From Dysgonomonadaceae bacterium zrk40 (GTDB taxonomy: Bacteria > Bacteroidota > Bacteroidia > Bacteroidales > Dysgonomonadaceae): a stretch of 64,000 bases of DNA. Position 1 is the first letter of the stretch; every line of letters begins with the position of its first letter. The stretch lies in NCBI GenBank assembly GCA_016916535.1, contig CP070276.1:682001-746000 (forward strand), in the 5' to 3' direction. This document shows, piece after piece, positions 1 through 64,000 of this stretch. The notes beneath the pieces were generated by a model, which did not search any database, had not been told where the DNA came from, and worked only from the letters and a program-made list of their open reading frames with translations. The translations under genes were made by a program, and so were the position numbers.

Positions 1-1020
1 GCAGAATGGATTGATTGGATAAAGATAAAACATCCAAAGACTTACCAAAAGATTCAAAAGCCGGTTGATATCCTTATTGCAACAGATGCTCTAAGCGAAG
101 GACAAAACTTGCAGGATGCCGATATGGTTATAAATTATGATATCCATTGGAATCCTGTCCGCATCATTCAGCGTTTGGGGCGTATTGACCGTTTAGGAAG
201 CCCCAATAATGAAATATTCGGTATTAATTTCTGGCCATCGAACAATATTAATTCTTATTTGAATCTACAAGGACGGATTGAACAACGGATGGCAGCCATG
301 AAACTGGCCGGAGCAGAAGTAGATGAAGAGTTTTCAGAATCCTTTCAGCAAATGATTCATGATGAATCCTTGGATCAGAAAATGAATAACCGGATGATGG
401 AACAGATGCAGATAACTTTCGATGATCTCGATGGTGAAGATACGTTTGGCTTTGATGATCTTTCTCTGGAAAGATACCGCCAAGATTTATTGGAAGAGTT
501 TAATAAGGACAGGGATAAGTATTTACGAATGCCTAAAGGAATTTATACAGGATTCAAGGCAGATATAGAGATTTGTCCCGAGAGTGGACTTATAGCACTC
601 CTTGGTTATCCTGCCAGAGCTGCGAAAGCGAAGAATCATGAATATAAGATTTTCGATCTTATTTATATCAATAAGCAAGGCTGTTTAGTGAAGTTAAATC
701 AAAAGGATGTGCTGGATGTATTAACCCATCATAAGGATAAGAGCCGGTTTGTACCGGATGAGATAGATAGGGGTGAAAAATCGGCCATTGAGGAATTGGT
801 TAACTCGCTAAAAAGTTGGCTAGACAGCCAAGCATACGAAGAACAGGTTCAAGAAGATGGTTCAACTAAGAAAGTGATGGGAAAGGAAATCAGGGATCTT
901 TTATCTAAACTCAGAAAAGGAGACAAAGATGCGCTGACACGAGTGAAGGAAAATGTAAAGGTGGATGAAAAATATCAACTGGATAATTTCGATTTAATAA
1001 CCTGGTTTCTGGTTTCATAG
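1..1020 (+). CDS. SNF2/superfamily 2 helicase, C-terminal part (5' end outside window)
   Basis: The reading frame is open from base 1, so only the last 339 residues are visible. They begin in the second RecA-like helicase lobe. Motif V reads LIATDALSEGQNL and motif VI reads QRLGRIDRLG (Q57-R64 of the fragment), typical of SNF2/RapA-like ATP-driven DNA translocases. The rest is a charged helical extension with no motif I recognise. The next gene, 78 bp downstream on the same strand, is a large adenine methyltransferase. A SNF2 helicase beside such a methylase is known from class 1 DISARM (DrmD/DrmMI) and related restriction-like loci, so a role in phage defence is inferred. The helicase lobe is secure; the family name is not. 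Confidence 0.8.
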   Translation, partial: AEWIDWIKIKHPKTYQKIQKPVDILIATDALSEGQNLQDADMVINYDIHWNPVRIIQRLGRIDRLGSPNNEIFGINFWPSNNINSYLNLQGRIEQRMAAMKLAGAEVDEEFSESFQQMIHDESLDQKMNNRMMEQMQITFDDLDGEDTFGFDDLSLERYRQDLLEEFNKDRDKYLRMPKGIYTGFKADIEICPESGLIALLGYPARAAKAKNHEYKIFDLIYINKQGCLVKLNQKDVLDVLTHHKDKSRFVPDEIDRGEKSAIEELVNSLKSWLDSQAYEEQVQEDGSTKKVMGKEIRDLLSKLRKGDKDALTRVKENVKVDEKYQLDNFDLITWFLVS

Positions 1021-1098
1021 AGAAAAAGAATACAGGAAATAATGCAACATAGCCTGCAAAACATAGAAGAGTTAGAAATAAATTAAAGAATCTCGATA

Positions 1099-4000
1099 AT
1101 GGATAGCATTAAGTTTTTTAGCGAATTACCTTTTATAGTTGCACTAAAATCGTTTTTTAACGATTTAAAAGTTCCCATGAATTATGTGGCTGACGAGCCT
1201 ACAACAGCTAAAGACATTCTTAAAGATACTTATAAGGATAATGATACTTTCCAGTTGATTAATGATGTTTATTTTGTTGGGATGGTCGATGATGCCGCAT
1301 TTGATGGCAATCAATCACTCGATGTAGAGAAAATTAAATCAGACTACGACGGTATTCTGATTTTTGGTATTACGCTGAAAGAACGCCCCAATGGGTTATT
1401 TCCCACCCGTTCCCAATTGGCTGAAATATCAAGGGCTTTTAATCGTGAGTTTTATTATACACCTGTAGTAGTGGTATTCAAGTATAATGATCATTTAGCT
1501 TTTGCCAATACGGAGCGGTTGAAATATAAACAGGAATGGAGAGAAGGTGAAAAGGCTGGAAAAGTGAGCTTATTGAGAGATGTTAGTATTAATCAACCTC
1601 ATTCCGGACATTTGCGTATTCTCCGAGAATTGAAGGTTCCAACTACAGGAACTAAACGAATTGATTCTTTTGCTGCATTGTACCTATATTGGCAGGAAGT
1701 TTTTAGTGTCAATGTTCTCAACAAGAAATTCTATCTGGAACTTTCCAACTGGTATTTCTGGGCTATAAAACATGTAATCTTTCCCGGAAAACCGACGATG
1801 GAAGAAGCCATAAAAAAGAATGCTAATATTGATGACTTAATTCTAGAACATAAAGCAATAAATGTGATTCGTATGCTTACACGTTTGCTTTTTGTTTGGT
1901 TTATAAAAGAAAAGAAACTGATACCCGAAGAGTTATTTGAGTTGGAGGTACTTCAGAAAAAAATCCTTAAAGACATATCTCCTTATCATGAATATGGACT
2001 CTTTACGGAAAGAAGTGTTGAAGGTATCTATTACAAAGCCATACTACAAAATCTTTTTTTCGCCACTTTAAACTGTCCTATCAAAGCGGATAATATTGAC
2101 AAGAGAAGTCGAGGCTTCAGGAATCAGGATCAGAATTATGGCGTTACATTCTTGATGAGGCACGAACAGTATTTTAAAGATAAAGATGCATTTTTAGAAC
2201 TCGTCAATAGCAAGGTTCCTTTCCTGAATGGTGGTTTATTTGAGTGTTTGGATGAAAGGGGAGTTGGCGAAAAAAAAGATGAACGGACCTGGATTGATGG
2301 TTTTTCTGATAACCTACCTAAAGATCAGAAGTTGGTAGTCCCGGATTATTTGTTTTTTGGTCTTGAAGAAGAAACCGATTTAAGTGATGTTATAGGTATA
2401 AATGACAAAAAATACAAACGTGCTGCGGTAAAAGGGTTGATCAATATTCTGAAATCCTATAAATTTACCATTACGGAAAACACTCCTATCGAAGAAGATG
2501 TGGCTCTTGATCCTGAATTATTAGGAAAAGTTTTCGAAAATTTACTAGCAAGCTATAATCCTGAAACAAAAACTACTGCTCGAAAACAAACAGGTTCATT
2601 CTATACACCACGAGAAATCGTTAGTTATATGGTAGATGAAAGTTTGATTGCATATCTCAAAAATGCGATTAAAGAATGGAATGGGCTGGATGATAATTCT
2701 TTGGATAAAGCACTCAGATCTCTTATTTCTTTTGATAGTAAAGATTATCTTCTAAATAATCCTGATTTAAAAAAAGAAATAATTTCCAAACTCAATACCT
2801 GTACTATACTTGATCCAGCCTGTGGTTCAGGAGCATTTCCAATGGGGATATTGCAGAAAATGGTACATATTCTACAAAAGCTTGATCCTGATAACGATAC
2901 ATGGAAAGAAGTGCAATTAGAAAGAGCATACGAAGAAAGCAAGGCTGCATTTGAAATAGAAGATAAGCACACTCGGGAAGAGCGTCTATTGGAAATAAAT
3001 GAAGTTTTCGACCAAAACGTTAATGATCCTGATTATGCACGTAAATTATACTTGATAGAGAACTGTATTTATGGAGTAGATATACAACCCATAGCTATTC
3101 AGATTGCCAAGTTACGTTTCTTTATCTCTCTAGTTGTAGAACAACGAGTAAACCCCAATAAAGTAAATTTTGGCATACGCCCTTTGCCTAACTTAGAAAC
3201 CAAATTTGTAAGCGCAAATACTTTAATAGGGATAGAAAAACCAAGCGCACAGCTAAGCTTATATGATACTAAAGAAGTGAGAATTCTGGAATCTGAACTT
3301 AAGAAAGTGCGTAGCAAACTTTTTGGAGCAAAAAGTAAGGAAACAAAGCTTAAGCATCGGAAACGTGATGAAGAACTTAGGAATGCGATTGCAAATGAAC
3401 TGGAAAAAAGTGGATGGAAGAGTGATACTGCCAAAAAATTAGCTAGTTGGGATCCTTATAATCAAAATGCGTCTTCAAACTTTTTCGACCCGGAATGGAT
3501 GTTTGATATTAAAGATGGTTTTGATGTGATAATCGGAAATCCACCTTATATTAATGCAAATGAATTGAAAAAGAGACTTGGAGAATATGATTACGAATTT
3601 TTAAAATCAGGTTTTGTTTCTGCGAAAGGTACAATAGATATATATATACTATTTTTCGAATTTGGACTAAGGAATTTAAGTGAAATTGGTCATTTGATTT
3701 ATATTACACCAAATCGATATCTTTCTGCAAGTTATGGAGAAGCATTACGTGGATTGATTCATGACCAATATTCAATAATAAGTATCTCTGATTTTTCAAG
3801 TGTGAAAGTTTTTGAGGCGGCCTCAACATATCCAATAGTGTCTTTAATCGGAAACTCTAAGCAAAGAAGACCCATAAGTATCAAAGAATTTAATGATAAA
3901 TTCGAGATAAATAAAGAATGGGAAAATCAGTTTTCTGACTTGAATCTTCTTCCAGGAAAAATTTGGGGATTTCTTCTAAACAGTAAAATTGATATTGTGA

Positions 4001-4860
4001 AAATAATGATTTCTAAGGACCAATCTTTATCTTCTTGCGGAATTATAAATGCAACTTCTACTGCAAAAGAAGCTGATGAGTACCATGATTTAATTAATGA
4101 AAAAAAAGGGCTTAAGTTAATTAATACTGGCACCATTGATCGATTTTTACCACTTTGGGGTAAAAGCACATTAACAGACAAAGGATCAACTTTTTTAAAA
4201 CCTTATCTTGATATAGATAGCAGAAAGATCTCTATGGCAAGGAAAAAGCTTTATCAAAGTCCTAAAATTATATTCGCAAAGATTGGTTTGAGAACGGAAG
4301 CCTTCTTTGATCAAAATGGGGAGTTTGCTTCTATAAATACAAATTGTATTCATTCATTTAAAACAGAATATCATCCAAAATATATTACTCTTTGGGTGAA
4401 TTCGCTTTTATATCAATTTTTATTTAGTTGTTTTTTTGAGGGTTTAAAAATGGCAGGGGGATATCTTTTATATTCAGCTCCAAATTTAAAAAGCACATAC
4501 ATAAAGAAACCCTCACATGCAGAAACAAATGTTGCTATAAATTTGTATGATTTTCAGATTTGGTGTCTTCAAAATAATAATTCTATTAATATTGATACAA
4601 TAATTGATGGTTACTTCTTCAATCTCTACTTCCCAGACCATATGAACGAGCGAGAAATAAATATTATTGAATTTGTGGAACAGGACATTGTGGAGGTAAT
4701 GCAAGGAAGGGAATTTGATAAAATGAATAATGAGGAAAAAGAAAAAGTAATAGAACAACTTTCTGGAAAATGGAATCATCCTGATAATGGGATTAATAAT
4801 CGTATTAAACTATTTGCTGTACGTAGTCCAGAGATTTTAAGACCAATCTTGGAAGGATAA
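1099..4860 (+). CDS. Large N6-adenine DNA methyltransferase (Eco57I / DrmMI / type IIG-like), 1253 aa
   Basis: The protein should methylate adenine in DNA using S-adenosylmethionine. The SAM-binding motif I is LDPACGSGAF (D572-G578), preceded by the usual TGSFYTPREIV segment near residue 500, and catalytic motif IV is NPPY at 814-817. Residues 820-1250 probably form the target-recognition part. The first ~200 residues (DGILIFGITLKE, TPVVVVFKYND) are alpha/beta and might be a degenerate nuclease or docking domain, but I see no convincing PD-(D/E)XK triad. The length fits type IIG, PglX and DrmMI enzymes. The stop overlaps the next start (TAATG), so it is translationally coupled to the ATPase gene. 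It may mark self DNA or be the modification half of a restriction system. Confidence 0.85.
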   Translation: MDSIKFFSELPFIVALKSFFNDLKVPMNYVADEPTTAKDILKDTYKDNDTFQLINDVYFVGMVDDAAFDGNQSLDVEKIKSDYDGILIFGITLKERPNGLFPTRSQLAEISRAFNREFYYTPVVVVFKYNDHLAFANTERLKYKQEWREGEKAGKVSLLRDVSINQPHSGHLRILRELKVPTTGTKRIDSFAALYLYWQEVFSVNVLNKKFYLELSNWYFWAIKHVIFPGKPTMEEAIKKNANIDDLILEHKAINVIRMLTRLLFVWFIKEKKLIPEELFELEVLQKKILKDISPYHEYGLFTERSVEGIYYKAILQNLFFATLNCPIKADNIDKRSRGFRNQDQNYGVTFLMRHEQYFKDKDAFLELVNSKVPFLNGGLFECLDERGVGEKKDERTWIDGFSDNLPKDQKLVVPDYLFFGLEEETDLSDVIGINDKKYKRAAVKGLINILKSYKFTITENTPIEEDVALDPELLGKVFENLLASYNPETKTTARKQTGSFYTPREIVSYMVDESLIAYLKNAIKEWNGLDDNSLDKALRSLISFDSKDYLLNNPDLKKEIISKLNTCTILDPACGSGAFPMGILQKMVHILQKLDPDNDTWKEVQLERAYEESKAAFEIEDKHTREERLLEINEVFDQNVNDPDYARKLYLIENCIYGVDIQPIAIQIAKLRFFISLVVEQRVNPNKVNFGIRPLPNLETKFVSANTLIGIEKPSAQLSLYDTKEVRILESELKKVRSKLFGAKSKETKLKHRKRDEELRNAIANELEKSGWKSDTAKKLASWDPYNQNASSNFFDPEWMFDIKDGFDVIIGNPPYINANELKKRLGEYDYEFLKSGFVSAKGTIDIYILFFEFGLRNLSEIGHLIYITPNRYLSASYGEALRGLIHDQYSIISISDFSSVKVFEAASTYPIVSLIGNSKQRRPISIKEFNDKFEINKEWENQFSDLNLLPGKIWGFLLNSKIDIVKIMISKDQSLSSCGIINATSTAKEADEYHDLINEKKGLKLINTGTIDRFLPLWGKSTLTDKGSTFLKPYLDIDSRKISMARKKLYQSPKIIFAKIGLRTEAFFDQNGEFASINTNCIHSFKTEYHPKYITLWVNSLLYQFLFSCFFEGLKMAGGYLLYSAPNLKSTYIKKPSHAETNVAINLYDFQIWCLQNNNSINIDTIIDGYFFNLYFPDHMNEREINIIEFVEQDIVEVMQGREFDKMNNEEKEKVIEQLSGKWNHPDNGINNRIKLFAVRSPEILRPILEG

Positions 4861-6590
4861 TGAAAAGAATTAAAGAAATTAAGATTAAGAACTTCAAAGC
4901 TTTTCAACAAGAACAAATTTTTCCTGTAAATGGAAAACATGTATTAGTTTATGGGAATAATGGTTCCGGAAAATCATCTTTGTTCTGGGCTTTGTACACT
5001 ATGTTGCAAAGTAGCATCAAAAATGACGATGGTGTGAAGAAGTATTTCGAGAAATATGATGAATCAAATAAAAGTACCCATCAGACGTTGAAAAATGTTT
5101 TTATGAATGAAAATGAAGATTCATACATAAAATTGACAGCTATTGACACGGATACATTCCATGAGCAAACATATACTATTTCTTATGACGTTATCAACAC
5201 AAACGAAGATACAGACCCGCTTATAAGGGAACTGAATATTGCAAGTGATTTTATTAATTATAAGTTATTGCACAACTTTTATCGTGCATCACACAAACAC
5301 GAAGTAAATCTTTGGCCGGTCTTTGAAAGGGATATTTTTCCTTTTCTTACAGAAGGAACAAAAAATTGGTTAGAGGATATTATAAAGTTCCAAACATCAG
5401 ATATTCCGAGAACTCCTAAAGGAGCAGCGGTTTCTCGAAGCAGAAAACAAAGATATATTGAAGGCATTGATGATTTAAATACAAGAGTCCAATTATTACT
5501 TACAAGTATAGCGGATAGTGCAAATTTTATTTTGAAGAATCATTTCTATAATGGTCAGGATGTTATCCGCATTTCTCTAAGTTTTGAAGGGAAATTTAAA
5601 TTCAATTTAATCAAAGAAAGAATATGGGATGATAAAAAACAAGGTCAAAGGCATGATGAATTGCGCATAAAACTTGGAGTAGAAATATATGATGAGACCT
5701 ATCCTGATAATTGGCGCAAAATAGAGCGTGTTCAATCTTTTCTCAATGAAGCGCAGCTTACCAGAATTGCCGTTGCTGTTCGTATAGGCGCATTACGAAC
5801 CCGGCCATTAGCAGCCGCAAGATTTAAAATACTTGTTCTCGATGATATGCTGATTAGCTTAGACTTATCTAATAGGATGGATATAGTTCGTATAATACTC
5901 AATAAAGAAGAAAAAGAGGATCTTAAATTTTTTGATGGTCTGCAGAAATTTATATTCACCCATGATAAGGGATTTTTTAACCTGATACGAAGAAATACTG
6001 ATGAAGAAGAATGGGTGTATTTTGATTTTAATAAAGATGAGAATAAACATAATGCCCCTGAAGTCAAAGAAAATAAAACCTCTCTACAAAGAGCTATCCG
6101 TTATTTTGAAGAAAACGAATTCGAGGCTTGTGGAAATGAATTGAGAAAAGAAGCAGAGGTTATTCTTACAGACTTTTTGGATCCGAATATGAAGAAATTC
6201 AATAAAGAATTTGAGGCACTGAGCGTTAAATTGGACAAAGCGTTTAATGAATTATCAAGCAAACGGCATCAAAAGTTTACACAACGATTTCTGTTGGATT
6301 TAGAGCCTGAAAAGTTGAGAAAGATAAGAACGGACTATTCTGGAGACGAGTCATTGACCGCACAAGAAAAACTCAGGTTGGACGGGATAAAAGAGAGGCT
6401 TTTCGACTTTTTAATAGAATTCAATGAAAAGAAGAACAGGAAGGAGTTGTTAATAGAACAAACAAAAGATATTCTTGATAGGATTATGAATGCTTCTTCG
6501 CATCATTCCGAGAATCCTATTCATAGAGAAGAATTAAAAGACGCAATCTCAAAGATGGTAGAATTAAAAGAACAACTGAAGCATGATTGA
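4860..6590 (+). CDS. RecF/SMC-like AAA ATPase with HEPN-like helical tail, 576 aa
   Basis: The N-terminus (IKEIKIKNFKAFQ) is the classic start of SMC/RecF/OLD-type ATPases. Walker A is GNNGSGKSS at residues 32-40. Residues ~300-335 hold a signature-like LNEAQLTRIAVA followed by Walker B ILVLDDMLISLD. No TOPRIM nuclease domain follows. The C-terminal ~170 residues are helical and contain NASSHH near residue 545 followed by a conserved-looking PIHREEL. This resembles the tails of RloC/PrrC-like and other defence ATPases, though the comparison is from memory. The gene overlaps the methylase stop by one base, so the two are probably made together. The likely role is an ATP-dependent DNA-end or phage sensor in the defence locus. 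Confidence 0.75.
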   Translation: MKRIKEIKIKNFKAFQQEQIFPVNGKHVLVYGNNGSGKSSLFWALYTMLQSSIKNDDGVKKYFEKYDESNKSTHQTLKNVFMNENEDSYIKLTAIDTDTFHEQTYTISYDVINTNEDTDPLIRELNIASDFINYKLLHNFYRASHKHEVNLWPVFERDIFPFLTEGTKNWLEDIIKFQTSDIPRTPKGAAVSRSRKQRYIEGIDDLNTRVQLLLTSIADSANFILKNHFYNGQDVIRISLSFEGKFKFNLIKERIWDDKKQGQRHDELRIKLGVEIYDETYPDNWRKIERVQSFLNEAQLTRIAVAVRIGALRTRPLAAARFKILVLDDMLISLDLSNRMDIVRIILNKEEKEDLKFFDGLQKFIFTHDKGFFNLIRRNTDEEEWVYFDFNKDENKHNAPEVKENKTSLQRAIRYFEENEFEACGNELRKEAEVILTDFLDPNMKKFNKEFEALSVKLDKAFNELSSKRHQKFTQRFLLDLEPEKLRKIRTDYSGDESLTAQEKLRLDGIKERLFDFLIEFNEKKNRKELLIEQTKDILDRIMNASSHHSENPIHREELKDAISKMVELKEQLKHD

Positions 6591-6619
6591 TTCTTGGAAG
6601 CTATTAATTTAAAAAATAG

Positions 6620-6627
6620 TAACTTTG
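6620..6627 (+). promoter_or_regulatory. Candidate Bacteroidota -7 box
   Basis: TAACTTTG matches the Bacteroidota -7 consensus TAnnTTTG and lies in the only sizeable gap (110 bp) of the defence locus, 74 bp before the next start. No good TTTG is seen at the -33 spacing, so this is tentative. If real, the three genes from 6701 to 10178 form their own transcription unit. Confidence 0.35.
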
Positions 6628-6700
6628 AACGGTTATAATTGAAATAATGATATGGTGAGTGGTAATCTGTAGAGTAACATTTTGATTCTATGGAGAATTT

Positions 6701-7798
6701 ATGAAAGATAAAAATATAATATATAGTCTACATCGTCCGTTTCACAAACCATTGGTCAGTGTCAAATGGGTTTGTCAATACATGGGAAAAATGGAGAAAA
6801 GGAAGAAAAATATAATTCCTTCTTCCTTTTATTCCGATTTCTTTTTTTATTTTATTGATATCCTTGATAAGAAATATGATAAAAGAAAATCTACTGATGA
6901 ACTTGAAGGCATTCCCCCACAAGAAACAATAAAAGAAATATTATCACATTTCAGTTGTTATTCTCGTAAGAAAAAGACAGCCTTATTGAAGGATATTTTG
7001 GCAAATAGAGAAAGTGATATTGATAGAAAAGTATATTCAACGTATAAAGCTACTTCTTATTATATCAATCTTGCCAAAGACAAGTTTGAATTAATAGGCA
7101 AGAACTATAAGCTTAGTGTTTGCGGCAAACAGTTAGCTTCAAGCCGAAGCCCATTTTTCTCGTTGTCAAAGGCTGAGCAGGAAATTATATTTGAAAGGAT
7201 ACTACATGCTGATTTTTATATGATAATTCCTTTATGCCTTTCTTTGAAAAGCATAAAGAGATATAAATGGGACATTCCAAGCATTCATTTATATTTTATA
7301 GAAAAAGTATATAACGTAAATCATTTTAAATATACTCAAGCAAGTATCACGAAAAATTACGATAACGTCAGATTATATTGGGTTGATTCTCTAAACGTAT
7401 TGGATAAGAACATGAATATCAGGAAAAGATATCTTGATATTATATTAAATGACAACAGATACAGGGAGAGTTATAGTAATATGCAGCAAGATTTTATCCG
7501 TTTTGAGGCAGATTTTTTGATTTTTCAGAATCAAAAATTAGGATTCAATTCAAAATTGGAAAACTCATATAATAACAATCTAAAGAGCGGATTACATGAT
7601 CAGAATTTTGTAAACTTATACGATATAAAAAAAGACTTTCGCCTCTCTTTTACTAATTTTGAGAGTATGCTGAATTCTTATTACGAATCGCAGAGGAAAA
7701 AACGATTGATCCTATTTAGTAATACAGTGACAAATATTGATAAAAGGAAGCGTTTCTATGTTCGTAATAAACCGGTTATCAAAATAAAAATATTTTAG
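6701..7798 (+). CDS. Hypothetical protein of defence locus, 365 aa
   Basis: I do not recognise this family. The protein is basic, rich in Lys, Tyr and Phe, with no signal peptide or membrane segment. Residues ~120-150 (YINLAKDKFELIGKNYKLS and on to CGKQLA) read like a winged-helix unit, followed by LSKAEQEIIFERI, a pattern seen in several restriction- and ATPase-associated proteins. GGAG lies about 8 bases before the ATG and supports this start. Its stop is 2 bases before the next ATG, so it is almost certainly translated with the P-loop ATPase. A DNA-binding or adaptor role is inference from this arrangement. Confidence 0.7.
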   Translation: MKDKNIIYSLHRPFHKPLVSVKWVCQYMGKMEKRKKNIIPSSFYSDFFFYFIDILDKKYDKRKSTDELEGIPPQETIKEILSHFSCYSRKKKTALLKDILANRESDIDRKVYSTYKATSYYINLAKDKFELIGKNYKLSVCGKQLASSRSPFFSLSKAEQEIIFERILHADFYMIIPLCLSLKSIKRYKWDIPSIHLYFIEKVYNVNHFKYTQASITKNYDNVRLYWVDSLNVLDKNMNIRKRYLDIILNDNRYRESYSNMQQDFIRFEADFLIFQNQKLGFNSKLENSYNNNLKSGLHDQNFVNLYDIKKDFRLSFTNFESMLNSYYESQRKKRLILFSNTVTNIDKRKRFYVRNKPVIKIKIF

Positions 7799-7800
7799 TT

Positions 7801-9324
7801 ATGGTCATTGAAAATTTATGGAATAAAATTGATCCGATACCAGCAACCGTAGAGCAATTAAAAAGGGATCTGAAGGAAGGAAAAGTTCCGGAGTTGCCTT
7901 ACTTTATTGTAGATATGGATGCTGCTAAAAAGAAGATTTCAACTTACTTGGAAAGTCTTGATTTGACCTTTCAGACTTGTCTTGTTACTGCCAATTATGG
8001 AAATGGAAAAACGAATTTGCTTAAATATTTAAAATTATTATTTTCTGGAAATGAGAATATTAAAGTTGTATTTCTTCGTGCAGATGTCGATCAATATGAT
8101 TTGATTTTATTTATCTTGAAAATTATTCAAGATAATTATCTAGACGATATAAAATCGTCCATTATACAGTTGAGAGAGAATAATTATAATACTCCAGATC
8201 TGGTATATTCGTACCAAGATGGCTTTGCAGCAATAAGAGATTATACCACTAAATTATTTTCGGAAGATGACGAGGATAAACTGGCTAGATTAATATATCT
8301 TGGAACGGGTAGGTTATATACAAAAAATAGTTTTAAGGAATTTGATTTGGAGCAACTAACTAATTTTAATCGTAGGGAGGTATTGGTTCTTTTTCTAAAT
8401 ATTCTTTCTGCAAACAACATTTATATAATATTTGGCATTGACGAAACTGAAAAAATTCAAGAAAAATCAAAACCAAGATTCGGGCATTTTTTAACTTCTT
8501 ATCGAGAACTATATGACTTGTCTTCTTTGATAAAAGGTCATTTTCTGATAACCTGTTTTACGGATTCATCCGGAAAAAGTTCCCAATCATGGATCGAAGA
8601 AGTAAATCCTGCATTTTCTAGAAGAATTGTTGATCGGATCGTTGAGCTACCAATAATTACAAAGACCAAAGACTATAAGGAACTTGTGCAAAACCTGAAT
8701 GAATTGTTTGAAACAAAGAAATCCCCGGAAGATATTGACAAAATAGTATCAAGTGTAAGAAAGAAAGGTTTGAGTAAAAATAGTGAGATTGTAAAATCAA
8801 TTTGTACCGAATTATTTGAGGTGTCAGAGCAAAAAACTTTAGATGATTTGTTAGATCAATATGGCATAAGAGAGTTATTTGAGGAGACACGTGAAAGATT
8901 GCAGTTAGAAAATGCTTTCGCAAGATTAAACCTCAAGTTTTTTGATCCTCTCGAGGAATATTTAGTTGCAAACAATTATAGTAGTGGTGATTATGAAATA
9001 AAAACACAGGGGAGACAATCATATATCGATAAATCTCTAAATATTAGTCACTTGTTCTTGTTCACAACAGACTTTGATATAAATGTAACCCGAATTATAA
9101 ATATTCAAGCTGACTATGAGCAGAATAAGCTTATTATTTATGTTCCTGAAGGATTAGATATTAATTATTCATATCTACATGATAAGGGTATTGATAATAT
9201 TGAAATTGTAGACTATAACCCCGAAGATTTAATGACCTTGCTTGTGATGTATCGCGATGAGAATTTTGAGTTTGGGGATCAGATTAAGTCGGTAATTTCA
9301 AAATATACTAATAAAAATCTCTAA
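7801..9324 (+). CDS. P-loop ATPase, BrxD/ORC-like, 507 aa
   Basis: This is a AAA-type ATPase. Walker A is ANYGNGKT (residues 64-71), and Walker B is IIFGIDETE with the catalytic pair D214-E215. A later HFLITCFTDSS resembles a sensor-1 strand. A regulatory-looking N-terminus, a P-loop near residue 65 and a long helical C-terminal half match the layout of BREX BrxD-like and archaeal ORC-like ATPases. I cannot assign the family firmly. Gaps to both neighbours are 2 bases, so the three genes form one translational unit. In known systems such ATPases sense or load other defence subunits onto DNA; that role here is inferred. Confidence 0.7.
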   Translation: MVIENLWNKIDPIPATVEQLKRDLKEGKVPELPYFIVDMDAAKKKISTYLESLDLTFQTCLVTANYGNGKTNLLKYLKLLFSGNENIKVVFLRADVDQYDLILFILKIIQDNYLDDIKSSIIQLRENNYNTPDLVYSYQDGFAAIRDYTTKLFSEDDEDKLARLIYLGTGRLYTKNSFKEFDLEQLTNFNRREVLVLFLNILSANNIYIIFGIDETEKIQEKSKPRFGHFLTSYRELYDLSSLIKGHFLITCFTDSSGKSSQSWIEEVNPAFSRRIVDRIVELPIITKTKDYKELVQNLNELFETKKSPEDIDKIVSSVRKKGLSKNSEIVKSICTELFEVSEQKTLDDLLDQYGIRELFEETRERLQLENAFARLNLKFFDPLEEYLVANNYSSGDYEIKTQGRQSYIDKSLNISHLFLFTTDFDINVTRIINIQADYEQNKLIIYVPEGLDINYSYLHDKGIDNIEIVDYNPEDLMTLLVMYRDENFEFGDQIKSVISKYTNKNL

Positions 9325-9326
9325 TT

Positions 9327-10178
9327 ATGTTCCAGTCGCAAAGTAAATATAAGTTATTTTCTTATTCATTTCTTTTCGAAAAAATAATCAGCCCATTTGT
9401 TGATCTGATTAGTGACTTTATATCGATAGAAGATGGCGATAATTGGGAAATTATCACTGCAATAGACTTTACTAATATAAATGAGGAATTAGCAAAGGAA
9501 ATAGGTAATCTAAAAAGTAGAAATAACAAATTTAAAGAAGAACAACAAAAATGTGATGGAGGAACAGATGAATGTAAGGAAGCCTTACAAAAGGAAAAGG
9601 ACGAGATAGAAACGGAACGTGAGAGGCTGAAAAGAAGGGGTTATGAAACGATAAACAAAGTTTTCATAGATAAAATCTTTGCCTCAGAAAATTTTTTGCT
9701 CTATCATAGAGCAAAAATAGTTTTTATTGACAAAAGAAATAAGTATATCATCGCAAAGAATGATAACATATTAAGTGTTTTCCAGACAGTATTAATAAAA
9801 TCCCAATTAATTACCCAGCTTCTTGCTCATGTCAATAAGAGAGGTACTGTTAACTTTGGTGTACTTTCAAGTTTCGACAATAAGAATTTATATGAATCGG
9901 CTATCAATATAGACGAAATTAAAGGATTGACATGTCCAGTAATAAATTTATCCTACATTAAAGAGGATTTCAACAAAACTCCCATTGAGGGTGATGATAT
10001 ATGGATGTCCGAGATATTCCTTGAGGAATTCCTATTACCAGAAGTATATTCTCATAACAAGAACTATTTTATTCTCCAAGAGAAAGAAAAAAAATCCGGT
10101 GTAATTGTCGGTAATATTTGCTTTTTCTATGATAGTAATTCAATATCCTTAATTAAAGAGGATGTATATATTAATTAA
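9327..10178 (+). CDS. Coiled-coil protein of defence locus, C-terminus possibly cut by IS21, 283 aa
   Basis: I do not recognise this protein. Residues ~50-105 are strongly charged and heptad-like (NEELAKEIGNLKSRNNKF, then KEKDEIETERERLKRR), indicating a coiled coil that contains the only two nearby cysteines. The remainder looks alpha/beta. The stop codon falls exactly where the IS21 element begins, so the stop may be created by the insertion. A reading frame without a start resumes on the far side of the IS at 12689. The two may be halves of one ~600-residue protein, or two truncated genes. Confidence 0.6.
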   Translation: MFQSQSKYKLFSYSFLFEKIISPFVDLISDFISIEDGDNWEIITAIDFTNINEELAKEIGNLKSRNNKFKEEQQKCDGGTDECKEALQKEKDEIETERERLKRRGYETINKVFIDKIFASENFLLYHRAKIVFIDKRNKYIIAKNDNILSVFQTVLIKSQLITQLLAHVNKRGTVNFGVLSSFDNKNLYESAINIDEIKGLTCPVINLSYIKEDFNKTPIEGDDIWMSEIFLEEFLLPEVYSHNKNYFILQEKEKKSGVIVGNICFFYDSNSISLIKEDVYIN

Positions 10179-10258
10179 AAAGTACCCCACATTTCAATTT
10201 AAAAGTATACCACTTACAACTATGAATGGATTTTATCCGTTCTTAACAAATGATAAGT

Positions 10259-11836
10259 ATGTATACAAAACAGGAAATCATTATTAGCAGCTATCGTGAT
10301 GGTAAAAGCCAGCGTACTATAGCCCGCGAACTGCAGATCAGTCGTAAGACTGTCAATAAGTACATTCAGGAGTATGAAGCAACTTTAGAATCCTCTGATT
10401 GCAAAGAGACAGCCGGTGCATTATTTTTATCCGGCAATCCAGTCTATAAGATGACTGTACCCCGCGGTAAACTAAAGCTTACAAACGATGTGCAAGAGTT
10501 TATAGATAAACTGCTTTCTAAAAACAAAGAGAAGCTTGAGCAGGGATTGCAAAAGCAGCTGATGAAAAAGAAAGACATCCATGATGCACTGCTTGATCAT
10601 GGTTTTGATGTAGGATACACCACGCTGTGCAACTACATAAGGCTTAAAGAGAAGCAGCAGTCATCTAAAGAGGCATATATCCGTCAGGCTTATGCACCTG
10701 GTGATATATGTGAATTTGACTGGGGTGAGATTAAACTTTTGATTGGTGGTAAACGCACAAGCTTACAACTTGCTGTTTTCACCAGTGCCTACAGTAACTG
10801 GCGGTATGCTTTTATCTATAATCGTCAGGATACACTCGCGTTTATGGAAGCTCATACACGCTTCTTTGAGAAGATTGGCGGTGTATACCGTGAGATGGTT
10901 TATGATAATATGCGGGTTGCAGTAGCAAGGTTTGCAGGTAATCATGAGAAAGAGCCCACTCGCGCTTTACTGGAGCTTAGAGGTCATTATCAGTTTACTC
11001 ACCGCTTTACCAACTTCTATCGCGGGAATGAGAAAGGTCACGTAGAGCGCAGCGTGGAGTACGTGCGCCGTAAAGCCTTTGCTCCCAAAGATGATTTTAA
11101 CTCTGCCCATGAAGCTCAACGGTGGCTTGATTCCACTTTAGAGAGGCTTAACGGGGTTAAACAGCAGGGTACGGGCAAGAGTGCCAATATGCTTCTGGAG
11201 GAAGAGAGAAGAGTTCTGGGCAAACATCCGGTATCAGTGATGATTTGCAGTGAACAGATCCAGCTAAGAGCAGATAAATATGCAACCGTCAGCCATCAGG
11301 GCAACCGTTACTCTGTACCCGATCATCTGGTAGGCCTGTTTGTTGATGTGAGCATCAGAAGCAGAGAGGTATATATCTTCTTTGAAAATAAACGGGTTGC
11401 CATTCATTCCCGTAGCTACAAGCCTCATGACTGGGTAATTGATATAGAACATTACCTTGGCACATTCAAGAAAAAGCCGGGAGCTCTTGCCGGAAGCAAG
11501 GCTCTGGCAGACAATAATTATCTGAGAGATCTTTATCTCAACTTCTTCCAGGATGAGCCTCGTGAGTTTATTGAACTGTTATCTTACTGCCGTGAACAGA
11601 TGGTTAGTGAAGAGAAGCTGGAAGAATCAGTAAAGCGATTACTTGGCACCTGTGCTGACAATGTTACTGTCGAGAGGCTGCTAGCTCTTATTGGTAACAA
11701 GCATCCTGTAACACCAATAACAGAGACCACAGATAATATAGCCATTAAAGCTAAAGAACAACTAACCTGGATTACCCAATTAATGCATCAAACAAACAAC
11801 AATGGACAATATAAATCAGCAAATAGCAGAATATAG
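10259..11836 (+). CDS. istA: IS21 transposase IstA
   Basis: This is the DDE recombinase of IS21. The N-terminus holds a helix-turn-helix (SQRTIARELQISRKTVNKYI) for end recognition. The catalytic core shows EFDWGEIKL (first Asp), MVYDNMRVAV (second Asp) and GNEKGHVERSVEY (Glu). The length of about 525 residues is normal. The ATG at 10259 fits the family N-terminus better than the one three codons upstream. Intact, so probably functional with IstB. Confidence 0.92.
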   Translation: MYTKQEIIISSYRDGKSQRTIARELQISRKTVNKYIQEYEATLESSDCKETAGALFLSGNPVYKMTVPRGKLKLTNDVQEFIDKLLSKNKEKLEQGLQKQLMKKKDIHDALLDHGFDVGYTTLCNYIRLKEKQQSSKEAYIRQAYAPGDICEFDWGEIKLLIGGKRTSLQLAVFTSAYSNWRYAFIYNRQDTLAFMEAHTRFFEKIGGVYREMVYDNMRVAVARFAGNHEKEPTRALLELRGHYQFTHRFTNFYRGNEKGHVERSVEYVRRKAFAPKDDFNSAHEAQRWLDSTLERLNGVKQQGTGKSANMLLEEERRVLGKHPVSVMICSEQIQLRADKYATVSHQGNRYSVPDHLVGLFVDVSIRSREVYIFFENKRVAIHSRSYKPHDWVIDIEHYLGTFKKKPGALAGSKALADNNYLRDLYLNFFQDEPREFIELLSYCREQMVSEEKLEESVKRLLGTCADNVTVERLLALIGNKHPVTPITETTDNIAIKAKEQLTWITQLMHQTNNNGQYKSANSRI

Positions 11837-12557
11837 CAAAGCTCTCAGACTGCCTGTTTTCAGACGAGATTACAAAGAGCTTGCAGCAGAGGCTGCTAAA
11901 GAGAGGATCGATTATGAAGAGTACCTTCTAAGACTCATGGAACGTGAGTGGGAAGTTAAGCAGGAGAACCGTAAAAAAGCTCAGATAAGGAATGCCAGGT
12001 TCCCTTCCAAAATGTATCTGACTAACCTTGAGCGAGATCAATTGCCACAGGGTGCAAAGGAAAAACTGCCTCTGCTTGAAAGACTGGATTTTATAGCATC
12101 ATCACAAAATGTGATACTATCCGGTAACCCGGGTACAGGCAAAACACACATAGCGATAGGGATTGGACTTAAAGCCTGTATGCAGGGATACAAAGTATTG
12201 TTTACAACCGTACACAGACTACTGACTCAATTACGTGAATCGCAGTCCCAAAAGACTTTAAAACAGGTTGAAAATCAATTTGAAAAGTATGATCTGGTAA
12301 TATGTGATGAGTTTGGATATGTATCTTTCGATAAGCAGGGAGCAGAGTTGCTGTTTAATCACCTCTCTTTAAGAGCAGGAAGAAAATCAACCATCATAAC
12401 AACAAACCTTGGCTTTGACCGGTGGGAAGAGATCTTTGGAGACCCAGTACTTACAGCTGCTCTTGTAGACAGGCTAACCCACAAAGCACATCTTGTAAAT
12501 ATGAATGGTGAATCGTACAGATTAAAGGAAACTAAAAAAATGATGAATGAAAAATGA
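11802..12557 (+). CDS. istB: IS21 helper ATPase IstB
   Basis: This is a DnaC/DnaA-like AAA+ ATPase that selects the target DNA and activates IstA. Walker A is GNPGTGKTHIA and Walker B is LVICDEFGYV. The 251-residue length is normal. It starts 35 bp inside istA in another frame, which suggests coupled translation. Confidence 0.92.
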   Translation: MDNINQQIAEYSKALRLPVFRRDYKELAAEAAKERIDYEEYLLRLMEREWEVKQENRKKAQIRNARFPSKMYLTNLERDQLPQGAKEKLPLLERLDFIASSQNVILSGNPGTGKTHIAIGIGLKACMQGYKVLFTTVHRLLTQLRESQSQKTLKQVENQFEKYDLVICDEFGYVSFDKQGAELLFNHLSLRAGRKSTIITTNLGFDRWEEIFGDPVLTAALVDRLTHKAHLVNMNGESYRLKETKKMMNEK

Positions 12558-12581
12558 AAATAACAGTCAGAATAAGAACGC

Positions 12582-12625
12582 CTGTTTCCCTGTTGTTGGC
12601 GGTACCGCCAACAACAGGGAAACAG
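12582..12625. terminator. Perfect 44-bp palindrome downstream of istB
   Basis: The left arm begins CTGTTTCCCTGTTG and its exact reverse complement ends at 12625, 22 bp per arm with no unpaired centre. It lies 25 bp after the istB stop, inside the element. As RNA it would form a very stable hairpin and could stop transcripts from either side, but no T-run follows, so it is not a textbook intrinsic terminator. Confidence 0.5.
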
Positions 12626-12688
12626 ACTTGGAGATTAATTTAAAATGGTATACTTTTGGATTGAAATACCGGTATACTTTTGGGGTGA

Positions 12689-13639
12689 AATAAACAAGAG
12701 GAACGGATAGTTGACTATTATTGGCATCTATTAAAAAATAATCTATACAGGCTACCTTCGCAACCTAATGGAGACAAACTGCCATTAGTTAAAGAGTTCA
12801 ATGAGGAAGTAAAAAAAGAAGATTTTGCATACTTACTCTCAAACTTAAAAAAAAATCTATACGTAGAGGATATTGACATCCCTGTTGCATATCAGAAGTA
12901 TTTCGAAGCCATTTTTAAACTCGATAAATTAAAGCATTTATCTGGTTATGAACTGTACTTGCCTTATAAATCAAATCGGGAATCATCCATTGTCGGTATT
13001 TATCATACTGACAGGAAGCCGTCGGAGACACATTATAATTTAGTTCATTGGATTAGTAGTCACGAAGAAAAAAACAAGATATATGAATTTTCAAATGAAA
13101 AACCCGATGTGAAAAAGAAGAAATTAATCTATGTTTTGAAACCGGAAATTAGTTTCTATTTCAGATATAAATATTTTGAAGACTTTTTTGAAGAGATATT
13201 AAAAGAATCAGGACTTAACTATATCTCAAATTATAAGGTTAAATACAAATCTAATGATAACGAAGCAGAATTCGATTTTATAATAAAAACAGATCAGAAG
13301 ATTTACGTAATAGAGTTAAAAACAACGTTACGAAACGAGGAAATAGCCAAATACGAGAAAAAGTGTATGAAATTGATGCAAGAATTACCAACCATTCAAG
13401 ATAATCTGGAATTTCTTATCATCGGATCATTGAGTGACGAAAATTGTGAAACGTATAGATATTATATAGAAGAAGGAAAAAAGCAATATCAAGATTACAA
13501 TTCTAAACGGGAAGAAGTGAGTATAGTACCTTATAGGTTTACAATTCCCATTAGGTCATCTTCAGATAAAAAACTTGTATGTATCGCAGAGCCATCATTT
13601 GAAAGATTAAAGAGTATTATAGACGAAATATGTGTATAG
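12689..13639 (+). CDS. PD-(D/E)XK-like nuclease protein, N-terminus lost to IS21
   Basis: The frame is open from the IS21 edge with no ATG in its first ~90 codons; the TTG at 12959 is unlikely to be the true start. The C-terminal half contains EAEFDFIIKTDQKIYVIELK, matching the E...D...ExK core of the PD-(D/E)XK nuclease fold, so DNA cleavage is plausible. The N-terminal part is unrecognised. The gene overlaps the following adenine methyltransferase by 10 bp, suggesting a coupled nuclease and methylase pair like a restriction-modification system. The visible remnant probably is not expressed normally, because its original start and promoter lie beyond the insertion or are deleted. Confidence 0.6.
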   Translation, partial: NKQEERIVDYYWHLLKNNLYRLPSQPNGDKLPLVKEFNEEVKKEDFAYLLSNLKKNLYVEDIDIPVAYQKYFEAIFKLDKLKHLSGYELYLPYKSNRESSIVGIYHTDRKPSETHYNLVHWISSHEEKNKIYEFSNEKPDVKKKKLIYVLKPEISFYFRYKYFEDFFEEILKESGLNYISNYKVKYKSNDNEAEFDFIIKTDQKIYVIELKTTLRNEEIAKYEKKCMKLMQELPTIQDNLEFLIIGSLSDENCETYRYYIEEGKKQYQDYNSKREEVSIVPYRFTIPIRSSSDKKLVCIAEPSFERLKSIIDEICV

Positions 13640-14688
13640 AACGACAACTCCCTGTAACCAGATATTATGGTTCAAAGCGTAAATTAATAAAAAAGATATG
13701 GGAGGTATTTGATGAGCTCCACCTTCAATTTGGCTCTGTGTTAGATGTCTTTGGAGGATCAGGAGTGTTTTCATACTCTTCAAAATGTTGTAATAAAGAT
13801 GTTACTTATAACGATATATTTACATTTAACTACTATATCGGAAAGGCTCTGTTAAGCAACTTTGCCTCTCCAATCGATCCGAATAGGATTTTGAATTTAT
13901 TGAATGAACATGAAGGTATTTTATATAGGAATACAATAGAGGAAAATTATAGGGATGTCTACTTTTTGGATGAAGAAAATCATTTAATAGATGTCATAGT
14001 CCAGAATATTGACATAGAGTTTGATAATGAGTTCGAAAAGGCATCAGCTTTTTATGTTCTATTTCAAACTTGTTTAATAAAAAGACCATTTAATTTATTC
14101 CATAGAAAGAATCTCTCTTTAAGGACGAATCATATAACGTCGAATTTCGGTAATAAGATAACATGGGAAAAAAGTTTCCATGAATTATTCGAGCAATTCA
14201 TCAAAGAACTGCAAGAGGTTCAATTTAATAATAGAAGAATCAATAATATTACGAACACGTCCGCTTTGAATTGTAATGTTGAAGCTGATTTGGTTTATAT
14301 TGACCCTCCATATTTCAATTCCAAAGGCTCACACATTTCTTATCACTCTCGGTATCATTTTCTGGAAGGGTTGACTAATTATAATGAGTTGGAGGATTTT
14401 ATCTCTTTAGAGAAGAATAATAAAGAGATTCAGATTAATCATTCAAAAGAATTTGAATCCAGATCGAACTTTTGCGACGATATGAGGCAGTTGCTTTCTA
14501 AGCACATCAATTCTATAATTGTGATCTCATACCGGGATAGTGGCTATCCGTCAATTGAAGAAATAAAAAAGATTTTATCAGAATTCAAACCGGAAGAGAA
14601 TATTCATAGTATAAATCTTGGAGAGTATTCTTATGCTTTAAATAGAAGTAGGATTAAAGCTAATGAGTATTTAATTATCGGTCGATAA
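13630..14688 (+). CDS. D12-class (Dam-like) DNA N6-adenine methyltransferase, 352 aa
   Basis: The protein transfers methyl from S-adenosylmethionine to adenine in DNA. The N-terminal TRYYGSKRKLI and SAM motif VLDVFGGSGVF are characteristic of the D12/DpnM-Dam class, and catalytic motif IV is VYIDPPYF. The length is somewhat longer than Dam (~280), with an insertion between the motifs that probably reads the target. The start overlaps the upstream nuclease-like frame by 10 bp. The inferred role is self-DNA protection for that nuclease or an accessory of the defence locus. Only 13 bp separate its stop from the left end of the nested IS. Confidence 0.85.
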   Translation: MCIERQLPVTRYYGSKRKLIKKIWEVFDELHLQFGSVLDVFGGSGVFSYSSKCCNKDVTYNDIFTFNYYIGKALLSNFASPIDPNRILNLLNEHEGILYRNTIEENYRDVYFLDEENHLIDVIVQNIDIEFDNEFEKASAFYVLFQTCLIKRPFNLFHRKNLSLRTNHITSNFGNKITWEKSFHELFEQFIKELQEVQFNNRRINNITNTSALNCNVEADLVYIDPPYFNSKGSHISYHSRYHFLEGLTNYNELEDFISLEKNNKEIQINHSKEFESRSNFCDDMRQLLSKHINSIIVISYRDSGYPSIEEIKKILSEFKPEENIHSINLGEYSYALNRSRIKANEYLIIGR

Positions 14689-14812
14689 TATTGCATGTAT
14701 TTAGGGTCTGCTGAATAATAGATATCTATGCTGAAAATCAGTAAATTAAACGATATAAAATTTGCATAACTGCAAGAAATTGAGTATTTTTACTTCATAA
14801 ACCTTGCATTTT

Positions 14813-15265
14813 ATGATACGATACAAGAGCTCCAGACAGCTTTCAATTTCAGAGTTCAAGATGCCTTTTGAGGCAAAACTGGATGAGAATAACCGGTGGG
14901 TTGTCCTTTCAAAAATAGTTCCCTGGGAAGAGTTCGCCCGGCTTTATTACAAGAACTTCAAAAGCAACCGTGGTGCACCCACGAAGGATGCCAGACTTGT
15001 GCTTGGAGTGATTATCATCAAGCACATCATGAAGAGTGACGACCGTGGAGTGATAGAGATGATACAGGAGAACCCCTATATGCAGTATTTTCTTGGGCTT
15101 GAGGCCTTCACTTATGAACAGGTGATGACACCGTCACTGCTGGTATCCATCAGAAAGCGAATCGATCTTGATGTCTTTGAATCATTGACGGACGATTTAA
15201 TAAGAAAAGGGTTGAAGCTGAAAGCCGGGACAAAACAAGAAAAGGCTGACACGGTTACGAAGGAT
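14813..15265 (+). pseudogene. IS1182/IS5-like transposase, fragment 1 (N-terminus)
   Basis: This fragment is the N-terminal domain typical of these transposases (GAPTKDARLVLGVIIIKHI, then ENPYMQYFLGL). The ATG at 14813 is preferred to an upstream TTG at 14804. It is cut at 15265 by IS66 copy 1. The last codons read TVTKD and continue in frame with EEDDNDDDP at 17908 once the insertion is removed. Confidence 0.85.
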
Positions 15266-15337
15266 GTAAGCCCCCGATAAAATACCCATTTTAGCGAAAA
15301 TGGTTTTTTCCGATCTTTGCCTGCAAACCTATTTTCT

Positions 15338-15715
15338 ATGAAGCCTGTAAGCAAAGAAGAATTCCTGGCGATACTGGAACGCCAACAGAAGAGCGGGTTA
15401 AGCATCAAGGACTTTTGTGCGAACGAGTCCTATACGGTCTCAAGCTTCCACTACTGGAAAACCAAGTTCGGACTCACCCGGCCCTATAACAATCATGCGC
15501 CGGATGCACCCACGGACATGCTGGCACCAATCAACTTAAACCTACCCATAAAAGCCCCTGTATCCTCGCCGGCCTCATCACCACGCAGCAGTCAGGGAGA
15601 GATCAGGATCAAGCTCCCGGGAGGTATCCAGGTCAGTTTCATTGGCAGTGCCCAGACAGAGATCGCTATCAATTTACTGAATCAAATCTGCTCACGCCAT
15701 GTTCTGCCTGAATGA
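15338..15715 (+). CDS. tnpA: IS66 accessory protein TnpA
   Basis: This is a small IS66 Orf1-type protein. The N-terminal KEEFLAILERQQKSGLSIKD and YTVSSFHYWKTKFGL form the expected helix-turn-helix. Start taken at the second Met (15338), which fits the family; an upstream Met at 15317 is possible. Its end overlaps tnpB by 17 bp. Confidence 0.85.
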   Translation: MKPVSKEEFLAILERQQKSGLSIKDFCANESYTVSSFHYWKTKFGLTRPYNNHAPDAPTDMLAPINLNLPIKAPVSSPASSPRSSQGEIRIKLPGGIQVSFIGSAQTEIAINLLNQICSRHVLPE

Positions 15716-16058
15716 TAATATGCGCTACTTCCTGTGTCCTGGGAAGACAGACATGCGAAAAGGGATGAACTCGCTCTGTGGTGTGGTTCAAAACCTGATG
15801 GGATATGATGTGCGCATGGGTGATGTCTTCATCTTCATCAATCGAAACCGTACAACCATGAAGCTTTTGCATGCAGAAGATGGAGGGTTGGTTCTGTACA
15901 TGAAAAGGCTCGAGGAAGGCACCTTCCGCATTCCCGCGTACGATGAGAAGAGTCGTTCCTATCCCATGCAGTGGCGTGATCTGGTGATGATGGTAGAAGG
16001 GATACAGGATGATCCGGGCAGCCGGTTGAAGAGGCTCAAAGCGATGAGAAACGGGTAG
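15699..16058 (+). CDS. tnpB: IS66 accessory protein TnpB
   Basis: This is the IS66 Orf2 family protein of about 119 residues, required with TnpC for transposition. The motif CPGKTDMRKGMNSL and the core GDVFIFINRNRTTMKLL are diagnostic. It overlaps tnpA in another frame, consistent with coupled translation. Confidence 0.93.
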   Translation: MFCLNDNMRYFLCPGKTDMRKGMNSLCGVVQNLMGYDVRMGDVFIFINRNRTTMKLLHAEDGGLVLYMKRLEEGTFRIPAYDEKSRSYPMQWRDLVMMVEGIQDDPGSRLKRLKAMRNG

Positions 16059-16153
16059 TAAAAATAATCAGAAAAAGAGTGAAAATAATCTCCTGAAAGC
16101 TTGTCCAGATCAGGGTTTTTTATTATTTTTATGACTGAATAAAAGCCCGGTAA

Positions 16154-17731
16154 ATGGACCAGATGCAAGCCTTAGAACTCCTCATACAATCGCAGGCGGA
16201 ACAAATCCGTCAGCTCACTGAGGCTAACGCGAAGCTATCTGAACAGCTCACCGGGATGCAGCAGCGGATGGATAAGCTGCTGGCACAGATCGCCTGGTTC
16301 ACCCGGCAGTTCTACGGTCGTAAAAGCGAGAAACTCTCGCACCTGGATCCGGGCCAGCTCTCCCTGTTTGAAACGATTGCAGACGAAGAGGAAAGGCTTG
16401 CTGAGATCGAAGCGGCCCGTGCTACTGCCGAGAAGCAGATAGAAGAGCAGGCTCCCGCCAGGAAGAAAGAGAGATCCAACCGCAAGATGTTGGAGGGTCT
16501 GCCCGTGGTGGAGGTTGTGCTGGAACCGGAAGAACTTGATCTGAACAAGTACAAGCGTATCGGTGAGGAACGTACCCGTACACTTGAGTTTGAACCCGGG
16601 AAGCTGTACGTGAAAGAGCTTGTACGCCCCAAGTACGCTTTAAAAGACAACACTGCCCTGACGGTTGATGGCACAACCGGTGTGATCATCGCCCCGCTCC
16701 CGTTACTGCCCATATACAAGGGACTTCCCGGTGCCAGTCTTCTCGCTGAGATCCTGCTCCAGAAGTATGTGTATCATCTCCCCTTTTACCGCCAGGTGCA
16801 GCAGTTGGGGCATCTGGGGGTGAAGATACCGGAGAATACGATCTCCGGCTGGTTCAAACCGGCCTGTGAGCTCCTGAAGCCGCTCTACGAGGTACTGAAG
16901 AAAGAGTGTATTGATACTGATTACCTCCAGGTGGATGAAACCACACTTCCGGTGATCAACAAGGAAAGTCACAAGGCAAAGAAAGAATACTTGTGGATGG
17001 TGAGAGCGGTCATGAAGAAACTGGTTTTCTTTTATTACAACGATGGTTCCAGGTCACAACAAACCGTGGGTACCCTGCTGAAATCCTTTACCGGTTACCT
17101 GCAAAGTGACGGGTGGCAAGCCTACAATGTCTTTGACAAGGAGGATCAGGTGTGTCTCGTTGGCTGCATGGTCCACATAAGGCGCTATTACGAGAAGGCC
17201 CTGAATGAGAATAAAGCACTGGCAGAACATGCCCTGAAAGAGATCCAGCAGCTGTACCGGATAGAGAGGATGGCTGACGAGCGAAACCTCACGTTCGAGG
17301 CACGGGCCAAACTCAGGGAGGAACTTGCAGCTCCTATCATGAAGTCGCTTGAAGCCTGGATGGAGAAAACCTACCCGAAGGTCCTTCCCCAGAGCCTTAT
17401 CGGTGAAGCCATCGGTTACTCCTACTCACTTTGGCCTCGAATGAAAAATTACCTGCTGGATGGCAGGCTGAAACTCGACAACAACATGGCTGAAAATGCC
17501 ATCCGCCCCATTGCCCTGTCTCGAAAGAACTTCATGTTCTGTGGCAACCACGAGGCAGCCGGGAACACGGCCATCATCTGTTCCCTGTTGACCTCATGCA
17601 AGGAGCAGGGGGTGAATCCCCGAGAGTGGCTCATCGATGTGATAGGCAAGATGCCTTATTACCAGAAACCGGGGAATGATGAAAACCTGAAGAAGCTTTT
17701 GCCGAATTACTGGAAAAACAAAGGAAACTAG
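16154..17731 (+). CDS. tnpC: IS66 transposase TnpC
   Basis: This is the DDE transposase of IS66, 525 residues. An N-terminal leucine-zipper-like coiled coil (residues ~1-55) is followed by a zinc-finger-less linker and the catalytic core with YLQVDETTLPV, then LQSDGWQAYN and the C-terminal LDNNMAENAIRPIALSRKN. The 95-bp gap after tnpB is usual. The protein is identical to that of the copy at 21195-22772. Confidence 0.95.
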   Translation: MDQMQALELLIQSQAEQIRQLTEANAKLSEQLTGMQQRMDKLLAQIAWFTRQFYGRKSEKLSHLDPGQLSLFETIADEEERLAEIEAARATAEKQIEEQAPARKKERSNRKMLEGLPVVEVVLEPEELDLNKYKRIGEERTRTLEFEPGKLYVKELVRPKYALKDNTALTVDGTTGVIIAPLPLLPIYKGLPGASLLAEILLQKYVYHLPFYRQVQQLGHLGVKIPENTISGWFKPACELLKPLYEVLKKECIDTDYLQVDETTLPVINKESHKAKKEYLWMVRAVMKKLVFFYYNDGSRSQQTVGTLLKSFTGYLQSDGWQAYNVFDKEDQVCLVGCMVHIRRYYEKALNENKALAEHALKEIQQLYRIERMADERNLTFEARAKLREELAAPIMKSLEAWMEKTYPKVLPQSLIGEAIGYSYSLWPRMKNYLLDGRLKLDNNMAENAIRPIALSRKNFMFCGNHEAAGNTAIICSLLTSCKEQGVNPREWLIDVIGKMPYYQKPGNDENLKKLLPNYWKNKGN

Positions 17732-17899
17732 CGAATCTCTAGTCAAAATCTAATAATGCTCTAATAAATGCCTATAGGCACTCTAATAATACGCTAACAA
17801 TTTACTAGAGAACCCGCAGTTGTCGGAATGAATAATCTGATCAAATCCGTGGGTGCATATGCTCCGGAATAATCAAGAGGCAGTTGCTCGGGTGCTTAC
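17732..17899 (+). other. IS66 copy 1, non-coding right end
   Basis: These 168 bp between tnpC and the right terminal repeat hold TGCCTATAGGCA, a short palindrome, in AT-rich sequence. No gene is visible. The same segment occurs inverted at 21027-21194. Confidence 0.7.
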
Positions 17900-17907
17900 C
17901 GAAGGAT

Positions 17908-18186
17908 GAAGAAGATGATAATGATGACGACCCTGATCCTCATCCCGGGAACAAGGGGAAGCTTCAATTGGATGCAACGGTCTGTGATGCGGATATCAAG
18001 TATCCCACCGACCTGGACCTGTTGAACGAGAGCCGTCAAAAAGCAGAGGAACTGATTGATGAACTGTGTTTGAAGCTGGGAGTTCAGGATAAACCCCGCA
18101 CGTACATGAGGGTTGCCCGCAAGGAGTTCCTGAATGTGTCGAAAATGAAGAGAAAACCGGCCAACGTGTTAAGAAAAGCGATACGC
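17908..18186 (+). pseudogene. IS1182/IS5-like transposase, fragment 2
   Basis: This fragment holds the first catalytic aspartate region (KLQLDATVCDADIKYPTD). It runs from the IS66 target duplication to the ATACGC duplication where the second IS21 entered. The in-frame tail from 18187 is IS21 DNA, not the gene. Confidence 0.85.
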
Positions 18187-18287
18187 TGTGTATTTCGGTC
18201 TGATAGTGCCACTCTTTTCGGTCAAACCGTGTCACTATAATTCATAGTTTTTACCTATTTGAAAGATCATTGGCAAAGTTAATAATT

Positions 18288-19028
18288 TTATTCAGTTGTA
18301 CTTATTTTTCCTTTCCTAAGGGACTCACCTTTAAGTATTATTCTGTGTGATGAGTTTACTATCCTGTCCAGGACAGCATCTGCTATTGTTTGCTCCCCAA
18401 TCAGATCATACCAGGCTGATACCGGTATTTGTGAGGATAATATAGTTGATGCCTGATTATGCCTCTCGTCAATAATATCCAGTAATATCTCCCTGGATTG
18501 ATTGTCAAAGGCATGCAGCCCAAAGTCGTCTAAGATAAGTATATCTGCTTTTATTAGTTTTGACAGCTCCTTCAGGTAAGTGCCGTCTATTTTACTGAGT
18601 TTGAGTCTGCCGATAAGTTTGGCGGTGTTTGCATATAACACTTTGTATTCCATTAAACAGGACTGATATCCCAAAGCTTGAGCAAGATAGCTTTTGCCCG
18701 TACCGGATGCTCCAGTTATTATGATGTTTTCTTTTCGTTTAATAAAGTCCAGAGTGGCCAGACGGGTAAACATGTTTTTATCCAGATTGCGTTGCTGATT
18801 GTATTCAACATCCGCTACACTGGCCTGTTCTCTGAAGCCGGCCTGTTTGATAAGACGCTCTATTTTATTATTCAATCGTTCTTCCCATTGATGATCTGTA
18901 AGCAATGCAAGGTATTCATCAGCTGTGACATTCTCTATCCTGTTGTCCTTGATATGCTGATAATGCAATGAAGCCATCGCTCCGAGCCTCATTTGTTTTA
19001 ATCTTTCGACTGTTTGATTGTTGTTCAT
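18288..19028 (-). CDS. istB: IS21 helper ATPase IstB
   Basis: This AAA+ transposition helper has 246 residues. Walker A is GASGTGKSYLA and Walker B is ILILDDFGLHAF. It lies 29 bp downstream of istA. The protein differs strongly from the IstB at 11802-12557. Confidence 0.93.
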   Translation of the reverse strand: MNNNQTVERLKQMRLGAMASLHYQHIKDNRIENVTADEYLALLTDHQWEERLNNKIERLIKQAGFREQASVADVEYNQQRNLDKNMFTRLATLDFIKRKENIIITGASGTGKSYLAQALGYQSCLMEYKVLYANTAKLIGRLKLSKIDGTYLKELSKLIKADILILDDFGLHAFDNQSREILLDIIDERHNQASTILSSQIPVSAWYDLIGEQTIADAVLDRIVNSSHRIILKGESLRKGKISTTE

Positions 19029-19057
19029 TATTATAGGTTTATAATTAACTAATTTGC

Positions 19058-20611
19058 TTAACTGTAGGATGATGCTCCCCTTATATTATGATGCAGCGGT
19101 ATGTGCGACTGTGCACTATCGGATTCATTATATGAGATTAATGCTTTATCCATGTTATTCTTCAGGATGTTTTTGATTCGGGTATATGATGGTATCCCGG
19201 CATTTAAAGCCATTTTACAGGCCCTGTTTAATCTTTCTGAGCCATATGCTTTATGGAGTTGTAAAAGACCGGTTACACGCTTGTAACCAATCTCGGGATA
19301 ATCTACAGATGCAAGTATATGTTCTACACAGCTGACAACATGCTCACCATGCGCTGCAGCTTTATTCTTAAAGTAATCCGGATTCCAACCCAGGTATGAT
19401 TGATGCGTACTGCTCAGGTGATCTGAGTTAGTGTTATAGCTGCCTGTTGAGTGATTCCTTTGATGTATGGCTATGCGCTGATGATTGTAGTAAACCTCTA
19501 TATGTTTCTGTGTATAATGTATTTGCGTTTGTTTGCCTATATAGCGGTATGGTACACTATAATAACTCTTATCGGGTGAAAAATATACATATCCCATTTT
19601 CTGAACCTTTGCCCTGCGGTACTCTTTTATCTCGTACTGCTCGCCGGGTAATGGCTTCAGATAGCCTCGCTCTATTGTCTGGAACAGTTCCAGTCTGCTG
19701 GCCTCTTTACGCTTAAAGAGCAGTTTGTTGTATTCTGTAAGCAATCGCCTGATCTCCCTGTTGAGCTCTTCTATCGAGAAGAATGTCATTTCTCGAAGAG
19801 GGTAATAGATTCTTTGATAAGTAAGGTGTACAGCATTTTCTACTAATGCTTTATCCTGTGGAGCATACACTCTTGTGGGGTTAATAACACAACCGTAATA
19901 ACTGGCAAAGTCTTTGAAGCAGCGGTTAATAACTGCTTCATGTTTGCTGGCTCTTGTAACGGCAGACTTTAGATTGTCAGATACGATTGCCTTTGGAACA
20001 CCGCCATAAAAGTGTAATGCGTTTTTACAGCAACTTATAAAATCATTACGGTTCTGTGTGGCACAGGCTTCAACATAAGTATATTGACTACAGGGTAAAA
20101 TTGATACGAAGACTTCAATCTGTTTGATCTCACCCGTATCTTTATCTACTATCTCAAGCCTTTTACCGGCAAAGTCAACGAACATCTCATGGCCTGCAAT
20201 ATGCTCAAGCTTCATTGAACCTTTTACTTTACTGTTTTTACGGTGGAAGTGCTCCAAGAACTGAGTGTAGCTGTAGGGGTTGCTTACATTATTTACATAC
20301 TCATTATAATGGTACTGAAAAGTAAAACCGGGATGACTCCGGGCTGCTTTGATGCGCTCAATATAGCACATTAAATCATCATGCCGGGAAGTGTCGATAG
20401 TAGTTTTACTGGTGAAGAGTTCGTTTAAACGAGTCTCTTCAAAGTTTAAAAGCTCGCTAATGCTGTAACCACTTGATTTAAACTGTTGTACATAGCTGTT
20501 AACGGTATTACGAGATATACCAAGTGTAGCACCAATCTTGCGGTTACTAAAACCGTCTTTGATTAAGACTAAAATTTGTTTTATATCCATAGGATCAAGT
20601 TTATTTGCCAT
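19058..20611 (-). CDS. istA: IS21 transposase IstA
   Basis: This is the IS21 DDE recombinase. The N-terminal helix-turn-helix is NRKIGATLGISRNTVNSYV. The catalytic residues lie in MFVDFAGKRLE, AIVSDNLKSAV and KALVENAVHLTYQR. Start taken at MANKLDPMD; an in-frame Met eight codons upstream is less typical. Full length and apparently intact. Confidence 0.92.
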   Translation of the reverse strand: MANKLDPMDIKQILVLIKDGFSNRKIGATLGISRNTVNSYVQQFKSSGYSISELLNFEETRLNELFTSKTTIDTSRHDDLMCYIERIKAARSHPGFTFQYHYNEYVNNVSNPYSYTQFLEHFHRKNSKVKGSMKLEHIAGHEMFVDFAGKRLEIVDKDTGEIKQIEVFVSILPCSQYTYVEACATQNRNDFISCCKNALHFYGGVPKAIVSDNLKSAVTRASKHEAVINRCFKDFASYYGCVINPTRVYAPQDKALVENAVHLTYQRIYYPLREMTFFSIEELNREIRRLLTEYNKLLFKRKEASRLELFQTIERGYLKPLPGEQYEIKEYRRAKVQKMGYVYFSPDKSYYSVPYRYIGKQTQIHYTQKHIEVYYNHQRIAIHQRNHSTGSYNTNSDHLSSTHQSYLGWNPDYFKNKAAAHGEHVVSCVEHILASVDYPEIGYKRVTGLLQLHKAYGSERLNRACKMALNAGIPSYTRIKNILKNNMDKALISYNESDSAQSHIPLHHNIRGASSYS

Positions 20612-20759
20612 ACCGCATCCCTTTTTTAGGGACAAGATAACTTGATCTTTTCAAAGTGGCACAAATCGAACCGTAAAAAGTGGCACGGTTTGAACCGAAA
20701 AAGGTGGCACACATAGACCGAAATCACTGGCACAAATCAAACCGTTTTATCCAATACGC

Positions 20760-21026
20760 AAGCAGATCAACTACCTGAAACGGGATATACGGACCATCGA
20801 TGAGATGCTGTACACCATAAAGGATGAGCCGATTCCTTTTGACAGGCGGCAACTGAAATATTATTTTGTTATCCAGCATCTGCTGGAACAACAGGAGAGC
20901 ATGTACAAGAAGAAGAGCCATCAAGTAGAAGATCGCATCGTGAGCATTCATCAGCCGCATGTACGTCCCATCGTGCGTGGCAAGGCCAAGGCCAAGACGG
21001 AGTTTGGCGCCAAGATCAACATCAGC
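20760..21026 (+). pseudogene. IS1182/IS5-like transposase, fragment 3
   Basis: This fragment lies between the IS21 and IS66 copy 2. It reads KQINYLKRDIRTIDEML through KAKTEFGAKINIS and joins fragment 4 (LLDGYARVDHFDWD) in frame, restoring the core that carries the second catalytic residue. Confidence 0.85.
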
Positions 21027-21194
21027 GTAAGCACCCGAGCAACTGCCTCTTGATTATTCCGGAGCATATGCACCCACGGATTTGATCAGATTATTCATTC
21101 CGACAACTGCGGGTTCTCTAGTAAATTGTTAGCGTATTATTAGAGTGCCTATAGGCATTTATTAGAGCATTATTAGATTTTGACTAGAGATTCG

Positions 21195-22772
21195 CTAGTT
21201 TCCTTTGTTTTTCCAGTAATTCGGCAAAAGCTTCTTCAGGTTTTCATCATTCCCCGGTTTCTGGTAATAAGGCATCTTGCCTATCACATCGATGAGCCAC
21301 TCTCGGGGATTCACCCCCTGCTCCTTGCATGAGGTCAACAGGGAACAGATGATGGCCGTGTTCCCGGCTGCCTCGTGGTTGCCACAGAACATGAAGTTCT
21401 TTCGAGACAGGGCAATGGGGCGGATGGCATTTTCAGCCATGTTGTTGTCGAGTTTCAGCCTGCCATCCAGCAGGTAATTTTTCATTCGAGGCCAAAGTGA
21501 GTAGGAGTAACCGATGGCTTCACCGATAAGGCTCTGGGGAAGGACCTTCGGGTAGGTTTTCTCCATCCAGGCTTCAAGCGACTTCATGATAGGAGCTGCA
21601 AGTTCCTCCCTGAGTTTGGCCCGTGCCTCGAACGTGAGGTTTCGCTCGTCAGCCATCCTCTCTATCCGGTACAGCTGCTGGATCTCTTTCAGGGCATGTT
21701 CTGCCAGTGCTTTATTCTCATTCAGGGCCTTCTCGTAATAGCGCCTTATGTGGACCATGCAGCCAACGAGACACACCTGATCCTCCTTGTCAAAGACATT
21801 GTAGGCTTGCCACCCGTCACTTTGCAGGTAACCGGTAAAGGATTTCAGCAGGGTACCCACGGTTTGTTGTGACCTGGAACCATCGTTGTAATAAAAGAAA
21901 ACCAGTTTCTTCATGACCGCTCTCACCATCCACAAGTATTCTTTCTTTGCCTTGTGACTTTCCTTGTTGATCACCGGAAGTGTGGTTTCATCCACCTGGA
22001 GGTAATCAGTATCAATACACTCTTTCTTCAGTACCTCGTAGAGCGGCTTCAGGAGCTCACAGGCCGGTTTGAACCAGCCGGAGATCGTATTCTCCGGTAT
22101 CTTCACCCCCAGATGCCCCAACTGCTGCACCTGGCGGTAAAAGGGGAGATGATACACATACTTCTGGAGCAGGATCTCAGCGAGAAGACTGGCACCGGGA
22201 AGTCCCTTGTATATGGGCAGTAACGGGAGCGGGGCGATGATCACACCGGTTGTGCCATCAACCGTCAGGGCAGTGTTGTCTTTTAAAGCGTACTTGGGGC
22301 GTACAAGCTCTTTCACGTACAGCTTCCCGGGTTCAAACTCAAGTGTACGGGTACGTTCCTCACCGATACGCTTGTACTTGTTCAGATCAAGTTCTTCCGG
22401 TTCCAGCACAACCTCCACCACGGGCAGACCCTCCAACATCTTGCGGTTGGATCTCTCTTTCTTCCTGGCGGGAGCCTGCTCTTCTATCTGCTTCTCGGCA
22501 GTAGCACGGGCCGCTTCGATCTCAGCAAGCCTTTCCTCTTCGTCTGCAATCGTTTCAAACAGGGAGAGCTGGCCCGGATCCAGGTGCGAGAGTTTCTCGC
22601 TTTTACGACCGTAGAACTGCCGGGTGAACCAGGCGATCTGTGCCAGCAGCTTATCCATCCGCTGCTGCATCCCGGTGAGCTGTTCAGATAGCTTCGCGTT
22701 AGCCTCAGTGAGCTGACGGATTTGTTCCGCCTGCGATTGTATGAGGAGTTCTAAGGCTTGCATCTGGTCCAT
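21195..22772 (-). CDS. tnpC: IS66 transposase TnpC (copy 2)
   Basis: The 525-residue protein is identical to the one at 16154-17731, with the same catalytic motifs (YLQVDETTLPV, LDNNMAENAIRP). Antisense frames inside it match those in copy 1 exactly, indicating near or full nucleotide identity. Confidence 0.95.
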   Translation of the reverse strand: MDQMQALELLIQSQAEQIRQLTEANAKLSEQLTGMQQRMDKLLAQIAWFTRQFYGRKSEKLSHLDPGQLSLFETIADEEERLAEIEAARATAEKQIEEQAPARKKERSNRKMLEGLPVVEVVLEPEELDLNKYKRIGEERTRTLEFEPGKLYVKELVRPKYALKDNTALTVDGTTGVIIAPLPLLPIYKGLPGASLLAEILLQKYVYHLPFYRQVQQLGHLGVKIPENTISGWFKPACELLKPLYEVLKKECIDTDYLQVDETTLPVINKESHKAKKEYLWMVRAVMKKLVFFYYNDGSRSQQTVGTLLKSFTGYLQSDGWQAYNVFDKEDQVCLVGCMVHIRRYYEKALNENKALAEHALKEIQQLYRIERMADERNLTFEARAKLREELAAPIMKSLEAWMEKTYPKVLPQSLIGEAIGYSYSLWPRMKNYLLDGRLKLDNNMAENAIRPIALSRKNFMFCGNHEAAGNTAIICSLLTSCKEQGVNPREWLIDVIGKMPYYQKPGNDENLKKLLPNYWKNKGN

Positions 22773-22867
22773 TTACCGGGCTTTTATTCAGTCATAAAAA
22801 TAATAAAAAACCCTGATCTGGACAAGCTTTCAGGAGATTATTTTCACTCTTTTTCTGATTATTTTTA

Positions 22868-23227
22868 CTACCCGTTTCTCATCGCTTTGAGCCTCTTCAA
22901 CCGGCTGCCCGGATCATCCTGTATCCCTTCTACCATCATCACCAGATCACGCCACTGCATGGGATAGGAACGACTCTTCTCATCGTACGCGGGAATGCGG
23001 AAGGTGCCTTCCTCGAGCCTTTTCATGTACAGAACCAACCCTCCATCTTCTGCATGCAAAAGCTTCATGGTTGTACGGTTTCGATTGATGAAGATGAAGA
23101 CATCACCCATGCGCACATCATATCCCATCAGGTTTTGAACCACACCACAGAGCGAGTTCATCCCTTTTCGCATGTCTGTCTTCCCAGGACACAGGAAGTA
23201 GCGCATATTATCATTCAGGCAGAACAT
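22868..23227 (-). CDS. tnpB: IS66 accessory protein TnpB (copy 2)
   Basis: Identical to the copy 1 protein (CPGKTDMRKGMNSL motif). It overlaps tnpA by 17 bp and is needed for IS66 transposition. Confidence 0.93.
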   Translation of the reverse strand: MFCLNDNMRYFLCPGKTDMRKGMNSLCGVVQNLMGYDVRMGDVFIFINRNRTTMKLLHAEDGGLVLYMKRLEEGTFRIPAYDEKSRSYPMQWRDLVMMVEGIQDDPGSRLKRLKAMRNG

Positions 23228-23588
23228 GGCGTGAGCAGATTTGATTCAGTAAATTGATAGCGATCTCTGTCTGGGCACTGCCAATGAAACTGACCTGGAT
23301 ACCTCCCGGGAGCTTGATCCTGATCTCTCCCTGACTGCTGCGTGGTGATGAGGCCGGCGAGGATACAGGGGCTTTTATGGGTAGGTTTAAGTTGATTGGT
23401 GCCAGCATGTCCGTGGGTGCATCCGGCGCATGATTGTTATAGGGCCGGGTGAGTCCGAACTTGGTTTTCCAGTAGTGGAAGCTTGAGACCGTATAGGACT
23501 CGTTCGCACAAAAGTCCTTGATGCTTAACCCGCTCTTCTGTTGGCGTTCCAGTATCGCCAGGAATTCTTCTTTGCTTACAGGCTTCAT
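23211..23588 (-). CDS. tnpA: IS66 accessory protein TnpA (copy 2)
   Basis: Identical to the copy 1 protein, with a helix-turn-helix N-terminus. Start placed at the second Met as in copy 1; the alternative start is 23609. Confidence 0.85.
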   Translation of the reverse strand: MKPVSKEEFLAILERQQKSGLSIKDFCANESYTVSSFHYWKTKFGLTRPYNNHAPDAPTDMLAPINLNLPIKAPVSSPASSPRSSQGEIRIKLPGGIQVSFIGSAQTEIAINLLNQICSRHVLPE

Positions 23589-23668
23589 AGAAAATAGGTT
23601 TGCAGGCAAAGATCGGAAAAAACCATTTTCGCTAAAATGGGTATTTTATCGGGGGCTTACACATCAGC

Positions 23669-24178
23669 CTGCTGGATGGATATGCCAGGGTTGATCATTT
23701 TGACTGGGATGCCTTTAACGAGGGGCAGGATCTTCAGGCACAGGTCGAACGCTTTAGGGAACTGACAGGGAAATACCCGGAGCTGGTTCAGGTGGACAAG
23801 ATATATCTTACCCGGGAGAACAGGCGGTTTTTGAAAGAGAAAAGAATCCGCTACACCGGGGAACCACTGGGACGAAAACCGGTAAAAGAGATCAAGAGCA
23901 GATACCAAAAACGTAAAGAGCGACGAGAGGCGGCGGAACGCAATCAGGTTGAAGGAAAGTTTGGTCAGGGCAAACGTGGATATGGTTTAAATGATATCCG
24001 CGCCAGATTGGCCACGACGTCAAACAGTTGGATAGGGGCTATCATTTTTGTGATGAACCTGATCCGACACATGAGGGATATTCCCTTGCCTTATTTTGTC
24101 TCTTTACTATTGAAGCTGATGAGAATGAGAAATATAAACATTTATCCACTCGGGCCACAAATGAAACTGTGTGCCTGA
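23669..24178 (+). pseudogene. IS1182/IS5-like transposase, fragment 4 (C-terminus)
   Basis: This is the last piece of the split transposase. It contains RRFLKEKRIRYTGEPLGRKP and the catalytic-Glu region AERNQVEGKFGQGKRGYGL, then the family's hydrophobic tail. Its own stop is intact, so the restored gene is complete. Confidence 0.85.
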
Positions 24179-24202
24179 TTGGGAATTAGTAAGCAGACCC
24201 TA

Positions 24203-24457
24203 CTTACAGTAACACCCCTTCTATAAATCCTTCGGTATAATATATCACCATCGGATCAGCTTGTCCGATACAAAAGTAATAAAAAAGATTAAATACAATT
24301 AATGTGCTCGGTTATTACGGGCTAATACATGCAAAACTAAATATCAACAAGTTGAAGTGATTTTGTTATAAGGTACACTTCAACAAAGATAGATGGTGAG
24401 ATCAATAATCCTGTATGGTGAGGAGAAGCATAAGAATCAATGAATCTTAATAAAGAA
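24203..24457. other. AT-rich gap with promoter-like sites and dyads, possible gene remnant
   Basis: No intact gene is visible. On the minus strand there are two -7-like boxes, TATCTTTG (24384-24391) and TACTTTTG (24271-24278). A perfect 9-bp dyad, GTTGAAGTG (24351-24359) and CACTTCAAC (24376-24384), lies next to the first. A minus-strand ATG at 24251-24253 opens a 15-codon frame that ends at the IS edge. This may be the promoter, operator and first codons of a gene displaced by the IS or island, but it could be chance. Confidence 0.35.
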
Positions 24458-24494
24458 AAAAGGTAAAAAGCTTTTTAAAAGCTTTTTACCTTTT
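24458..24494 (-). terminator. Intrinsic terminator after tRNA-Asp
   Basis: Arms of 18 bp (24458-24475 and 24477-24494) centre on GGTAAAAAGC and its complement and are bordered by A and T tracts, so it would work on both strands. It lies directly 3' of the minus-strand tRNA. Confidence 0.8.
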
Positions 24495-24500
24495 ATTTTG

Positions 24501-24574
24501 CGGTATGGACGGGACTCGAACCCGCGACCCCCTGCGTGACAGGCAGGTATTCTAACCAACTGAACTACCACACC
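24501..24574 (-). tRNA. tRNA-Asp (anticodon GUC)
   Basis: The minus strand folds into a cloverleaf. The acceptor stem is GGTGTGG with CCATACC, discriminator G, and the anticodon stem CCTGC/GCAGG holds the loop CTGTCAC, so the anticodon is GTC. The T arm is GCGGG TTCGAGT CCCGT. CCA is not encoded. The 3' end faces the AT-rich accessory DNA, as it would if an island had integrated at the tRNA. Confidence 0.95.
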
Positions 24575-24694
24575 GTTTGCAAATCGTTTCCGATAGCGAG
24601 TGCAAAGGTAAGCATATTTTTCAAATCGCAAAATATTTTGCGCCGTTTTTTGAAAATATTTTAGCTGCTTTTCCCCTGCACCCGCTGCTTCCCT

Positions 24695-26800
24695 TTACTT
24701 CAACCACTGGTCGAACCAGCGGAAGAACTCGCGCTGGAAGAGCACGCCGTTCTGCGGGCGGGCTATCCAGTGGTTCTCGTCGGGGAAGATGAGCATCCGC
24801 GAGGGGATGTCGCGCAGCTGCGCGGCGTTGAACGCCATCATGCCCTGCGATGCCAGGATGCGGTAGTCCAGCTCGCCGTGGGTGATCATGATGGGGGTGT
24901 CCCACTGCTCCACGAAGCGGTGGGGCGAATTTTCGTAGGTGCGCTGTGCCGTGGCATTGCCCTTGTCCCAATAGGGGCCGCCCATGTCCCAGTTGGCGAA
25001 CCACATCTCCTCGGTTTCGAGGTACTGTGCCTCCAGGTTGAAGATGCCGGCATGTGAGAGGAACGCCTTGAAGCGCCCCTCGTGGTGCCCCGCGAGCCAG
25101 TAGACCGAGAAGCCGCCGTAGCTGGCGCCGGTGCAACCGAGGCGATTTTCATCCACAAAGGGTTCTTGCGACACCGCGTCGATGGCGGCGAGGTAATCCT
25201 TCATGTTCTGCCCGCCATAGTCGCCGCTGATCTGCTCCAGCCACTCCTGGCCAAAGCCGGGCAGGCCGCGCCGGTTGGGGGCGACGACGATATAGCCGTT
25301 GGCGGCCATCATCTGCAGGTTCCAGCGGTAGGACCAGAACTGGCTCACCATGCTCTGCGGTCCCCCCTGGCAGTAAAGCAGCGCGGGGTATTGCTTCGCC
25401 GGGTCGAAGTCGGGCGGGTAGACCACCCAGGTGAGCATCTGCTTGCCGTCGGTGGTTTCGATCCAGCGCTCTTCCACCGCACCCATGGTGAGGTTGGCCA
25501 GCAGCTCGCTGTTCTCCTGCGACAGGTTGGTGGCTTCGCCCGAGGTGAGATCCACGGAATAGATCTCGGTGGGCTGTGAGAGCGACTGGCGGGTGGCGAT
25601 CAGCTGGCCGTCGCCGGTTGCCACGGAGGTGTAGTCGTGCATCCCGCCGGTGATGGGGGTGATGCTCCTGGTGGCGATGTCGGCGGCGTAGAGCTGCGTG
25701 GTGCCCTGCACGGGCGACACCAGGTAGATCGTCTTACTGTCGCTCTCCCAGGCGAAGGCATCGGTGTTGTAGTCGAACGACTCGGTCACGTAGCTCTTCT
25801 CACCCGTGGCGAGCTCCATCACGAAGAGACGGTTCTTGTCGGACTCGTAGCCGTCGCGCTCCATGCTCTGCCAGGCTAGGTAGCGGCCGTCGGGCGAGAA
25901 CTGCGGGTTGACATCATAGCCCATCATCCCCTCGGTGACGTTGCGGGTCTCACCGCTTGCCAGGTCGTAGAAGTAGATGTCGGAGTTGGTGGACTCACTA
26001 TACTCCCTGCCGGTTTTCTTGCGGGAGGTGTAGGCGATGGTGCTGCCGTCGGGGCTCCAGGCGAGCTGCTCGATGCCGCCGAAGGGTGCCAGCGGTGATT
26101 CGTAGGGCTCCCCCTCCATCAGATCCCTGATGTTGTTGAGACGGTTTCCCTCCAGGTCGGCCAGGAAAGGATGCGGCACACTCTCCACCCAGTGGTCCCA
26201 GTGCTTGTACATCAGGTCGTCCACCACGCGGCCGCTAGCTCCCGGCAGGTCTGCATACTGTTCTCCCGGCTTCTTGCCGCTCTGCACACTGCGGATGAAA
26301 AGCACCTTCTTGCCGTCGGGTGAGATGATGAAGCCCTCGATGGGCTCCTCCTGGTTGGAGATCTGCGTCATCCCTCCCCCGTCGGGGTTGATGGTCCAGA
26401 TCTGCGACGAGCCGGTCTCGTTGCTCAGGAAGGCGATCTTGCGCCCCCCGTCAATCCACTGGGCATTGCTCTCCTGCGTGTTGGTGATGGTGAGCTGTTT
26501 CTTGCCCGTGCCGTCACGCTGCATGATGAAGAGTTCGTTGTTGCTTTTGTTCTCCGGGATGCTGATGTAGGTGACCTGGTAGAGGATCTGCGAACGGTCG
26601 GGCGATACCGACACGCTACCCACGCGGCCGAAGCTGTGCAGCACCTCTGCCGTCATCTTTCCCTGCGCGACGGACGGATCGGCCTTGCCGATGATCTCAG
26701 TCAGCTCCTGGGCGGACCTGCCTTCAGGTCCCTTTGCCTCGTTGCAGGAGAGCATGCTCCCGCCAATTGCGATTGCCATAAACACTGTTTTGAATTTCAT
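24695..26800 (-). CDS. dpp5: S9 family dipeptidyl peptidase, DPP5-like, 701 aa
   Basis: The protein probably releases dipeptides from peptide N-termini in the periplasm, feeding amino-acid fermentation. A TolB/beta-propeller fills residues ~40-440 (repeated SPDG blades), followed by the alpha/beta-hydrolase domain. From codon positions the triad is S560 (GASYGG), D645 (HGELDYRI) and H677 (DENHWI). The whole layout, including VDDLMYKHWDHWVESVPHPF and QISGDYGGQNM, closely follows Porphyromonas gingivalis DPP5 as I remember it. The N-terminus has a lipobox (SMLSC, Cys19), so it may be a lipoprotein, unlike the soluble DPP5. The reverse strand contains sizeable open frames that are only shadows. 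Confidence 0.9.
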   Translation of the reverse strand: MKFKTVFMAIAIGGSMLSCNEAKGPEGRSAQELTEIIGKADPSVAQGKMTAEVLHSFGRVGSVSVSPDRSQILYQVTYISIPENKSNNELFIMQRDGTGKKQLTITNTQESNAQWIDGGRKIAFLSNETGSSQIWTINPDGGGMTQISNQEEPIEGFIISPDGKKVLFIRSVQSGKKPGEQYADLPGASGRVVDDLMYKHWDHWVESVPHPFLADLEGNRLNNIRDLMEGEPYESPLAPFGGIEQLAWSPDGSTIAYTSRKKTGREYSESTNSDIYFYDLASGETRNVTEGMMGYDVNPQFSPDGRYLAWQSMERDGYESDKNRLFVMELATGEKSYVTESFDYNTDAFAWESDSKTIYLVSPVQGTTQLYAADIATRSITPITGGMHDYTSVATGDGQLIATRQSLSQPTEIYSVDLTSGEATNLSQENSELLANLTMGAVEERWIETTDGKQMLTWVVYPPDFDPAKQYPALLYCQGGPQSMVSQFWSYRWNLQMMAANGYIVVAPNRRGLPGFGQEWLEQISGDYGGQNMKDYLAAIDAVSQEPFVDENRLGCTGASYGGFSVYWLAGHHEGRFKAFLSHAGIFNLEAQYLETEEMWFANWDMGGPYWDKGNATAQRTYENSPHRFVEQWDTPIMITHGELDYRILASQGMMAFNAAQLRDIPSRMLIFPDENHWIARPQNGVLFQREFFRWFDQWLK

Positions 26801-26813
26801 ATCTCTTACGTTT

Positions 26814-26882
26814 GTAAGTTAGTATGTTGGTAAGTTAGTATGTTGGTAAGTTCTTGGTTCAATGTTCAATGTTCGAGGTTCT
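26814..26882. repeat. Octad and heptad degenerate arrays upstream of dpp5
   Basis: Two exact 16-bp copies of GTAAGTTAGTATGTTG plus a half unit (26814-26853) form octads. Next comes a 7-base array of GTTCAAT, GTTCAAT, GTTCGAG, GTTCTAA type (26858 on). Non-coding. Confidence 0.75.
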
Positions 26883-26899
26883 AAATCACTTGCTGTATG

Positions 26900-27064
26900 T
26901 GTGCGGATATATTTCCAAGACCTCAGCTTATTGTCGGGGCACCCGTTCGCTGCAACAAGCGCAACCTGACAAGCTGTTTGAGCGTAGCGAGTTCTTGTCA
27001 GGTAGCTTGTAAAGCGTGAACGGGTCGACAAGAAGATGCAGTCGCTGTGAAATATATCCGCACA
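26900..27064. repeat. 165-bp element with 16-bp terminal inverted repeats
   Basis: TGTGCGGATATATTTC at 26900-26915 is mirrored exactly at 27049-27064. Nested inside are further dyads: TTGTCG/CGACAA (26931, 27026), CCCGTTC/GAACGGG (26942, 27018), CCTGACAAG/CTTGTCAGG (26965, 26994) and ACAAGCT/AGCTTGT. The whole could fold into one long branched hairpin. It has no coding capacity, so it could be a MITE-like or REP-like mobile repeat. Confidence 0.65.
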
Positions 27065-27108
27065 ACTGACAGCTGATCACTGACAACTGACAACTGACAA
27101 GCTGCCAG
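27065..27108. repeat. Heptad array downstream of the LolD-like gene
   Basis: Six units of period 7 such as ACTGACA, GCTGATC and ACTGACA again, ending at the stop codon of the ABC ATPase gene and abutting the 165-bp element. Confidence 0.75.
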
Positions 27109-27762
27109 CTATTTCTCAACAACCCCGTCCCGCATGTGAATGGTACGGTCGGTGATGGAGGCCAGCTGCTCATCGTGCGTCACGATCACGAACGTCTGGT
27201 TCAGTTTGTCGCGCAGCTCAAAGAAGAGCTGGTGCAGCTCCGCCTTGTTGTCACTGTCGAGGCTGCCGGAGGGCTCATCGGCGAACACCACCAGGGGGTC
27301 GTTGATCAGGGCACGGGCTACTGCCACGCGCTGCTTCTCACCACCGGACAGCTCTGCCGGCTTGTGCTCCTCCCGCTCCGAGAGGCCCATCATCGCCAGC
27401 AGCTCACGGGCCCGTGCCTCCGCCTTCGCATGCTTCACGTTGCCTATCAGCGCAGGGATCATCACATTCTCCAGCGCCGTGAACTCGGGCAGCAGCTGGT
27501 GAAACTGGAAGACGAAGCCGATGTTTTTGTTGCGGAAGTCGGCCAGCTGCTGTTCGCTGAGCTGACTCAGGTCCTCTCCGTCGATCAGGACACGACCACC
27601 GTCCGATTTCTCCAGGGTGCCCATGATCATGAGCAGGGTGGTCTTGCCGGCACCGCTGGGACCGACGATTGAGACAATCTCTCCACGCTTTACCTCCAGG
27701 TCTATTTCTTTCAACACCTGCAGCGACCCGAAGCTTTTGGTGATCTTTTCCGCTTTTATCAT
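27109..27762 (-). CDS. lolD: ABC transporter ATPase, LolD-like, 217 aa
   Basis: This is an ATP-binding subunit of the type VII (LolCDE/MacB) ABC group, which in the Lol system extracts lipoproteins from the inner membrane. Walker A is [11 protein letters not shown], the signature is [13 protein letters not shown] and Walker B is VVFADEPSG (Ser where Thr is usual). Start taken at [12 protein letters not shown], matching family N-termini; an in-frame ATG ten codons upstream (27792) is possible. No permease gene is adjacent, so its partner must lie elsewhere, and LolD is the likeliest but not the only assignment. Confidence 0.75.
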
Positions 27763-27792
27763 CTGATCTACAATATTCTTTTTCCTGATCAT

Positions 27793-28080
27793 CGGGATGC
27801 ACAGAGCATCTCCACATGATCAGTCTCCCTTTGTTCGCCTGCAGATTGCCGGATGGATTAACTCCACTTCCGGCTGCCAAAGAAACAGATTTCCCCGCAG
27901 GAACAATGTGCGAAGATAAGAAAAAAGCTTTACATTATACGCAACATGAACCAGATCAGGTTGGCAGTTAGACTCCCGGAGATCTAAATTTGTTTCGGAG
28001 GATCAACCCGCAGGGAACATCTTCCCCGCTAAAACTGTTCTATGAAACATGGGGAACCATCCTCTCAAAATGAACGAAAC
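27793..28080. promoter_or_regulatory. Divergent gap between lolD-like gene and pdxH
   Basis: No gene is visible. On the minus strand TATCTTCG (27911-27918) differs from the -7 consensus TAnnTTTG by one base and could drive the ABC ATPase gene with a leader of about 140 bases. I see no clear promoter for pdxH. Confidence 0.3.
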
Positions 28081-28719
28081 ATGAAGAAATTACATACCAT
28101 GCGCCGGGAGTACAACAGCGGCGCATTGCCGGAGCAGGCAATGGACAAGGATCCGATGACGATGTTCGCCCGCTGGCTGGAGGAGGCGATCGCAGTAGAG
28201 ATCGAGGAACCCAACGCAATGACAATCGCCACCGCCACACCGGAGGGCAGACCCTCGGCACGGGTGGTGCTGCTCAAAGAGATGGGGAGCGACGGCTTCG
28301 TCTTCTTCACCAACTACCTGAGTCGCAAGGGGCGGGAGCTGGCGGCCAACCCGCTGGCGGCGTTGCTGTTCGACTGGCACCCGATGGCACGACAGATACG
28401 CATTGAGGGAAGGGTTGAACAGCTCTCACCCGAAGAGTCGGATGCCTACTACAACTCGCGACCGGAGAACGCACGCATCGGTGCCTGGTCGTCTCCCCAG
28501 AGCAGGGTGGTGCGGGACCGTGTGGAGCTGGATGCCCTGCAGCGGGAGGTGGAGCAGCGATTCGCACAGGAACCGCTCCCCCGCCCCGTTCACTGGGGCG
28601 GATACCTGGTGCGCCCCACCATGATTGAGTTCTGGCAGGGACGTCCCGACCGGATGCACGACCGGCTGGTATATTACAAAACGGAAGAGGGGTGGAGCCT
28701 GCACCGGCTCGCACCCTGA
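28081..28719 (+). CDS. pdxH: Pyridoxamine/pyridoxine 5'-phosphate oxidase
   Basis: This FMN enzyme oxidises pyridoxine or pyridoxamine 5'-phosphate to pyridoxal 5'-phosphate. The FMN-binding stretch RPSARVVLLKE, then FFTNYLSRKGREL, WHPMARQIRIEGRVEQ, ARIGAWSSPQS and the C-terminal HWGGYLVRP with FWQGRPDRMHDR are all present, giving a full 212-residue protein. The ATG at 28081 matches the family start (MKKLHTMRREY); one 13 codons earlier is unlikely. Oxygen is the usual electron acceptor, which hints at some oxygen exposure. Confidence 0.95.
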   Translation: MKKLHTMRREYNSGALPEQAMDKDPMTMFARWLEEAIAVEIEEPNAMTIATATPEGRPSARVVLLKEMGSDGFVFFTNYLSRKGRELAANPLAALLFDWHPMARQIRIEGRVEQLSPEESDAYYNSRPENARIGAWSSPQSRVVRDRVELDALQREVEQRFAQEPLPRPVHWGGYLVRPTMIEFWQGRPDRMHDRLVYYKTEEGWSLHRLAP

Positions 28720-28743
28720 ACAACGATTCTTATCCCTCGAAGC

Positions 28744-29442
28744 CTACCTTGCGGTGGGTATGATTTTGTTTTTAGCCACCGTGGCCACGAACTCTTTCAG
28801 GTAATGGGGTTCGAAATAGGCGCTGTCAACAAACTGCTTCTCATTGAATGCCTGCTCAGCCAGCGGCACCATGCCGGTTGCCAGGGGATGGATATCGTCC
28901 ACGAACAGGGCGTTGGGATGGGTGATCACCGGCCGGCACTTGTCGGCTCCGTTGCCGAAAAAGTGCACCTTGTGTTTTGACAGTAAATCGAGATAGCTCT
29001 CCCCGTCAACGATGTCGGCAGCCGTGGGGCGGATCGTTTCCAGCGTGCGATTGTAGAAGGTGGCGTACACCTCCATGCGGCGGGCATCAATCATGGGACA
29101 GAGCAGATCCTCCTCCCCTGCCCTGGCGGCTACCATCGAGGCCATCACCAGCGGTGTGGGGATGGCGATGAGGGGGATGCCCAGTCCGTAGCTGAATCCC
29201 TTTGCCTCGGAGACACCGATGCGCAGACCGGTGTAGGAGCCCGGGCCGCTGCTCACGGCGATGGCATCGAGGGTGATCGCCTCTTTGCGGACATATTTCA
29301 TGATCTCATCGACAAACACTCCCAGCAGGGTGGCGTGCGACTGTCCCCGGAAATCCTCGCGGGAGAGCAGCAGCTCCCCGTCGCGCGACAGGGCGCAGGA
29401 GCAGGCGGGTGTGGCCGTTTCAATGGAAAGGATGGTGCACAT
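28744..29442 (-). CDS. tsaB: tRNA threonylcarbamoyladenosine biosynthesis protein TsaB
   Basis: TsaB is the scaffold partner of TsaD and TsaE in making t6A37 in tRNAs that read ANN codons. The N-terminal ILSIETATPACSCALSRDG and AVSSGPGSYTGLRIGVSEAKG are the family hallmarks of this ASKHA-fold protein. At 232 residues the length is typical. It is convergent with pdxH, with 24 bp between the stops. TsaD and TsaE are not in the window. Confidence 0.93.
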   Translation of the reverse strand: MCTILSIETATPACSCALSRDGELLLSREDFRGQSHATLLGVFVDEIMKYVRKEAITLDAIAVSSGPGSYTGLRIGVSEAKGFSYGLGIPLIAIPTPLVMASMVAARAGEEDLLCPMIDARRMEVYATFYNRTLETIRPTAADIVDGESYLDLLSKHKVHFFGNGADKCRPVITHPNALFVDDIHPLATGMVPLAEQAFNEKQFVDSAYFEPHYLKEFVATVAKNKIIPTAR

Positions 29443-29574
29443 GCTTCAATATCTGTCTAAATACAATTCTCTTCACGGCCAGATGCAACGACCGGGGTTT
29501 CAGTTATATCGTCCTTGAAAGGTGTAAAGGTACAAAAAAGCGGTGAAGCCACTTTACGAGAGGGGCAAAAAAAA

Positions 29575-29602
29575 AGAACTGCATCACATCGGATGCAGTT
29601 CT
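29575..29602 (-). terminator. Intrinsic terminator of the RRM gene
   Basis: Perfect 11-bp arms, AGAACTGCATC and its complement, enclose ACATCG. On the minus strand a run of about nine T follows. It is 22 bp past the RRM gene stop. Confidence 0.9.
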
Positions 29603-29624
29603 TTTCTAAACCTATGGGTGCTAC

Positions 29625-29939
29625 TTAGTACCTGTTGCTTCTTTCGCGATTTCCGTAACCACCGCGGTTGTTGTTGCGGGGACGGTCACCACCTTCAGTA
29701 CGGGGACGGGCTACTGATACAGAAAGCGTACGTCCGTCGTATTCTGCATCGTTCAGTTCTTCAATGGCATGCTGTCCTTCTTCGTCGTTGGACATTTCTA
29801 CGAAACCGTAACCTTTTGAGCGACGGGTTTCACGATCGGTAATGATCTTAGCTGAGGATACTTCACCATACTCCTCAAACAGTTCTTTTAAATCGGCGTC
29901 AGTAATCTGATAACTTAAGCCAGCTACAAAAATGTTCAT
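29625..29939 (-). CDS. RRM-domain RNA-binding protein with glycine-rich tail, 104 aa
   Basis: A single RNA recognition motif fills residues 1-80. RNP2 is IFVAGL and RNP1 is KGYGFVEM. A short Arg/Gly/Asn-rich tail (residues 82-104) follows. Small proteins of this kind are abundant in Bacteroidota, which lack Hfq, and are thought to act as general RNA regulators. The gene is monocistronic, with its own promoter, a leader of about 120 bases and a strong terminator. Confidence 0.9.
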   Translation of the reverse strand: MNIFVAGLSYQITDADLKELFEEYGEVSSAKIITDRETRRSKGYGFVEMSNDEEGQHAIEELNDAEYDGRTLSVSVARPRTEGGDRPRNNNRGGYGNRERSNRY

Positions 29940-30067
29940 GTAAAATAATTAAAATAAAAATAAAAATAAATTTTGCGCAGAAGTCTTTGAATGAGAGAAG
30001 TTAGAAATGACTTGACAGTGGTGTGAAGTAAATATTTAACGGCTCGCAAAAAAAACCTTTTGCCCGA

Positions 30068-30097
30068 CAAAGATAGGTATAAATTATTTGTGACAAA
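30068..30097 (-). promoter_or_regulatory. Bacteroidota-type promoter for the RRM gene
   Basis: On the minus strand, -33 TTTG (30094-30097) and -7 TATCTTTG (30068-30075) are separated by 18 bases, close to the usual 19-21. It predicts an AT-rich leader of about 120 bases, long enough for autoregulation by the protein, which is speculation. Confidence 0.65.
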
Positions 30098-30136
30098 ATA
30101 TTTTAGGGGAAAATCGCAAAAAAAAGAGAAAAAAAA

Positions 30137-30158
30137 GGGGAATTGTCTCCAATTCCCC
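30137..30158 (-). terminator. Intrinsic terminator of the M3 peptidase gene
   Basis: The arms are GGGGAATTG and CAATTCCCC around TCTC, followed on the minus strand by a T-rich run. It is 33 bp past the peptidase stop. Confidence 0.88.
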
Positions 30159-30190
30159 TAATTTTCACCCTGTTTGAGCAAAAATATGAA

Positions 30191-32281
30191 TCAATTCACG
30201 CCGCTTCGTTTGAGCAGTGCCTCTACCGTGGGCTCCTGACCGCGGAACCGTTTGTAGAGTTCCATCGGCTCTTCGGTGTTGCCCCGCTCCAGGATGTTGC
30301 GGCGGAACGAGTCGGCTGTCGCCTTGTCGAAGATGCCGTTCTGCTTGAAGAGCGAGAAGGCATCGGCATCCATCACCTCGGCCCACTTGTAGCTGTAGTA
30401 GCCGGCGGCGTATCCTCCGGAGAAGATGTGGCCAAAGGAGGTCGACATGCAGGCTTCCGGCACCACCGGCAGCAGCTGCACGCGTGCCATCGCCTCCTGC
30501 TCGAATGCGGGGACATCGCCCTCAAAAGGCTCTGTGAGCGAGTGCCAGGCCATGTCGAGGTATCCGAAGGAGAGCTGGCGCAGGGTGAGGTAGCCGGTGT
30601 TGTAGTTCGAGGCATCAATGATCTTCTGCAGCAGCGCGTCGGGCATCTTCTCACCGGTCTCGTAATGGAATGCGAAGCGGTCGAGGTACTCCTTCTCGAT
30701 GAGCCAGTTCTCCATGATCTGTGAGGGCAGCTCCACGAAGTCGCGGTAGACACCGGTGCCTGAGAGGCTCTCGTAGGTGCTGCGGGCCAGCATGCCGTGG
30801 AGGGCGTGGCCAAACTCGTGGAGGAAGGTCTCCACCTCGTCGAAGGTGAGCAGCGCCGGCTTGCTGTCGGTGGGACGGGTGAAGTTCATCACGATGGTGA
30901 CGTGGGGACGGCTGTCTACACCATCTTTCATGTACTGGCTCTTGAAGGAGGACATCCAGGCACCGGAACGCTTGCCGTCGCGCGGGTGGAAGTCGGTGTA
31001 GAGCACCGAGAGGAAGTCGCCATTCTCATCCAGCACGTCGAACGCCTCCACCTCGGGGTGGTAGACCTGGATGGCCGGGTTGGGCACAAACTGCAGCCCG
31101 TAGAGCTCGGTAGCCAGTCCGAAGACCCCTTTCTTCACGTTCTCCAGCTCGAAGTAGGGACGTGTCATCTCGTCGTTCACCCCGTAGCGGTTGTCTTTAA
31201 GCTTGTCGGCATAGAAGCTCCAGTCCCAGGGTTGCATCTCCATGGGCTTCCCCTCCACCTCCGAGGCGTAAGCAGCCACCGCAGCCACCTCATCGCGGGC
31301 CACATCGCCGAAGGCATCGGCCAGGTTGTCGAGCAGGCCGAAGACGCCGGCGGCATTCTTCGCCATGCGGTTCTTCAGCACGTAGTCGGAGTAGCTCTTG
31401 TAGCCGAGCAGGTTGGCGATCTGCAGGCGCAGCGTGGCAATCTTGCGCACATTCTCCCGGTTGTCATACTCACCGCCCTTCACCCCCTTGGTGGCGTTGG
31501 CCATGTAGAGCTTGTGCCGCAGGTCGCGCCGGGAGGAGTATTTCATGAAGCCGATGTAGCTCGGTGCGGAGAGGTCGATCAGCCATCCCTCCTTGTTCTT
31601 GGCCTTCGCCTTGGCAGCGGCGGCATCGATCAGGCTCGCGGGCAGTCCCGCCAGGTCGGCCTCATCGGTGAGCAGCATCTCGTAAGCGTTGGTCTCGCGC
31701 AGGTTGTTCTGCCCAAAGTCGAGTGTCGCCTTGCTCAGCTCCATGGAGAGGGCGCGGTACTGCTCCTTGCCCTCGGCCGTGAGCGTGGCACCACTGTTCT
31801 CGAATCCTTCGTAGTACTTCTCCGTGAGGCGGATCTGCTCAGGGGTGAGTCCTGCGGCATGTCGGTTGTCATGGACCGCTTTCACCCTCTTGAAGAGCGC
31901 CTCGTTGAGGTTGATGTTGTTGGAGTGTTCCGACAGCTTCGGACTGAGTCGCTGGGAGATCTCCATCATCTCATCGTTGCTCTCAGAGCCCAGCAGGTTG
32001 AAGAAGACGCTGCTGACGCGGTTCATCATCGCACCCGAGTGCTCGATGGCCTCGATGGTGTTGGCGAAGGTGCCTGCATCAGGGTTGGATGCAATCCTGT
32101 CGATCTCCGCCTGGTGTTCGGCAATCGCTTTCTCGAAGGCCGGTTCGTAATGTTCGATTTTGATCTCGTTGAAGGGTGCCGTGGCGTGCGGCGTTTCGAA
32201 CGGCTTGAAGAAGGGGTTCTTCTCCGCCGAGGCTGTTGTCATCATCATCACAGAAAATAGGATTAATAGTGTTTTCTTCAT
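30191..32281 (-). CDS. dcp: M3-family metallopeptidase (peptidyl-dipeptidase Dcp), ~696 aa
   Basis: This zinc peptidase cleaves dipeptides from the C-termini of peptides. The zinc motif HEFGHALHGM lies near residue 487, and the C-terminal substrate-binding region (FGHIFSGGYAAGYYSYKW) is typical of Dcp. Start placed at MKKTLLILFSVM, which begins a clear signal peptide (cleavage near TASA|EK); the ATG 16 codons upstream would spoil it. A periplasmic location fits cooperation with the DPP5-like enzyme in peptide use. Confidence 0.92.
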   Translation of the reverse strand: MKKTLLILFSVMMMTTASAEKNPFFKPFETPHATAPFNEIKIEHYEPAFEKAIAEHQAEIDRIASNPDAGTFANTIEAIEHSGAMMNRVSSVFFNLLGSESNDEMMEISQRLSPKLSEHSNNINLNEALFKRVKAVHDNRHAAGLTPEQIRLTEKYYEGFENSGATLTAEGKEQYRALSMELSKATLDFGQNNLRETNAYEMLLTDEADLAGLPASLIDAAAAKAKAKNKEGWLIDLSAPSYIGFMKYSSRRDLRHKLYMANATKGVKGGEYDNRENVRKIATLRLQIANLLGYKSYSDYVLKNRMAKNAAGVFGLLDNLADAFGDVARDEVAAVAAYASEVEGKPMEMQPWDWSFYADKLKDNRYGVNDEMTRPYFELENVKKGVFGLATELYGLQFVPNPAIQVYHPEVEAFDVLDENGDFLSVLYTDFHPRDGKRSGAWMSSFKSQYMKDGVDSRPHVTIVMNFTRPTDSKPALLTFDEVETFLHEFGHALHGMLARSTYESLSGTGVYRDFVELPSQIMENWLIEKEYLDRFAFHYETGEKMPDALLQKIIDASNYNTGYLTLRQLSFGYLDMAWHSLTEPFEGDVPAFEQEAMARVQLLPVVPEACMSTSFGHIFSGGYAAGYYSYKWAEVMDADAFSLFKQNGIFDKATADSFRRNILERGNTEEPMELYKRFRGQEPTVEALLKRSGVN

Positions 32282-32318
32282 AAAAAAAACTTTACATTTG
32301 TGGAAATCATAATGGGAA

Positions 32319-32326
32319 CAAAGATA
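32319..32326 (-). promoter_or_regulatory. -7 box upstream of dcp
   Basis: The minus strand reads TATCTTTG, a perfect TAnnTTTG, about 38 bp before the preferred dcp start. No clear TTTG is present at the -33 spacing. Confidence 0.5.
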
Positions 32327-32392
32327 CATTTTTTTCGGATTGATTTAACATTCCTGTTTCGGGTGAAGTCATCTGCGTAAGACAACAAGTTT

Positions 32393-32415
32393 GAGGTTCC
32401 CGGTTCGATGTTCAC
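32393..32415. repeat. Short heptad array, dcp/AAA ATPase gap
   Basis: Three units of period 7 (GAGGTTC, CCGGTTC, GATGTTC), of the same word type as the arrays at 26858 and 49581. Confidence 0.6.
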
Positions 32416-32432
32416 TTTTTGTAAGTTACAAT

Positions 32433-32463
32433 TTTGTTAGTCCGAAAGAAAAAGCTATATTTG
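32433..32463 (+). promoter_or_regulatory. Bacteroidota promoter, exact consensus, for AAA ATPase gene
   Basis: TTTG (32433-32436), then 19 bases, then TATATTTG (32456-32463). The predicted start of transcription is only a few bases before the ATG at 32474, so the mRNA would be nearly leaderless. Confidence 0.8.
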
Positions 32464-32473
32464 TTGCAAGACA

Positions 32474-33649
32474 ATGAGATCGGTACCATTCACATACGGA
32501 CGCGTGACCGCTTCGGATGACTTCACCAACCGTAGCGAGGAGATAGCACTGCTGAAACGCAACTTCCTGGCGGGGGTGAACACCATCCTGATCTCCCCGC
32601 GCCGCTGGGGCAAAACATCCCTGCTGCGCAGGGTGAGTGAGGAGCTGACGCGCGAACAGAAGGATCTCCGCATATGCCACATCGATATTTTCGATCTCCG
32701 CAACGAACATCAGTTTTACGTGGCCCTGGCCAACGGGGTGCTGCAAGCCACCTCCTCCCGGTGGGAGGAGTTCGTGAAGGATGCCAAGCAGTTCCTGGGA
32801 GCGCTGGTGCCCACCATCACCTTCTCACCCGACATGCAGACCGGCGTCTCGTTTGGCGTGGGATGGGAAGAGATTGAACGCAACCCGGAGGAGATCCTCG
32901 ACCTGGCGGAGCGGGTGGCAGAACAAAAGAAGATTCAAATAATCGTATGCATCGACGAGTTTCAGTCGCTCGCCTCCTTTTCCAACCCGCTGGCATTCCA
33001 GAAGAAGCTGCGGGCACGCTGGCAGAACCACCGGCATGTATCCTACTGCCTCTACGGCAGCAAGCGCCACATGCTGCTGGAGGTGTTCACCGACAGCTCG
33101 ATGCCCTTCTACAAGTTCGGCGAGCTGCTCTACCTGAAGAAGATCGGGACGGAGGAGTGGATACCCTTCATCCGCCGCCGCTTCAGCGATACGGGCAAGG
33201 AGATCTCGGCAGACGACGCACGCCTCATCGCCCAACTGGCGGAGAACCACCCCTACTACGTGCAGCAGCTGGCACAGCAAAGCTGGTTCCGTACCGGCAG
33301 GAAGTGCAACAGGGAGATCATCCTCTCTGCCTGCGAGGACATCGTGGGTCAGCTGGGACTGCTCTTCGCCAACATCACAGAACGATTCTCCGCCACCCAG
33401 ATGGGCCTCCTCAGGGCGATCATCGCGGGGGAGAAGCAGCTCTCGGCACAGCAGACGCTGCTGCATTACCGACTGGGCACATCGGCCAACGTGGTGAGGA
33501 TGAAAAGAGGCCTGATTGAGTCGGAGGTGCTGGACGACAGCGGTGGGGAGCTCACCTTCCTGGACCCGATGTTCCGCTACTGGCTGGAGTTCATCCTCTT
33601 TCATAAAGAGTCAACAAATAATTTCACAAATGATAAAACAGAAAGCTAA
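32474..33649 (+). CDS. Orphan AAA ATPase (archaeal-type ATPase / DUF234-like), 391 aa
   Basis: The N-terminus (FTNRSEEIALLKRNF) and Walker A SPRRWGKTSLL, with Walker B IIVCIDEFQSL, place it among the STAND-like AAA ATPases common in Bacteroidota. The C-terminal third (from ~290) resembles a winged helix (LLRAIIAGEKQLSAQQ). The biological function of these genes is unknown. It has its own promoter and no clear operon partner; phoH follows after 50 bp. Base composition is like the neighbouring core genes, so no sign of recent transfer. Confidence 0.8.
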   Translation: MRSVPFTYGRVTASDDFTNRSEEIALLKRNFLAGVNTILISPRRWGKTSLLRRVSEELTREQKDLRICHIDIFDLRNEHQFYVALANGVLQATSSRWEEFVKDAKQFLGALVPTITFSPDMQTGVSFGVGWEEIERNPEEILDLAERVAEQKKIQIIVCIDEFQSLASFSNPLAFQKKLRARWQNHRHVSYCLYGSKRHMLLEVFTDSSMPFYKFGELLYLKKIGTEEWIPFIRRRFSDTGKEISADDARLIAQLAENHPYYVQQLAQQSWFRTGRKCNREIILSACEDIVGQLGLLFANITERFSATQMGLLRAIIAGEKQLSAQQTLLHYRLGTSANVVRMKRGLIESEVLDDSGGELTFLDPMFRYWLEFILFHKESTNNFTNDKTES

Positions 33650-33667
33650 CAGCTAACAGCTAACAGC
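33644..33667. repeat. Heptad array before PIN-PhoH gene
   Basis: Three exact copies of AGCTAAC and a partial fourth just after the AAA ATPase stop codon. Confidence 0.8.
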
Positions 33668-33699
33668 TTTATATAAACAACCCTTAATCGAAATAACAG

Positions 33700-35121
33700 A
33701 TGGCTACAACAAAGAAAAGTGAAGAGAAGACAACGAAGAGCACAGCTGCCAAGGCAGAGAGTAAAGGAACCACGCGCACGCGCAAGAGCGTGAAGGCAGG
33801 GACGAAGAAGAACTTCATCCTCGACACCAACGTGATCCTGCACGACTACAAATGCCTGGACAACTTCGAAGAAAATGATATCTACATCCCCTTCATCGTG
33901 TTGGAAGAATTGGACAAGTTCAAGAAAGGAAGCGACCAGATCAACTTCAACGCCCGTGCTTTCGTGCGGGAGCTGGACCTGATCACCGACGATGATTTCT
34001 TCGTAAAAGGTGCCGACCTGGGTGTGGGCAAGGGGAAGCTCTACATCGTGAACGCACCGCACACCAACAAGAAGATCAATGACGCCTTCCCGGAAAAGAT
34101 ACCCGACAACCGTATCCTCTCGGTGGTGGATGACATCGCAACGAAACACCCGCAGATGAAAACCGCTCTGGTATCGAAAGATATCAACCTGCGGATGAAG
34201 GCCCGCTCACTGGGCATGCTGGCGGAGGATTACATCACCGACAAGGTGACCAACATCGACATCTTCGACCAGGGTGAGGTGGTGATTGAAGGAGTCAACC
34301 CGGACCTGATCGACCTCATCTACGCGCAGAACGGGGGGGTGGAGCTGGAGGCTTTCAGCTTCGAGAAACAGCCGGATCCGAATCAGTGCTTCATCCTCAA
34401 GAGCGAACGCAACAGCGTGCTGGCACGTTACAACCCTTTCACACAGAAGGTCGTCAAGGTGGACAAGGAGAACAACTTCGGCATCCAGCCCCGCAACGCG
34501 GAACAAGCCTTCGCCTTCGAGGTGCTCAACGATCCGGATGTGAAGCTGGTGGGCCTCACCGGCAAGGCGGGTACCGGTAAGACGCTGCTGGCACTGGCAT
34601 CGGCACTGAAGCAGCATAAGATATACGGGCAGATCCTGCTGGCACGACCCATCGTCTCCCTCTCGAACAAGGACCTGGGCTACCTGCCGGGCGACGAGAA
34701 GCAGAAGGTGGCTCCCTACATGCAGCCGCTGTTTGACAACCTCAACGTGATCAAGACACAGCTGGGACAGAACAGCCCCGACCTGAAGGTGATCGAGGAG
34801 CTGCAGAAATCGGGACAGCTGGAGATTGAAGCGCTCGCCTTCATCCGCGGACGAAGCCTCACCGAGACCTACTGCATCATCGACGAGGCACAGAACCTGA
34901 CGCCCCACGAAGTGAAAACAATCATCACCCGCGCGGGAGAGAACACCAAGATGGTGTTCACGGGCGACCTGCAGCAGATCGACTCGCCTTACCTCGACAC
35001 ACAGTCGAACGGCCTGGCTTACATGATCGACAAGATTAAGGGGCAGACGCTCTTCGGTCACGTGAACCTGGTGAAGGGCGAACGCAGCGAGCTCTCAGAA
35101 CTGGCGAGCAACCTTTTATAG
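33700..35121 (+). CDS. PIN-PhoH fusion protein, 473 aa
   Basis: A Lys-rich N-terminus (~30 residues) is followed by a PIN-type ribonuclease domain (FILDTNVILHD with the acidic active-site Asp; VLEELDKFKKG) and, from ~270, a PhoH ATPase/helicase domain with Walker A TGKAGTGKTLLA and Walker B YCIIDEAQNLTP. PIN-PhoH proteins (PhoH2, YlaK) unwind and cut RNA in an ATP-dependent way, known from mycobacterial PhoH2. Here no antitoxin-like gene precedes it, so it is probably a housekeeping RNA-processing enzyme. Confidence 0.9.
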   Translation: MATTKKSEEKTTKSTAAKAESKGTTRTRKSVKAGTKKNFILDTNVILHDYKCLDNFEENDIYIPFIVLEELDKFKKGSDQINFNARAFVRELDLITDDDFFVKGADLGVGKGKLYIVNAPHTNKKINDAFPEKIPDNRILSVVDDIATKHPQMKTALVSKDINLRMKARSLGMLAEDYITDKVTNIDIFDQGEVVIEGVNPDLIDLIYAQNGGVELEAFSFEKQPDPNQCFILKSERNSVLARYNPFTQKVVKVDKENNFGIQPRNAEQAFAFEVLNDPDVKLVGLTGKAGTGKTLLALASALKQHKIYGQILLARPIVSLSNKDLGYLPGDEKQKVAPYMQPLFDNLNVIKTQLGQNSPDLKVIEELQKSGQLEIEALAFIRGRSLTETYCIIDEAQNLTPHEVKTIITRAGENTKMVFTGDLQQIDSPYLDTQSNGLAYMIDKIKGQTLFGHVNLVKGERSELSELASNLL

Positions 35122-35147
35122 CTAATCGCTAACAGCTGACAGCTATT
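35120..35147. repeat. Heptad array between phoH and hisS
   Basis: Four units of period 7 (AGCTAAT, CGCTAAC, AGCTGAC, AGCTATT) starting at the phoH stop codon. Confidence 0.75.
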
Positions 35148-35154
35148 TTTTCAT

Positions 35155-35162
35155 TATCTTTG
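35155..35162 (+). promoter_or_regulatory. -7 box for hisS
   Basis: TATCTTTG fits TAnnTTTG and ends 24 bp before the hisS ATG. The -33 element is not evident and would fall inside the heptad array. Confidence 0.55.
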
Positions 35163-35186
35163 CATCCCGATAAAAGAAATCAGACG

Positions 35187-36560
35187 ATGCAGAAACCAAC
35201 CATACCCAAAGGGACCCGTGATTTTTCGCCCGAAGAGACGGCGAAGCGCAACTATATCTTCGACACCATCCGTGAGGTATACCGCCTCTACGGCTTTCGC
35301 CAGATTGAGACACCGGCAATGGAGAACCTCTCCACGCTGATGGGCAAGTATGGCGAGGAGGGGGACAAGCTGCTCTTCAAGATCCTCAACTCGGGCGATT
35401 TCCTCTCGTCGATGAGCGAGGCGGACCTGAAGGAGGGCAACGCTGCAAAAACAGCCACCCGCATCTCGGAGAAGGGATTGCGTTACGACCTTACCGTACC
35501 TTTCGCACGCTACGTGGTGATGCACCGCAACGAGATCACCTTCCCCTTCCGGCGCTACCAGATACAGCCGGTGTGGCGGGCCGACCGCCCGCAAAAGGGT
35601 CGCTACCGCGAGTTCTTCCAGTGCGACGCCGACATCGTGGGATCGGACTCGCTCCTCAACGAGGTGGAGCTGGTGCAGATCATCGACGAGGTGTTCAGTC
35701 GCCTGGGCATCCGCGTGGCAGTGAAGCTGAACAACCGCAAGATCCTCTCCGGCATCGCCGAGATCATAGGCGAAGCGGACAAGATCACCGACATCACCGT
35801 GGCGATCGACAAGCTGGACAAGATAGGACTGGAGAAGGTGAACGAGGAACTGGCATCCAAAGGAATCGCACAGGAGGCGATCGACAGGCTGCAGCCGATC
35901 ATCCTGCTGAGCGGGAGCACCGCTGAGAAGCTGACGAAGCTGCGGGAGCTGCTGGCACCCTCCGAGACCGGCACCAATGGCGTGGAGGAGATGGCGTTCA
36001 TCATCGCCAAGACGGAAGCGTTGCAGCTTCGCAACGAGGTGGAGCTGGACCTGACGCTGGCGCGCGGCCTCAATTACTACACCGGTGCGATCATCGAGGT
36101 GAAGGCGCTCGACGCGCAGATTGGCAGCATCACCGGCGGCGGCCGCTACGACAACCTGACCGGCATCTTCGGACTGCCGGGCGTCTCGGGTGTAGGCATC
36201 TCCTTTGGTGCGGATCGCATCTACGATGTGCTGACGCAGCTGGAGCTCTTCCCGGAGAGCTTCTCCCACTCCACCGAACTGCTCTTTGTGAACTTCGGCG
36301 AACGGGAGGCGGACTGGCTTCTCCCCCTGGTGGCGAAGATACGTCGCGAGGGCATCTGCTGCGAGCTCTATCCCGAAGCTGCAAAGATGAAGAAGCAGCT
36401 CTCCTACGCCGACAGCAACCGGATCCCTTACGTGGCTATGGTGGGTGAGAACGAGATGAAAGAGGGCAGGATCACGCTCAAGAACATGCAGTCGGGCGAT
36501 CAGACAAGTGTTGCCCCGGACGAGGTGGCGGCAATTGTGAGAGGCAGATTAAAACAATGA
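35187..36560 (+). CDS. hisS: Histidyl-tRNA synthetase
   Basis: This class II aminoacyl-tRNA synthetase charges tRNA-His. Motifs are [12 protein letters not shown] at the start, motif 2 [20 protein letters not shown], the histidine-specific [14 protein letters not shown] and motif 3 near [17 protein letters not shown]-terminal anticodon-binding domain covers ~365-457. The first ATG (35187) agrees with the family start; an upstream TTG is rejected. The stop is only 7 bp from the converging gene at 36568. Confidence 0.96.
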
Positions 36561-36567
36561 AGGGAAT

Positions 36568-37230
36568 TCACTGCTTGTAGGAGTAAAACATCCGATGCTT
36601 CAAGCTCAATCCTGTACTGGGATCAAGGTTGAAAGAGGCAAAATTGCAAGTGGGACAATTCCCTTTCACATAAGAGATGTCAGTCTGTTTGGGAACTATT
36701 GACATGGTGATATTAAAATCTTCAAATACTGAATTCCCGATGGCCTCCACAAATTCCAACCCAATGTAGAAAGGGGAATTATTCTCTATTTCTATTTCAT
36801 ACTCTGTAAGATCAAGATACATCTTTTGATCAATTTTCTTCGTAATAAAATAGCCGGGCCCTTCAAAAAGTATCGCCGAAGGCTGGTGATCTTCTGAATC
36901 CAAGATGATCGGCTTTACAATAAAACCATCCTTCTCAGAATCACCCCATCGATAGTTAAAGTAAAACTCAATCCCTCTGATGAGGATATCTTTGTGTGTG
37001 ACAAGGTTTATTTGTGAAACAATTTTTGATTTCCCTTTAATGGCGACTCTGATATTCTTACGATCCGTTGATTTCAACAGCTCAATATCACCCTTTGGAT
37101 ATACAATCAATTCATCGAGCTGAATGATTTTTTCTTCCTTCTGAACTTCCCTCTCAGCACCTTTATTGTCCTGCGAATATGCAGAAAGGAGAACCAACAC
37201 AGCGTATACGGTTACAACAATCTTTTTCAT
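36568..37230 (-). CDS. Secreted hypothetical protein, 220 aa
   Basis: I do not recognise the family. The N-terminus MKKIVVTVYAVLVLLSAYSQ is a signal peptide with cleavage likely before QDNKG. The mature part is beta-rich and hydrophilic (QLDELIVYPKGDIELL). It may resemble the carboxypeptidase-like or TonB-linked periplasmic proteins of Bacteroidota, but nothing is decisive. A CPTC motif in GNCPTCNFASF near the C-terminus could bind metal or be redox active. The gene is more AT-rich than its neighbours, which may indicate later acquisition. Confidence 0.75.
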   Translation of the reverse strand: MKKIVVTVYAVLVLLSAYSQDNKGAEREVQKEEKIIQLDELIVYPKGDIELLKSTDRKNIRVAIKGKSKIVSQINLVTHKDILIRGIEFYFNYRWGDSEKDGFIVKPIILDSEDHQPSAILFEGPGYFITKKIDQKMYLDLTEYEIEIENNSPFYIGLEFVEAIGNSVFEDFNITMSIVPKQTDISYVKGNCPTCNFASFNLDPSTGLSLKHRMFYSYKQ

Positions 37231-37573
37231 GCTATAATGAGGTTTGTTCTCCTGGCAGGGGACAACTTTGAAAAAGTAAAGTGAAAAATCACTCTTTGAA
37301 TAATATGCAACTTCTGAGATTGCATGCGATTCATTAGTTTGAATACTATCATCAATCTGAAATCATATTTGACAGATTAATTATTGCAACTGATCTTATT
37401 TTACAAAAATAACAGTTTTTTTAAAGCAATGACACACTTTACTAAAAACTTAACGCTAAAAATGAATGTATCACTCTTATATTCTGCACTTTATGGTATG
37501 TGATTTTAACGGCAACAAAATAAAAATGAGGATGCATCAATTACTGCGTTTTGACACACCCTCATTCTAGATC
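37231..37573. other. AT-rich intergenic region
   Basis: No gene is visible. A minus-strand TATTTTTG (37404-37411) fits the -7 consensus and could start the gene at 37230 with a leader of about 170 bases. An AATGAGG...CCTCATT dyad at about 37526-37567 with a long loop may be a weak terminator for the cold-shock gene, whose stop it nearly touches. Confidence 0.35.
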
Positions 37574-38020
37574 TTATTGGATGATCTTCACATCCACGGC
37601 ATTCATTCCCTTGGGACCGCGCTCCAGTCGGTAGGTGACCAGATCGCCCTCCGCAATACCATGCTCGGCATTGCTCTTGTGGAAGAAGTACTTGATGACG
37701 CTGTTGCCCTCACGGATGAATCCGAAGCCACGTGTTTCATCGTAGAAGTCGACACGTCCTTCCGGGTCGCCCGCCTCCTCGCTGACCTCCTTGCGGGGTA
37801 CAGAGATCTCGATATCTTCCAGTTCAATCTTCTCCTCTTCCTGAATGGGTTCAGGCGGTGTATCGATGATCACACCGTTGGCGTCAACATAGGCAATCAT
37901 ATCCTCGAAGGAGTTGGTGCCCTGCTGTTTGCGTTCCTCTTTCTTCTTCAGTTTCTCTTTCTTCTTCTGCTGTTTCTGCTTCTCGATCTCTCTTTTGTTG
38001 AATGAATTTGATCTTGCCAT
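37574..38020 (-). CDS. Cold-shock domain protein with basic N-terminal tail, 148 aa
   Basis: The C-terminal ~65 residues are a cold-shock domain (GRVDFYDETRGFGFIREG with RNP-like aromatic residues, then FFHKSNAEHGIAEGDLVTY) that binds single-stranded RNA or DNA. The first ~35 residues are almost all Lys, Gln and Glu, followed by an acidic linker. This extended form is common in Bacteroidota. It sits directly downstream of a DEAD-box RNA helicase on the same strand, suggesting a shared role in RNA unwinding in the cold. Confidence 0.88.
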   Translation of the reverse strand: MARSNSFNKREIEKQKQQKKKEKLKKKEERKQQGTNSFEDMIAYVDANGVIIDTPPEPIQEEEKIELEDIEISVPRKEVSEEAGDPEGRVDFYDETRGFGFIREGNSVIKYFFHKSNAEHGIAEGDLVTYRLERGPKGMNAVDVKIIQ

Positions 38021-38040
38021 TGATTCGTTTAAAAAGTTTT

Positions 38041-38134
38041 ATGTTATTATGTTATTACGTTATTAGTTCGTTTTTTGTTCATTTTTTGATGTACAAAAAA
38101 GCTGATAACTGATCACTGACAACTGATTCCTAAT
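38041..38134. repeat. Octad and heptad arrays, cold-shock/helicase gap
   Basis: The first array (38041-38070) has ATGTTATT, ATGTTATT, ACGTTATT with period 8. The second (38101-38134) has GCTGATA, ACTGATC, ACTGACA, ACTGATT with period 7 and runs into the helicase stop. Confidence 0.7.
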
Positions 38135-39245
38135 TCGCAATCGGCAGCTTCCGCCCCGTAAGCTTCTGGATGTCGCGCAGCATCGGTTTCTCCTCCGACG
38201 TACAGAAGGTGAGGGCCCGTCCGCTGTTGCCGGCACGACCGGTACGTCCGATGCGGTGCACGTAGGTCTCCGCCACGTCGGGCAGGTCATAGTTGATCAC
38301 CAGGTCGAGCTGATCAATGTCGATGCCGCGGGCGGCGATATCGGTGGCGATCAGCACCTTCGTGGTGCGTGCCTTGAACTCGCTCAGCGCGCGCTGGCGT
38401 GCGTTCTGCGACTTGTTGCCATGGATGGCCGCGCTCCCTATGCCCGCCTTGGTCAGGATGCGTGCAATTTTGTCGGCACCATGCTTGGTGCGCGAGAAGA
38501 CCAGCACCGAATGATTGGGTTCCTGCTTCAACAGGTCGATCAGCAGATCCTTCTTATCGGGCTTCTCCACCAGGTAGATGCGCTGGTCGATGGTTTCCAC
38601 CACCGAGGATACCGGCGTCACCTCCACGCGTACCGGCTTGTGCAGGATGGTGCGTGAGAGCGTGGCGATGGAATCGGGCATCGTAGCCGAGAAGAAAAGC
38701 GTCTGCTTGTGCTTGGGCAGCAACGGAAGCAACCGCTTGATGTCATGGATGAATCCCATGTCGAGCATCCGGTCTGCCTCGTCGAGGACGAAGTGGCGGA
38801 TGTGCTGCAGGGTGATGATGCCCTGGCCGATCAGGTCGAGCAAGCGGCCCGGCGTGGCGACGAGGATGTCGATGCCCCCTTTCAGGGTGTTCACCTGTGC
38901 ATTCTGCTTCACCCCGCCAAAGATGACGGTGTGGCGCAGGCGGGTGTACTTGTTGTACTCGCGGATGCTGTCGTCGATCTGGATGGCCAGCTCACGCGTG
39001 GGGGTCAGGATCAGCGCCCTGATCTCTCTCTTCCTTCCCTGCGGTTTGTCTGAGCAGAGTTGCTGAATGATGGGAATGGTGAAGGCGGCTGTCTTGCCGG
39101 TACCTGTCTGTGCCAGTCCCAGGATGTCTTTGTTGTGCAGCGCCGGCATGATGGCCTGCTCCTGTATCGGTGTGGGGGTGGTGTATCCTTTCTCACTAAG
39201 AGCCCTTAAGATCGGCTCCATGATCTCTAAATCGTTAAATGTCAT
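38130..39245 (-). CDS. rhlE: DEAD-box RNA helicase, RhlE-like, 371 aa
   Basis: This is an ATP-dependent RNA helicase. The Q motif lies near TPTPIQEQAI, motif I is AQTGTGKT, motif II is VLDEADRML (DEAD), SAT is present in FFSATMPDS and motif VI is HRIGRTGRAG. The protein ends soon after the second RecA lobe, so it lacks the long basic tail of many RhlE proteins. It is probably involved in rRNA maturation or mRNA turnover. A long leader lies upstream, and the neighbour downstream is a cold-shock protein. Confidence 0.92.
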   Translation of the reverse strand: MTFNDLEIMEPILRALSEKGYTTPTPIQEQAIMPALHNKDILGLAQTGTGKTAAFTIPIIQQLCSDKPQGRKREIRALILTPTRELAIQIDDSIREYNKYTRLRHTVIFGGVKQNAQVNTLKGGIDILVATPGRLLDLIGQGIITLQHIRHFVLDEADRMLDMGFIHDIKRLLPLLPKHKQTLFFSATMPDSIATLSRTILHKPVRVEVTPVSSVVETIDQRIYLVEKPDKKDLLIDLLKQEPNHSVLVFSRTKHGADKIARILTKAGIGSAAIHGNKSQNARQRALSEFKARTTKVLIATDIAARGIDIDQLDLVINYDLPDVAETYVHRIGRTGRAGNSGRALTFCTSEEKPMLRDIQKLTGRKLPIAN

Positions 39246-39511
39246 TCGTTTTGTCTATGACTGCCATTTTTTATTGATGAGGCAGCACTGTTGTTATTGT
39301 GACCGCATGTAGGTGGGGATCCTGATTCCCATGCCCATTTCTACAGGGCGGCTGATGTTTCTCTCTCTGACCGTCCCTACCGTACAACGGCAGGACCCGG
39401 TTCACGCTCTCCTCTGTCCGCAGAGCCGGGAGTAGGACGTTTATTAACAAATGGTGGGGAAGCACTGAATGAGTAGGACCTGCACGCGATATGTTACGGG
39501 GAACAAAGATA
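39246..39511 (-). promoter_or_regulatory. Promoter and long leader of the DEAD-box helicase gene
   Basis: On the minus strand a perfect -7 box TATCTTTG is at 39504-39511, predicting an untranslated leader of about 250 bases. The leader is GC-richer than the surrounding gap, contains the direct repeat GTCCTACTC twice (39471-39479 and 39430-39438) and several short dyads, and has no open frame of note. A structured or autoregulatory 5' UTR is possible. Confidence 0.5.
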
Positions 39512-39579
39512 GGTAAAAAAATTCACATTTGCATGTTTCACGCTTTTATTCATAAATGGTTTTAGGTTCATCAAACATA

Positions 39580-39625
39580 ATAACGTAACAACGTAACAAC
39601 TTAATAACCTAAAAACCTAAAAACG
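39580..39625. repeat. Octad array upstream of ABC-F gene
   Basis: Six degenerate units of period 8, for example ATAACGTA, ACAACGTA, ACAACTTA, ATAACCTA and AAAACCTA. Non-coding. Confidence 0.8.
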
Positions 39626-39674
39626 TTTTCAAACTCCCCCAAAAAACGTTTCCTTTGCACAAAATTACAGAGAA

Positions 39675-41609
39675 ATGGTCTCAATAGACAACCTCACCGT
39701 GGCATTCGGCGGATTCACACTGCTCGACAACATATCTTTCGTACTGAACAGAAACGAGCGGGTGGCCCTCACCGGCAAGAACGGCGCCGGCAAGTCGACC
39801 CTCCTCAAGATCATGGCGGGACTGCAGCAGCCTTCCTCCGGCAACATCTCCCTCCCCAAGGAGGTCTCCATAGGTTACCTGCCCCAGCAGATGAAGCTGA
39901 GCGACGGGCGCACCGTGCGCGAGGAGGCATCGCTCGCCTTCGAGCACCTGCAGAAGATGGAGAAGGAGCTGGAGCGACTGCACCGGGAGATGGCAGAGCG
40001 GACCGACTATGAGTCGGACGCCTACAGTCAGGTGATTGAACGGGCGACTGACCTGCAGGAGCTTCTCCAGATGTCGGGCATCCACAACTTTGAGGCGGAA
40101 GTGGAAAAGACGCTCACCGGGCTGGGCTTCGCACGTGCCGACCTGGAACGTTCCACCCGTGAGTTCAGCGGTGGCTGGCGCATGCGCATCGAGCTGGCCA
40201 AGATACTCCTGCAGGCACCCGACGTGCTCCTGCTCGACGAGCCTACAAACCACCTCGACATTGAATCGATCCAGTGGCTGGAGAACTTCCTCTCCACACA
40301 CGCCAACGCGGTGATGCTGGTGTCGCACGACAGGGCTTTCCTCGACGCGGTGACCACCCGCACCGTGGAGATCATGCTGGGTGACATCCACGACTACAAG
40401 GTGAGCTACAGCAAGTATGTGGAGCTGCGCAAGGAGCGCCGCGAGCAACAACAACGGGCCTACGAGAACCAGCAGAAGCAGATCAAAGATACGGAGGACT
40501 TCATTGAGCGCTTCCGCTACAAGGCCACCAAATCGAACCAGGTGCAGTCGCGCATCAAACAGCTGGAAAAGATTGACCGCATCGAGGTGGATGAGGTGGA
40601 CAACTCACGCCTCAACCTGAGGTTCCCACCGGCACCCCGCTCGGGCAGCTACCCGGTGATCATGGAAGAGATGGAGAAACGCTACGGCGACCACCTGGTC
40701 TTCAGCAACGTCACGCTCACCATTGAACGGGGCGAGAAGATCGCCTTCGTGGGCAAGAACGGCGAGGGGAAGTCGACGCTGGTGAAGTGCATCATGCAGG
40801 AGATCGACCATGGGGGCAAGCTGGAGCTGGGACACAACGTGAAGATAGGTTACTTCGCACAGAACCAGGCGCAGCTGCTGGACGAAGAGATGACGGTGTT
40901 CGAAACCATCGATTACGTGGCAGTGGGCGACATACGGACGAAGATACGCGATATCCTGGGTGCCTTCATGTTCGGCGGTGAGGCATCCGACAAGAAGGTG
41001 AAGGTGCTCTCGGGCGGCGAGCGGAGCCGCCTGGCGATGATACGCCTCCTGCTGGAGCCTGTGAACCTGCTCATCCTCGATGAGCCTACCAACCACCTGG
41101 ACCTGGCATCGAAAGATGTACTGAAAAAAGCGATCCGCGAGTTCGACGGCACCGCCATCATTGTGTCGCACGACCGTGACTTTCTCGACGGGCTGGTGGA
41201 CAAGGTCTATGAGTTCGGTGGCGGCAAGGTGCGGGAGCACATCGGCGGCATCTACGACTTCCTCTCGAAGAAGAAGATGGAGACCCTGCAGCAGCTGGAG
41301 CTCTCCGCATCACCTACGGCAAAACGGGAGGAGAAACGGGAAGAGCCGTCGGAGAACAAGCTCTCCTACCAGGAGCAGAAGGAGCAGAACCGTCAGCAGC
41401 GCCGCCTGGAGAAACAGGTAGCAGAAGCGGAGCAGAAGGTAGCCTCGCTCGAGGAAAAGCTGAAGAAGATGGAGGAGCAGCTGGCCACACCCGAAGGTGC
41501 CTCCGACATGGAGCTGCTGCAGAAATACCTGGAGGTGAAGGCCCGCCTCGATCAGGCGATGAACAACTGGGAGCGGGCGACGACGGAGTTGGAAACGTTC
41601 ATACAATGA
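39675..41609 (+). CDS. ABC-F family ATPase (Uup-like), 644 aa
   Basis: This is a soluble protein with two ABC domains and no membrane part, of the ABC-F translation factor group that acts on the ribosome E site. Domain 1 has Walker A GKNGAGKST and Walker B LLLDEPTNHLD; domain 2 has GKNGEGKST, LSGGERSRLA and LILDEPTNHLD. The charged interdomain linker (~230-290, YENQQKQIKDTEDFIERF) is typical. Residues ~540-644 form a C-terminal coiled coil like that of Uup. A housekeeping role is likelier than antibiotic resistance, but the sequence alone does not decide. Confidence 0.9.
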   Translation: MVSIDNLTVAFGGFTLLDNISFVLNRNERVALTGKNGAGKSTLLKIMAGLQQPSSGNISLPKEVSIGYLPQQMKLSDGRTVREEASLAFEHLQKMEKELERLHREMAERTDYESDAYSQVIERATDLQELLQMSGIHNFEAEVEKTLTGLGFARADLERSTREFSGGWRMRIELAKILLQAPDVLLLDEPTNHLDIESIQWLENFLSTHANAVMLVSHDRAFLDAVTTRTVEIMLGDIHDYKVSYSKYVELRKERREQQQRAYENQQKQIKDTEDFIERFRYKATKSNQVQSRIKQLEKIDRIEVDEVDNSRLNLRFPPAPRSGSYPVIMEEMEKRYGDHLVFSNVTLTIERGEKIAFVGKNGEGKSTLVKCIMQEIDHGGKLELGHNVKIGYFAQNQAQLLDEEMTVFETIDYVAVGDIRTKIRDILGAFMFGGEASDKKVKVLSGGERSRLAMIRLLLEPVNLLILDEPTNHLDLASKDVLKKAIREFDGTAIIVSHDRDFLDGLVDKVYEFGGGKVREHIGGIYDFLSKKKMETLQQLELSASPTAKREEKREEPSENKLSYQEQKEQNRQQRRLEKQVAEAEQKVASLEEKLKKMEEQLATPEGASDMELLQKYLEVKARLDQAMNNWERATTELETFIQ

Positions 41610-41735
41610 GAAAGACAGATATCAAGGGTTCAAAGTATGGTAAATAATGAACAACAATTATTAAGTAACGTTTTATTATTGGACAATCACATAATATTGA
41701 ACAACACTTACCTAATTACTAAATAACGAACTTCC

Positions 41736-41775
41736 TAACGTAATAACTTAACAACGTAATAACGTAATAACGAAT
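41736..41775. repeat. Octad array before acyltransferase gene
   Basis: Five units of period 8 (TAACGTAA, TAACTTAA, CAACGTAA, TAACGTAA, TAACGAAT), of the same word family as the array at 39580. Confidence 0.8.
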
Positions 41776-41777
41776 AT

Positions 41778-42320
41778 ATGGCCAATCTAAGCAAATTCAT
41801 ACTCAACAAGATCATGGGATGGAAGGTGGTGAACACTTTCCCCGAGGTGCCGAAGTGCGTGCTGGCGGTGGCGCCCCACACCAGCAACTGGGACTTCGTG
41901 GTGGGCAAGCTGGCCTACAATTCACTGGGGCGGCAGGCCAACTTCCTGATCAAGGCAGAGTGGTTCTTTTTCCCCTTCAACATTTTCTTCAGCCGCATCG
42001 GCGGCATACCGGTGAAGCGGGGAAAGAGCGGATCGCTGACCGAAATCCTGGCGAACGAGTTCCGCACACGCGAATGGATGCACCTGGGAATCACCCCCGA
42101 GGGTACACGCAAGCCGGTGAAGGAGTGGAAAAAGGGGTTCTACTTCATCGCCCTGAAGGCAAGGGTGCCGATCCTGCTCATCGGTCTCGACTATGGTAAA
42201 AAAGAAGCCCGCGTGCTGGATCTCTTCTACCCCACCAACGACTACCGGAAGGACATCGTGACCATCAAGTCCTACTACAAGGATGTGCAGGCCAAGAAGC
42301 CGGAGAATTTTATCCTCTGA
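41778..42320 (+). CDS. 1-acyl-glycerol-phosphate acyltransferase-like protein (PlsC family), 180 aa
   Basis: The catalytic HxxxxD motif is HTSNWD, followed by GGIPVKRGKSGSLTE and the substrate-binding PEGTRK block, all diagnostic of PlsC-type acyltransferases. It is shorter than PlsC itself (~240) and lacks an obvious N-terminal membrane helix, so the substrate may not be lysophosphatidate. Small proteins of this type are common in Bacteroidota and their acceptor is not settled. Convergent with dinB, 26 bp apart. Confidence 0.85.
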   Translation: MANLSKFILNKIMGWKVVNTFPEVPKCVLAVAPHTSNWDFVVGKLAYNSLGRQANFLIKAEWFFFPFNIFFSRIGGIPVKRGKSGSLTEILANEFRTREWMHLGITPEGTRKPVKEWKKGFYFIALKARVPILLIGLDYGKKEARVLDLFYPTNDYRKDIVTIKSYYKDVQAKKPENFIL

Positions 42321-42346
42321 TATTTTTTGTAACATCTATCGCAACC

Positions 42347-43435
42347 CTATTCCTCACCGAAATTGAGGGATAGCTGGATCCCCTCGGGTGGCATCAGCTC
42401 CTGACCGGCATCGGCATTCTTCAGGGTGAGCCCCATCAGACGTATCTTGCGGTCCAGCAGGTCGTCGGCCTGCAGCAGCAGCTCCTTGCCCAGGTCGAAC
42501 AGCTCACTGTAGGTCCGGATGTAATGCCCCACGGTGCGGCTGCGGGTGATCACCGTGAAATCGGCGTACTTGATCTTGAGGGTCAGTGTGCGCGCCATGA
42601 ACTTCTTCTTATCGGCACGGCGGTGCACCTCCAGTGCCAGCTGGTCGAGCGCCGCCAGGATATCAACCATCTCCTCCAGGTCGTCGGCATAGGTTTCCTC
42701 GGCACCGAGCGACTTGCGCACCCGTTCCGACTCCACCTCCCGCTCGTCTATGCCCCGTGCGAAGCGGTAGTAGGCGCTGCCCACCTTACCGAACTCACGC
42801 ACCAGGTCAATCTCCTCCCACTGCTTCAGATCCTTACCCGTTTGGATGCCCAGCTCGCTCATCCGTGCGGCGGTCACTCTCCCCACCCCGAAGAACTTGC
42901 TCACCGGCAGCTGCTCCACGAAAGCCTCAGCCTGCTCCGGCTCTATCACGAAGAGGCCGTCCGGCTTCCTGTAGTCGGAGGCGATCTTGGCGAGGAACTT
43001 GTTGAAGGAGACGCCGGCGGAGGCGGTGAGACGGGTGCGGCTCTGGATCTTCTGCTTGATCTCGCGGGCGATGAGCGTGGCGGAACGATTGCCCTTGTGG
43101 TTGACGGTGACATCGAGGAACGCCTCGTCGAGCGAGAGCGGCTCCACCTTGTCGGTATACTCGAGGAAGATCTGCATGATCTGGCCGGAGATGGTGCGGT
43201 AATGCTCAAAGCGGGGCATCACGAAGATCAGGTGGGGACACTTGCGCAGCGCCGTAACGGAGGGCATGGCGGAGTGGATGCCATACTTCCGTGCCTCGTA
43301 GCTGGCGGCAGCCACCACGCCCCGTTTGCCTCCATAGCCCACGGCGACGGGCTTCCCGCGATAATCTGGGTTGTCGCGTTGCTCGATGGAGGCGTAAAAC
43401 GCATCCATATCCACATGGATGATCTTCCGGTTCAT
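42347..43435 (-). CDS. dinB: DNA polymerase IV (Y family)
   Basis: This is an error-prone translesion polymerase. Catalytic motifs are HVDMDAFYASIEQRD at the N-terminus and LSLDEAFLDVT, with the thumb motif GVSFNKFLAKIASDYRKPDG and a little-finger domain from ~235. The length of 362 is normal, but the C-terminus (EGIQLSLNF) is not a clear beta-clamp motif. It lies next to the carotenoid and photolyase genes but has its own promoter. No LexA-type operator is evident. Confidence 0.95.
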   Translation of the reverse strand: MNRKIIHVDMDAFYASIEQRDNPDYRGKPVAVGYGGKRGVVAAASYEARKYGIHSAMPSVTALRKCPHLIFVMPRFEHYRTISGQIMQIFLEYTDKVEPLSLDEAFLDVTVNHKGNRSATLIAREIKQKIQSRTRLTASAGVSFNKFLAKIASDYRKPDGLFVIEPEQAEAFVEQLPVSKFFGVGRVTAARMSELGIQTGKDLKQWEEIDLVREFGKVGSAYYRFARGIDEREVESERVRKSLGAEETYADDLEEMVDILAALDQLALEVHRRADKKKFMARTLTLKIKYADFTVITRSRTVGHYIRTYSELFDLGKELLLQADDLLDRKIRLMGLTLKNADAGQELMPPEGIQLSLNFGEE

Positions 43436-43440
43436 AAGGG

Positions 43441-43471
43441 CAAATATAACGGCAATTTGTTACATGTCAAA
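43441..43471 (-). promoter_or_regulatory. Bacteroidota promoter, exact consensus, for dinB
   Basis: On the minus strand, -33 TTTG (43468-43471), 19 bases, then -7 TATATTTG (43441-43448). The box ends 5 bases before the ATG, so the transcript should be leaderless or nearly so. Confidence 0.8.
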
Positions 43472-43520
43472 AGAAAAGAGAAATTATATCCACAACTTGT
43501 TGAGATTGCTCACGGGGGTC

Positions 43521-43544
43521 CCTGTACCGTTCAATTGGTACAGG
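43521..43544 (-). terminator. Hairpin after crtI
   Basis: CCTGTACC (43521-43528) pairs with GGTACAGG (43537-43544) over an 8-base loop, 17 bp past the crtI stop. No T-run follows, so it may be an mRNA-stabilising hairpin or a weak terminator separating the carotenoid locus from dinB. Confidence 0.4.
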
Positions 43545-43561
43545 AACACCTCGCTGTTTCA

Positions 43562-45028
43562 TCACTCGCCCAAGATCCGTCTACAAACCATCTCGGCGCT
43601 GATCACCGCCATGGGGAGGCCTGCCCCGGGAGTGGTGGAGGCACCCACGTAGAAGAGGTTGACATACTCCTCGTCATAGTTCTTCGGGCGGAGGGCACCA
43701 ATCTGGCTCAACCGGTGTGAGAGTCCCAGGCCGCTCCCCATGTAGAGGTTGAACTGCTTCTCCCACTCCTGCGGGGTGTAGATGGTGCGGGTGACGATGT
43801 GGGGCATGATGTCAATGCCGATGCGTTTGGAGAAGTCGGTGAGGATGCTGTCAACGATCTCATCACGATCGCTCCAGTCGGGCTTGTACTGCAGACTGGG
43901 TACCGGGCATACGATGAAGAGGCTCTCGCAACCCTCCGGTGCACACTGGGGATTGTGCTTCGAGACGGCGTTCACGTAGTAGTAGGGCTTCTGCAGTGAG
44001 TCGGGGTTCTTCAGCACGTTGTGGGCATAGTCTTCAAAGTTGCTGCCCAGGAAGTAGTTGTGCAGGTCCAGGTCGGGCAGCTTACGGTCGATGCCCACGT
44101 AGATGGTGAGGTAGCCCATGGTCCACTCCATCTTGCGGAGCTTCGCCTCGGAGTACTTCTTCCGCTGCAGCACGCGCCCACGGAAGAGGGCCGCATCGGC
44201 GTTGATCAGGAAGGTGTCGGCCTCGTAGTGGTTGCCCTCGCTGTCGGTGAGGCGCGTGACACGGTTGCCCTCCCCTTCCACCGCTGTCACCTCGGTGTTG
44301 TAGCGGAAGGTGGCACCCCGCTGTTGCAGCGCGTTCACCATTCCCTCCACGATCTGGTACATGCCCCCCTCCACGTTGTGGTAGCCGTCGTGCCGGAACT
44401 CGGTGTAGGAGAGCAGGCTGTAGATGGCCATCGTGTCGAAGGGGGTGCGGCCCAGGAAGAAGGCCACCAGCGAGACGATCTGCCGAGCCTCGTGCGAGTC
44501 GAAGTAACCCCTCACATGCTGCCAGAACATCTTCATCAGCACGGGGATGTGCACCGGGTTGACCTTCATCAGGGCGGCGAAGTACTCGAGGTAGCTGTCA
44601 AAGTTGTTGCGGATCACGATGTCGAAGGTGTCGTGAAAGAGGGCGCCCGACTTCTGGAGGTAGCGCTCCATCTTCGCCTCGAAGTCGGGCTCTATGTCGC
44701 GAAACTGCTCCGCCAGCTGCCTGATATCCTTGTGCAGGCGGAAGCTGCGGCCCCCGGCGAAATGCACCGAGTAGAGCGGGTCCAGCTCCACGAAGCGGAA
44801 GGGTATCTCCACGCCGCACAGCTTCATGAAGTCGGTGAAGACATAAGACATGCTGAAGAAGCTGGGGCCGGTATCGAAGGTGAACCCCTCCTTCTCGAGG
44901 CGGTTGAGCCTTCCGCCGGGGCGGCTGTTCTTCTCGAGGAACTGCACCTCATATCCCCTGCTTTGCAATAGCAGTCCGCTGGAGAGGCCTCCCAGTCCGG
45001 TGCCGGTGATGATTACTTTCTTCTTCAT
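43562..45028 (-). CDS. crtI: Phytoene desaturase
   Basis: This FAD-dependent CrtI-type desaturase introduces the conjugated double bonds of coloured carotenoids. The N-terminal dinucleotide fold is ITGTGLGGLSSGLLLQSRGY, followed by EKNSRPGGRLN, and the C-terminal FAD motif is FYVGASTTPGAGLPMAVIS. At 488 residues it is a full CrtI. It is the last gene of the carotenoid locus, overlapping the TPR gene stop by one base (TAATG). Whether it makes lycopene, neurosporene or further desaturated products cannot be read from sequence. Confidence 0.93.
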   Translation of the reverse strand: MKKKVIITGTGLGGLSSGLLLQSRGYEVQFLEKNSRPGGRLNRLEKEGFTFDTGPSFFSMSYVFTDFMKLCGVEIPFRFVELDPLYSVHFAGGRSFRLHKDIRQLAEQFRDIEPDFEAKMERYLQKSGALFHDTFDIVIRNNFDSYLEYFAALMKVNPVHIPVLMKMFWQHVRGYFDSHEARQIVSLVAFFLGRTPFDTMAIYSLLSYTEFRHDGYHNVEGGMYQIVEGMVNALQQRGATFRYNTEVTAVEGEGNRVTRLTDSEGNHYEADTFLINADAALFRGRVLQRKKYSEAKLRKMEWTMGYLTIYVGIDRKLPDLDLHNYFLGSNFEDYAHNVLKNPDSLQKPYYYVNAVSKHNPQCAPEGCESLFIVCPVPSLQYKPDWSDRDEIVDSILTDFSKRIGIDIMPHIVTRTIYTPQEWEKQFNLYMGSGLGLSHRLSQIGALRPKNYDEEYVNLFYVGASTTPGAGLPMAVISAEMVCRRILGE

Positions 45029-45750
45029 TATGGTTGATGTTTTTTAGTGAATGCGGGGTAAAGCTCATCCTTCACCCAGCTGAAGCCGGGGGCGATGGAG
45101 AGTGATTTGCGGTAGAAACTGTCGGCCATGGCGATGTTGCCCGTCTCCTCGTAGGCGGCAGCAAGCTGCACCAGCAGGGCCAGGTAGTTCCAGTCGCCCT
45201 TGCCGGCGGGCGCCATCAGCCGCTCGGCGTGCCGGTAGTGCTCAATGGCCCGCTCCTTCGATCCGCCGAAGAGGGGCGGCATGAAGTAATCGATGTTGCC
45301 CAGCTGGATGTAGCCCAGCGCGTTCTTGTCGTCGTTGGCAACAGATGCCTTGGCGGCATCGAGGCTTTTGGGTCCCAGCCTGGGAGCCTTCAGTTTGGCC
45401 AGGCCGATCTGGAAGCCAAGGTAGGCGGACTCGTAGGCCTGCAGCAGTGGGAGCCGGTAGCTCCCCGTTTTCAGCCGGTCCATCCGTTCCAGGCTCCTCT
45501 CCAGGTAAATCTTTGCCTCGCTCTTACGGTTGTTGCCGATGCACCAGCCCACGTAGCCATACTCGTAGTTGAGCAGCTCCAGCTCTCGCTCGTGGCTCTT
45601 GTCCGCCTCGGCGTGCATCGCCTCGATGGTTTCCTTCCAGGCGGCCATGTCGTTGGTCAGGTAGGCACGATAGATGGTCTCCTTCTCACCTGCCGTCACG
45701 AGGGTGCAACAGATCGTGAAGAGCAACAGGATAATCGATTTTTGTTTCAT
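45028..45750 (-). CDS. Periplasmic TPR-like protein in carotenoid locus, 240 aa
   Basis: The N-terminal MKQKSIILLLFTICCTLVTA is a signal peptide, possibly with cleavage near TAG. The rest is helical with TPR-like units, best seen in LGYIQLGNIDYFMPPLFGG and LALLVQLAAAYEETGNIAMA. Its translation is coupled to crtI. The function is unknown. Similar TPR proteins sit in carotenoid or membrane-modification clusters in some Bacteroidota; a scaffold role is inference. Confidence 0.75.
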   Translation of the reverse strand: MKQKSIILLLFTICCTLVTAGEKETIYRAYLTNDMAAWKETIEAMHAEADKSHERELELLNYEYGYVGWCIGNNRKSEAKIYLERSLERMDRLKTGSYRLPLLQAYESAYLGFQIGLAKLKAPRLGPKSLDAAKASVANDDKNALGYIQLGNIDYFMPPLFGGSKERAIEHYRHAERLMAPAGKGDWNYLALLVQLAAAYEETGNIAMADSFYRKSLSIAPGFSWVKDELYPAFTKKHQP

Positions 45751-45825
45751 TTTTCAGTTGTCTGTGGTCATTTTTTTGTTCCAGGTTCATCAAACAATAT
45801 ACTTTGAACTATAAACTTTTAACGT

Positions 45826-47148
45826 TTAAACATTGTATCTTTCCAGCGCCCGTTGGCGGGCGAAGGAGTGGTCTACCATCGGTGCAGGATATGCGCTACT
45901 GCCCAACTCGGGGATCCAGCGGCGGATATACTCCTGACGGGGGTCGAACCGCTTCAGTTGCTCCGCAGGGTTGAAGATCCGAAAGTAGGGCGCCGCATCG
46001 CAGCCGGTGCCGGCCACCCACTGCCAGTTGCCGTTGTTGGCCGCCAGATCGTAGTCGAGCAGCTTCGCGGCGAAGTAAGCCTCCCCCCAACGCCAGTCAA
46101 TGAGCAGGTGCTTGGTGAGGAAGCTGGCAGCAACCATCCGCACGCGGTTGTGCATGAAGCCGGTGGCATTCAGCTCCCGCATGCCCGCGTCGACCATCGG
46201 GTAGCCGGTGGTGCCATTGCACCAGCGAACGAACTCCGCTTCGTTGTTCTCCCACAAGATCGCCGCATACTTCTTCCGGAAGGGGCCCTCCACCACGTAG
46301 GGGAAGTGCCAGAGCACCTGCATGAAGAACTCACGCCAGATCAGCTCCTTCAGGTAGGTCTCGCTGAGCAGCGAGGCACGCAGTGCCAGCTTGCGGATGC
46401 TGATGGTGCCAAAGCGAAGGTGTACTCCCATGCGGGTGACACCATGCTCCAGTGCCGACAGGTCGCGTGTATGTTCATAGTCGGCAATCACCCCGTCGTC
46501 GGGGTCTGCGGGTGGAAACCGGAAGCCGGGATCACGGAAGCCTATCGCTGCGAGTGTCAGCATCGGCGGTATCTCTTGCAGCATGTTGCCGAGCAGCTCC
46601 TCCGAAGGATAGAACCGCTGCTCCCCCTCGCGGTACTTCGAGAGCCAGGCGCGGGAGTAGGGTGTGTATACGCTGTAGGGCTTACCCGCGGCGGTGAGCA
46701 GCTCATCCTTGTGGAAGATCACCTGATCCTTATAGCGGCGCAGAGGGATCCCCTTGTCGGCCAACAGCTCCTCCACCCGCCGGTCGCGGGCCACGGCATA
46801 GGGCTCGTAGTCCTCGTTGCAGCAGACCTCCGCAATAGGATAATCGTTCAGCAGTTGCCCGAACAGCTCCTCGGGTCTCCCCTGCAGGCAGAGGATACCG
46901 GAACCATGCTCCTTTCGCAGGCGCCGGTCCATCGCCTCAATAGTGGAGTAGATGAAGGCGACCCTGCGATCCTCTTTCTCACTGAGGCCATCCAGGATCT
47001 CGCGGTCGAAGATGAAGAGGGGCAGCACGGGGCGCCCTGTGCGGAGGGCCTGCAAGAGCGCGTGGTTGTCCTCCAGACGCAGGTCGCGTCTGAACCAGCA
47101 GAGGGTGACAGGCGTCTCCTTTGAGAGCTGTGGTTTCGTTGCAATCAT
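45826..47148 (-). CDS. phr: Deoxyribodipyrimidine photolyase (cryptochrome/photolyase family)
   Basis: This protein repairs UV-induced pyrimidine dimers with blue light using FAD and an antenna. The N-terminal TLCWFRRDLRLEDNHALLQ and the C-terminal FAD-binding GYPMVDAGMRELNATGFMHN and NNGNWQWVAGTGCDAAPYFR are class I CPD photolyase signatures. At ~440 residues it is slightly short of E. coli Phr. Start placed at MIATKPQLSKE (47148), one base after the glycosyltransferase stop, rather than at an in-frame ATG 24 codons upstream that lies inside that gene. Being inside the carotenoid locus it is probably co-expressed with pigment genes. Confidence 0.93.
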   Translation of the reverse strand: MIATKPQLSKETPVTLCWFRRDLRLEDNHALLQALRTGRPVLPLFIFDREILDGLSEKEDRRVAFIYSTIEAMDRRLRKEHGSGILCLQGRPEELFGQLLNDYPIAEVCCNEDYEPYAVARDRRVEELLADKGIPLRRYKDQVIFHKDELLTAAGKPYSVYTPYSRAWLSKYREGEQRFYPSEELLGNMLQEIPPMLTLAAIGFRDPGFRFPPADPDDGVIADYEHTRDLSALEHGVTRMGVHLRFGTISIRKLALRASLLSETYLKELIWREFFMQVLWHFPYVVEGPFRKKYAAILWENNEAEFVRWCNGTTGYPMVDAGMRELNATGFMHNRVRMVAASFLTKHLLIDWRWGEAYFAAKLLDYDLAANNGNWQWVAGTGCDAAPYFRIFNPAEQLKRFDPRQEYIRRWIPELGSSAYPAPMVDHSFARQRALERYNV

Positions 47149-47149
47149 A

Positions 47150-48259
47150 TTATACCTTCCGTCCTTTCCAGGTGAACGATTTATTTCTGCTGTTGATGAG
47201 CGAGCGCAGGATAAAAGCACCCAGCATCAACTGCTGTGGCAGGAACAGCTGCAGGTTGTCGCCCACCCTCATGCGGGCAGTCAGCGATGCCGCGATGCGG
47301 GTGAGCAGTGTGGCTGTGAGCCAGAGCAGGAGACCGTCCCATCTTCCTGCGATGAGGAAGGGGATGAAGCCGAACGTGGTGACCAGCCAGTAGAGGATGG
47401 CGGCAACCGGCGAGTTGCCGAAGAAGTGGGTGACGTTCTTCGAGAACCCCTCCACCGCTTCCGGCAGAGAGCGGTACATGCGGCAGCGCACCCCCCTGAT
47501 GCCGGTGAGGCAGCTCACCCGGTGGCGCTGCCGCTTCAGGTGACGGGCAATCTCGATGTCCTCAACACGGCTCATGCGGAACTGCCGGTGGGGTTGCATC
47601 TCTTTGTAGGTATCATGCCGGAACAGCATAAACTGACCGTTGGCGGCGGAGAGCGAAGGGAACCCCGAAAGGCGCACCAGCGGCAGCGGCAGCAGCGTGA
47701 GCAGGATGAGCTGCATGTTGGGCACGTTGATCTTTTCTCCCAGCGTCCGCATCTCCTGCGTGGGGAAGATGCTCATCAGGTCGCAGCGATGCCGCTGCAT
47801 ATATTGCAGGGAGCGGTCGAGCACTCCCTCTCCCACCCGCACGTCGGCATCGAGGAAGAGGAGATAGTGGCCCGTGGCCTCCTGTGCCAGGCAGTGACAG
47901 GCGTGATTCTTGCCGGTCCAGCCTTCGGGCAACGCCGCTCCCCGGATCAGCCGGATGCGTGAATCGGCTGCTGCGTACCGTTCCACGATGGAAGCCGTAT
48001 TGTCGGCGGACTGGTCGTCGCATACGATGATCTCCCTGATACGGTCGCTGATGGAGGTGAGGTCGCCCAGCAGCCTGCCGATGTTCGCCTCCTCGTCGCG
48101 TACCGGGATCAGCAGCGACAATGTCTGCCTCGTTTCAGCACCGCTCTCACCCTTTGCAGCGCGTGCCGGCAACCCCTCCCGGAAGAGGAGGTTGACCAGC
48201 GCTACCAGCAGTTGCAGCAGCGCAAAGGCGATGATGATGCAGGCAATGTATTCGATCAT
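47150..48259 (-). CDS. Glycosyltransferase family 2 (CrtQ-like), ~369 aa
   Basis: This is an inner-membrane enzyme with an N-terminal membrane helix (residues ~3-25), the GT-A catalytic region (SLLIPVRDEEANIGRLL, CDDQSADNT, LFLDADVRVG with the DxD metal site, then RVEDIEIARHL) and two or three C-terminal membrane helices. The start is MIEYIACIII, whose ATG overlaps the acyltransferase stop (ATGA). In this context the likely acceptor is a hydroxylated carotenoid, as for CrtQ in staphyloxanthin synthesis; the sugar is unknown. Confidence 0.85.
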   Translation of the reverse strand: MIEYIACIIIAFALLQLLVALVNLLFREGLPARAAKGESGAETRQTLSLLIPVRDEEANIGRLLGDLTSISDRIREIIVCDDQSADNTASIVERYAAADSRIRLIRGAALPEGWTGKNHACHCLAQEATGHYLLFLDADVRVGEGVLDRSLQYMQRHRCDLMSIFPTQEMRTLGEKINVPNMQLILLTLLPLPLVRLSGFPSLSAANGQFMLFRHDTYKEMQPHRQFRMSRVEDIEIARHLKRQRHRVSCLTGIRGVRCRMYRSLPEAVEGFSKNVTHFFGNSPVAAILYWLVTTFGFIPFLIAGRWDGLLLWLTATLLTRIAASLTARMRVGDNLQLFLPQQLMLGAFILRSLINSRNKSFTWKGRKV

Positions 48260-48879
48260 TCGGTGCGTGCAGTTTGGATGGTGAGACAATCGGCATAAAA
48301 GCGGTTGTAGGCCTCCTCCAGCGCTTCACGTCGGAACGACCCTTCGTAGTCGCGCAGGTAGATGTAGAGCGTGGGCTTCGGATGCGCCAGATAGTCGATC
48401 ATGTTGACCGACATCAGCAGCTGCACCTCCCCCTCCCTGCCCTGCAGGATGCGCTCTATCCCTTTCTCAAAGATGAACTGAGGGCAATAGAGCGACTGTA
48501 ACTTGCCCTGCGGGTAGATCAGCACCATGTTCTCCGGGTCCTGCAGCAGCGACGCGGCGTACTGCAGCGACTCCACCACCTCGCGGCTCTTCCTGTTGAC
48601 CGAGAAGGCGCCGGTGTAGTTGAAAAAGCGGAAGCGGAGCAGCTGATCCTCCTGCATCATGAAGTGAAACCTGCGCTTCACCACCTCCAGCTTGAGGTAC
48701 ATCGCCCAGAAGCCGTCCCACCAGCCTGTGTGGTTGCCTATCAGCAGCACCGGCTTCCCCCTGTCGGCAAACGACCCTTCGATCGTCACCCCTCTGAAAT
48801 GGCGTTTCAGCAACCAGCGGGTGTAGTGCTGGAAGAAGGGGTAGATGAAGAAGTGGTGTTTCGAGCGTAGCATCCTCAA
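48256..48879 (-). CDS. Lysophospholipid acyltransferase-like protein (carotenoid acylation?), 207 aa
   Basis: The HxxxxD motif is NHTGWWDGF and the second block is IYPQGKLQS, typical of the PlsC superfamily. The protein is slightly amphipathic near the N-terminus. It lies between the CruF-like gene (22 bp upstream) and the glycosyltransferase (4-bp overlap), so it probably acylates the sugar of a carotenoid glycoside, by analogy with CrtO of Staphylococcus, although not necessarily homologous in detail. Confidence 0.82.
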   Translation of the reverse strand: MRMLRSKHHFFIYPFFQHYTRWLLKRHFRGVTIEGSFADRGKPVLLIGNHTGWWDGFWAMYLKLEVVKRRFHFMMQEDQLLRFRFFNYTGAFSVNRKSREVVESLQYAASLLQDPENMVLIYPQGKLQSLYCPQFIFEKGIERILQGREGEVQLLMSVNMIDYLAHPKPTLYIYLRDYEGSFRREALEEAYNRFYADCLTIQTARTE

Positions 48880-48901
48880 TATTTATGGCGTGTGTTATCA
48901 T

Positions 48902-49552
48902 TCATTTGCTCAGCATGATCAGCAGGAAGAAGAGCGTCTGCACCACGAAGAGCGGCAGCGCCATCGTGTTGCGGTCGCGCACCCTCATCCGGTAGCGCAC
49001 CGTGTGGAAGGTCACCGCCAGCACTCCCCACATCAGGTAGTTCTGCAGGGGGATGATCTCATTCTGCCAGGACCACATGTCCATCTTCGGGGCCACCTGC
49101 TCCATGATCAAGTCGTAGCCCACCATCAGCAGCGAAGGCCAGACGATGCCGTTGAGCATGTTGCGGCGCCGCGGCGTGAAGATGGCGGAAGTGAGGTAGA
49201 TCATCAGCACCCAGTTGAGGCCGATGAGCGGCGGCGTGCCATTGATCTTGGGCCCCAGGCCGCTACCGTAGAGATAGCTGCCAAAGAGCGCACCGGTGTT
49301 GACGCCCCACATCTCCACCAGGAAGCCGGCGGTGAAGACGAAGAGGTAGAAGACAATCCTGTTGCGCTGCCCCCCTTTCCGGCGGTCGCGGTCGTACCAG
49401 ATGAGCAGCGCCAGCGAGAGCAGCAGCACCAGCGGCGTCAGCAGCATGAAGTAGCGGTGTGTGAAGGGAATGATGAATCCGGCCACCCCCACGGCATAGA
49501 TCACCGCGATGCGGCGGATCATCTCTCTTTCTTTGACGGTATATCGGGGCAT
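48902..49552 (-). CDS. cruF: Carotenoid biosynthesis protein, CruF-like (DUF422), 216 aa
   Basis: This is a polytopic membrane protein with six or seven hydrophobic helices. The conserved NTGALFGSYLYGSGLGPKIN and the later YDLIMEQVAPKMDMWSW are the DUF422 hallmarks. CruF proteins hydrate the 1,2 double bond of acyclic or monocyclic carotenoids, creating the hydroxyl that can be glycosylated. That fits the transferase genes just downstream. A Met ten codons further in could also be the start. Confidence 0.85.
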   Translation of the reverse strand: MPRYTVKEREMIRRIAVIYAVGVAGFIIPFTHRYFMLLTPLVLLLSLALLIWYDRDRRKGGQRNRIVFYLFVFTAGFLVEMWGVNTGALFGSYLYGSGLGPKINGTPPLIGLNWVLMIYLTSAIFTPRRRNMLNGIVWPSLLMVGYDLIMEQVAPKMDMWSWQNEIIPLQNYLMWGVLAVTFHTVRYRMRVRDRNTMALPLFVVQTLFFLLIMLSK

Positions 49553-49580
49553 GTTTTTCAGTGATCAGTTTTTTAGTTTC

Positions 49581-49670
49581 AGGTTCCGGGTTCAAGGTTC
49601 CGGATTTCGGGTTTCGGGTTCCAGATTCCGGATTCATCAAACTTTGAAACATGAACTATGAAGTTTGAAC
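49581..49670. repeat. Longest heptad array (about 13 units) between idi and cruF
   Basis: Degenerate 7-base units run AGGTTCC, GGGTTCA, AGGTTCC, GGATTTC, GGGTTTC, GGGTTCC and on to TTGAAAC, ATGAACT, ATGAAGT, TTGAACT, reaching into the end of idi (stop at 49656-49658). The word changes gradually along the array while the period is kept. Confidence 0.85.
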
Positions 49671-50177
49671 TTTTTGATATATCATTTTAAACCATTCGGT
49701 GAAGCATTCGGGGTGCTCTTTCATCTCCTCCTGCAGGGCATCGGGAGAGATGTAGCGCCACTCATCCACCTCATCGGGGTGCGGCTGCGGCAGTGCGTCG
49801 CTGGTGAGGGTGAAAACCCTGTCGTACTCATACTCGGTCAGCGTCTCATCCACCTTGGCCCGGTAGACAAAGTCGAAGAGGTGCAGCAGCTCCTCACCGG
49901 CATCCATTCCCATCTCCTCCTGCAGGCGGCGGCGGGCAGCAACGGCATGCGCCTCTCCCGGGTAGGGATGGGTGCAGCAGGCATTGGTCCAGAGACAGGC
50001 GGAGTGGTACTTGCCGGCAGCACGGCGGTGCAGCAGCCAGTCGCCGGCACTGTTGAAGACCAACACCGAGACGGCACGGTGCAGTGCAGGCAGGCGATGT
50101 GCCTCCAGCTTGTTCATGGTGCCCAGGGGGTTGTCCTGTTCGTCGACCAGCTGCACCAGCAGTTCGTTGTCGTTCAT
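49656..50177 (-). CDS. idi: Isopentenyl-diphosphate delta-isomerase, type I
   Basis: This Nudix-fold enzyme interconverts IPP and DMAPP, the precursors of carotenoids and other isoprenoids. LWTNACCTHPYPGEAH contains the catalytic Cys and metal His residues, and EYEYDRVFTL carries the catalytic Glu region. At 173 residues it is typical. It overlaps crtB by 4 bp (ATGA), so precursor and first committed step are made together. Confidence 0.95.
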   Translation of the reverse strand: MNDNELLVQLVDEQDNPLGTMNKLEAHRLPALHRAVSVLVFNSAGDWLLHRRAAGKYHSACLWTNACCTHPYPGEAHAVAARRRLQEEMGMDAGEELLHLFDFVYRAKVDETLTEYEYDRVFTLTSDALPQPHPDEVDEWRYISPDALQEEMKEHPECFTEWFKMIYQKVQTS

Positions 50178-51037
50178 ATAATTTCCATCTTCAGTTTGTG
50201 CTTGATCACGGCGCCGGAGAGCAGCCTGAACTTCTCAGCATTGGGCACACGGATGCGACGGGTGACCAGCTCAGCGGCGGGGGTTTCGCGTATCTTTTCG
50301 AGCAACCGCATGTAGTACTGGTAGGCTGTGTACACCGCCAAGCGTGAGCTGTCGGGCAGTCGGCGGATCCCCTTGAGCGCCTCGGCAAAGTCGCTCTCGA
50401 TGTCGCGCACGAGCTCCCGCTTGGTCGCCTCGTCGAACTGCTCCATGGTGAAACCGGGGAAGTAGACACGTCCCAGCTCCAGCACATCCTGTCGCAGGTC
50501 GCGCAGGAAGTTGACCTTCTGAAAGGCGGAGCCCAGCCGCATGGCAGGAGCCACCAGCTCCCCGAAGAGGCGGTCGTCACCGTCGCAGAAGACGCGCAGG
50601 CACATCAGCCCCACCACATCAGCCGAACCGTAGATATACTGATCAGCTTCCAGCCGGGTGGTGTAGATCTTCTTATCCAGGTCGGCCCGCATGCTGGCCA
50701 GGAACGCCCGGATGTAGGCATCGTCGATGCGATAGCGGTTGACCGTTGTCAGGAAGGCGTGGATCACCGGGTTGGTGCTGACACCCTGCTCCCGGGCGAA
50801 GTCGTAATCCGCCTCAAACCGGTCGAGCAGCGCCCGCTGGTCGTGCCCATGGAAGGTGTCAACAATCTCATCGGCCAACCGCACGAAGCCGTAGATGCCG
50901 TGTATCGCCTCCCTGACGGTGGGCGGGAAGAGTTGCGTGGCAGAGTAGAAGGAGGTGCTGTAGTGCCGGGTCACCTCACGGCTCATCCCGAAGGAGAGCG
51001 TCCAGTACTTGAGGAACCCGGTGTTTTCCGTAATCAT
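50174..51037 (-). CDS. crtB: Phytoene/squalene synthase
   Basis: This condenses two prenyl diphosphates to phytoene (C40) or a C30 analogue. The two aspartate-rich motifs are VRLADEIVDTF and QKVNFLRDLRQDVLELGRVY, with HYSTSFYSATQLFP at the start. At 287 residues it is typical of CrtB. It is the first gene of the carotenoid locus, with a -7-like box upstream. GGPP versus FPP use cannot be decided here. Confidence 0.93.
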   Translation of the reverse strand: MITENTGFLKYWTLSFGMSREVTRHYSTSFYSATQLFPPTVREAIHGIYGFVRLADEIVDTFHGHDQRALLDRFEADYDFAREQGVSTNPVIHAFLTTVNRYRIDDAYIRAFLASMRADLDKKIYTTRLEADQYIYGSADVVGLMCLRVFCDGDDRLFGELVAPAMRLGSAFQKVNFLRDLRQDVLELGRVYFPGFTMEQFDEATKRELVRDIESDFAEALKGIRRLPDSSRLAVYTAYQYYMRLLEKIRETPAAELVTRRIRVPNAEKFRLLSGAVIKHKLKMEII

Positions 51038-51089
51038 CTGTCAAGGTTATTAAATGGTCTGGGTGCCATCCCACTTCGGATGACACAGG

Positions 51090-51097
51090 CAAATATA
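51090..51097 (-). promoter_or_regulatory. -7 box for the carotenoid locus
   Basis: The minus strand reads TATATTTG, a perfect TAnnTTTG, 53 bp before the crtB ATG. No clear TTTG is present at the -33 spacing, so a regulator may help the polymerase. This is inference. Confidence 0.5.
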
Positions 51098-51234
51098 ACA
51101 GCATTTTTCAGATTTCCCCCTACAGGAGCAATGTTTCACTCCATATTTAACTATTCGGACAGCAGAAATGCCGCCCCTCACGGGGCAGCATCTCCTGTTG
51201 GTCTAAATAATTATCAAATGTTCGCTGTATTAAG

Positions 51235-51348
51235 TCAGCCAGCTATAACCTTGAACGCCTCGTAGACCAGGAAGGCAGGCCATACAAGCGCCTTGAGGAA
51301 TCCCAGCACCCCCATCCAGAAAGTGGCGGCGGTGGAGATGTACCACAC
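51235..51348 (-). CDS. Small hydrophobic protein, ~37 aa
   Basis: A short frame begins at GTG (51346-51348), 15 bp after the kinase stop and in the same frame as the kinase. It contains FLKALVWPAFLVYEAFK, a hydrophobic segment that could span the membrane, then a stop at 51235-51237. It resembles short hypothetical membrane proteins I recall from Bacteroidales, but I cannot confirm the family. No ATG precedes the core, so a GTG start or another non-ATG start would be required. Confidence 0.4.
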   Translation of the reverse strand: MWYISTAATFWMGVLGFLKALVWPAFLVYEAFKVIAG

Positions 51349-51363
51349 GATGAGACTGTTTGC

Positions 51364-52359
51364 TCACCCCGGGAATTGCAGCGTGATAGCGGTGCCCTCT
51401 CCATCGGACAAGAGCGACACCGATCCCTTGTGTAGCAACATCATCTGACGGCAGAGGCTTAATCCGATGCCTGATCCTCCCGACTTGGTACTGTAGAATG
51501 GGATGAACACTTTACCCATCGCTTCGGCCGAGATACCGCATCCGTTGTCGGAGACAGTGATCCTCACACTATCTCCCTCCTGTCGTGCATCAATCCTGAT
51601 CTGCGGCGATGCGGTCTGCTCTGTCGCCTCATGCGCGTTCCGAAGCAGGTTGATCAGCATCTGGTCCACCATGTTGCGGTCGCCACGAAAGACCAGTTGC
51701 TCCGGATAACAGCTGTAGGTGAAGTGAATTTGATCAGCCTCCACCAGCAGTTGCAGCGACCGGAACAGGTCGGCAGCACGAATGGGCTGCATCACCGGCT
51801 GCGGTATCCGCGTCAGCTTACGGTAGTTCTCCACGAAGGTGAGCAACCCGGCACTCCGCCGGTGAATTGTTTGCATGGCCCTGCACATGTTATGGCACTC
51901 CTCCTCACTTTGATAGGTCGCCCCCTCCTCTTTCCCCAACGTCTCCGAGAGAGAGATGATGGGCGCGATGCTGTTCATGATCTCATGGGTGAGCACGCTC
52001 ACAAGCTTCTGCCAGGCCTCCGTCTCTGCCTCCTCCATGTAGGCATGCTGTGCCTGTGCACGGAAAAGCTGCAATGCCTCGTCCATCTCTTTCGACAGGC
52101 GGTTGAGCTCCTGCTCCGAGTTGTTTTGCGGATAGTGAAACGAGTAATCGGCATGCCGGATGCCGGAGATCATCCGCTCCATCCGTGAGATCAATTTCTT
52201 CCTGTCGTAGTAGAGTGAGATCGATACCATCAACAGGCCAATCAACACCAGCAGTGAGGAGAAGTAGAGTGCATGCAGGAAGAGCCATACCGCTGTCAGC
52301 GACAACAACAGGATGGCCGCTATCTTGAACATGTAGAGATATCTGGAGGGTAGCTTCAT
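51364..52359 (-). CDS. Sensor histidine kinase, NtrB/AtoS-like, ~331 aa
   Basis: Two membrane helices at about residues 8-55 with almost no periplasmic loop suggest a membrane or cytoplasmic signal. The H box is VLTHEIMNSIAPI (H125), followed by the N box MLINLLRNAHEA and G boxes DNGCGIS and GSGIGLSLC. The start is MKLPSRYLYMF at 52359, one base past the regulator's stop; an ATG 14 codons upstream lies inside that gene. The HATPase domain is complete. It should phosphorylate the sigma-54 activator upstream, and the two are transcribed together. Confidence 0.9.
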   Translation of the reverse strand: MKLPSRYLYMFKIAAILLLSLTAVWLFLHALYFSSLLVLIGLLMVSISLYYDRKKLISRMERMISGIRHADYSFHYPQNNSEQELNRLSKEMDEALQLFRAQAQHAYMEEAETEAWQKLVSVLTHEIMNSIAPIISLSETLGKEEGATYQSEEECHNMCRAMQTIHRRSAGLLTFVENYRKLTRIPQPVMQPIRAADLFRSLQLLVEADQIHFTYSCYPEQLVFRGDRNMVDQMLINLLRNAHEATEQTASPQIRIDARQEGDSVRITVSDNGCGISAEAMGKVFIPFYSTKSGGSGIGLSLCRQMMLLHKGSVSLLSDGEGTAITLQFPG

Positions 52360-52360
52360 C

Positions 52361-53725
52361 TTATTTGTCCGATTGTTTGCCCATTTTACGATAGAGCGCA
52401 AAGCGCGAGATCCCCAGCAGGTCGGCTGCCCGGTTCATATTTCCATCCGATTGCTTCAGGGCCTGATCAATAGCCTTTCGTTCCAGCTCCTCCAGGTTCA
52501 GGTTCTCACTCCTCCTCCCCGTGGCGACGGGTGTGAGCAAGATGTCATCGGCATAGAGCATGTAACCGGTAGACAAGATCACAGCCCTCTCCATGGCATG
52601 CTGCAGCTCCCGCACGTTTCCCGGCCAGGGGTACTCCTGCAGCTTGCGTTGTGCCGAGGTGGCGATGCTCCTGATCTCCTTCTTGTACTTGCGGCAATAC
52701 TTCTCCCGGAAAAAATCGGCCAGCAGCAGGATGTCGCTGCCTCTCTCCCGCAACGGAGGAATGTGCAGTTCAATGGTGTTGATGCGGTACAACAGGTCAC
52801 GCCGGAACTCACCCCGCTCTGTCATCTCATGGATGTCGGCATTGGTGGCACAGATCAGTCGCACGTTGATCGGCACCCGTCGGGTGGAACCCAGGCGAAT
52901 CACCTCTCTCTTCTCCAGCACCGTCAGCAGCTTCGCCTGCATGAAAGGCGACAGGTTCCCAATCTCATCCAGGAACAGCGTGCCTTCGCTGGCAATCTCA
53001 AAACGCCCCTGCTTTTCTTTTTTTGCATCGGTGAAAGCCCCTTTCTCATGACCGAACAACTCACTCTCGAAGAGTGATTCGGGGATGCTCCCCAGGTCGA
53101 TGTGCACGAAGGGCTTCCCGGCACGCGGAGAGGAGTGGTAAAGCAGGTTGGCAATCAGGTCCTTCCCCGTGCCATTCTCACCCAGCAGCAGGATGTTGGC
53201 ATCGGTATCCTTCAACTTGTCGATGGTGCCGTAGAGCACCTGCATCACCTCACTCTCACCCACGATCTCAGGAAAAGGAGGCCTGTTGCTTTCGAGTGCC
53301 GACACCTGTTTCCGGAGCTGCGACACTTCGTTTCTACTCTTGCTCAGCTGCAGGGCTGATGAGATGGTGGCCAGCAGCTTCTCGCCCTCCCACGGCTTGG
53401 GGATGAAATCGGTGGCCCCCGCCTTGATGGCTCGCACCGCCTTCTCGGTATCGCCATAGGCGGTGATGAAGATCACCACTACATTGGGATCGATGCTGTG
53501 GATCTGCTGCAGCCAATGAAAACCCTCTTGTCCGCTGCTGGCATCATGGTGGAAGTTCATGTCGAGCAGGATCACATCGGGACGATACGATTCCATGAAA
53601 TCAACGATCCGCTCCGGTCGTGTGGTCACCTTCACCTTCTCCACATGGGGCTGCAGCAGAAGATTGAGCGCGAAGAGGATGTCCTCGTTGTCATCTACAA
53701 TCAGTATCTTGCCTTCCTTGTCCAT
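52361..53725 (-). CDS. Sigma-54-dependent response regulator (NtrC family), ~454 aa
   Basis: An N-terminal receiver domain has the phospho-acceptor D55 (VILLDMNFHH) and is followed by a AAA+ sigma-54 activator domain (Walker A GENGTGKD, Walker B TLFLDEIGNL) and a Fis-type helix-turn-helix (NMNRAADLLGISRFALYRKM). The sigma-54 contact loop reads GAFTDA instead of GAFTGA, a variant I recall from Bacteroidota activators. The start is MDKEGKILIVDDN; earlier in-frame ATG codons (to 53836) run through the promoter region and are rejected. Divergent to the TolC operon. Confidence 0.92.
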   Translation of the reverse strand: MDKEGKILIVDDNEDILFALNLLLQPHVEKVKVTTRPERIVDFMESYRPDVILLDMNFHHDASSGQEGFHWLQQIHSIDPNVVVIFITAYGDTEKAVRAIKAGATDFIPKPWEGEKLLATISSALQLSKSRNEVSQLRKQVSALESNRPPFPEIVGESEVMQVLYGTIDKLKDTDANILLLGENGTGKDLIANLLYHSSPRAGKPFVHIDLGSIPESLFESELFGHEKGAFTDAKKEKQGRFEIASEGTLFLDEIGNLSPFMQAKLLTVLEKREVIRLGSTRRVPINVRLICATNADIHEMTERGEFRRDLLYRINTIELHIPPLRERGSDILLLADFFREKYCRKYKKEIRSIATSAQRKLQEYPWPGNVRELQHAMERAVILSTGYMLYADDILLTPVATGRRSENLNLEELERKAIDQALKQSDGNMNRAADLLGISRFALYRKMGKQSDK

Positions 53726-53745
53726 CGCAATTCTTTTTTGCTCCA

Positions 53746-53753
53746 CAAATATA
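53746..53753 (-). promoter_or_regulatory. -7 box for the two-component operon
   Basis: The minus strand reads TATATTTG about 21 bp before the regulator ATG, giving a very short leader. The -33 element is not evident. Confidence 0.5.
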
Positions 53754-53795
53754 GACCATTTATCCGGATCAGACTGTGTGAAATCGAACATATAT

Positions 53796-53811
53796 TGTGC
53801 GATAATGCACA
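53796..53811. promoter_or_regulatory. Dyad, possible activator-binding site
   Basis: TGTGCGATAATGCACA is a palindrome with 5-bp arms and a 6-bp centre. It lies about 70 bp upstream of a -24/-12 promoter, a usual distance for an NtrC-type enhancer site. The flanking TGTGTG at about 53775 may be a half site. Confidence 0.5.
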
Positions 53812-53866
53812 CATCCAACCACCGAACTACAATCACATCATGCTCTATTTGTGACGTTTACACTTT

Positions 53867-53881
53867 TGGCACGCCATTTGA
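53867..53881 (+). promoter_or_regulatory. Sigma-54 (-24/-12) promoter for the TolC operon
   Basis: TGGCACGCCATTTGA matches TGGCACG-N4-TTGC with one mismatch (A for C in the -12 element) and keeps the 10-base GG to GC spacing. Transcription would start near 53893, after the first candidate tolC ATG (53884) and just before the second (53896), which would make the message nearly leaderless. Confidence 0.65.
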
Positions 53882-53883
53882 TT

Positions 53884-55356
53884 ATGAAGAATTGCATGAG
53901 ATACATTATTCTTTTCATTCTTTATTCAATCTGCACTGGGCAACTCATAGCGCAGGACTCGCTTCGTCTCACACTCGACGAGGCAGTCGCGCTTGCCCGT
54001 GCCCAGTCACCCCAGTCAGTGGCAGCGCGGCACCAATACCGCGCTGCCTACTGGAACTGGCGTACCTTCAAAGCCGACTACCTGCCAAGCCTCTCCTTCA
54101 ACAGCTACAGCTCCCTCAACCGCTCCATCAGTCCCGTCACCCTGCCCGACGGCAGCGACAGCTTCCTGCACAGGAACCAGCTGCTCAACGAGGGGAGCCT
54201 CACCATCAACCAGAATATCGCCCCCCTGGGTGGAAGCATCTTCCTGGAAACAGGTCTGCAACGTCTCGATCTCTTCACCGACAAGCGCCGCTCTTTTAAA
54301 TCGACACCCGTGGTGCTCGGCTACTCGCAGAACCTGTTCGGCTACAACCGGCTGAAGTGGGACAAGAAGATTGAACCGGCACGTTACGCACAGGCAAAGA
54401 AGAGCTACCTGGAGACGCTGGAGCTGGTGGCAGCCATGACTGCCAACAAGTTCTTCGCCCTGGCCACGGCACAGAGCAGGCTGCAGTCGGCCGACTACAA
54501 CTATGCGGCAGCCGACACCCTCTTCCGATATGCAAAGGGAAGGTACGACATCGGCACCATCACCGAAAACGAGATGTTGCAACTGGAAATCAACCACCTC
54601 ACGGAACAGAGCAACCGCCTCAATGCCGCCATGGAGGTCGATAACGCCATCCAGGAGCTGCGCAGCTTCCTGGGCATACGCGATAACGTGGAGATGGTGG
54701 CCGTGATCCGCAATGAGCTGCCCCTCTTCATGGTTCCCCTGGCGGAGGCGCTTCACTATGCCTGGCAGAACAGTCCCGACATCGAATGGTATGCCCTGCA
54801 ACAGCTGCAGAGCGAAAGCAGCGTGGCACAGGCAAAGGCATCGCGCGGACTGAAGGCGGACCTCTACATGCAGGTGGGACTGACACAGACGGCAACAGCA
54901 CTGAACAACGCCTACCGCAATCCAATGGATCAGCAGCTGGTGAGCCTCGGCATCCGCATTCCCCTTGTCGACTGGGGTGTGGGCAAGGGACGCGTGGAGG
55001 TGGCACGCAGCAACCTGGAAAAGACAAAGACAGAGATCGCACAAGCCCGCACCGACTTCGAGGCCAACGTGATCAAGCTGGTGAAGCAGTTCAACCTGCA
55101 GACCAACAAGGTGGCCATCGCACAAAAGACATCGGTACGTGCCGCACGCAGAAACGAGGTGGCCTACCGCCTCTACCTGCTGGGCAAGTCCACGCTGCTC
55201 GACCTCAATGCCTCCATCGCCGAGAAAGACAGCTCACAGCGGGCCTACATCAGCGCGCTGCACAACTACTGGAACCTCTATTACGCCCTGCGGAGCATCA
55301 CGGGATACGATTTTCAGCTGAACGCTCCCATCACGGTCGCGGAACAGGAATTTTAA
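53884..55356 (+). CDS. TolC-family outer membrane efflux protein, ~490 aa
   Basis: A signal peptide (MRYIILFILYSICTGQLIAQ) is followed by an outer membrane factor domain with two internally repeated TolC halves: SLRLTLDEAVALARAQSP with LETLELVAAMTANKFFAL, and later QLVSLGIRIPLVDWG. It forms the outer-membrane channel of a tripartite exporter. Two starts are possible, 53884 and 53896; if the sigma-54 promoter is right the second is more likely. It is 14 bp ahead of the adaptor gene. Confidence 0.88.
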   Translation: MKNCMRYIILFILYSICTGQLIAQDSLRLTLDEAVALARAQSPQSVAARHQYRAAYWNWRTFKADYLPSLSFNSYSSLNRSISPVTLPDGSDSFLHRNQLLNEGSLTINQNIAPLGGSIFLETGLQRLDLFTDKRRSFKSTPVVLGYSQNLFGYNRLKWDKKIEPARYAQAKKSYLETLELVAAMTANKFFALATAQSRLQSADYNYAAADTLFRYAKGRYDIGTITENEMLQLEINHLTEQSNRLNAAMEVDNAIQELRSFLGIRDNVEMVAVIRNELPLFMVPLAEALHYAWQNSPDIEWYALQQLQSESSVAQAKASRGLKADLYMQVGLTQTATALNNAYRNPMDQQLVSLGIRIPLVDWGVGKGRVEVARSNLEKTKTEIAQARTDFEANVIKLVKQFNLQTNKVAIAQKTSVRAARRNEVAYRLYLLGKSTLLDLNASIAEKDSSQRAYISALHNYWNLYYALRSITGYDFQLNAPITVAEQEF

Positions 55357-55369
55357 CAATGAAAATGAC

Positions 55370-56671
55370 ATGAACAACGCAAACAATACCGGCAGCTTCC
55401 ATGAATCGCGCGACTCATCGATGGACATCAAACTGCAAAAGAGATCATTCCTGCGGCGACACAGACTCCCGCTGCTGGCCGCTGCAGCTTTTGCACTGTT
55501 CCTCGCCTACCTCATCTTCACGCTGTCGGGCGGACGAAAGCAGCGGATTCAGGAAGAGAAGATCACCATCGCCGAGGTGGCGGAGACACACTTCCTCGAT
55601 TATGTGGATGCCGAGGGAATCGTGCAACCCATTCTCACCATCATGCTGAACACCCTGGAGGCAGGGATCGTGAAGGAGATCGTCGCCGAAGAGGGGGCCA
55701 TGCTGGAGCGTGACGCACTCATCCTGACACTGCAGAACCCTGAACTGGAAAGAGAGATTGAAGAGAAACAGGAAGAATGGGAGCAACAGCGCATACTTTA
55801 TCAGGAGAAAAAGGTGGAGATGGAGCAGAAATCGATACTTTTGCAGCAGCAGGCACTGCAGGCCCGCTATGAGCTGAGCCGTCTGGAGAAAGACCTGCGG
55901 CTCGGGGAGGAGGAATTCCGGATGGGGGTGAAGAGCAAGGCACAGCTCGATGTGCAGCGCGAGGAGTTCGATTACAGAACCAAAAGCACCCTGCTGCAGC
56001 TGGAGGGATTGAAGCAGGACAGCAGCGCCACCCTGCTGCGCCGCGAACTGATGGAGAGGGAGCTGGAGCGTGCCGCCAGGAGCATGGCACATGCCCGCTC
56101 ACGGATGGACAACCTGATGGTAAGGGCCACCACCGCGGGGCAGCTCAGTTTTCTCAACGTCACCCCCGGTCAGCGCGTGGGGAGATCGGAACAGATCGGT
56201 CAGATCAAGGTGATGGACAACTTCAAGATACACACCCAGCTGAGTGAATATTACATCGATCGGCTTACCGTGGGACTGCCTGCAACGGTCACCTATCAGG
56301 GCACCCGATTCCCGTTGCGGGTGTCGAAGGTGGTGCCCGAAGTGAGAGAGCGCCAGTTCCGGGTGGACCTGATCTTCACGAACGACCAACCCGACAACCT
56401 GCGCATCGGCAAGAGCTACCGCCTGCAGATTGAATTGGGACAACCCGAGACAGCGATGGTGATGCCACGGGGCGACTTCTTCCAGTACACCGGCGGGCAG
56501 TGGATCTACAAGCTGAACAGCAAGGGCGACAAGGCAGTGAAGACACCCATCACCATCGGCCGGCAGAACCCGGTGCAGTACGAGATCCTGAGCGGGCTGG
56601 CGCCCGGTGACCGGGTGGTGGTGAATGGCTACGCATCCTTCGGGAATGTGGAGGAGTTAATCATTCAATAA
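55370..56671 (+). CDS. HlyD/MacA-like membrane fusion protein, 433 aa
   Basis: This periplasmic adaptor has a short cytoplasmic tail, one membrane helix (~33-52, LPLLAAAAFALFLAYLIF), long coiled-coil helices (~115-235, very Glu/Gln-rich), and a lipoyl/beta-barrel part from ~60 and ~255 on. It links the inner-membrane pump to the TolC-like channel. The neighbouring permease is of the FtsX type, so the complete pump is probably MacAB-TolC-like. A second Met at residue 18 is an alternative start. Confidence 0.85.
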   Translation: MNNANNTGSFHESRDSSMDIKLQKRSFLRRHRLPLLAAAAFALFLAYLIFTLSGGRKQRIQEEKITIAEVAETHFLDYVDAEGIVQPILTIMLNTLEAGIVKEIVAEEGAMLERDALILTLQNPELEREIEEKQEEWEQQRILYQEKKVEMEQKSILLQQQALQARYELSRLEKDLRLGEEEFRMGVKSKAQLDVQREEFDYRTKSTLLQLEGLKQDSSATLLRRELMERELERAARSMAHARSRMDNLMVRATTAGQLSFLNVTPGQRVGRSEQIGQIKVMDNFKIHTQLSEYYIDRLTVGLPATVTYQGTRFPLRVSKVVPEVRERQFRVDLIFTNDQPDNLRIGKSYRLQIELGQPETAMVMPRGDFFQYTGGQWIYKLNSKGDKAVKTPITIGRQNPVQYEILSGLAPGDRVVVNGYASFGNVEELIIQ

Positions 56672-56705
56672 CAGACATGAAAAACGGAACGACAACCATT
56701 CACAT

Positions 56706-59039
56706 ATGATCAAACACTATCTCACCGTAGCCTGGAGGAACCTCCTGAAATACAAGACACAGAGCATCATCAGCATCGTGGGACTGGCCATCGGCTTCAC
56801 TGCCTTCGTCTTCACCCTCTCCTGGATCAGGTATGAGAAGGGCTACGACAGCCACAATCCCGATGCGGAGAGGATATACCGTCTCTTTTTCAATGACTCA
56901 ACCCAGGTTGAAGGGGTGACGAATATGACACCCAAGATCCTGGCCTCCTACTTGATGAAAAACTATCCGGAAGTTGAGGCTGCGACCAGCATCTATTCCT
57001 ACAAGACAGATCTGAACCTGAACGAAAAAGCGTTCCTCACGGATGTGCATATCGTTGCGGCCGACACCTTTTTCTTTCCAGTTTTTTATCCGGAGATCAG
57101 GATATCATACCCGCCCACCATTCCCCCAAACAACTATCTACTTACCGCGAGCACTGCTAAAAAGCTGGGCTTAAAGGATGAGCAAAGTGGAACAAAGATC
57201 GACTCGCTGCAGATCCATCTGTTGGCTGTCGTGCCCGACAAACCGATGCAAAGCAATGTACCCTTCGATCTGATCACGGTGTCTCAACAGGAAGAAATCA
57301 AAGAGAATGCATGGGGCTATCAAGATTGTTTCACCTACATACGGGTAAAAGAGGGGATCAACATTGCGCACCTGCAGGAGAAACTGGAGGAGATAAGCAT
57401 CGAAAATCAAGTTGCTGAAGACATCTCTTTTACCCAGCAGTTCTCCTGCCGACTGGTGCCCCTCTCCAACCTGCGCACCCTCCACCCCAACACGGAAGTG
57501 GCCATACGCTACCAGCAGCTCAGGCTCTTTGCGGGGGTTTCCCTGCTGGTGATCATCAGTGCCTTCTTTAACTTCCTGATGCTCTTCCTCAACAAGATAA
57601 AGATCCGTCGCCGTGAGTGGGAACTGCACCAAGTGAACGGAGCCACCAACCTGCAGCTGCTGCTCATGCTCTTTTGCGAGTTTGCGATGCTCCTGCTGAT
57701 CGCACTGGCTATCGGGTTGTCGCTAACCGAACTGCTGTATCCGCATTTCATACGGTTCTCGATGCTTGAGGCACCCAAATCGTTCTTCTGGCGCGAGGCA
57801 ATCCTCTTTGGCATGGCACTGCTGCTGCTCGCGGTGCTGGTCGCCTACCTCCCCGTAAGACACATCCTCCGGCGAATGATCCGTGAAAGCCTTGCGCCCC
57901 AAACAGACCCGGGCAGGAGCAAAGAGCGATTCAGCCGCATCACGATCACCCTGCAGCTCATCATCAGCAGCATCCTTATCTTCGCCACCGTGCTCTTCTT
58001 TCTCCAATACAGCTACCTCAACAGCAAGGATATCGGCTTCAACCGGCACAATGTCAACAGCATCTCCTATTATGAGAATGAGATGCCGATCGATGAAATC
58101 AGAAGGGTGCCGGGGGTGGAAGAGGTGATTCCATTCGGGGGTGATTTCCTGCCAAAACGCTACAGCATACAAAGTTCTATGGAGGTGGTCAGAGACAATC
58201 AGAAAACGGAGATGGTAAGACTGCAAATTTACAGCATCAGCGGACCGGAATACATGGATTTCTTCGACATGAAACTGCTGGAGGGACGCAACATCTTCGC
58301 CGGCGAACAACAGGCATGCCTGATCAATGAAACGGGCAATCGCCTGCTTCAATCCAAAGACTCTGCCAATTCGAAAGAGATATTTGGATTGGAGGTAGTG
58401 GGTGTGATTGCCGACATGTATGTCGATTCTCCCCGGATACCGGTGTTTCCAACCATCTACAGGATACAAGAGACCCAGGGCGGAGAAGGAGGATACGTCC
58501 CCCGGCAATTTTTTGCCTACCGTTACACGGACGGTCAGAGGGAGGCCACAGAGAAGGAGATCAAACGGATTGCCGTTGAGAAGTTTGACAATCCACACAT
58601 GTGGATTGACAATATGGAGGATATCTACGCCGCCTATACCCGGTCGGAAAGATATCTCCTCATCCTGTTGAGCATCATGACCGGCCTGGCCATCCTGATC
58701 GCCCTGTTCGGGGCCTACTCCATCATCACGCTGGCCTGCCGCCGTCGGCGCAAAGAGATTGCCATCCGCAAGGTGAACGGAGCCACTGTGCGGGAGATCC
58801 TGCAGCTCTTCCTGCGGGAATATCTCCTCATCACCCTCGTGGCCTGTTTGGTCGCTTTCCCGGCAGGTGTGCTGGTGATGCAACGCTGGCTGGAACAGTA
58901 CAGCCGGCGGGTCTCCATGGAGTGGTGGCTCTTTGTCGGAATCTTTGTCCTGGTAGTCCTGATCGTCCTGGCAAGTATCCTCTCCCGTGTGATCCGTGCA
59001 GCGAATCAGAATCCGGCAGAAGTAATCAAATCAGAATAA
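56706..59039 (+). CDS. FtsX/MacB-type ABC permease 1, 777 aa
   Basis: The N-terminal helix (~21-42, SIISIVGLAIGFTAFVFTLS) is followed by a large periplasmic MacB core domain and three helices (~275-400). A second such unit follows from ~425, with further core-like sequence and final helices at ~655-765. The KRKVNGAT-like signature (FGAYSIITLACRRRRKEIAI, then RKVNGATVREILQL) marks the FtsX family. Such double-unit permeases form type VII ABC systems in Bacteroidota. The substrate is unknown. Confidence 0.9.
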   Translation: MIKHYLTVAWRNLLKYKTQSIISIVGLAIGFTAFVFTLSWIRYEKGYDSHNPDAERIYRLFFNDSTQVEGVTNMTPKILASYLMKNYPEVEAATSIYSYKTDLNLNEKAFLTDVHIVAADTFFFPVFYPEIRISYPPTIPPNNYLLTASTAKKLGLKDEQSGTKIDSLQIHLLAVVPDKPMQSNVPFDLITVSQQEEIKENAWGYQDCFTYIRVKEGINIAHLQEKLEEISIENQVAEDISFTQQFSCRLVPLSNLRTLHPNTEVAIRYQQLRLFAGVSLLVIISAFFNFLMLFLNKIKIRRREWELHQVNGATNLQLLLMLFCEFAMLLLIALAIGLSLTELLYPHFIRFSMLEAPKSFFWREAILFGMALLLLAVLVAYLPVRHILRRMIRESLAPQTDPGRSKERFSRITITLQLIISSILIFATVLFFLQYSYLNSKDIGFNRHNVNSISYYENEMPIDEIRRVPGVEEVIPFGGDFLPKRYSIQSSMEVVRDNQKTEMVRLQIYSISGPEYMDFFDMKLLEGRNIFAGEQQACLINETGNRLLQSKDSANSKEIFGLEVVGVIADMYVDSPRIPVFPTIYRIQETQGGEGGYVPRQFFAYRYTDGQREATEKEIKRIAVEKFDNPHMWIDNMEDIYAAYTRSERYLLILLSIMTGLAILIALFGAYSIITLACRRRRKEIAIRKVNGATVREILQLFLREYLLITLVACLVAFPAGVLVMQRWLEQYSRRVSMEWWLFVGIFVLVVLIVLASILSRVIRAANQNPAEVIKSE

Positions 59040-59073
59040 CAATAAATTTCAACATTCATAATCCAAATAAACT

Positions 59074-59748
59074 ATGATTCAAACAGAAAACTTACAGAAG
59101 ATCTTCCGCACCGATGAGGTGGAGACATGGGCACTGAACGAAGTGAACATCAGAATCAACGAAGGTGAATTTGTCGCCGTAATGGGACCCTCCGGCTGCG
59201 GGAAGACCTCCCTGCTGAACATCCTGGGGCTGCTCGACAACCCCACCTCGGGGAGCTACCACCTCAACGGGACCGACGTCTCAAAATTCACCGAGAGCCA
59301 GCGCACCGGCCTCCGCAAGGGGGTGATCGGCTTCGTGTTCCAGAGCTTCAACCTCATTGAGGAGCTCAATGTCTATGAGAACATCGAGCTGCCGCTCCTC
59401 TACATGAAGATTGGGGCTGCCGAGCGGAAGCGCCGCGTGAAGGAGGCGATGGAGCGAATGGCTATCACCCACCGCGAGAAGCACTTCCCGCAACAGCTGT
59501 CGGGGGGACAGCAACAGCGCGTGGCCATCGCCCGTGCCGTGGTGGCCAACCCGAAGCTGATCCTTGCCGACGAACCCACGGGGAACCTCGACAGCCGCAA
59601 CGGTGCCGAGGTGATGAACCTGCTCACCGAGCTCAACCGCGAAGGGACCACCATCGTCATGGTCACCCACAGTCAGCACGATGCCGGCTTCGCCAATCGT
59701 GTCATCAACCTGTTCGACGGTAAGGTGGTCCCGGAGGTGGTGCTATAA
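59074..59748 (+). CDS. ABC transporter ATPase (MacB/LolD-like), 224 aa
   Basis: Walker A is [11 protein letters not shown], the signature is [13 protein letters not shown] and Walker B is [12 protein letters not shown], with an H loop (VMVTHSQHD). It powers the permeases on either side. It is the only ATPase among the visible genes of the operon, so one ATPase appears to serve three permeases. Confidence 0.93.
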
Positions 59749-59761
59749 TTTTAGAAGAATC

Positions 59762-62104
59762 ATGATCAGTACTGCATTTAAACTCATCCTCAGAAACTGG
59801 TGGCGCAACAAAACGTTCACACTCATCTCGCTGATAAGTCTTACGGTGGGGATAGCCTGCTTCAGCATGCTCTTCTCATTCGTTGTCTATGAACAGGGCA
59901 TAGAGCAGCAGAACCCCAACCGGGACAGAATGGTGTGGGTGATGCAGGATTTGCCCTCCTCCCCGGGTGAGAAGATGGCCTACATGCGGGGCGGTGTCCC
60001 TGAGCAGTTGATGGCTAAATATCCCGAGGTGGAGGATTACCTGCAACTGAACAGCTCTATCGTGAAACATATCGAGGCGAACAACCAACGCTTCGACCCG
60101 ATAGAGATCATCAACGTCGGCAGCTCCTTCCCCACCTTTTTCCCGTTCGAGTTGCTCTATGGCAGCTGGGATGCCCTCAACAATCCGCAGGCGATGGTGA
60201 TCAGTCAGAAGCAGGCGGCACGGCTTTTCGGAAGGGAGGATGCCATCGGGGAGCAGCTGACGGTGTGTGAGGAGGGTTTCGACACCGACATCAGGAAAAC
60301 ATACACCATTGGGGCAGTGGCGAAATCACGCGACCGGTCGGCCATCACCTTCGACGGCCTCATATGCAGCCCCGAGACAAACTGGGGTGGCCCCACCCTG
60401 CTGATGATGCCCGAAAAGAGCGATCTGAAACTGTTTGAGGAGAAGGTGAGCAACGATCAGATACCCACACTGGCCGGTGGTAGATACTATTTTATCCCGC
60501 TCGACAAGGCGCTCTCCTCTCGCTATCAGCAGCAGGAGCTGGCATTCTGGCACCATCGCAAGGATGGACTGCTGATGGTAGGATTGATATCGGCGTTGCT
60601 GTTGCTGCTGATCGCGGTGTTCAACTATGTGAACATGAGCTTCTCACGCCTGTTGCAACAGGTAAAGATGCTTCAGACACAAAAATTGATGGGCGCGGCA
60701 CCGGCTGATCTACGGCTGCAGATCTTAATGGACACGCTGCTCACGGTACTGATATCCTTCCTGCTGGCATTGCCGCTGATGCATGACCTGTTGCCACTCT
60801 TCAACCAGGTGGTGGATGCCGACTTCACACCCTCCTTTTTCTACAGCAATGACTTTTTACCGGTACTCATCCTGTTGCTCATTCTGCTGACTCTCATACC
60901 GGGCTGGATGGTCAGCTGGCGCATTTCCCGCTCCACTGAAATTGAAATACGAACCTTCTTTATCTCCAGGAGACATCGGTGGGTGGGCGTGATGGTTACC
61001 CTGCAGTTTATAATCTCCATCGCACTGATCATCGCCACCATCACTGTCGGCAGGCAGACAGGCCTGGTGAAAAAGCATGCTGCCCGCTACCATGATCTCA
61101 TAGAAATAGGGATGACGGGAGGTAACCTTGATTTGCGTGAATCAGCACAGCAGATAAGAAACATCCCGGGGGTGAGTGATCTATCCATGGGAAACATGAT
61201 GCTGATGAACTCATGGGTGATGCATGCCACACTGAAAAGGGAAAGTGGTGAGGAGCTGCAAACCATGGTCCTCCAACTGAGGGGCGATGAGAACCTGGTA
61301 CAGATGCTTGGATTGCGACAGCTTGCCGGTGAACCGTGGGAGAGCATCACCGACAACAATCCCCACTCGGTATTTATCAACCAATCCTTTGCCGACAGGC
61401 TGCAACAACCTGTTCATCAAATCATCGGTGAGCCACTCAACAAATACCTGGTCTCCGGCGATTCGGTGTCGGTGATCGCCGGCGTGGTGGAAGATTTTTA
61501 TTTCGCATCGCTCGAGGAGCAGGTGATGGCGGTGTTAATAGAACGGATACCTGCCGGTACTGAAAAGATGTCATCGATGCAGATACGCCTTGATGGGAAG
61601 GAGAAGCGTGAAGCCATCGCGGCCATTAAGCGTGTGTGGCAACAGAGCTATCCCAATGAGCACTTCAGCTACAATGATGTGGAGCATCAATTCAAAAAAC
61701 GCAACAGTAAGATCTTCGAAATGAGAGACCTGCTGCAAATGTACTCGCTCATCAGCATCCTGCTCACCTGTTTCGGTCTGTTCGGCATCACATTCTATGC
61801 GGTAAGGCAGCGTACAAAAGAAATTGGCATCCGGAAGATCAACGGCGCACAGAGAACACAAATACTGTGGTTGCTGTTGAAACCGATGTTTATCTGGATG
61901 ACGGTGGCCTTCGCAATCGCTGTACCCTTGACATGGTGGTTTATGGAGAAATGGCTGCAACAGTTTGTTTACAGGGTGAACGTGTCTGTGGGCACAATGA
62001 TGCTCGCACTCTTATTGGTTGCCTGCATCAACTTCATGACGGTTGGCTGGCACCTGTGGCGCACATCAAAGGCAAATCCGGTGAAAAGCCTGAAAACGGA
62101 ATAA
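59762..62104 (+). CDS. FtsX/MacB-type ABC permease 2, ~780 aa
   Basis: The ATG at 59762 gives MISTAFKLILRNWWRNKTFT, a standard start for this family; an open frame reaching back to 59681 overlaps the ATPase gene and is rejected. It has the same two-unit layout as permease 1, with helices at ~20-40, ~290-310, ~345-400, ~425-445 and ~670-770. The C-terminal signature is VRQRTKEIGIRKINGAQ. It probably pairs with permease 1 as a heterodimer. Confidence 0.9.
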   Translation: MISTAFKLILRNWWRNKTFTLISLISLTVGIACFSMLFSFVVYEQGIEQQNPNRDRMVWVMQDLPSSPGEKMAYMRGGVPEQLMAKYPEVEDYLQLNSSIVKHIEANNQRFDPIEIINVGSSFPTFFPFELLYGSWDALNNPQAMVISQKQAARLFGREDAIGEQLTVCEEGFDTDIRKTYTIGAVAKSRDRSAITFDGLICSPETNWGGPTLLMMPEKSDLKLFEEKVSNDQIPTLAGGRYYFIPLDKALSSRYQQQELAFWHHRKDGLLMVGLISALLLLLIAVFNYVNMSFSRLLQQVKMLQTQKLMGAAPADLRLQILMDTLLTVLISFLLALPLMHDLLPLFNQVVDADFTPSFFYSNDFLPVLILLLILLTLIPGWMVSWRISRSTEIEIRTFFISRRHRWVGVMVTLQFIISIALIIATITVGRQTGLVKKHAARYHDLIEIGMTGGNLDLRESAQQIRNIPGVSDLSMGNMMLMNSWVMHATLKRESGEELQTMVLQLRGDENLVQMLGLRQLAGEPWESITDNNPHSVFINQSFADRLQQPVHQIIGEPLNKYLVSGDSVSVIAGVVEDFYFASLEEQVMAVLIERIPAGTEKMSSMQIRLDGKEKREAIAAIKRVWQQSYPNEHFSYNDVEHQFKKRNSKIFEMRDLLQMYSLISILLTCFGLFGITFYAVRQRTKEIGIRKINGAQRTQILWLLLKPMFIWMTVAFAIAVPLTWWFMEKWLQQFVYRVNVSVGTMMLALLLVACINFMTVGWHLWRTSKANPVKSLKTE

Positions 62105-62134
62105 TAAACAAACTTTGGTTAGTCAGATACAGCA

Positions 62135-64000
62135 ATGAAATTATTCGTCACATCATTTCACGTACTGTCCAGGTACCGGTTGTTTTCGATAGTCAATATA
62201 ATAGGACTGGCAATCAGCCTTGCTTGTCTGATCCTGATTGCGCAATATGTAATCGGAGAGAAAACAGTCAGTCACTTCGCCACGGATATTGACAGAACCT
62301 ATATCATGACCATGGAAGAGGTGGATGGCAAATCATGGTTCTGGGGAATAATCGACAAAACAGATCCGCTTGACGGTAAGCTGTTGAGCAATCCGTTTGT
62401 GGAGTGCCATACCACATTCCGGAGCTTTGCAGAAGATCATATCGACAAAGAAAATAGCCAATTTATGATACGATCGCTTGCGACTGACAGCCTGTTTTTT
62501 AAGATTCTACCCTATCCTGTTGTTTCGGGCACCCACCGGATGAACAGACCCAATGAAGCACTTATCACGGAACGATTGGCAGAGAGATTATTTGGGGAGG
62601 GAAATCCCTTGGGTGAGAAAATCATCCATTCCACCGGGAGAGCGTTGACGATCGTCGGGGTAATGGGTGAATCATCATCCAAATCATTTCTCAACTTCGA
62701 TTTATTGATTCACGAAGATATCGCGGGCATGAGAGGAATACCCTACGACCTGGTATTGTTGCGACGCGGTGCGGATCCGGCAGTGATCAACAATCACCAC
62801 CGGAAATTCAGGGAATCAGGTCAGTTTGCATCTAAAACTGCACGGTTTCAACTTTTCCCACTGAAGGATTTTTATTTTGATGAGAGACATAATTTCCCTC
62901 CTGACATCAACCTGAGTGCAACAGTATCGACTTTCGAGCAGGGAAACAGGCTTGCCGTCGATCTTTTGTCGGTAACCGGATTCCTGATATTATTGATCGG
63001 TATTTTCAATTATATCCATCTGTTTGCTGCCATTCTTTCCAAAAGGGGCAGAGAGTTCGGTCTGAAGAAGTTCTTCGGGGCAAGTCAAGGGCAAATTTTC
63101 GGGCAGATCTATATGGAAAACCTTTCAATGACCCTGATTGCTCTATTTCTTGCTCTGTTTCTCACAGAAGTAGCAGCAAAAATGCTATCCGGATGGTTGG
63201 ATCCCTCATTTAAAATTGATCCGGCATTTATTGTTCTTTTCTCCGTAATTGTGTTGGGTATTCTTCCATTGATATTATCCATTCATCCATTGTTCAGGGT
63301 CCGCTCATCCAAATCCTACGCATCGCCGCATTCAACAGACTCAGGTAAAGGGAGATCCCCATTGAGGTGGATGTTCCTGTTCATGCAATATGTGGTTACC
63401 TTTGCATTGCTGATCTCAGCGTTCTACTTTGTGAAACAGCTCAGATTTATGTTGCACACAGACCATGGGTATCAAACCGAGAACGTGATCATGTGCCGAA
63501 TGATGCATCGGGATTTCAGTGGGATGGGCAATAATGGTTATGCAACGAAAATGCAGTTGATAGATGAGAATGTGGCCAGGATAGAACAAAAAATGAATCA
63601 ATCAGTGCTCTTTTCTGATTGGCTGTTCGGGAAGCCGGTGTATGATTTGGAAGCCACTGTTCCTTTCCGGCGAAGTGATGGAGATGAATTTGAAAATATC
63701 AAACTGGTGGGAATGTCGCCAGCCTATATGCAAATGTTTGGGTTTGAGCTGATCGAAGGAAGATTATGGGACTCTACTGATATTCATAATCCTGAGAGAT
63801 TAATCCTGAATGAAGCAGCTCGTGATCTGTTTCATATCACAGATATCCAAAAGGAGCGTATCATGCCTGAAAGATCACTTACGGGAGATGCAATCATTCA
63901 GTCTTACGGAATTGCAGGAATCATCCGAAACTTTCAAACCGGTCATTTATCAAAGGCCACAACTCCCATTGCGATATACTACATTGAACAGGGACATCAT
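62135..64000 (+). CDS. FtsX/MacB-type ABC permease 3, partial (continues past window)
   Basis: The frame from ATG 62135 stays open for 622 codons to the last base of the window. The N-terminus (MKLFVTSFHVLSRYRLFSIV with NIIGLAISLACLIL) and the later YIHLFAAILSKRGREFGLKK match FtsX-type permeases, though the second motif is weaker than in permeases 1 and 2. The sequence is clearly more AT-rich than permeases 1 and 2. It lies 30 bp after permease 2 and is likely part of the same operon. Confidence 0.85.
   Translation, partial: MKLFVTSFHVLSRYRLFSIVNIIGLAISLACLILIAQYVIGEKTVSHFATDIDRTYIMTMEEVDGKSWFWGIIDKTDPLDGKLLSNPFVECHTTFRSFAEDHIDKENSQFMIRSLATDSLFFKILPYPVVSGTHRMNRPNEALITERLAERLFGEGNPLGEKIIHSTGRALTIVGVMGESSSKSFLNFDLLIHEDIAGMRGIPYDLVLLRRGADPAVINNHHRKFRESGQFASKTARFQLFPLKDFYFDERHNFPPDINLSATVSTFEQGNRLAVDLLSVTGFLILLIGIFNYIHLFAAILSKRGREFGLKKFFGASQGQIFGQIYMENLSMTLIALFLALFLTEVAAKMLSGWLDPSFKIDPAFIVLFSVIVLGILPLILSIHPLFRVRSSKSYASPHSTDSGKGRSPLRWMFLFMQYVVTFALLISAFYFVKQLRFMLHTDHGYQTENVIMCRMMHRDFSGMGNNGYATKMQLIDENVARIEQKMNQSVLFSDWLFGKPVYDLEATVPFRRSDGDEFENIKLVGMSPAYMQMFGFELIEGRLWDSTDIHNPERLILNEAARDLFHITDIQKERIMPERSLTGDAIIQSYGIAGIIRNFQTGHLSKATTPIAIYYIEQGHH

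What the first reader, a model, noticed from the sequence alone, without database searches (positions are those of the whole stretch)
1..10178. Possibly undescribed multi-gene defence system: helicase, methylase, SMC-like ATPase plus a BrxD-like cassette
Seen in sequence: a SNF2 helicase and an adenine methylase (NPPY, 1253 aa) followed by an RecF/SMC-like ATPase coupled by TAATG, then three tightly spaced genes with a second, different P-loop ATPase. From known families: helicase plus large methylase occurs in class 1 DISARM, and BrxD-like ATPases in BREX, but no PglZ, BrxL, DrmA, DrmB or DrmC gene is visible. Two distinct ATPases plus an unknown 365-residue protein and a coiled-coil protein with helicase-methylase core do not match a system I can name. 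Inference: a restriction-like system that marks self DNA and uses ATPases to sense or translocate on foreign DNA. The part upstream of base 1 could still reveal a known type.
Basis: partly seen in the sequence, partly recalled or inferred. Interest (0 to 1): 0.75.

Follow-up and report, generated by a model that had tools for sequence, protein, structure and literature searches.

The report
Three-gene DNA restriction system plus orphans
This bacterium carries a recurrent three-gene set that looks like a DNA-defence system (a DNA-cutting motor, a DNA-marking enzyme and a clamp-like ATPase), and the three genes beside it have no known relatives, so the proposed six-gene system does not hold but the core is real and testable.

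Summary
The six genes are present at the stated coordinates. Upstream sequence from the same genome completes gene 1: a 1124-residue HKD (phospholipase-D-type) nuclease fused to a SNF2 helicase; it does not lead into BREX or DISARM. Genes 1-3 (HKD-SNF2 helicase, N6-adenine methylase with a TaqI-like recognition domain, SMC/Rad50/RecF-class ABC ATPase) recur in this order and strand in 55 of 86 loci found through gene 3 (49 of the 67 with at least 9 kb upstream), in several phyla, and diverge in parallel. I read them as a restriction-modification-like module, closest in logic to BREX-related Type-2 systems but with an ABC ATPase instead of the DUF499 AAA+ ATPase. Genes 4-6 were found in none of those loci, match no profile credibly in four libraries, and have no credible relative in the collections searched. 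They sit in a slot behind the ATPase that holds a different family almost every time (29 families in 34 loci). So the six-gene system is not supported; a conserved trio plus an orphan cassette is. The mechanism (methylation protects self, the ATPase licenses cutting by the motor nuclease) is inferred. Two papers likely to describe the trio could not be read.

The parts
1..1020 (+). Gene 1, C-terminal part. The full gene begins 2355 bases upstream of the window (C1:679646-683020), 1124 aa: N-terminal HKD/PLD nuclease half-site fused to a SNF2-type helicase
   Evidence: HKD and helicase motifs conserved in 56 aligned sequences, the window's included
1099..4860 (+). Gene 2: 1253 aa N6-adenine DNA methylase (DPACGSGAFP, NPPY) with TaqI-like C-terminal specificity domain
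4860..6590 (+). Gene 3: 576 aa SMC/Rad50/RecF-class ABC ATPase with a helical C-terminal extension
6701..7798 (+). Gene 4: 365 aa orphan; the true start may lie further in (an ATG 27 codons downstream)
7801..9324 (+). Gene 5: 507 aa orphan P-loop ATPase (Walker A ANYGNGKT, Walker B IYIIFGIDETE, both by reading)
9327..10178 (+). Gene 6: 283 aa orphan with a coiled-coil-like hairpin (about residues 50-110) whose turn carries two cysteines (by reading)

Best explanation
Genes 1-3 are one restriction-modification-like defence module. The methylase (gene 2) adds N6-methyladenine at sites chosen by its TaqI-like domain and so marks host DNA. The HKD-SNF2 protein (gene 1) is an ATP-driven DNA motor that cuts unmarked DNA with its HKD nuclease, probably as a dimer because one HKD half-site per chain is seen. 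The SMC/Rad50/RecF-class ATPase (gene 3) probably clamps DNA in its ATP-bound dimer and licenses or loads the motor-nuclease, a gate between recognition and cutting. Genes 4-6 are a separate orphan cassette in the variable slot just downstream of the trio, an accessory or independent module (a protein that may bind DNA, a P-loop ATPase, a coiled-coil protein), not a part of the conserved machine. Shown: domains, conserved catalytic motifs, gene order, linkage, parallel divergence, genes 4-6 not found elsewhere. Inferred: that methylation protects, the ATPase gates, the HKD protein cuts, and that the target is phage or plasmid DNA.
Against: No experiment on this trio. 14 of the 67 well-covered loci have the ATPase relative without a methylase relative directly upstream (11 Poribacteria, one Latescibacterota, two Prevotella-type), and 18 lack the full trio, so the ATPase family is wider than the trio. 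The 86 loci are not thinned: some are near-duplicates (for example L050/L051, L115/L116) and some are fragments (L048). In L036 and L113 gene 3 is 65% and 50% identical but gene 1 only 30%, so partners are sometimes exchanged. The recognition domain was scanned only in the window's methylase. Gene 4 follows gene 3 by 110 bases, so co-transcription with the trio is possible, and genes 4-6 could have been missed where contigs end soon after the ATPase.
Confidence: 0.72

Rival explanations
1. The six genes form one new defence system, genes 4-6 being a lineage-specific sensor and second motor added to the trio.
For: Same strand, gap of 110 bases between genes 3 and 4, then 2 and 2 bases; similar low GC.
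Against: Genes 4-6 in none of 112 loci nor among 1148 ORFs; the closest complete trios (L034, L035, L040, L042) stand without them as far as their contigs reach; the slot downstream of the trio is occupied by 29 families in 34 loci.
Confidence: 0.12
2. Genes 4-6 are an independent, undescribed three-gene defence (or mobile-element) module with an AAA+-type ATPase that merely shares the island.
For: Tight 2-base spacing and a P-loop ATPase, next to a conserved restriction-like trio on one side and, beyond an IS21-type element, a NERD-like nuclease plus D12 methylase pair on the other.
Against: No relatives found, so no co-occurrence can be shown; guilt by association only.
Confidence: 0.45
3. 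The trio acts by abortive infection (the HKD-SNF2 protein attacks host DNA when the ATPase senses infection) rather than by classical restriction.
For: Suicide action on self DNA has been proposed for systems with an HKD nuclease fused to an SF2 helicase (PMC10853773, passages).
Against: The window's methylase carries its own recognition domain, which fits self-marking better.
Confidence: 0.25
4. It is a divergent BREX or DISARM locus whose missing genes lie upstream.
For: Cross-hits of gene 1 to DrmD, BrxHI/HII and DrmA models and of gene 2 to PglX and DrmMI models.
Against: Upstream, by reading of the ORFs, are an IS3-type transposase and then SusC/SusD-type genes (these ORFs were not scanned against profiles). 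NCBIfam scores lie far under the cut-offs (136 of 610 bits for DrmD, 59 of 500 for PglX). Only one PglZ in the genome, 1.1 Mb away in a 542-aa frame; no MZB domain in the genome. DrmA, DrmC and BrxL were not searched genome-wide.
Confidence: 0.02

Closest known systems
BREX-related (BR) Type-2 systems (PMC12839542, passages seen)
   Same: HKD nuclease fused to a Swi2/Snf2 helicase, an N6-adenine methylase and an ATPase in one locus, proposed there to act as a restriction-modification-like system
   Different: BR systems are centred on a DUF499 AAA+ ATPase plus, in Type-2, DUF3780. Here the third partner is an SMC/Rad50/RecF-class ABC ATPase, and Pfam reports neither DUF499 nor DUF3780 in the six proteins
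CxC-ABC ATPase / PbeABCD systems (PMC10853773, passages seen)
   Same: HKD nuclease-SF2 helicase fusion, ABC ATPase, sometimes a DNA methylase
   Different: Those pair the ABC ATPase with DndE and carry a CxC zinc hook; gene 3 has no CxC motif by reading, and no DndE match appears among the six proteins
MADS (methylation-associated defence system), mad2/mad3
   Same: Methylase and RecF-like ATPase; gene 3's best PADLOC match is mad3 (2.7e-11), gene 2 also matches mad2 (4.8e-10, behind type IIG models)
   Different: Scores are far below NCBIfam cut-offs (24 of 420 bits for MAD3, 21.5 of 720 for MAD2); no other mad model matches among the six. No MADS paper was found or read
[quoted passage not shown]
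   Same: Gao_RL is listed among systems with an SF1/SF2 helicase (PMC12278908, passage; the expansion 'restriction-like' is recalled); the second is cited as RM-like systems built on ABC ATPases (PMC12839542, passage)
   Different: Cannot be judged: neither primary paper is held. Either may already describe this trio
Type I restriction-modification (recalled)
   Same: Motor-nuclease and N6-methylase with target recognition; relatives of the trio carry Schlafen/AlbA_2, DUF1016 nuclease, KilA-N or Fic genes between helicase and methylase, as some type I loci do (recalled)
   Different: Recognition domain fused to the methylase, HKD instead of PD-(D/E)XK nuclease, extra ABC ATPase

Membership tests
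BREX | PglZ and BrxC/BrxD-type ATPase in the locus | tested here: not met
   None among the six proteins; PglZ only 1.1 Mb away; no BrxC_BrxD match in the genome at E<=0.001
DISARM class 1 | DrmD and DrmMI together with DrmA, DrmB, DrmC | tested here: not met
   DrmD cross-hit far below the NCBIfam cut-off; PADLOC cross-hits only over shared domains; no MZB domain in the genome (that DrmB carries MZB is recalled); no such gene upstream by reading
BR Type-2 | HKD nuclease fused to Swi2/Snf2 helicase | tested here: met
BR Type-2 | N6-adenine methylase in the locus | tested here: met
BR Type-2 | DUF499 AAA+ ATPase | tested here: not met
   No DUF499 match reported by Pfam at E<=0.1 for the six proteins (that the model is in the library is assumed); gene 3 is an ABC head
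BR Type-2 | DUF3780 | tested here: not met
   No match reported (same assumption)
CxC-ABC / Pbe | ABC ATPase with CxC hook, paired with DndE | tested here: not met
   No CxC in gene 3 by reading; PbeC model only 1.9e-4 over residues 3-55; no DndE match among the six proteins
MADS | the further mad genes beside mad2 and mad3 | tested here: not met
   Only weak mad2/mad3 similarity; no PADLOC or NCBIfam MADS match for genes 4-6 at E<=0.1
SMC/Rad50/RecF-class ABC ATPase (gene 3) | Walker A, signature region, Walker B with D-loop; ABC head fold | tested here: met
BrxC/BrxD (gene 5) | Match to Pfam PF10923 | tested here: not met
   No match in gene 5 or in the genome. Against one true BrxD (L131) the first 100 residues beat all 500 shuffles, but the Walker B-to-lid segment does not stand out (12% of shuffles reach it)
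Gao_RL | component families of the published system | not testable with these tools
   Primary paper not held; no match in the libraries bore that name

The most novel reading that the evidence does not exclude
Genes 4-6 are a new, so far single-copy three-gene module (a possibly DNA-binding protein, a BrxD/ORC-like AAA+ ATPase, a coiled-coil hairpin with a cysteine pair) that works as an independent or add-on defence unit; and the trio beside it is a widespread restriction system whose gatekeeper is an SMC-like clamp instead of the AAA+ ATPase of BREX-related systems.
Probability: 0.3. Interest if true: 0.6.

Novelty: new variant of a known kind. Interest (0 to 1): 0.42.

Why it matters
The trio recurs in several phyla, yet no profile library used here gave it a system name; PADLOC holds only a model called HKD+Snf2. 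It offers a clean comparison: the same motor-nuclease plus methylase logic run with an SMC/Rad50-class clamp instead of a DUF499 AAA+ ATPase. That makes a question testable, namely what the ATPase does between recognition and cutting. The slot behind the trio, filled by a different family almost each time, is a place to look for undescribed defence genes, and genes 4-6 are one such candidate.

Tried and rejected
Six-gene unit: rejected because genes 4-6 were found in none of the related loci. At a loose E<=1, one search gave 11 short gene-5 hits (E 0.015-0.41), all in loci that chance hits of gene 5 had brought in, and one gene-6 hit (L068, E 1.0). BREX and DISARM: rejected.

Relatives of gene 5: plasmids, phages, viral contigs with the whole protein and with two sub-segments, genome contigs with six 8-residue patterns (which reaches close relatives only: 149 stretches, none confirmed), and whole genomes: 395 of the phylum, 393 of the order, 101 of the family, 197 of the class of G298; draws overlap. 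The one hit at E<=0.001 outside the own genome, G298 (5.8e-6), lies in a SecD-like frame (by reading) and is judged chance. At E<=0.1 one search had 18 other genomes; the two best were read and lie in unrelated frames, the other 16 were not read. Two short hits (0.0045 and 0.0069) were not read. Gene 4: plasmids, viral (44), 393 genomes (4 hits besides its own, 0.003 to 0.01, not read). Gene 6: own genome only itself (29), plasmids, viral (43), 395 genomes (7 hits besides its own, best 3.1e-4; that one is an OmpA-like coiled-coil protein by reading; the second, 6.7e-4, has five stops; the others not read). Genes 4 and 6 were not searched in phages or genome contigs. Profile noise: gene 6 to EF-Ts (0.0066) and gene 5 to RapA (0.025) in NCBIfam, gene 6 to one PHROG (0.47). 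phmmer against solved structures: nothing for genes 4 and 5, three weak hits at E 0.4 or worse for gene 6. Gene 5 against one BrxD: blastp E 0.005 between non-corresponding segments, hhalign only the P-loop, 20 columns.

Structure of gene 5 without relatives: pLDDT 34, useless; no fold search was made with it. Residues 421-576 of gene 3 were not searched alone. No nuclease-type residues stood out in the methylase N-terminus, so no second nuclease is claimed. Promoter scan before gene 4: 4 found, 3.0 expected, uninformative.

Literature: nine searches. In their listings, and in the passages seen of PMC12839542, PMC10853773, PMC12278908, PMC11604996 and PMC8565338, nothing shows exactly this trio; no paper was read whole, PMC12458937 and PMC11090510 were listed but not opened, and Krishnan 2020 and Gao 2020 are not held.

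Dropped before counting: L006, L007 and L009-L013 were seen but are not in the 86. Four of 55 trios were left out of the distance test by length or score limits.
Full report
The observation. The window is C1:682001-746000 of a 3.47 Mb genome in three contigs. The upstream stretch L002 completes gene 1: L002:15646-19020, 1124 aa. Chance is not a concern: a run of 507 codons without a stop at 31% GC, with further long co-directional frames 2 bases away on both sides, does not arise by accident (own estimate).

What gene 1 adds. The first 180 residues, outside the window, carry a PLD-type domain (PLDc_2, 29.7 bits, cut-off 27) with the HKD half-site H111, K113 and GSSN 132-135, conserved at 85% or more in 56 aligned sequences together with the SNF2 helicase motifs. 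PADLOC's best match is a model described as 'HKD+Snf2' (C3a139, 3.6e-71).

No known type upstream. Before gene 1 lie, by reading of the ORFs, an IS3-type transposase (L002:14116-15212) and a regulator plus SusC/SusD-type genes; these were not scanned against profiles. I saw no PglZ, BrxL, DrmA, DrmB or DrmC there. The single PglZ of the genome is 1.1 Mb away (by size and phylum probably PorX, which is recall); there is no MZB domain and no BrxC_BrxD match at E<=0.001 anywhere in the genome.

The trio is a conserved unit. tblastn of gene 3 in plasmids gave four records; the best, from Prevotella sp. oral taxon 299 (28% identity, E 1e-33), shows HKD-SNF2, a 464-aa gene, methylase, ATPase and an HNH gene in a row. 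In 86 loci (L005, L033-L117) a methylase relative lies on the same strand within 1.5 kb upstream of the ATPase in 69, and the complete trio, same order and strand, is there in 55; among the 67 with at least 9 kb upstream, 53 and 49. The methylase-ATPase gap is 60 bases or less in 52 of the 53 trios of a stricter count, 19 of them with a 4-base overlap. The closest complete trios are L034 (74, 67 and 61% identity for genes 1, 2, 3), L035, L040 and L042. Record titles of trio loci name Bacteroidetes, Chlorobiaceae, Proteobacteria, Verrucomicrobia, Armatimonadetes, Latescibacteria and Oscillospiraceae. Distances between loci correlate: 0.79, 0.62 and 0.44 for the three gene pairs in 52 trios (window plus 51 of 55), maximum of 999 permutations 0.16. 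Against a strict unit: 14 of the 67 lack a methylase directly upstream and 18 the full trio; near-duplicate loci were not thinned; and partners have been exchanged in some (gene 3 at 65% but gene 1 at 30% in L036).

Genes 4-6 do not belong to it. tblastn with genes 4, 5 and 6 found nothing at E<=1e-3 in 112 loci: the 86, seven further loci of gene-3 searches, and 19 loci of chance gene-5 hits. phmmer found nothing at E<=10 among 1148 ORFs of 70 aa or more from the 86. Pfam, NCBIfam, PADLOC and PHROGs hold no credible match. Plasmids, phages (gene 5 only), viral contigs, genome contigs (gene 5, short patterns, close relatives only) and whole-genome draws gave no credible relative; weak hits that I read were unrelated, others were left unread and are told under Tried and rejected. 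Gene 5 has a P-loop by reading. Against one true BrxD its first 100 residues score 41 against a shuffled mean of 25 (sd 4.3; none of 500 shuffles reached it), other P-loop proteins of the locus reach 33-34, and its segment from Walker B onward does not stand out (12% of shuffles reach it). That is a hint, not membership.

The slot. In 34 of 51 trio loci with a downstream ORF the next gene is co-directional and within 200 bases, and those 34 genes fall into 29 families. Of ten of the 34 scanned, six have a defence-type domain above its cut-off (HNH, Schlafen, methylase, Piwi, deaminase, TIR), one an ABC-3C C-terminal domain below its cut-off, one is a glycoside hydrolase and two have none. Between helicase and methylase 15 inserts of 150 aa or more were listed; of ten scanned, four hold Schlafen/AlbA_2, two KilA-N, one a DUF1016 nuclease, one Fic, and two nothing known. 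The trio therefore travels with changing cargo, and genes 4-6 are most simply this genome's cargo.

Setting. The trio has 33-37% GC, genes 4-6 29-31%, the IS21-type pair 40-43%, the chromosome on both sides about 53%. Beyond the IS21-type pair stand a NERD-like nuclease and a D12 adenine methylase, then IS66-type and further IS21-type elements to about 22.8 kb (by reading). It looks like an acquired defence island.

How it works. The anatomy is that of restriction-modification: a methylase with its own recognition domain, a motor fused to a nuclease, and an ATPase of the DNA-clamping class. I propose that methylation marks self, that gene 3 clamps DNA and gates, and that gene 1 translocates and cuts unmarked DNA. 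Only the anatomy, conservation and linkage are shown. An abortive variant, as proposed for HKD-SF2 systems (PMC10853773, passages), remains possible.

Known or new. The closest system seen in print is BR Type-2 (PMC12839542, passages): same HKD-SNF2 and N6-methylase, but a DUF499 AAA+ ATPase and DUF3780. The membership test fails on those two, while the working analogy is strong. Nine literature searches did not show this trio with an ABC ATPase, but no paper was read whole and the two likeliest sources could not be opened. I therefore rate the trio a new variant of a known kind, with a real chance that it is already described.

Noticed in passing
12959-14688: A NERD-like nuclease (Pfam NERD 22.6 bits, cut-off 22.1) overlaps a D12-class adenine methylase: looks like a compact type II restriction-modification pair, separated from genes 4-6 by an IS21-type element.
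   Followed up: partly
10250-12557, 15317-22772: Dense insertion elements, by reading: an IS21-type istA/istB pair on +, IS66-type genes at 15.3-17.7 kb, a second IS21-type pair on - (18.3-20.6 kb), and a copy of the same 525-aa IS66-type transposase in inverted orientation at 21195-22772. They may have built the island.
   Followed up: no
L040:11841-17397 and L039:5147-10714: L040 (complete trio) and L039 (contig starts inside the methylase) share the same downstream set: an Hsp70-like protein of about 800 aa, a P-loop protein of about 415 aa and a 612-613-aa protein (by reading); in L040 a second HKD-SNF2 helicase follows. It looks like a further recurrent system.
   Followed up: no
L088:11873-14813, L100:11979-14791, L057:11977-13953: Argonaute-like genes sit close behind the ATPase: Piwi by Pfam in L057; by reading only in L088 and L100, with a TIR-like or DUF4062-like gene before them. 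L057 and L100 are complete trios; in L088 no helicase relative was detected.
   Followed up: partly
L091, L092, L099, L101-L103, L107-L112: Poribacteria- and Latescibacterota-type loci carry the ATPase relative (469-491 aa) without a methylase like gene 2, but with another large gene (595-1268 aa) directly upstream: perhaps a sister type with another partner.
   Followed up: no
window 9552-9575 (gene 6, residues 76-83): The coiled-coil-like hairpin of gene 6 has two cysteines at its turn (CDGGTDEC), which could form a disulphide or bind metal.
   Followed up: no
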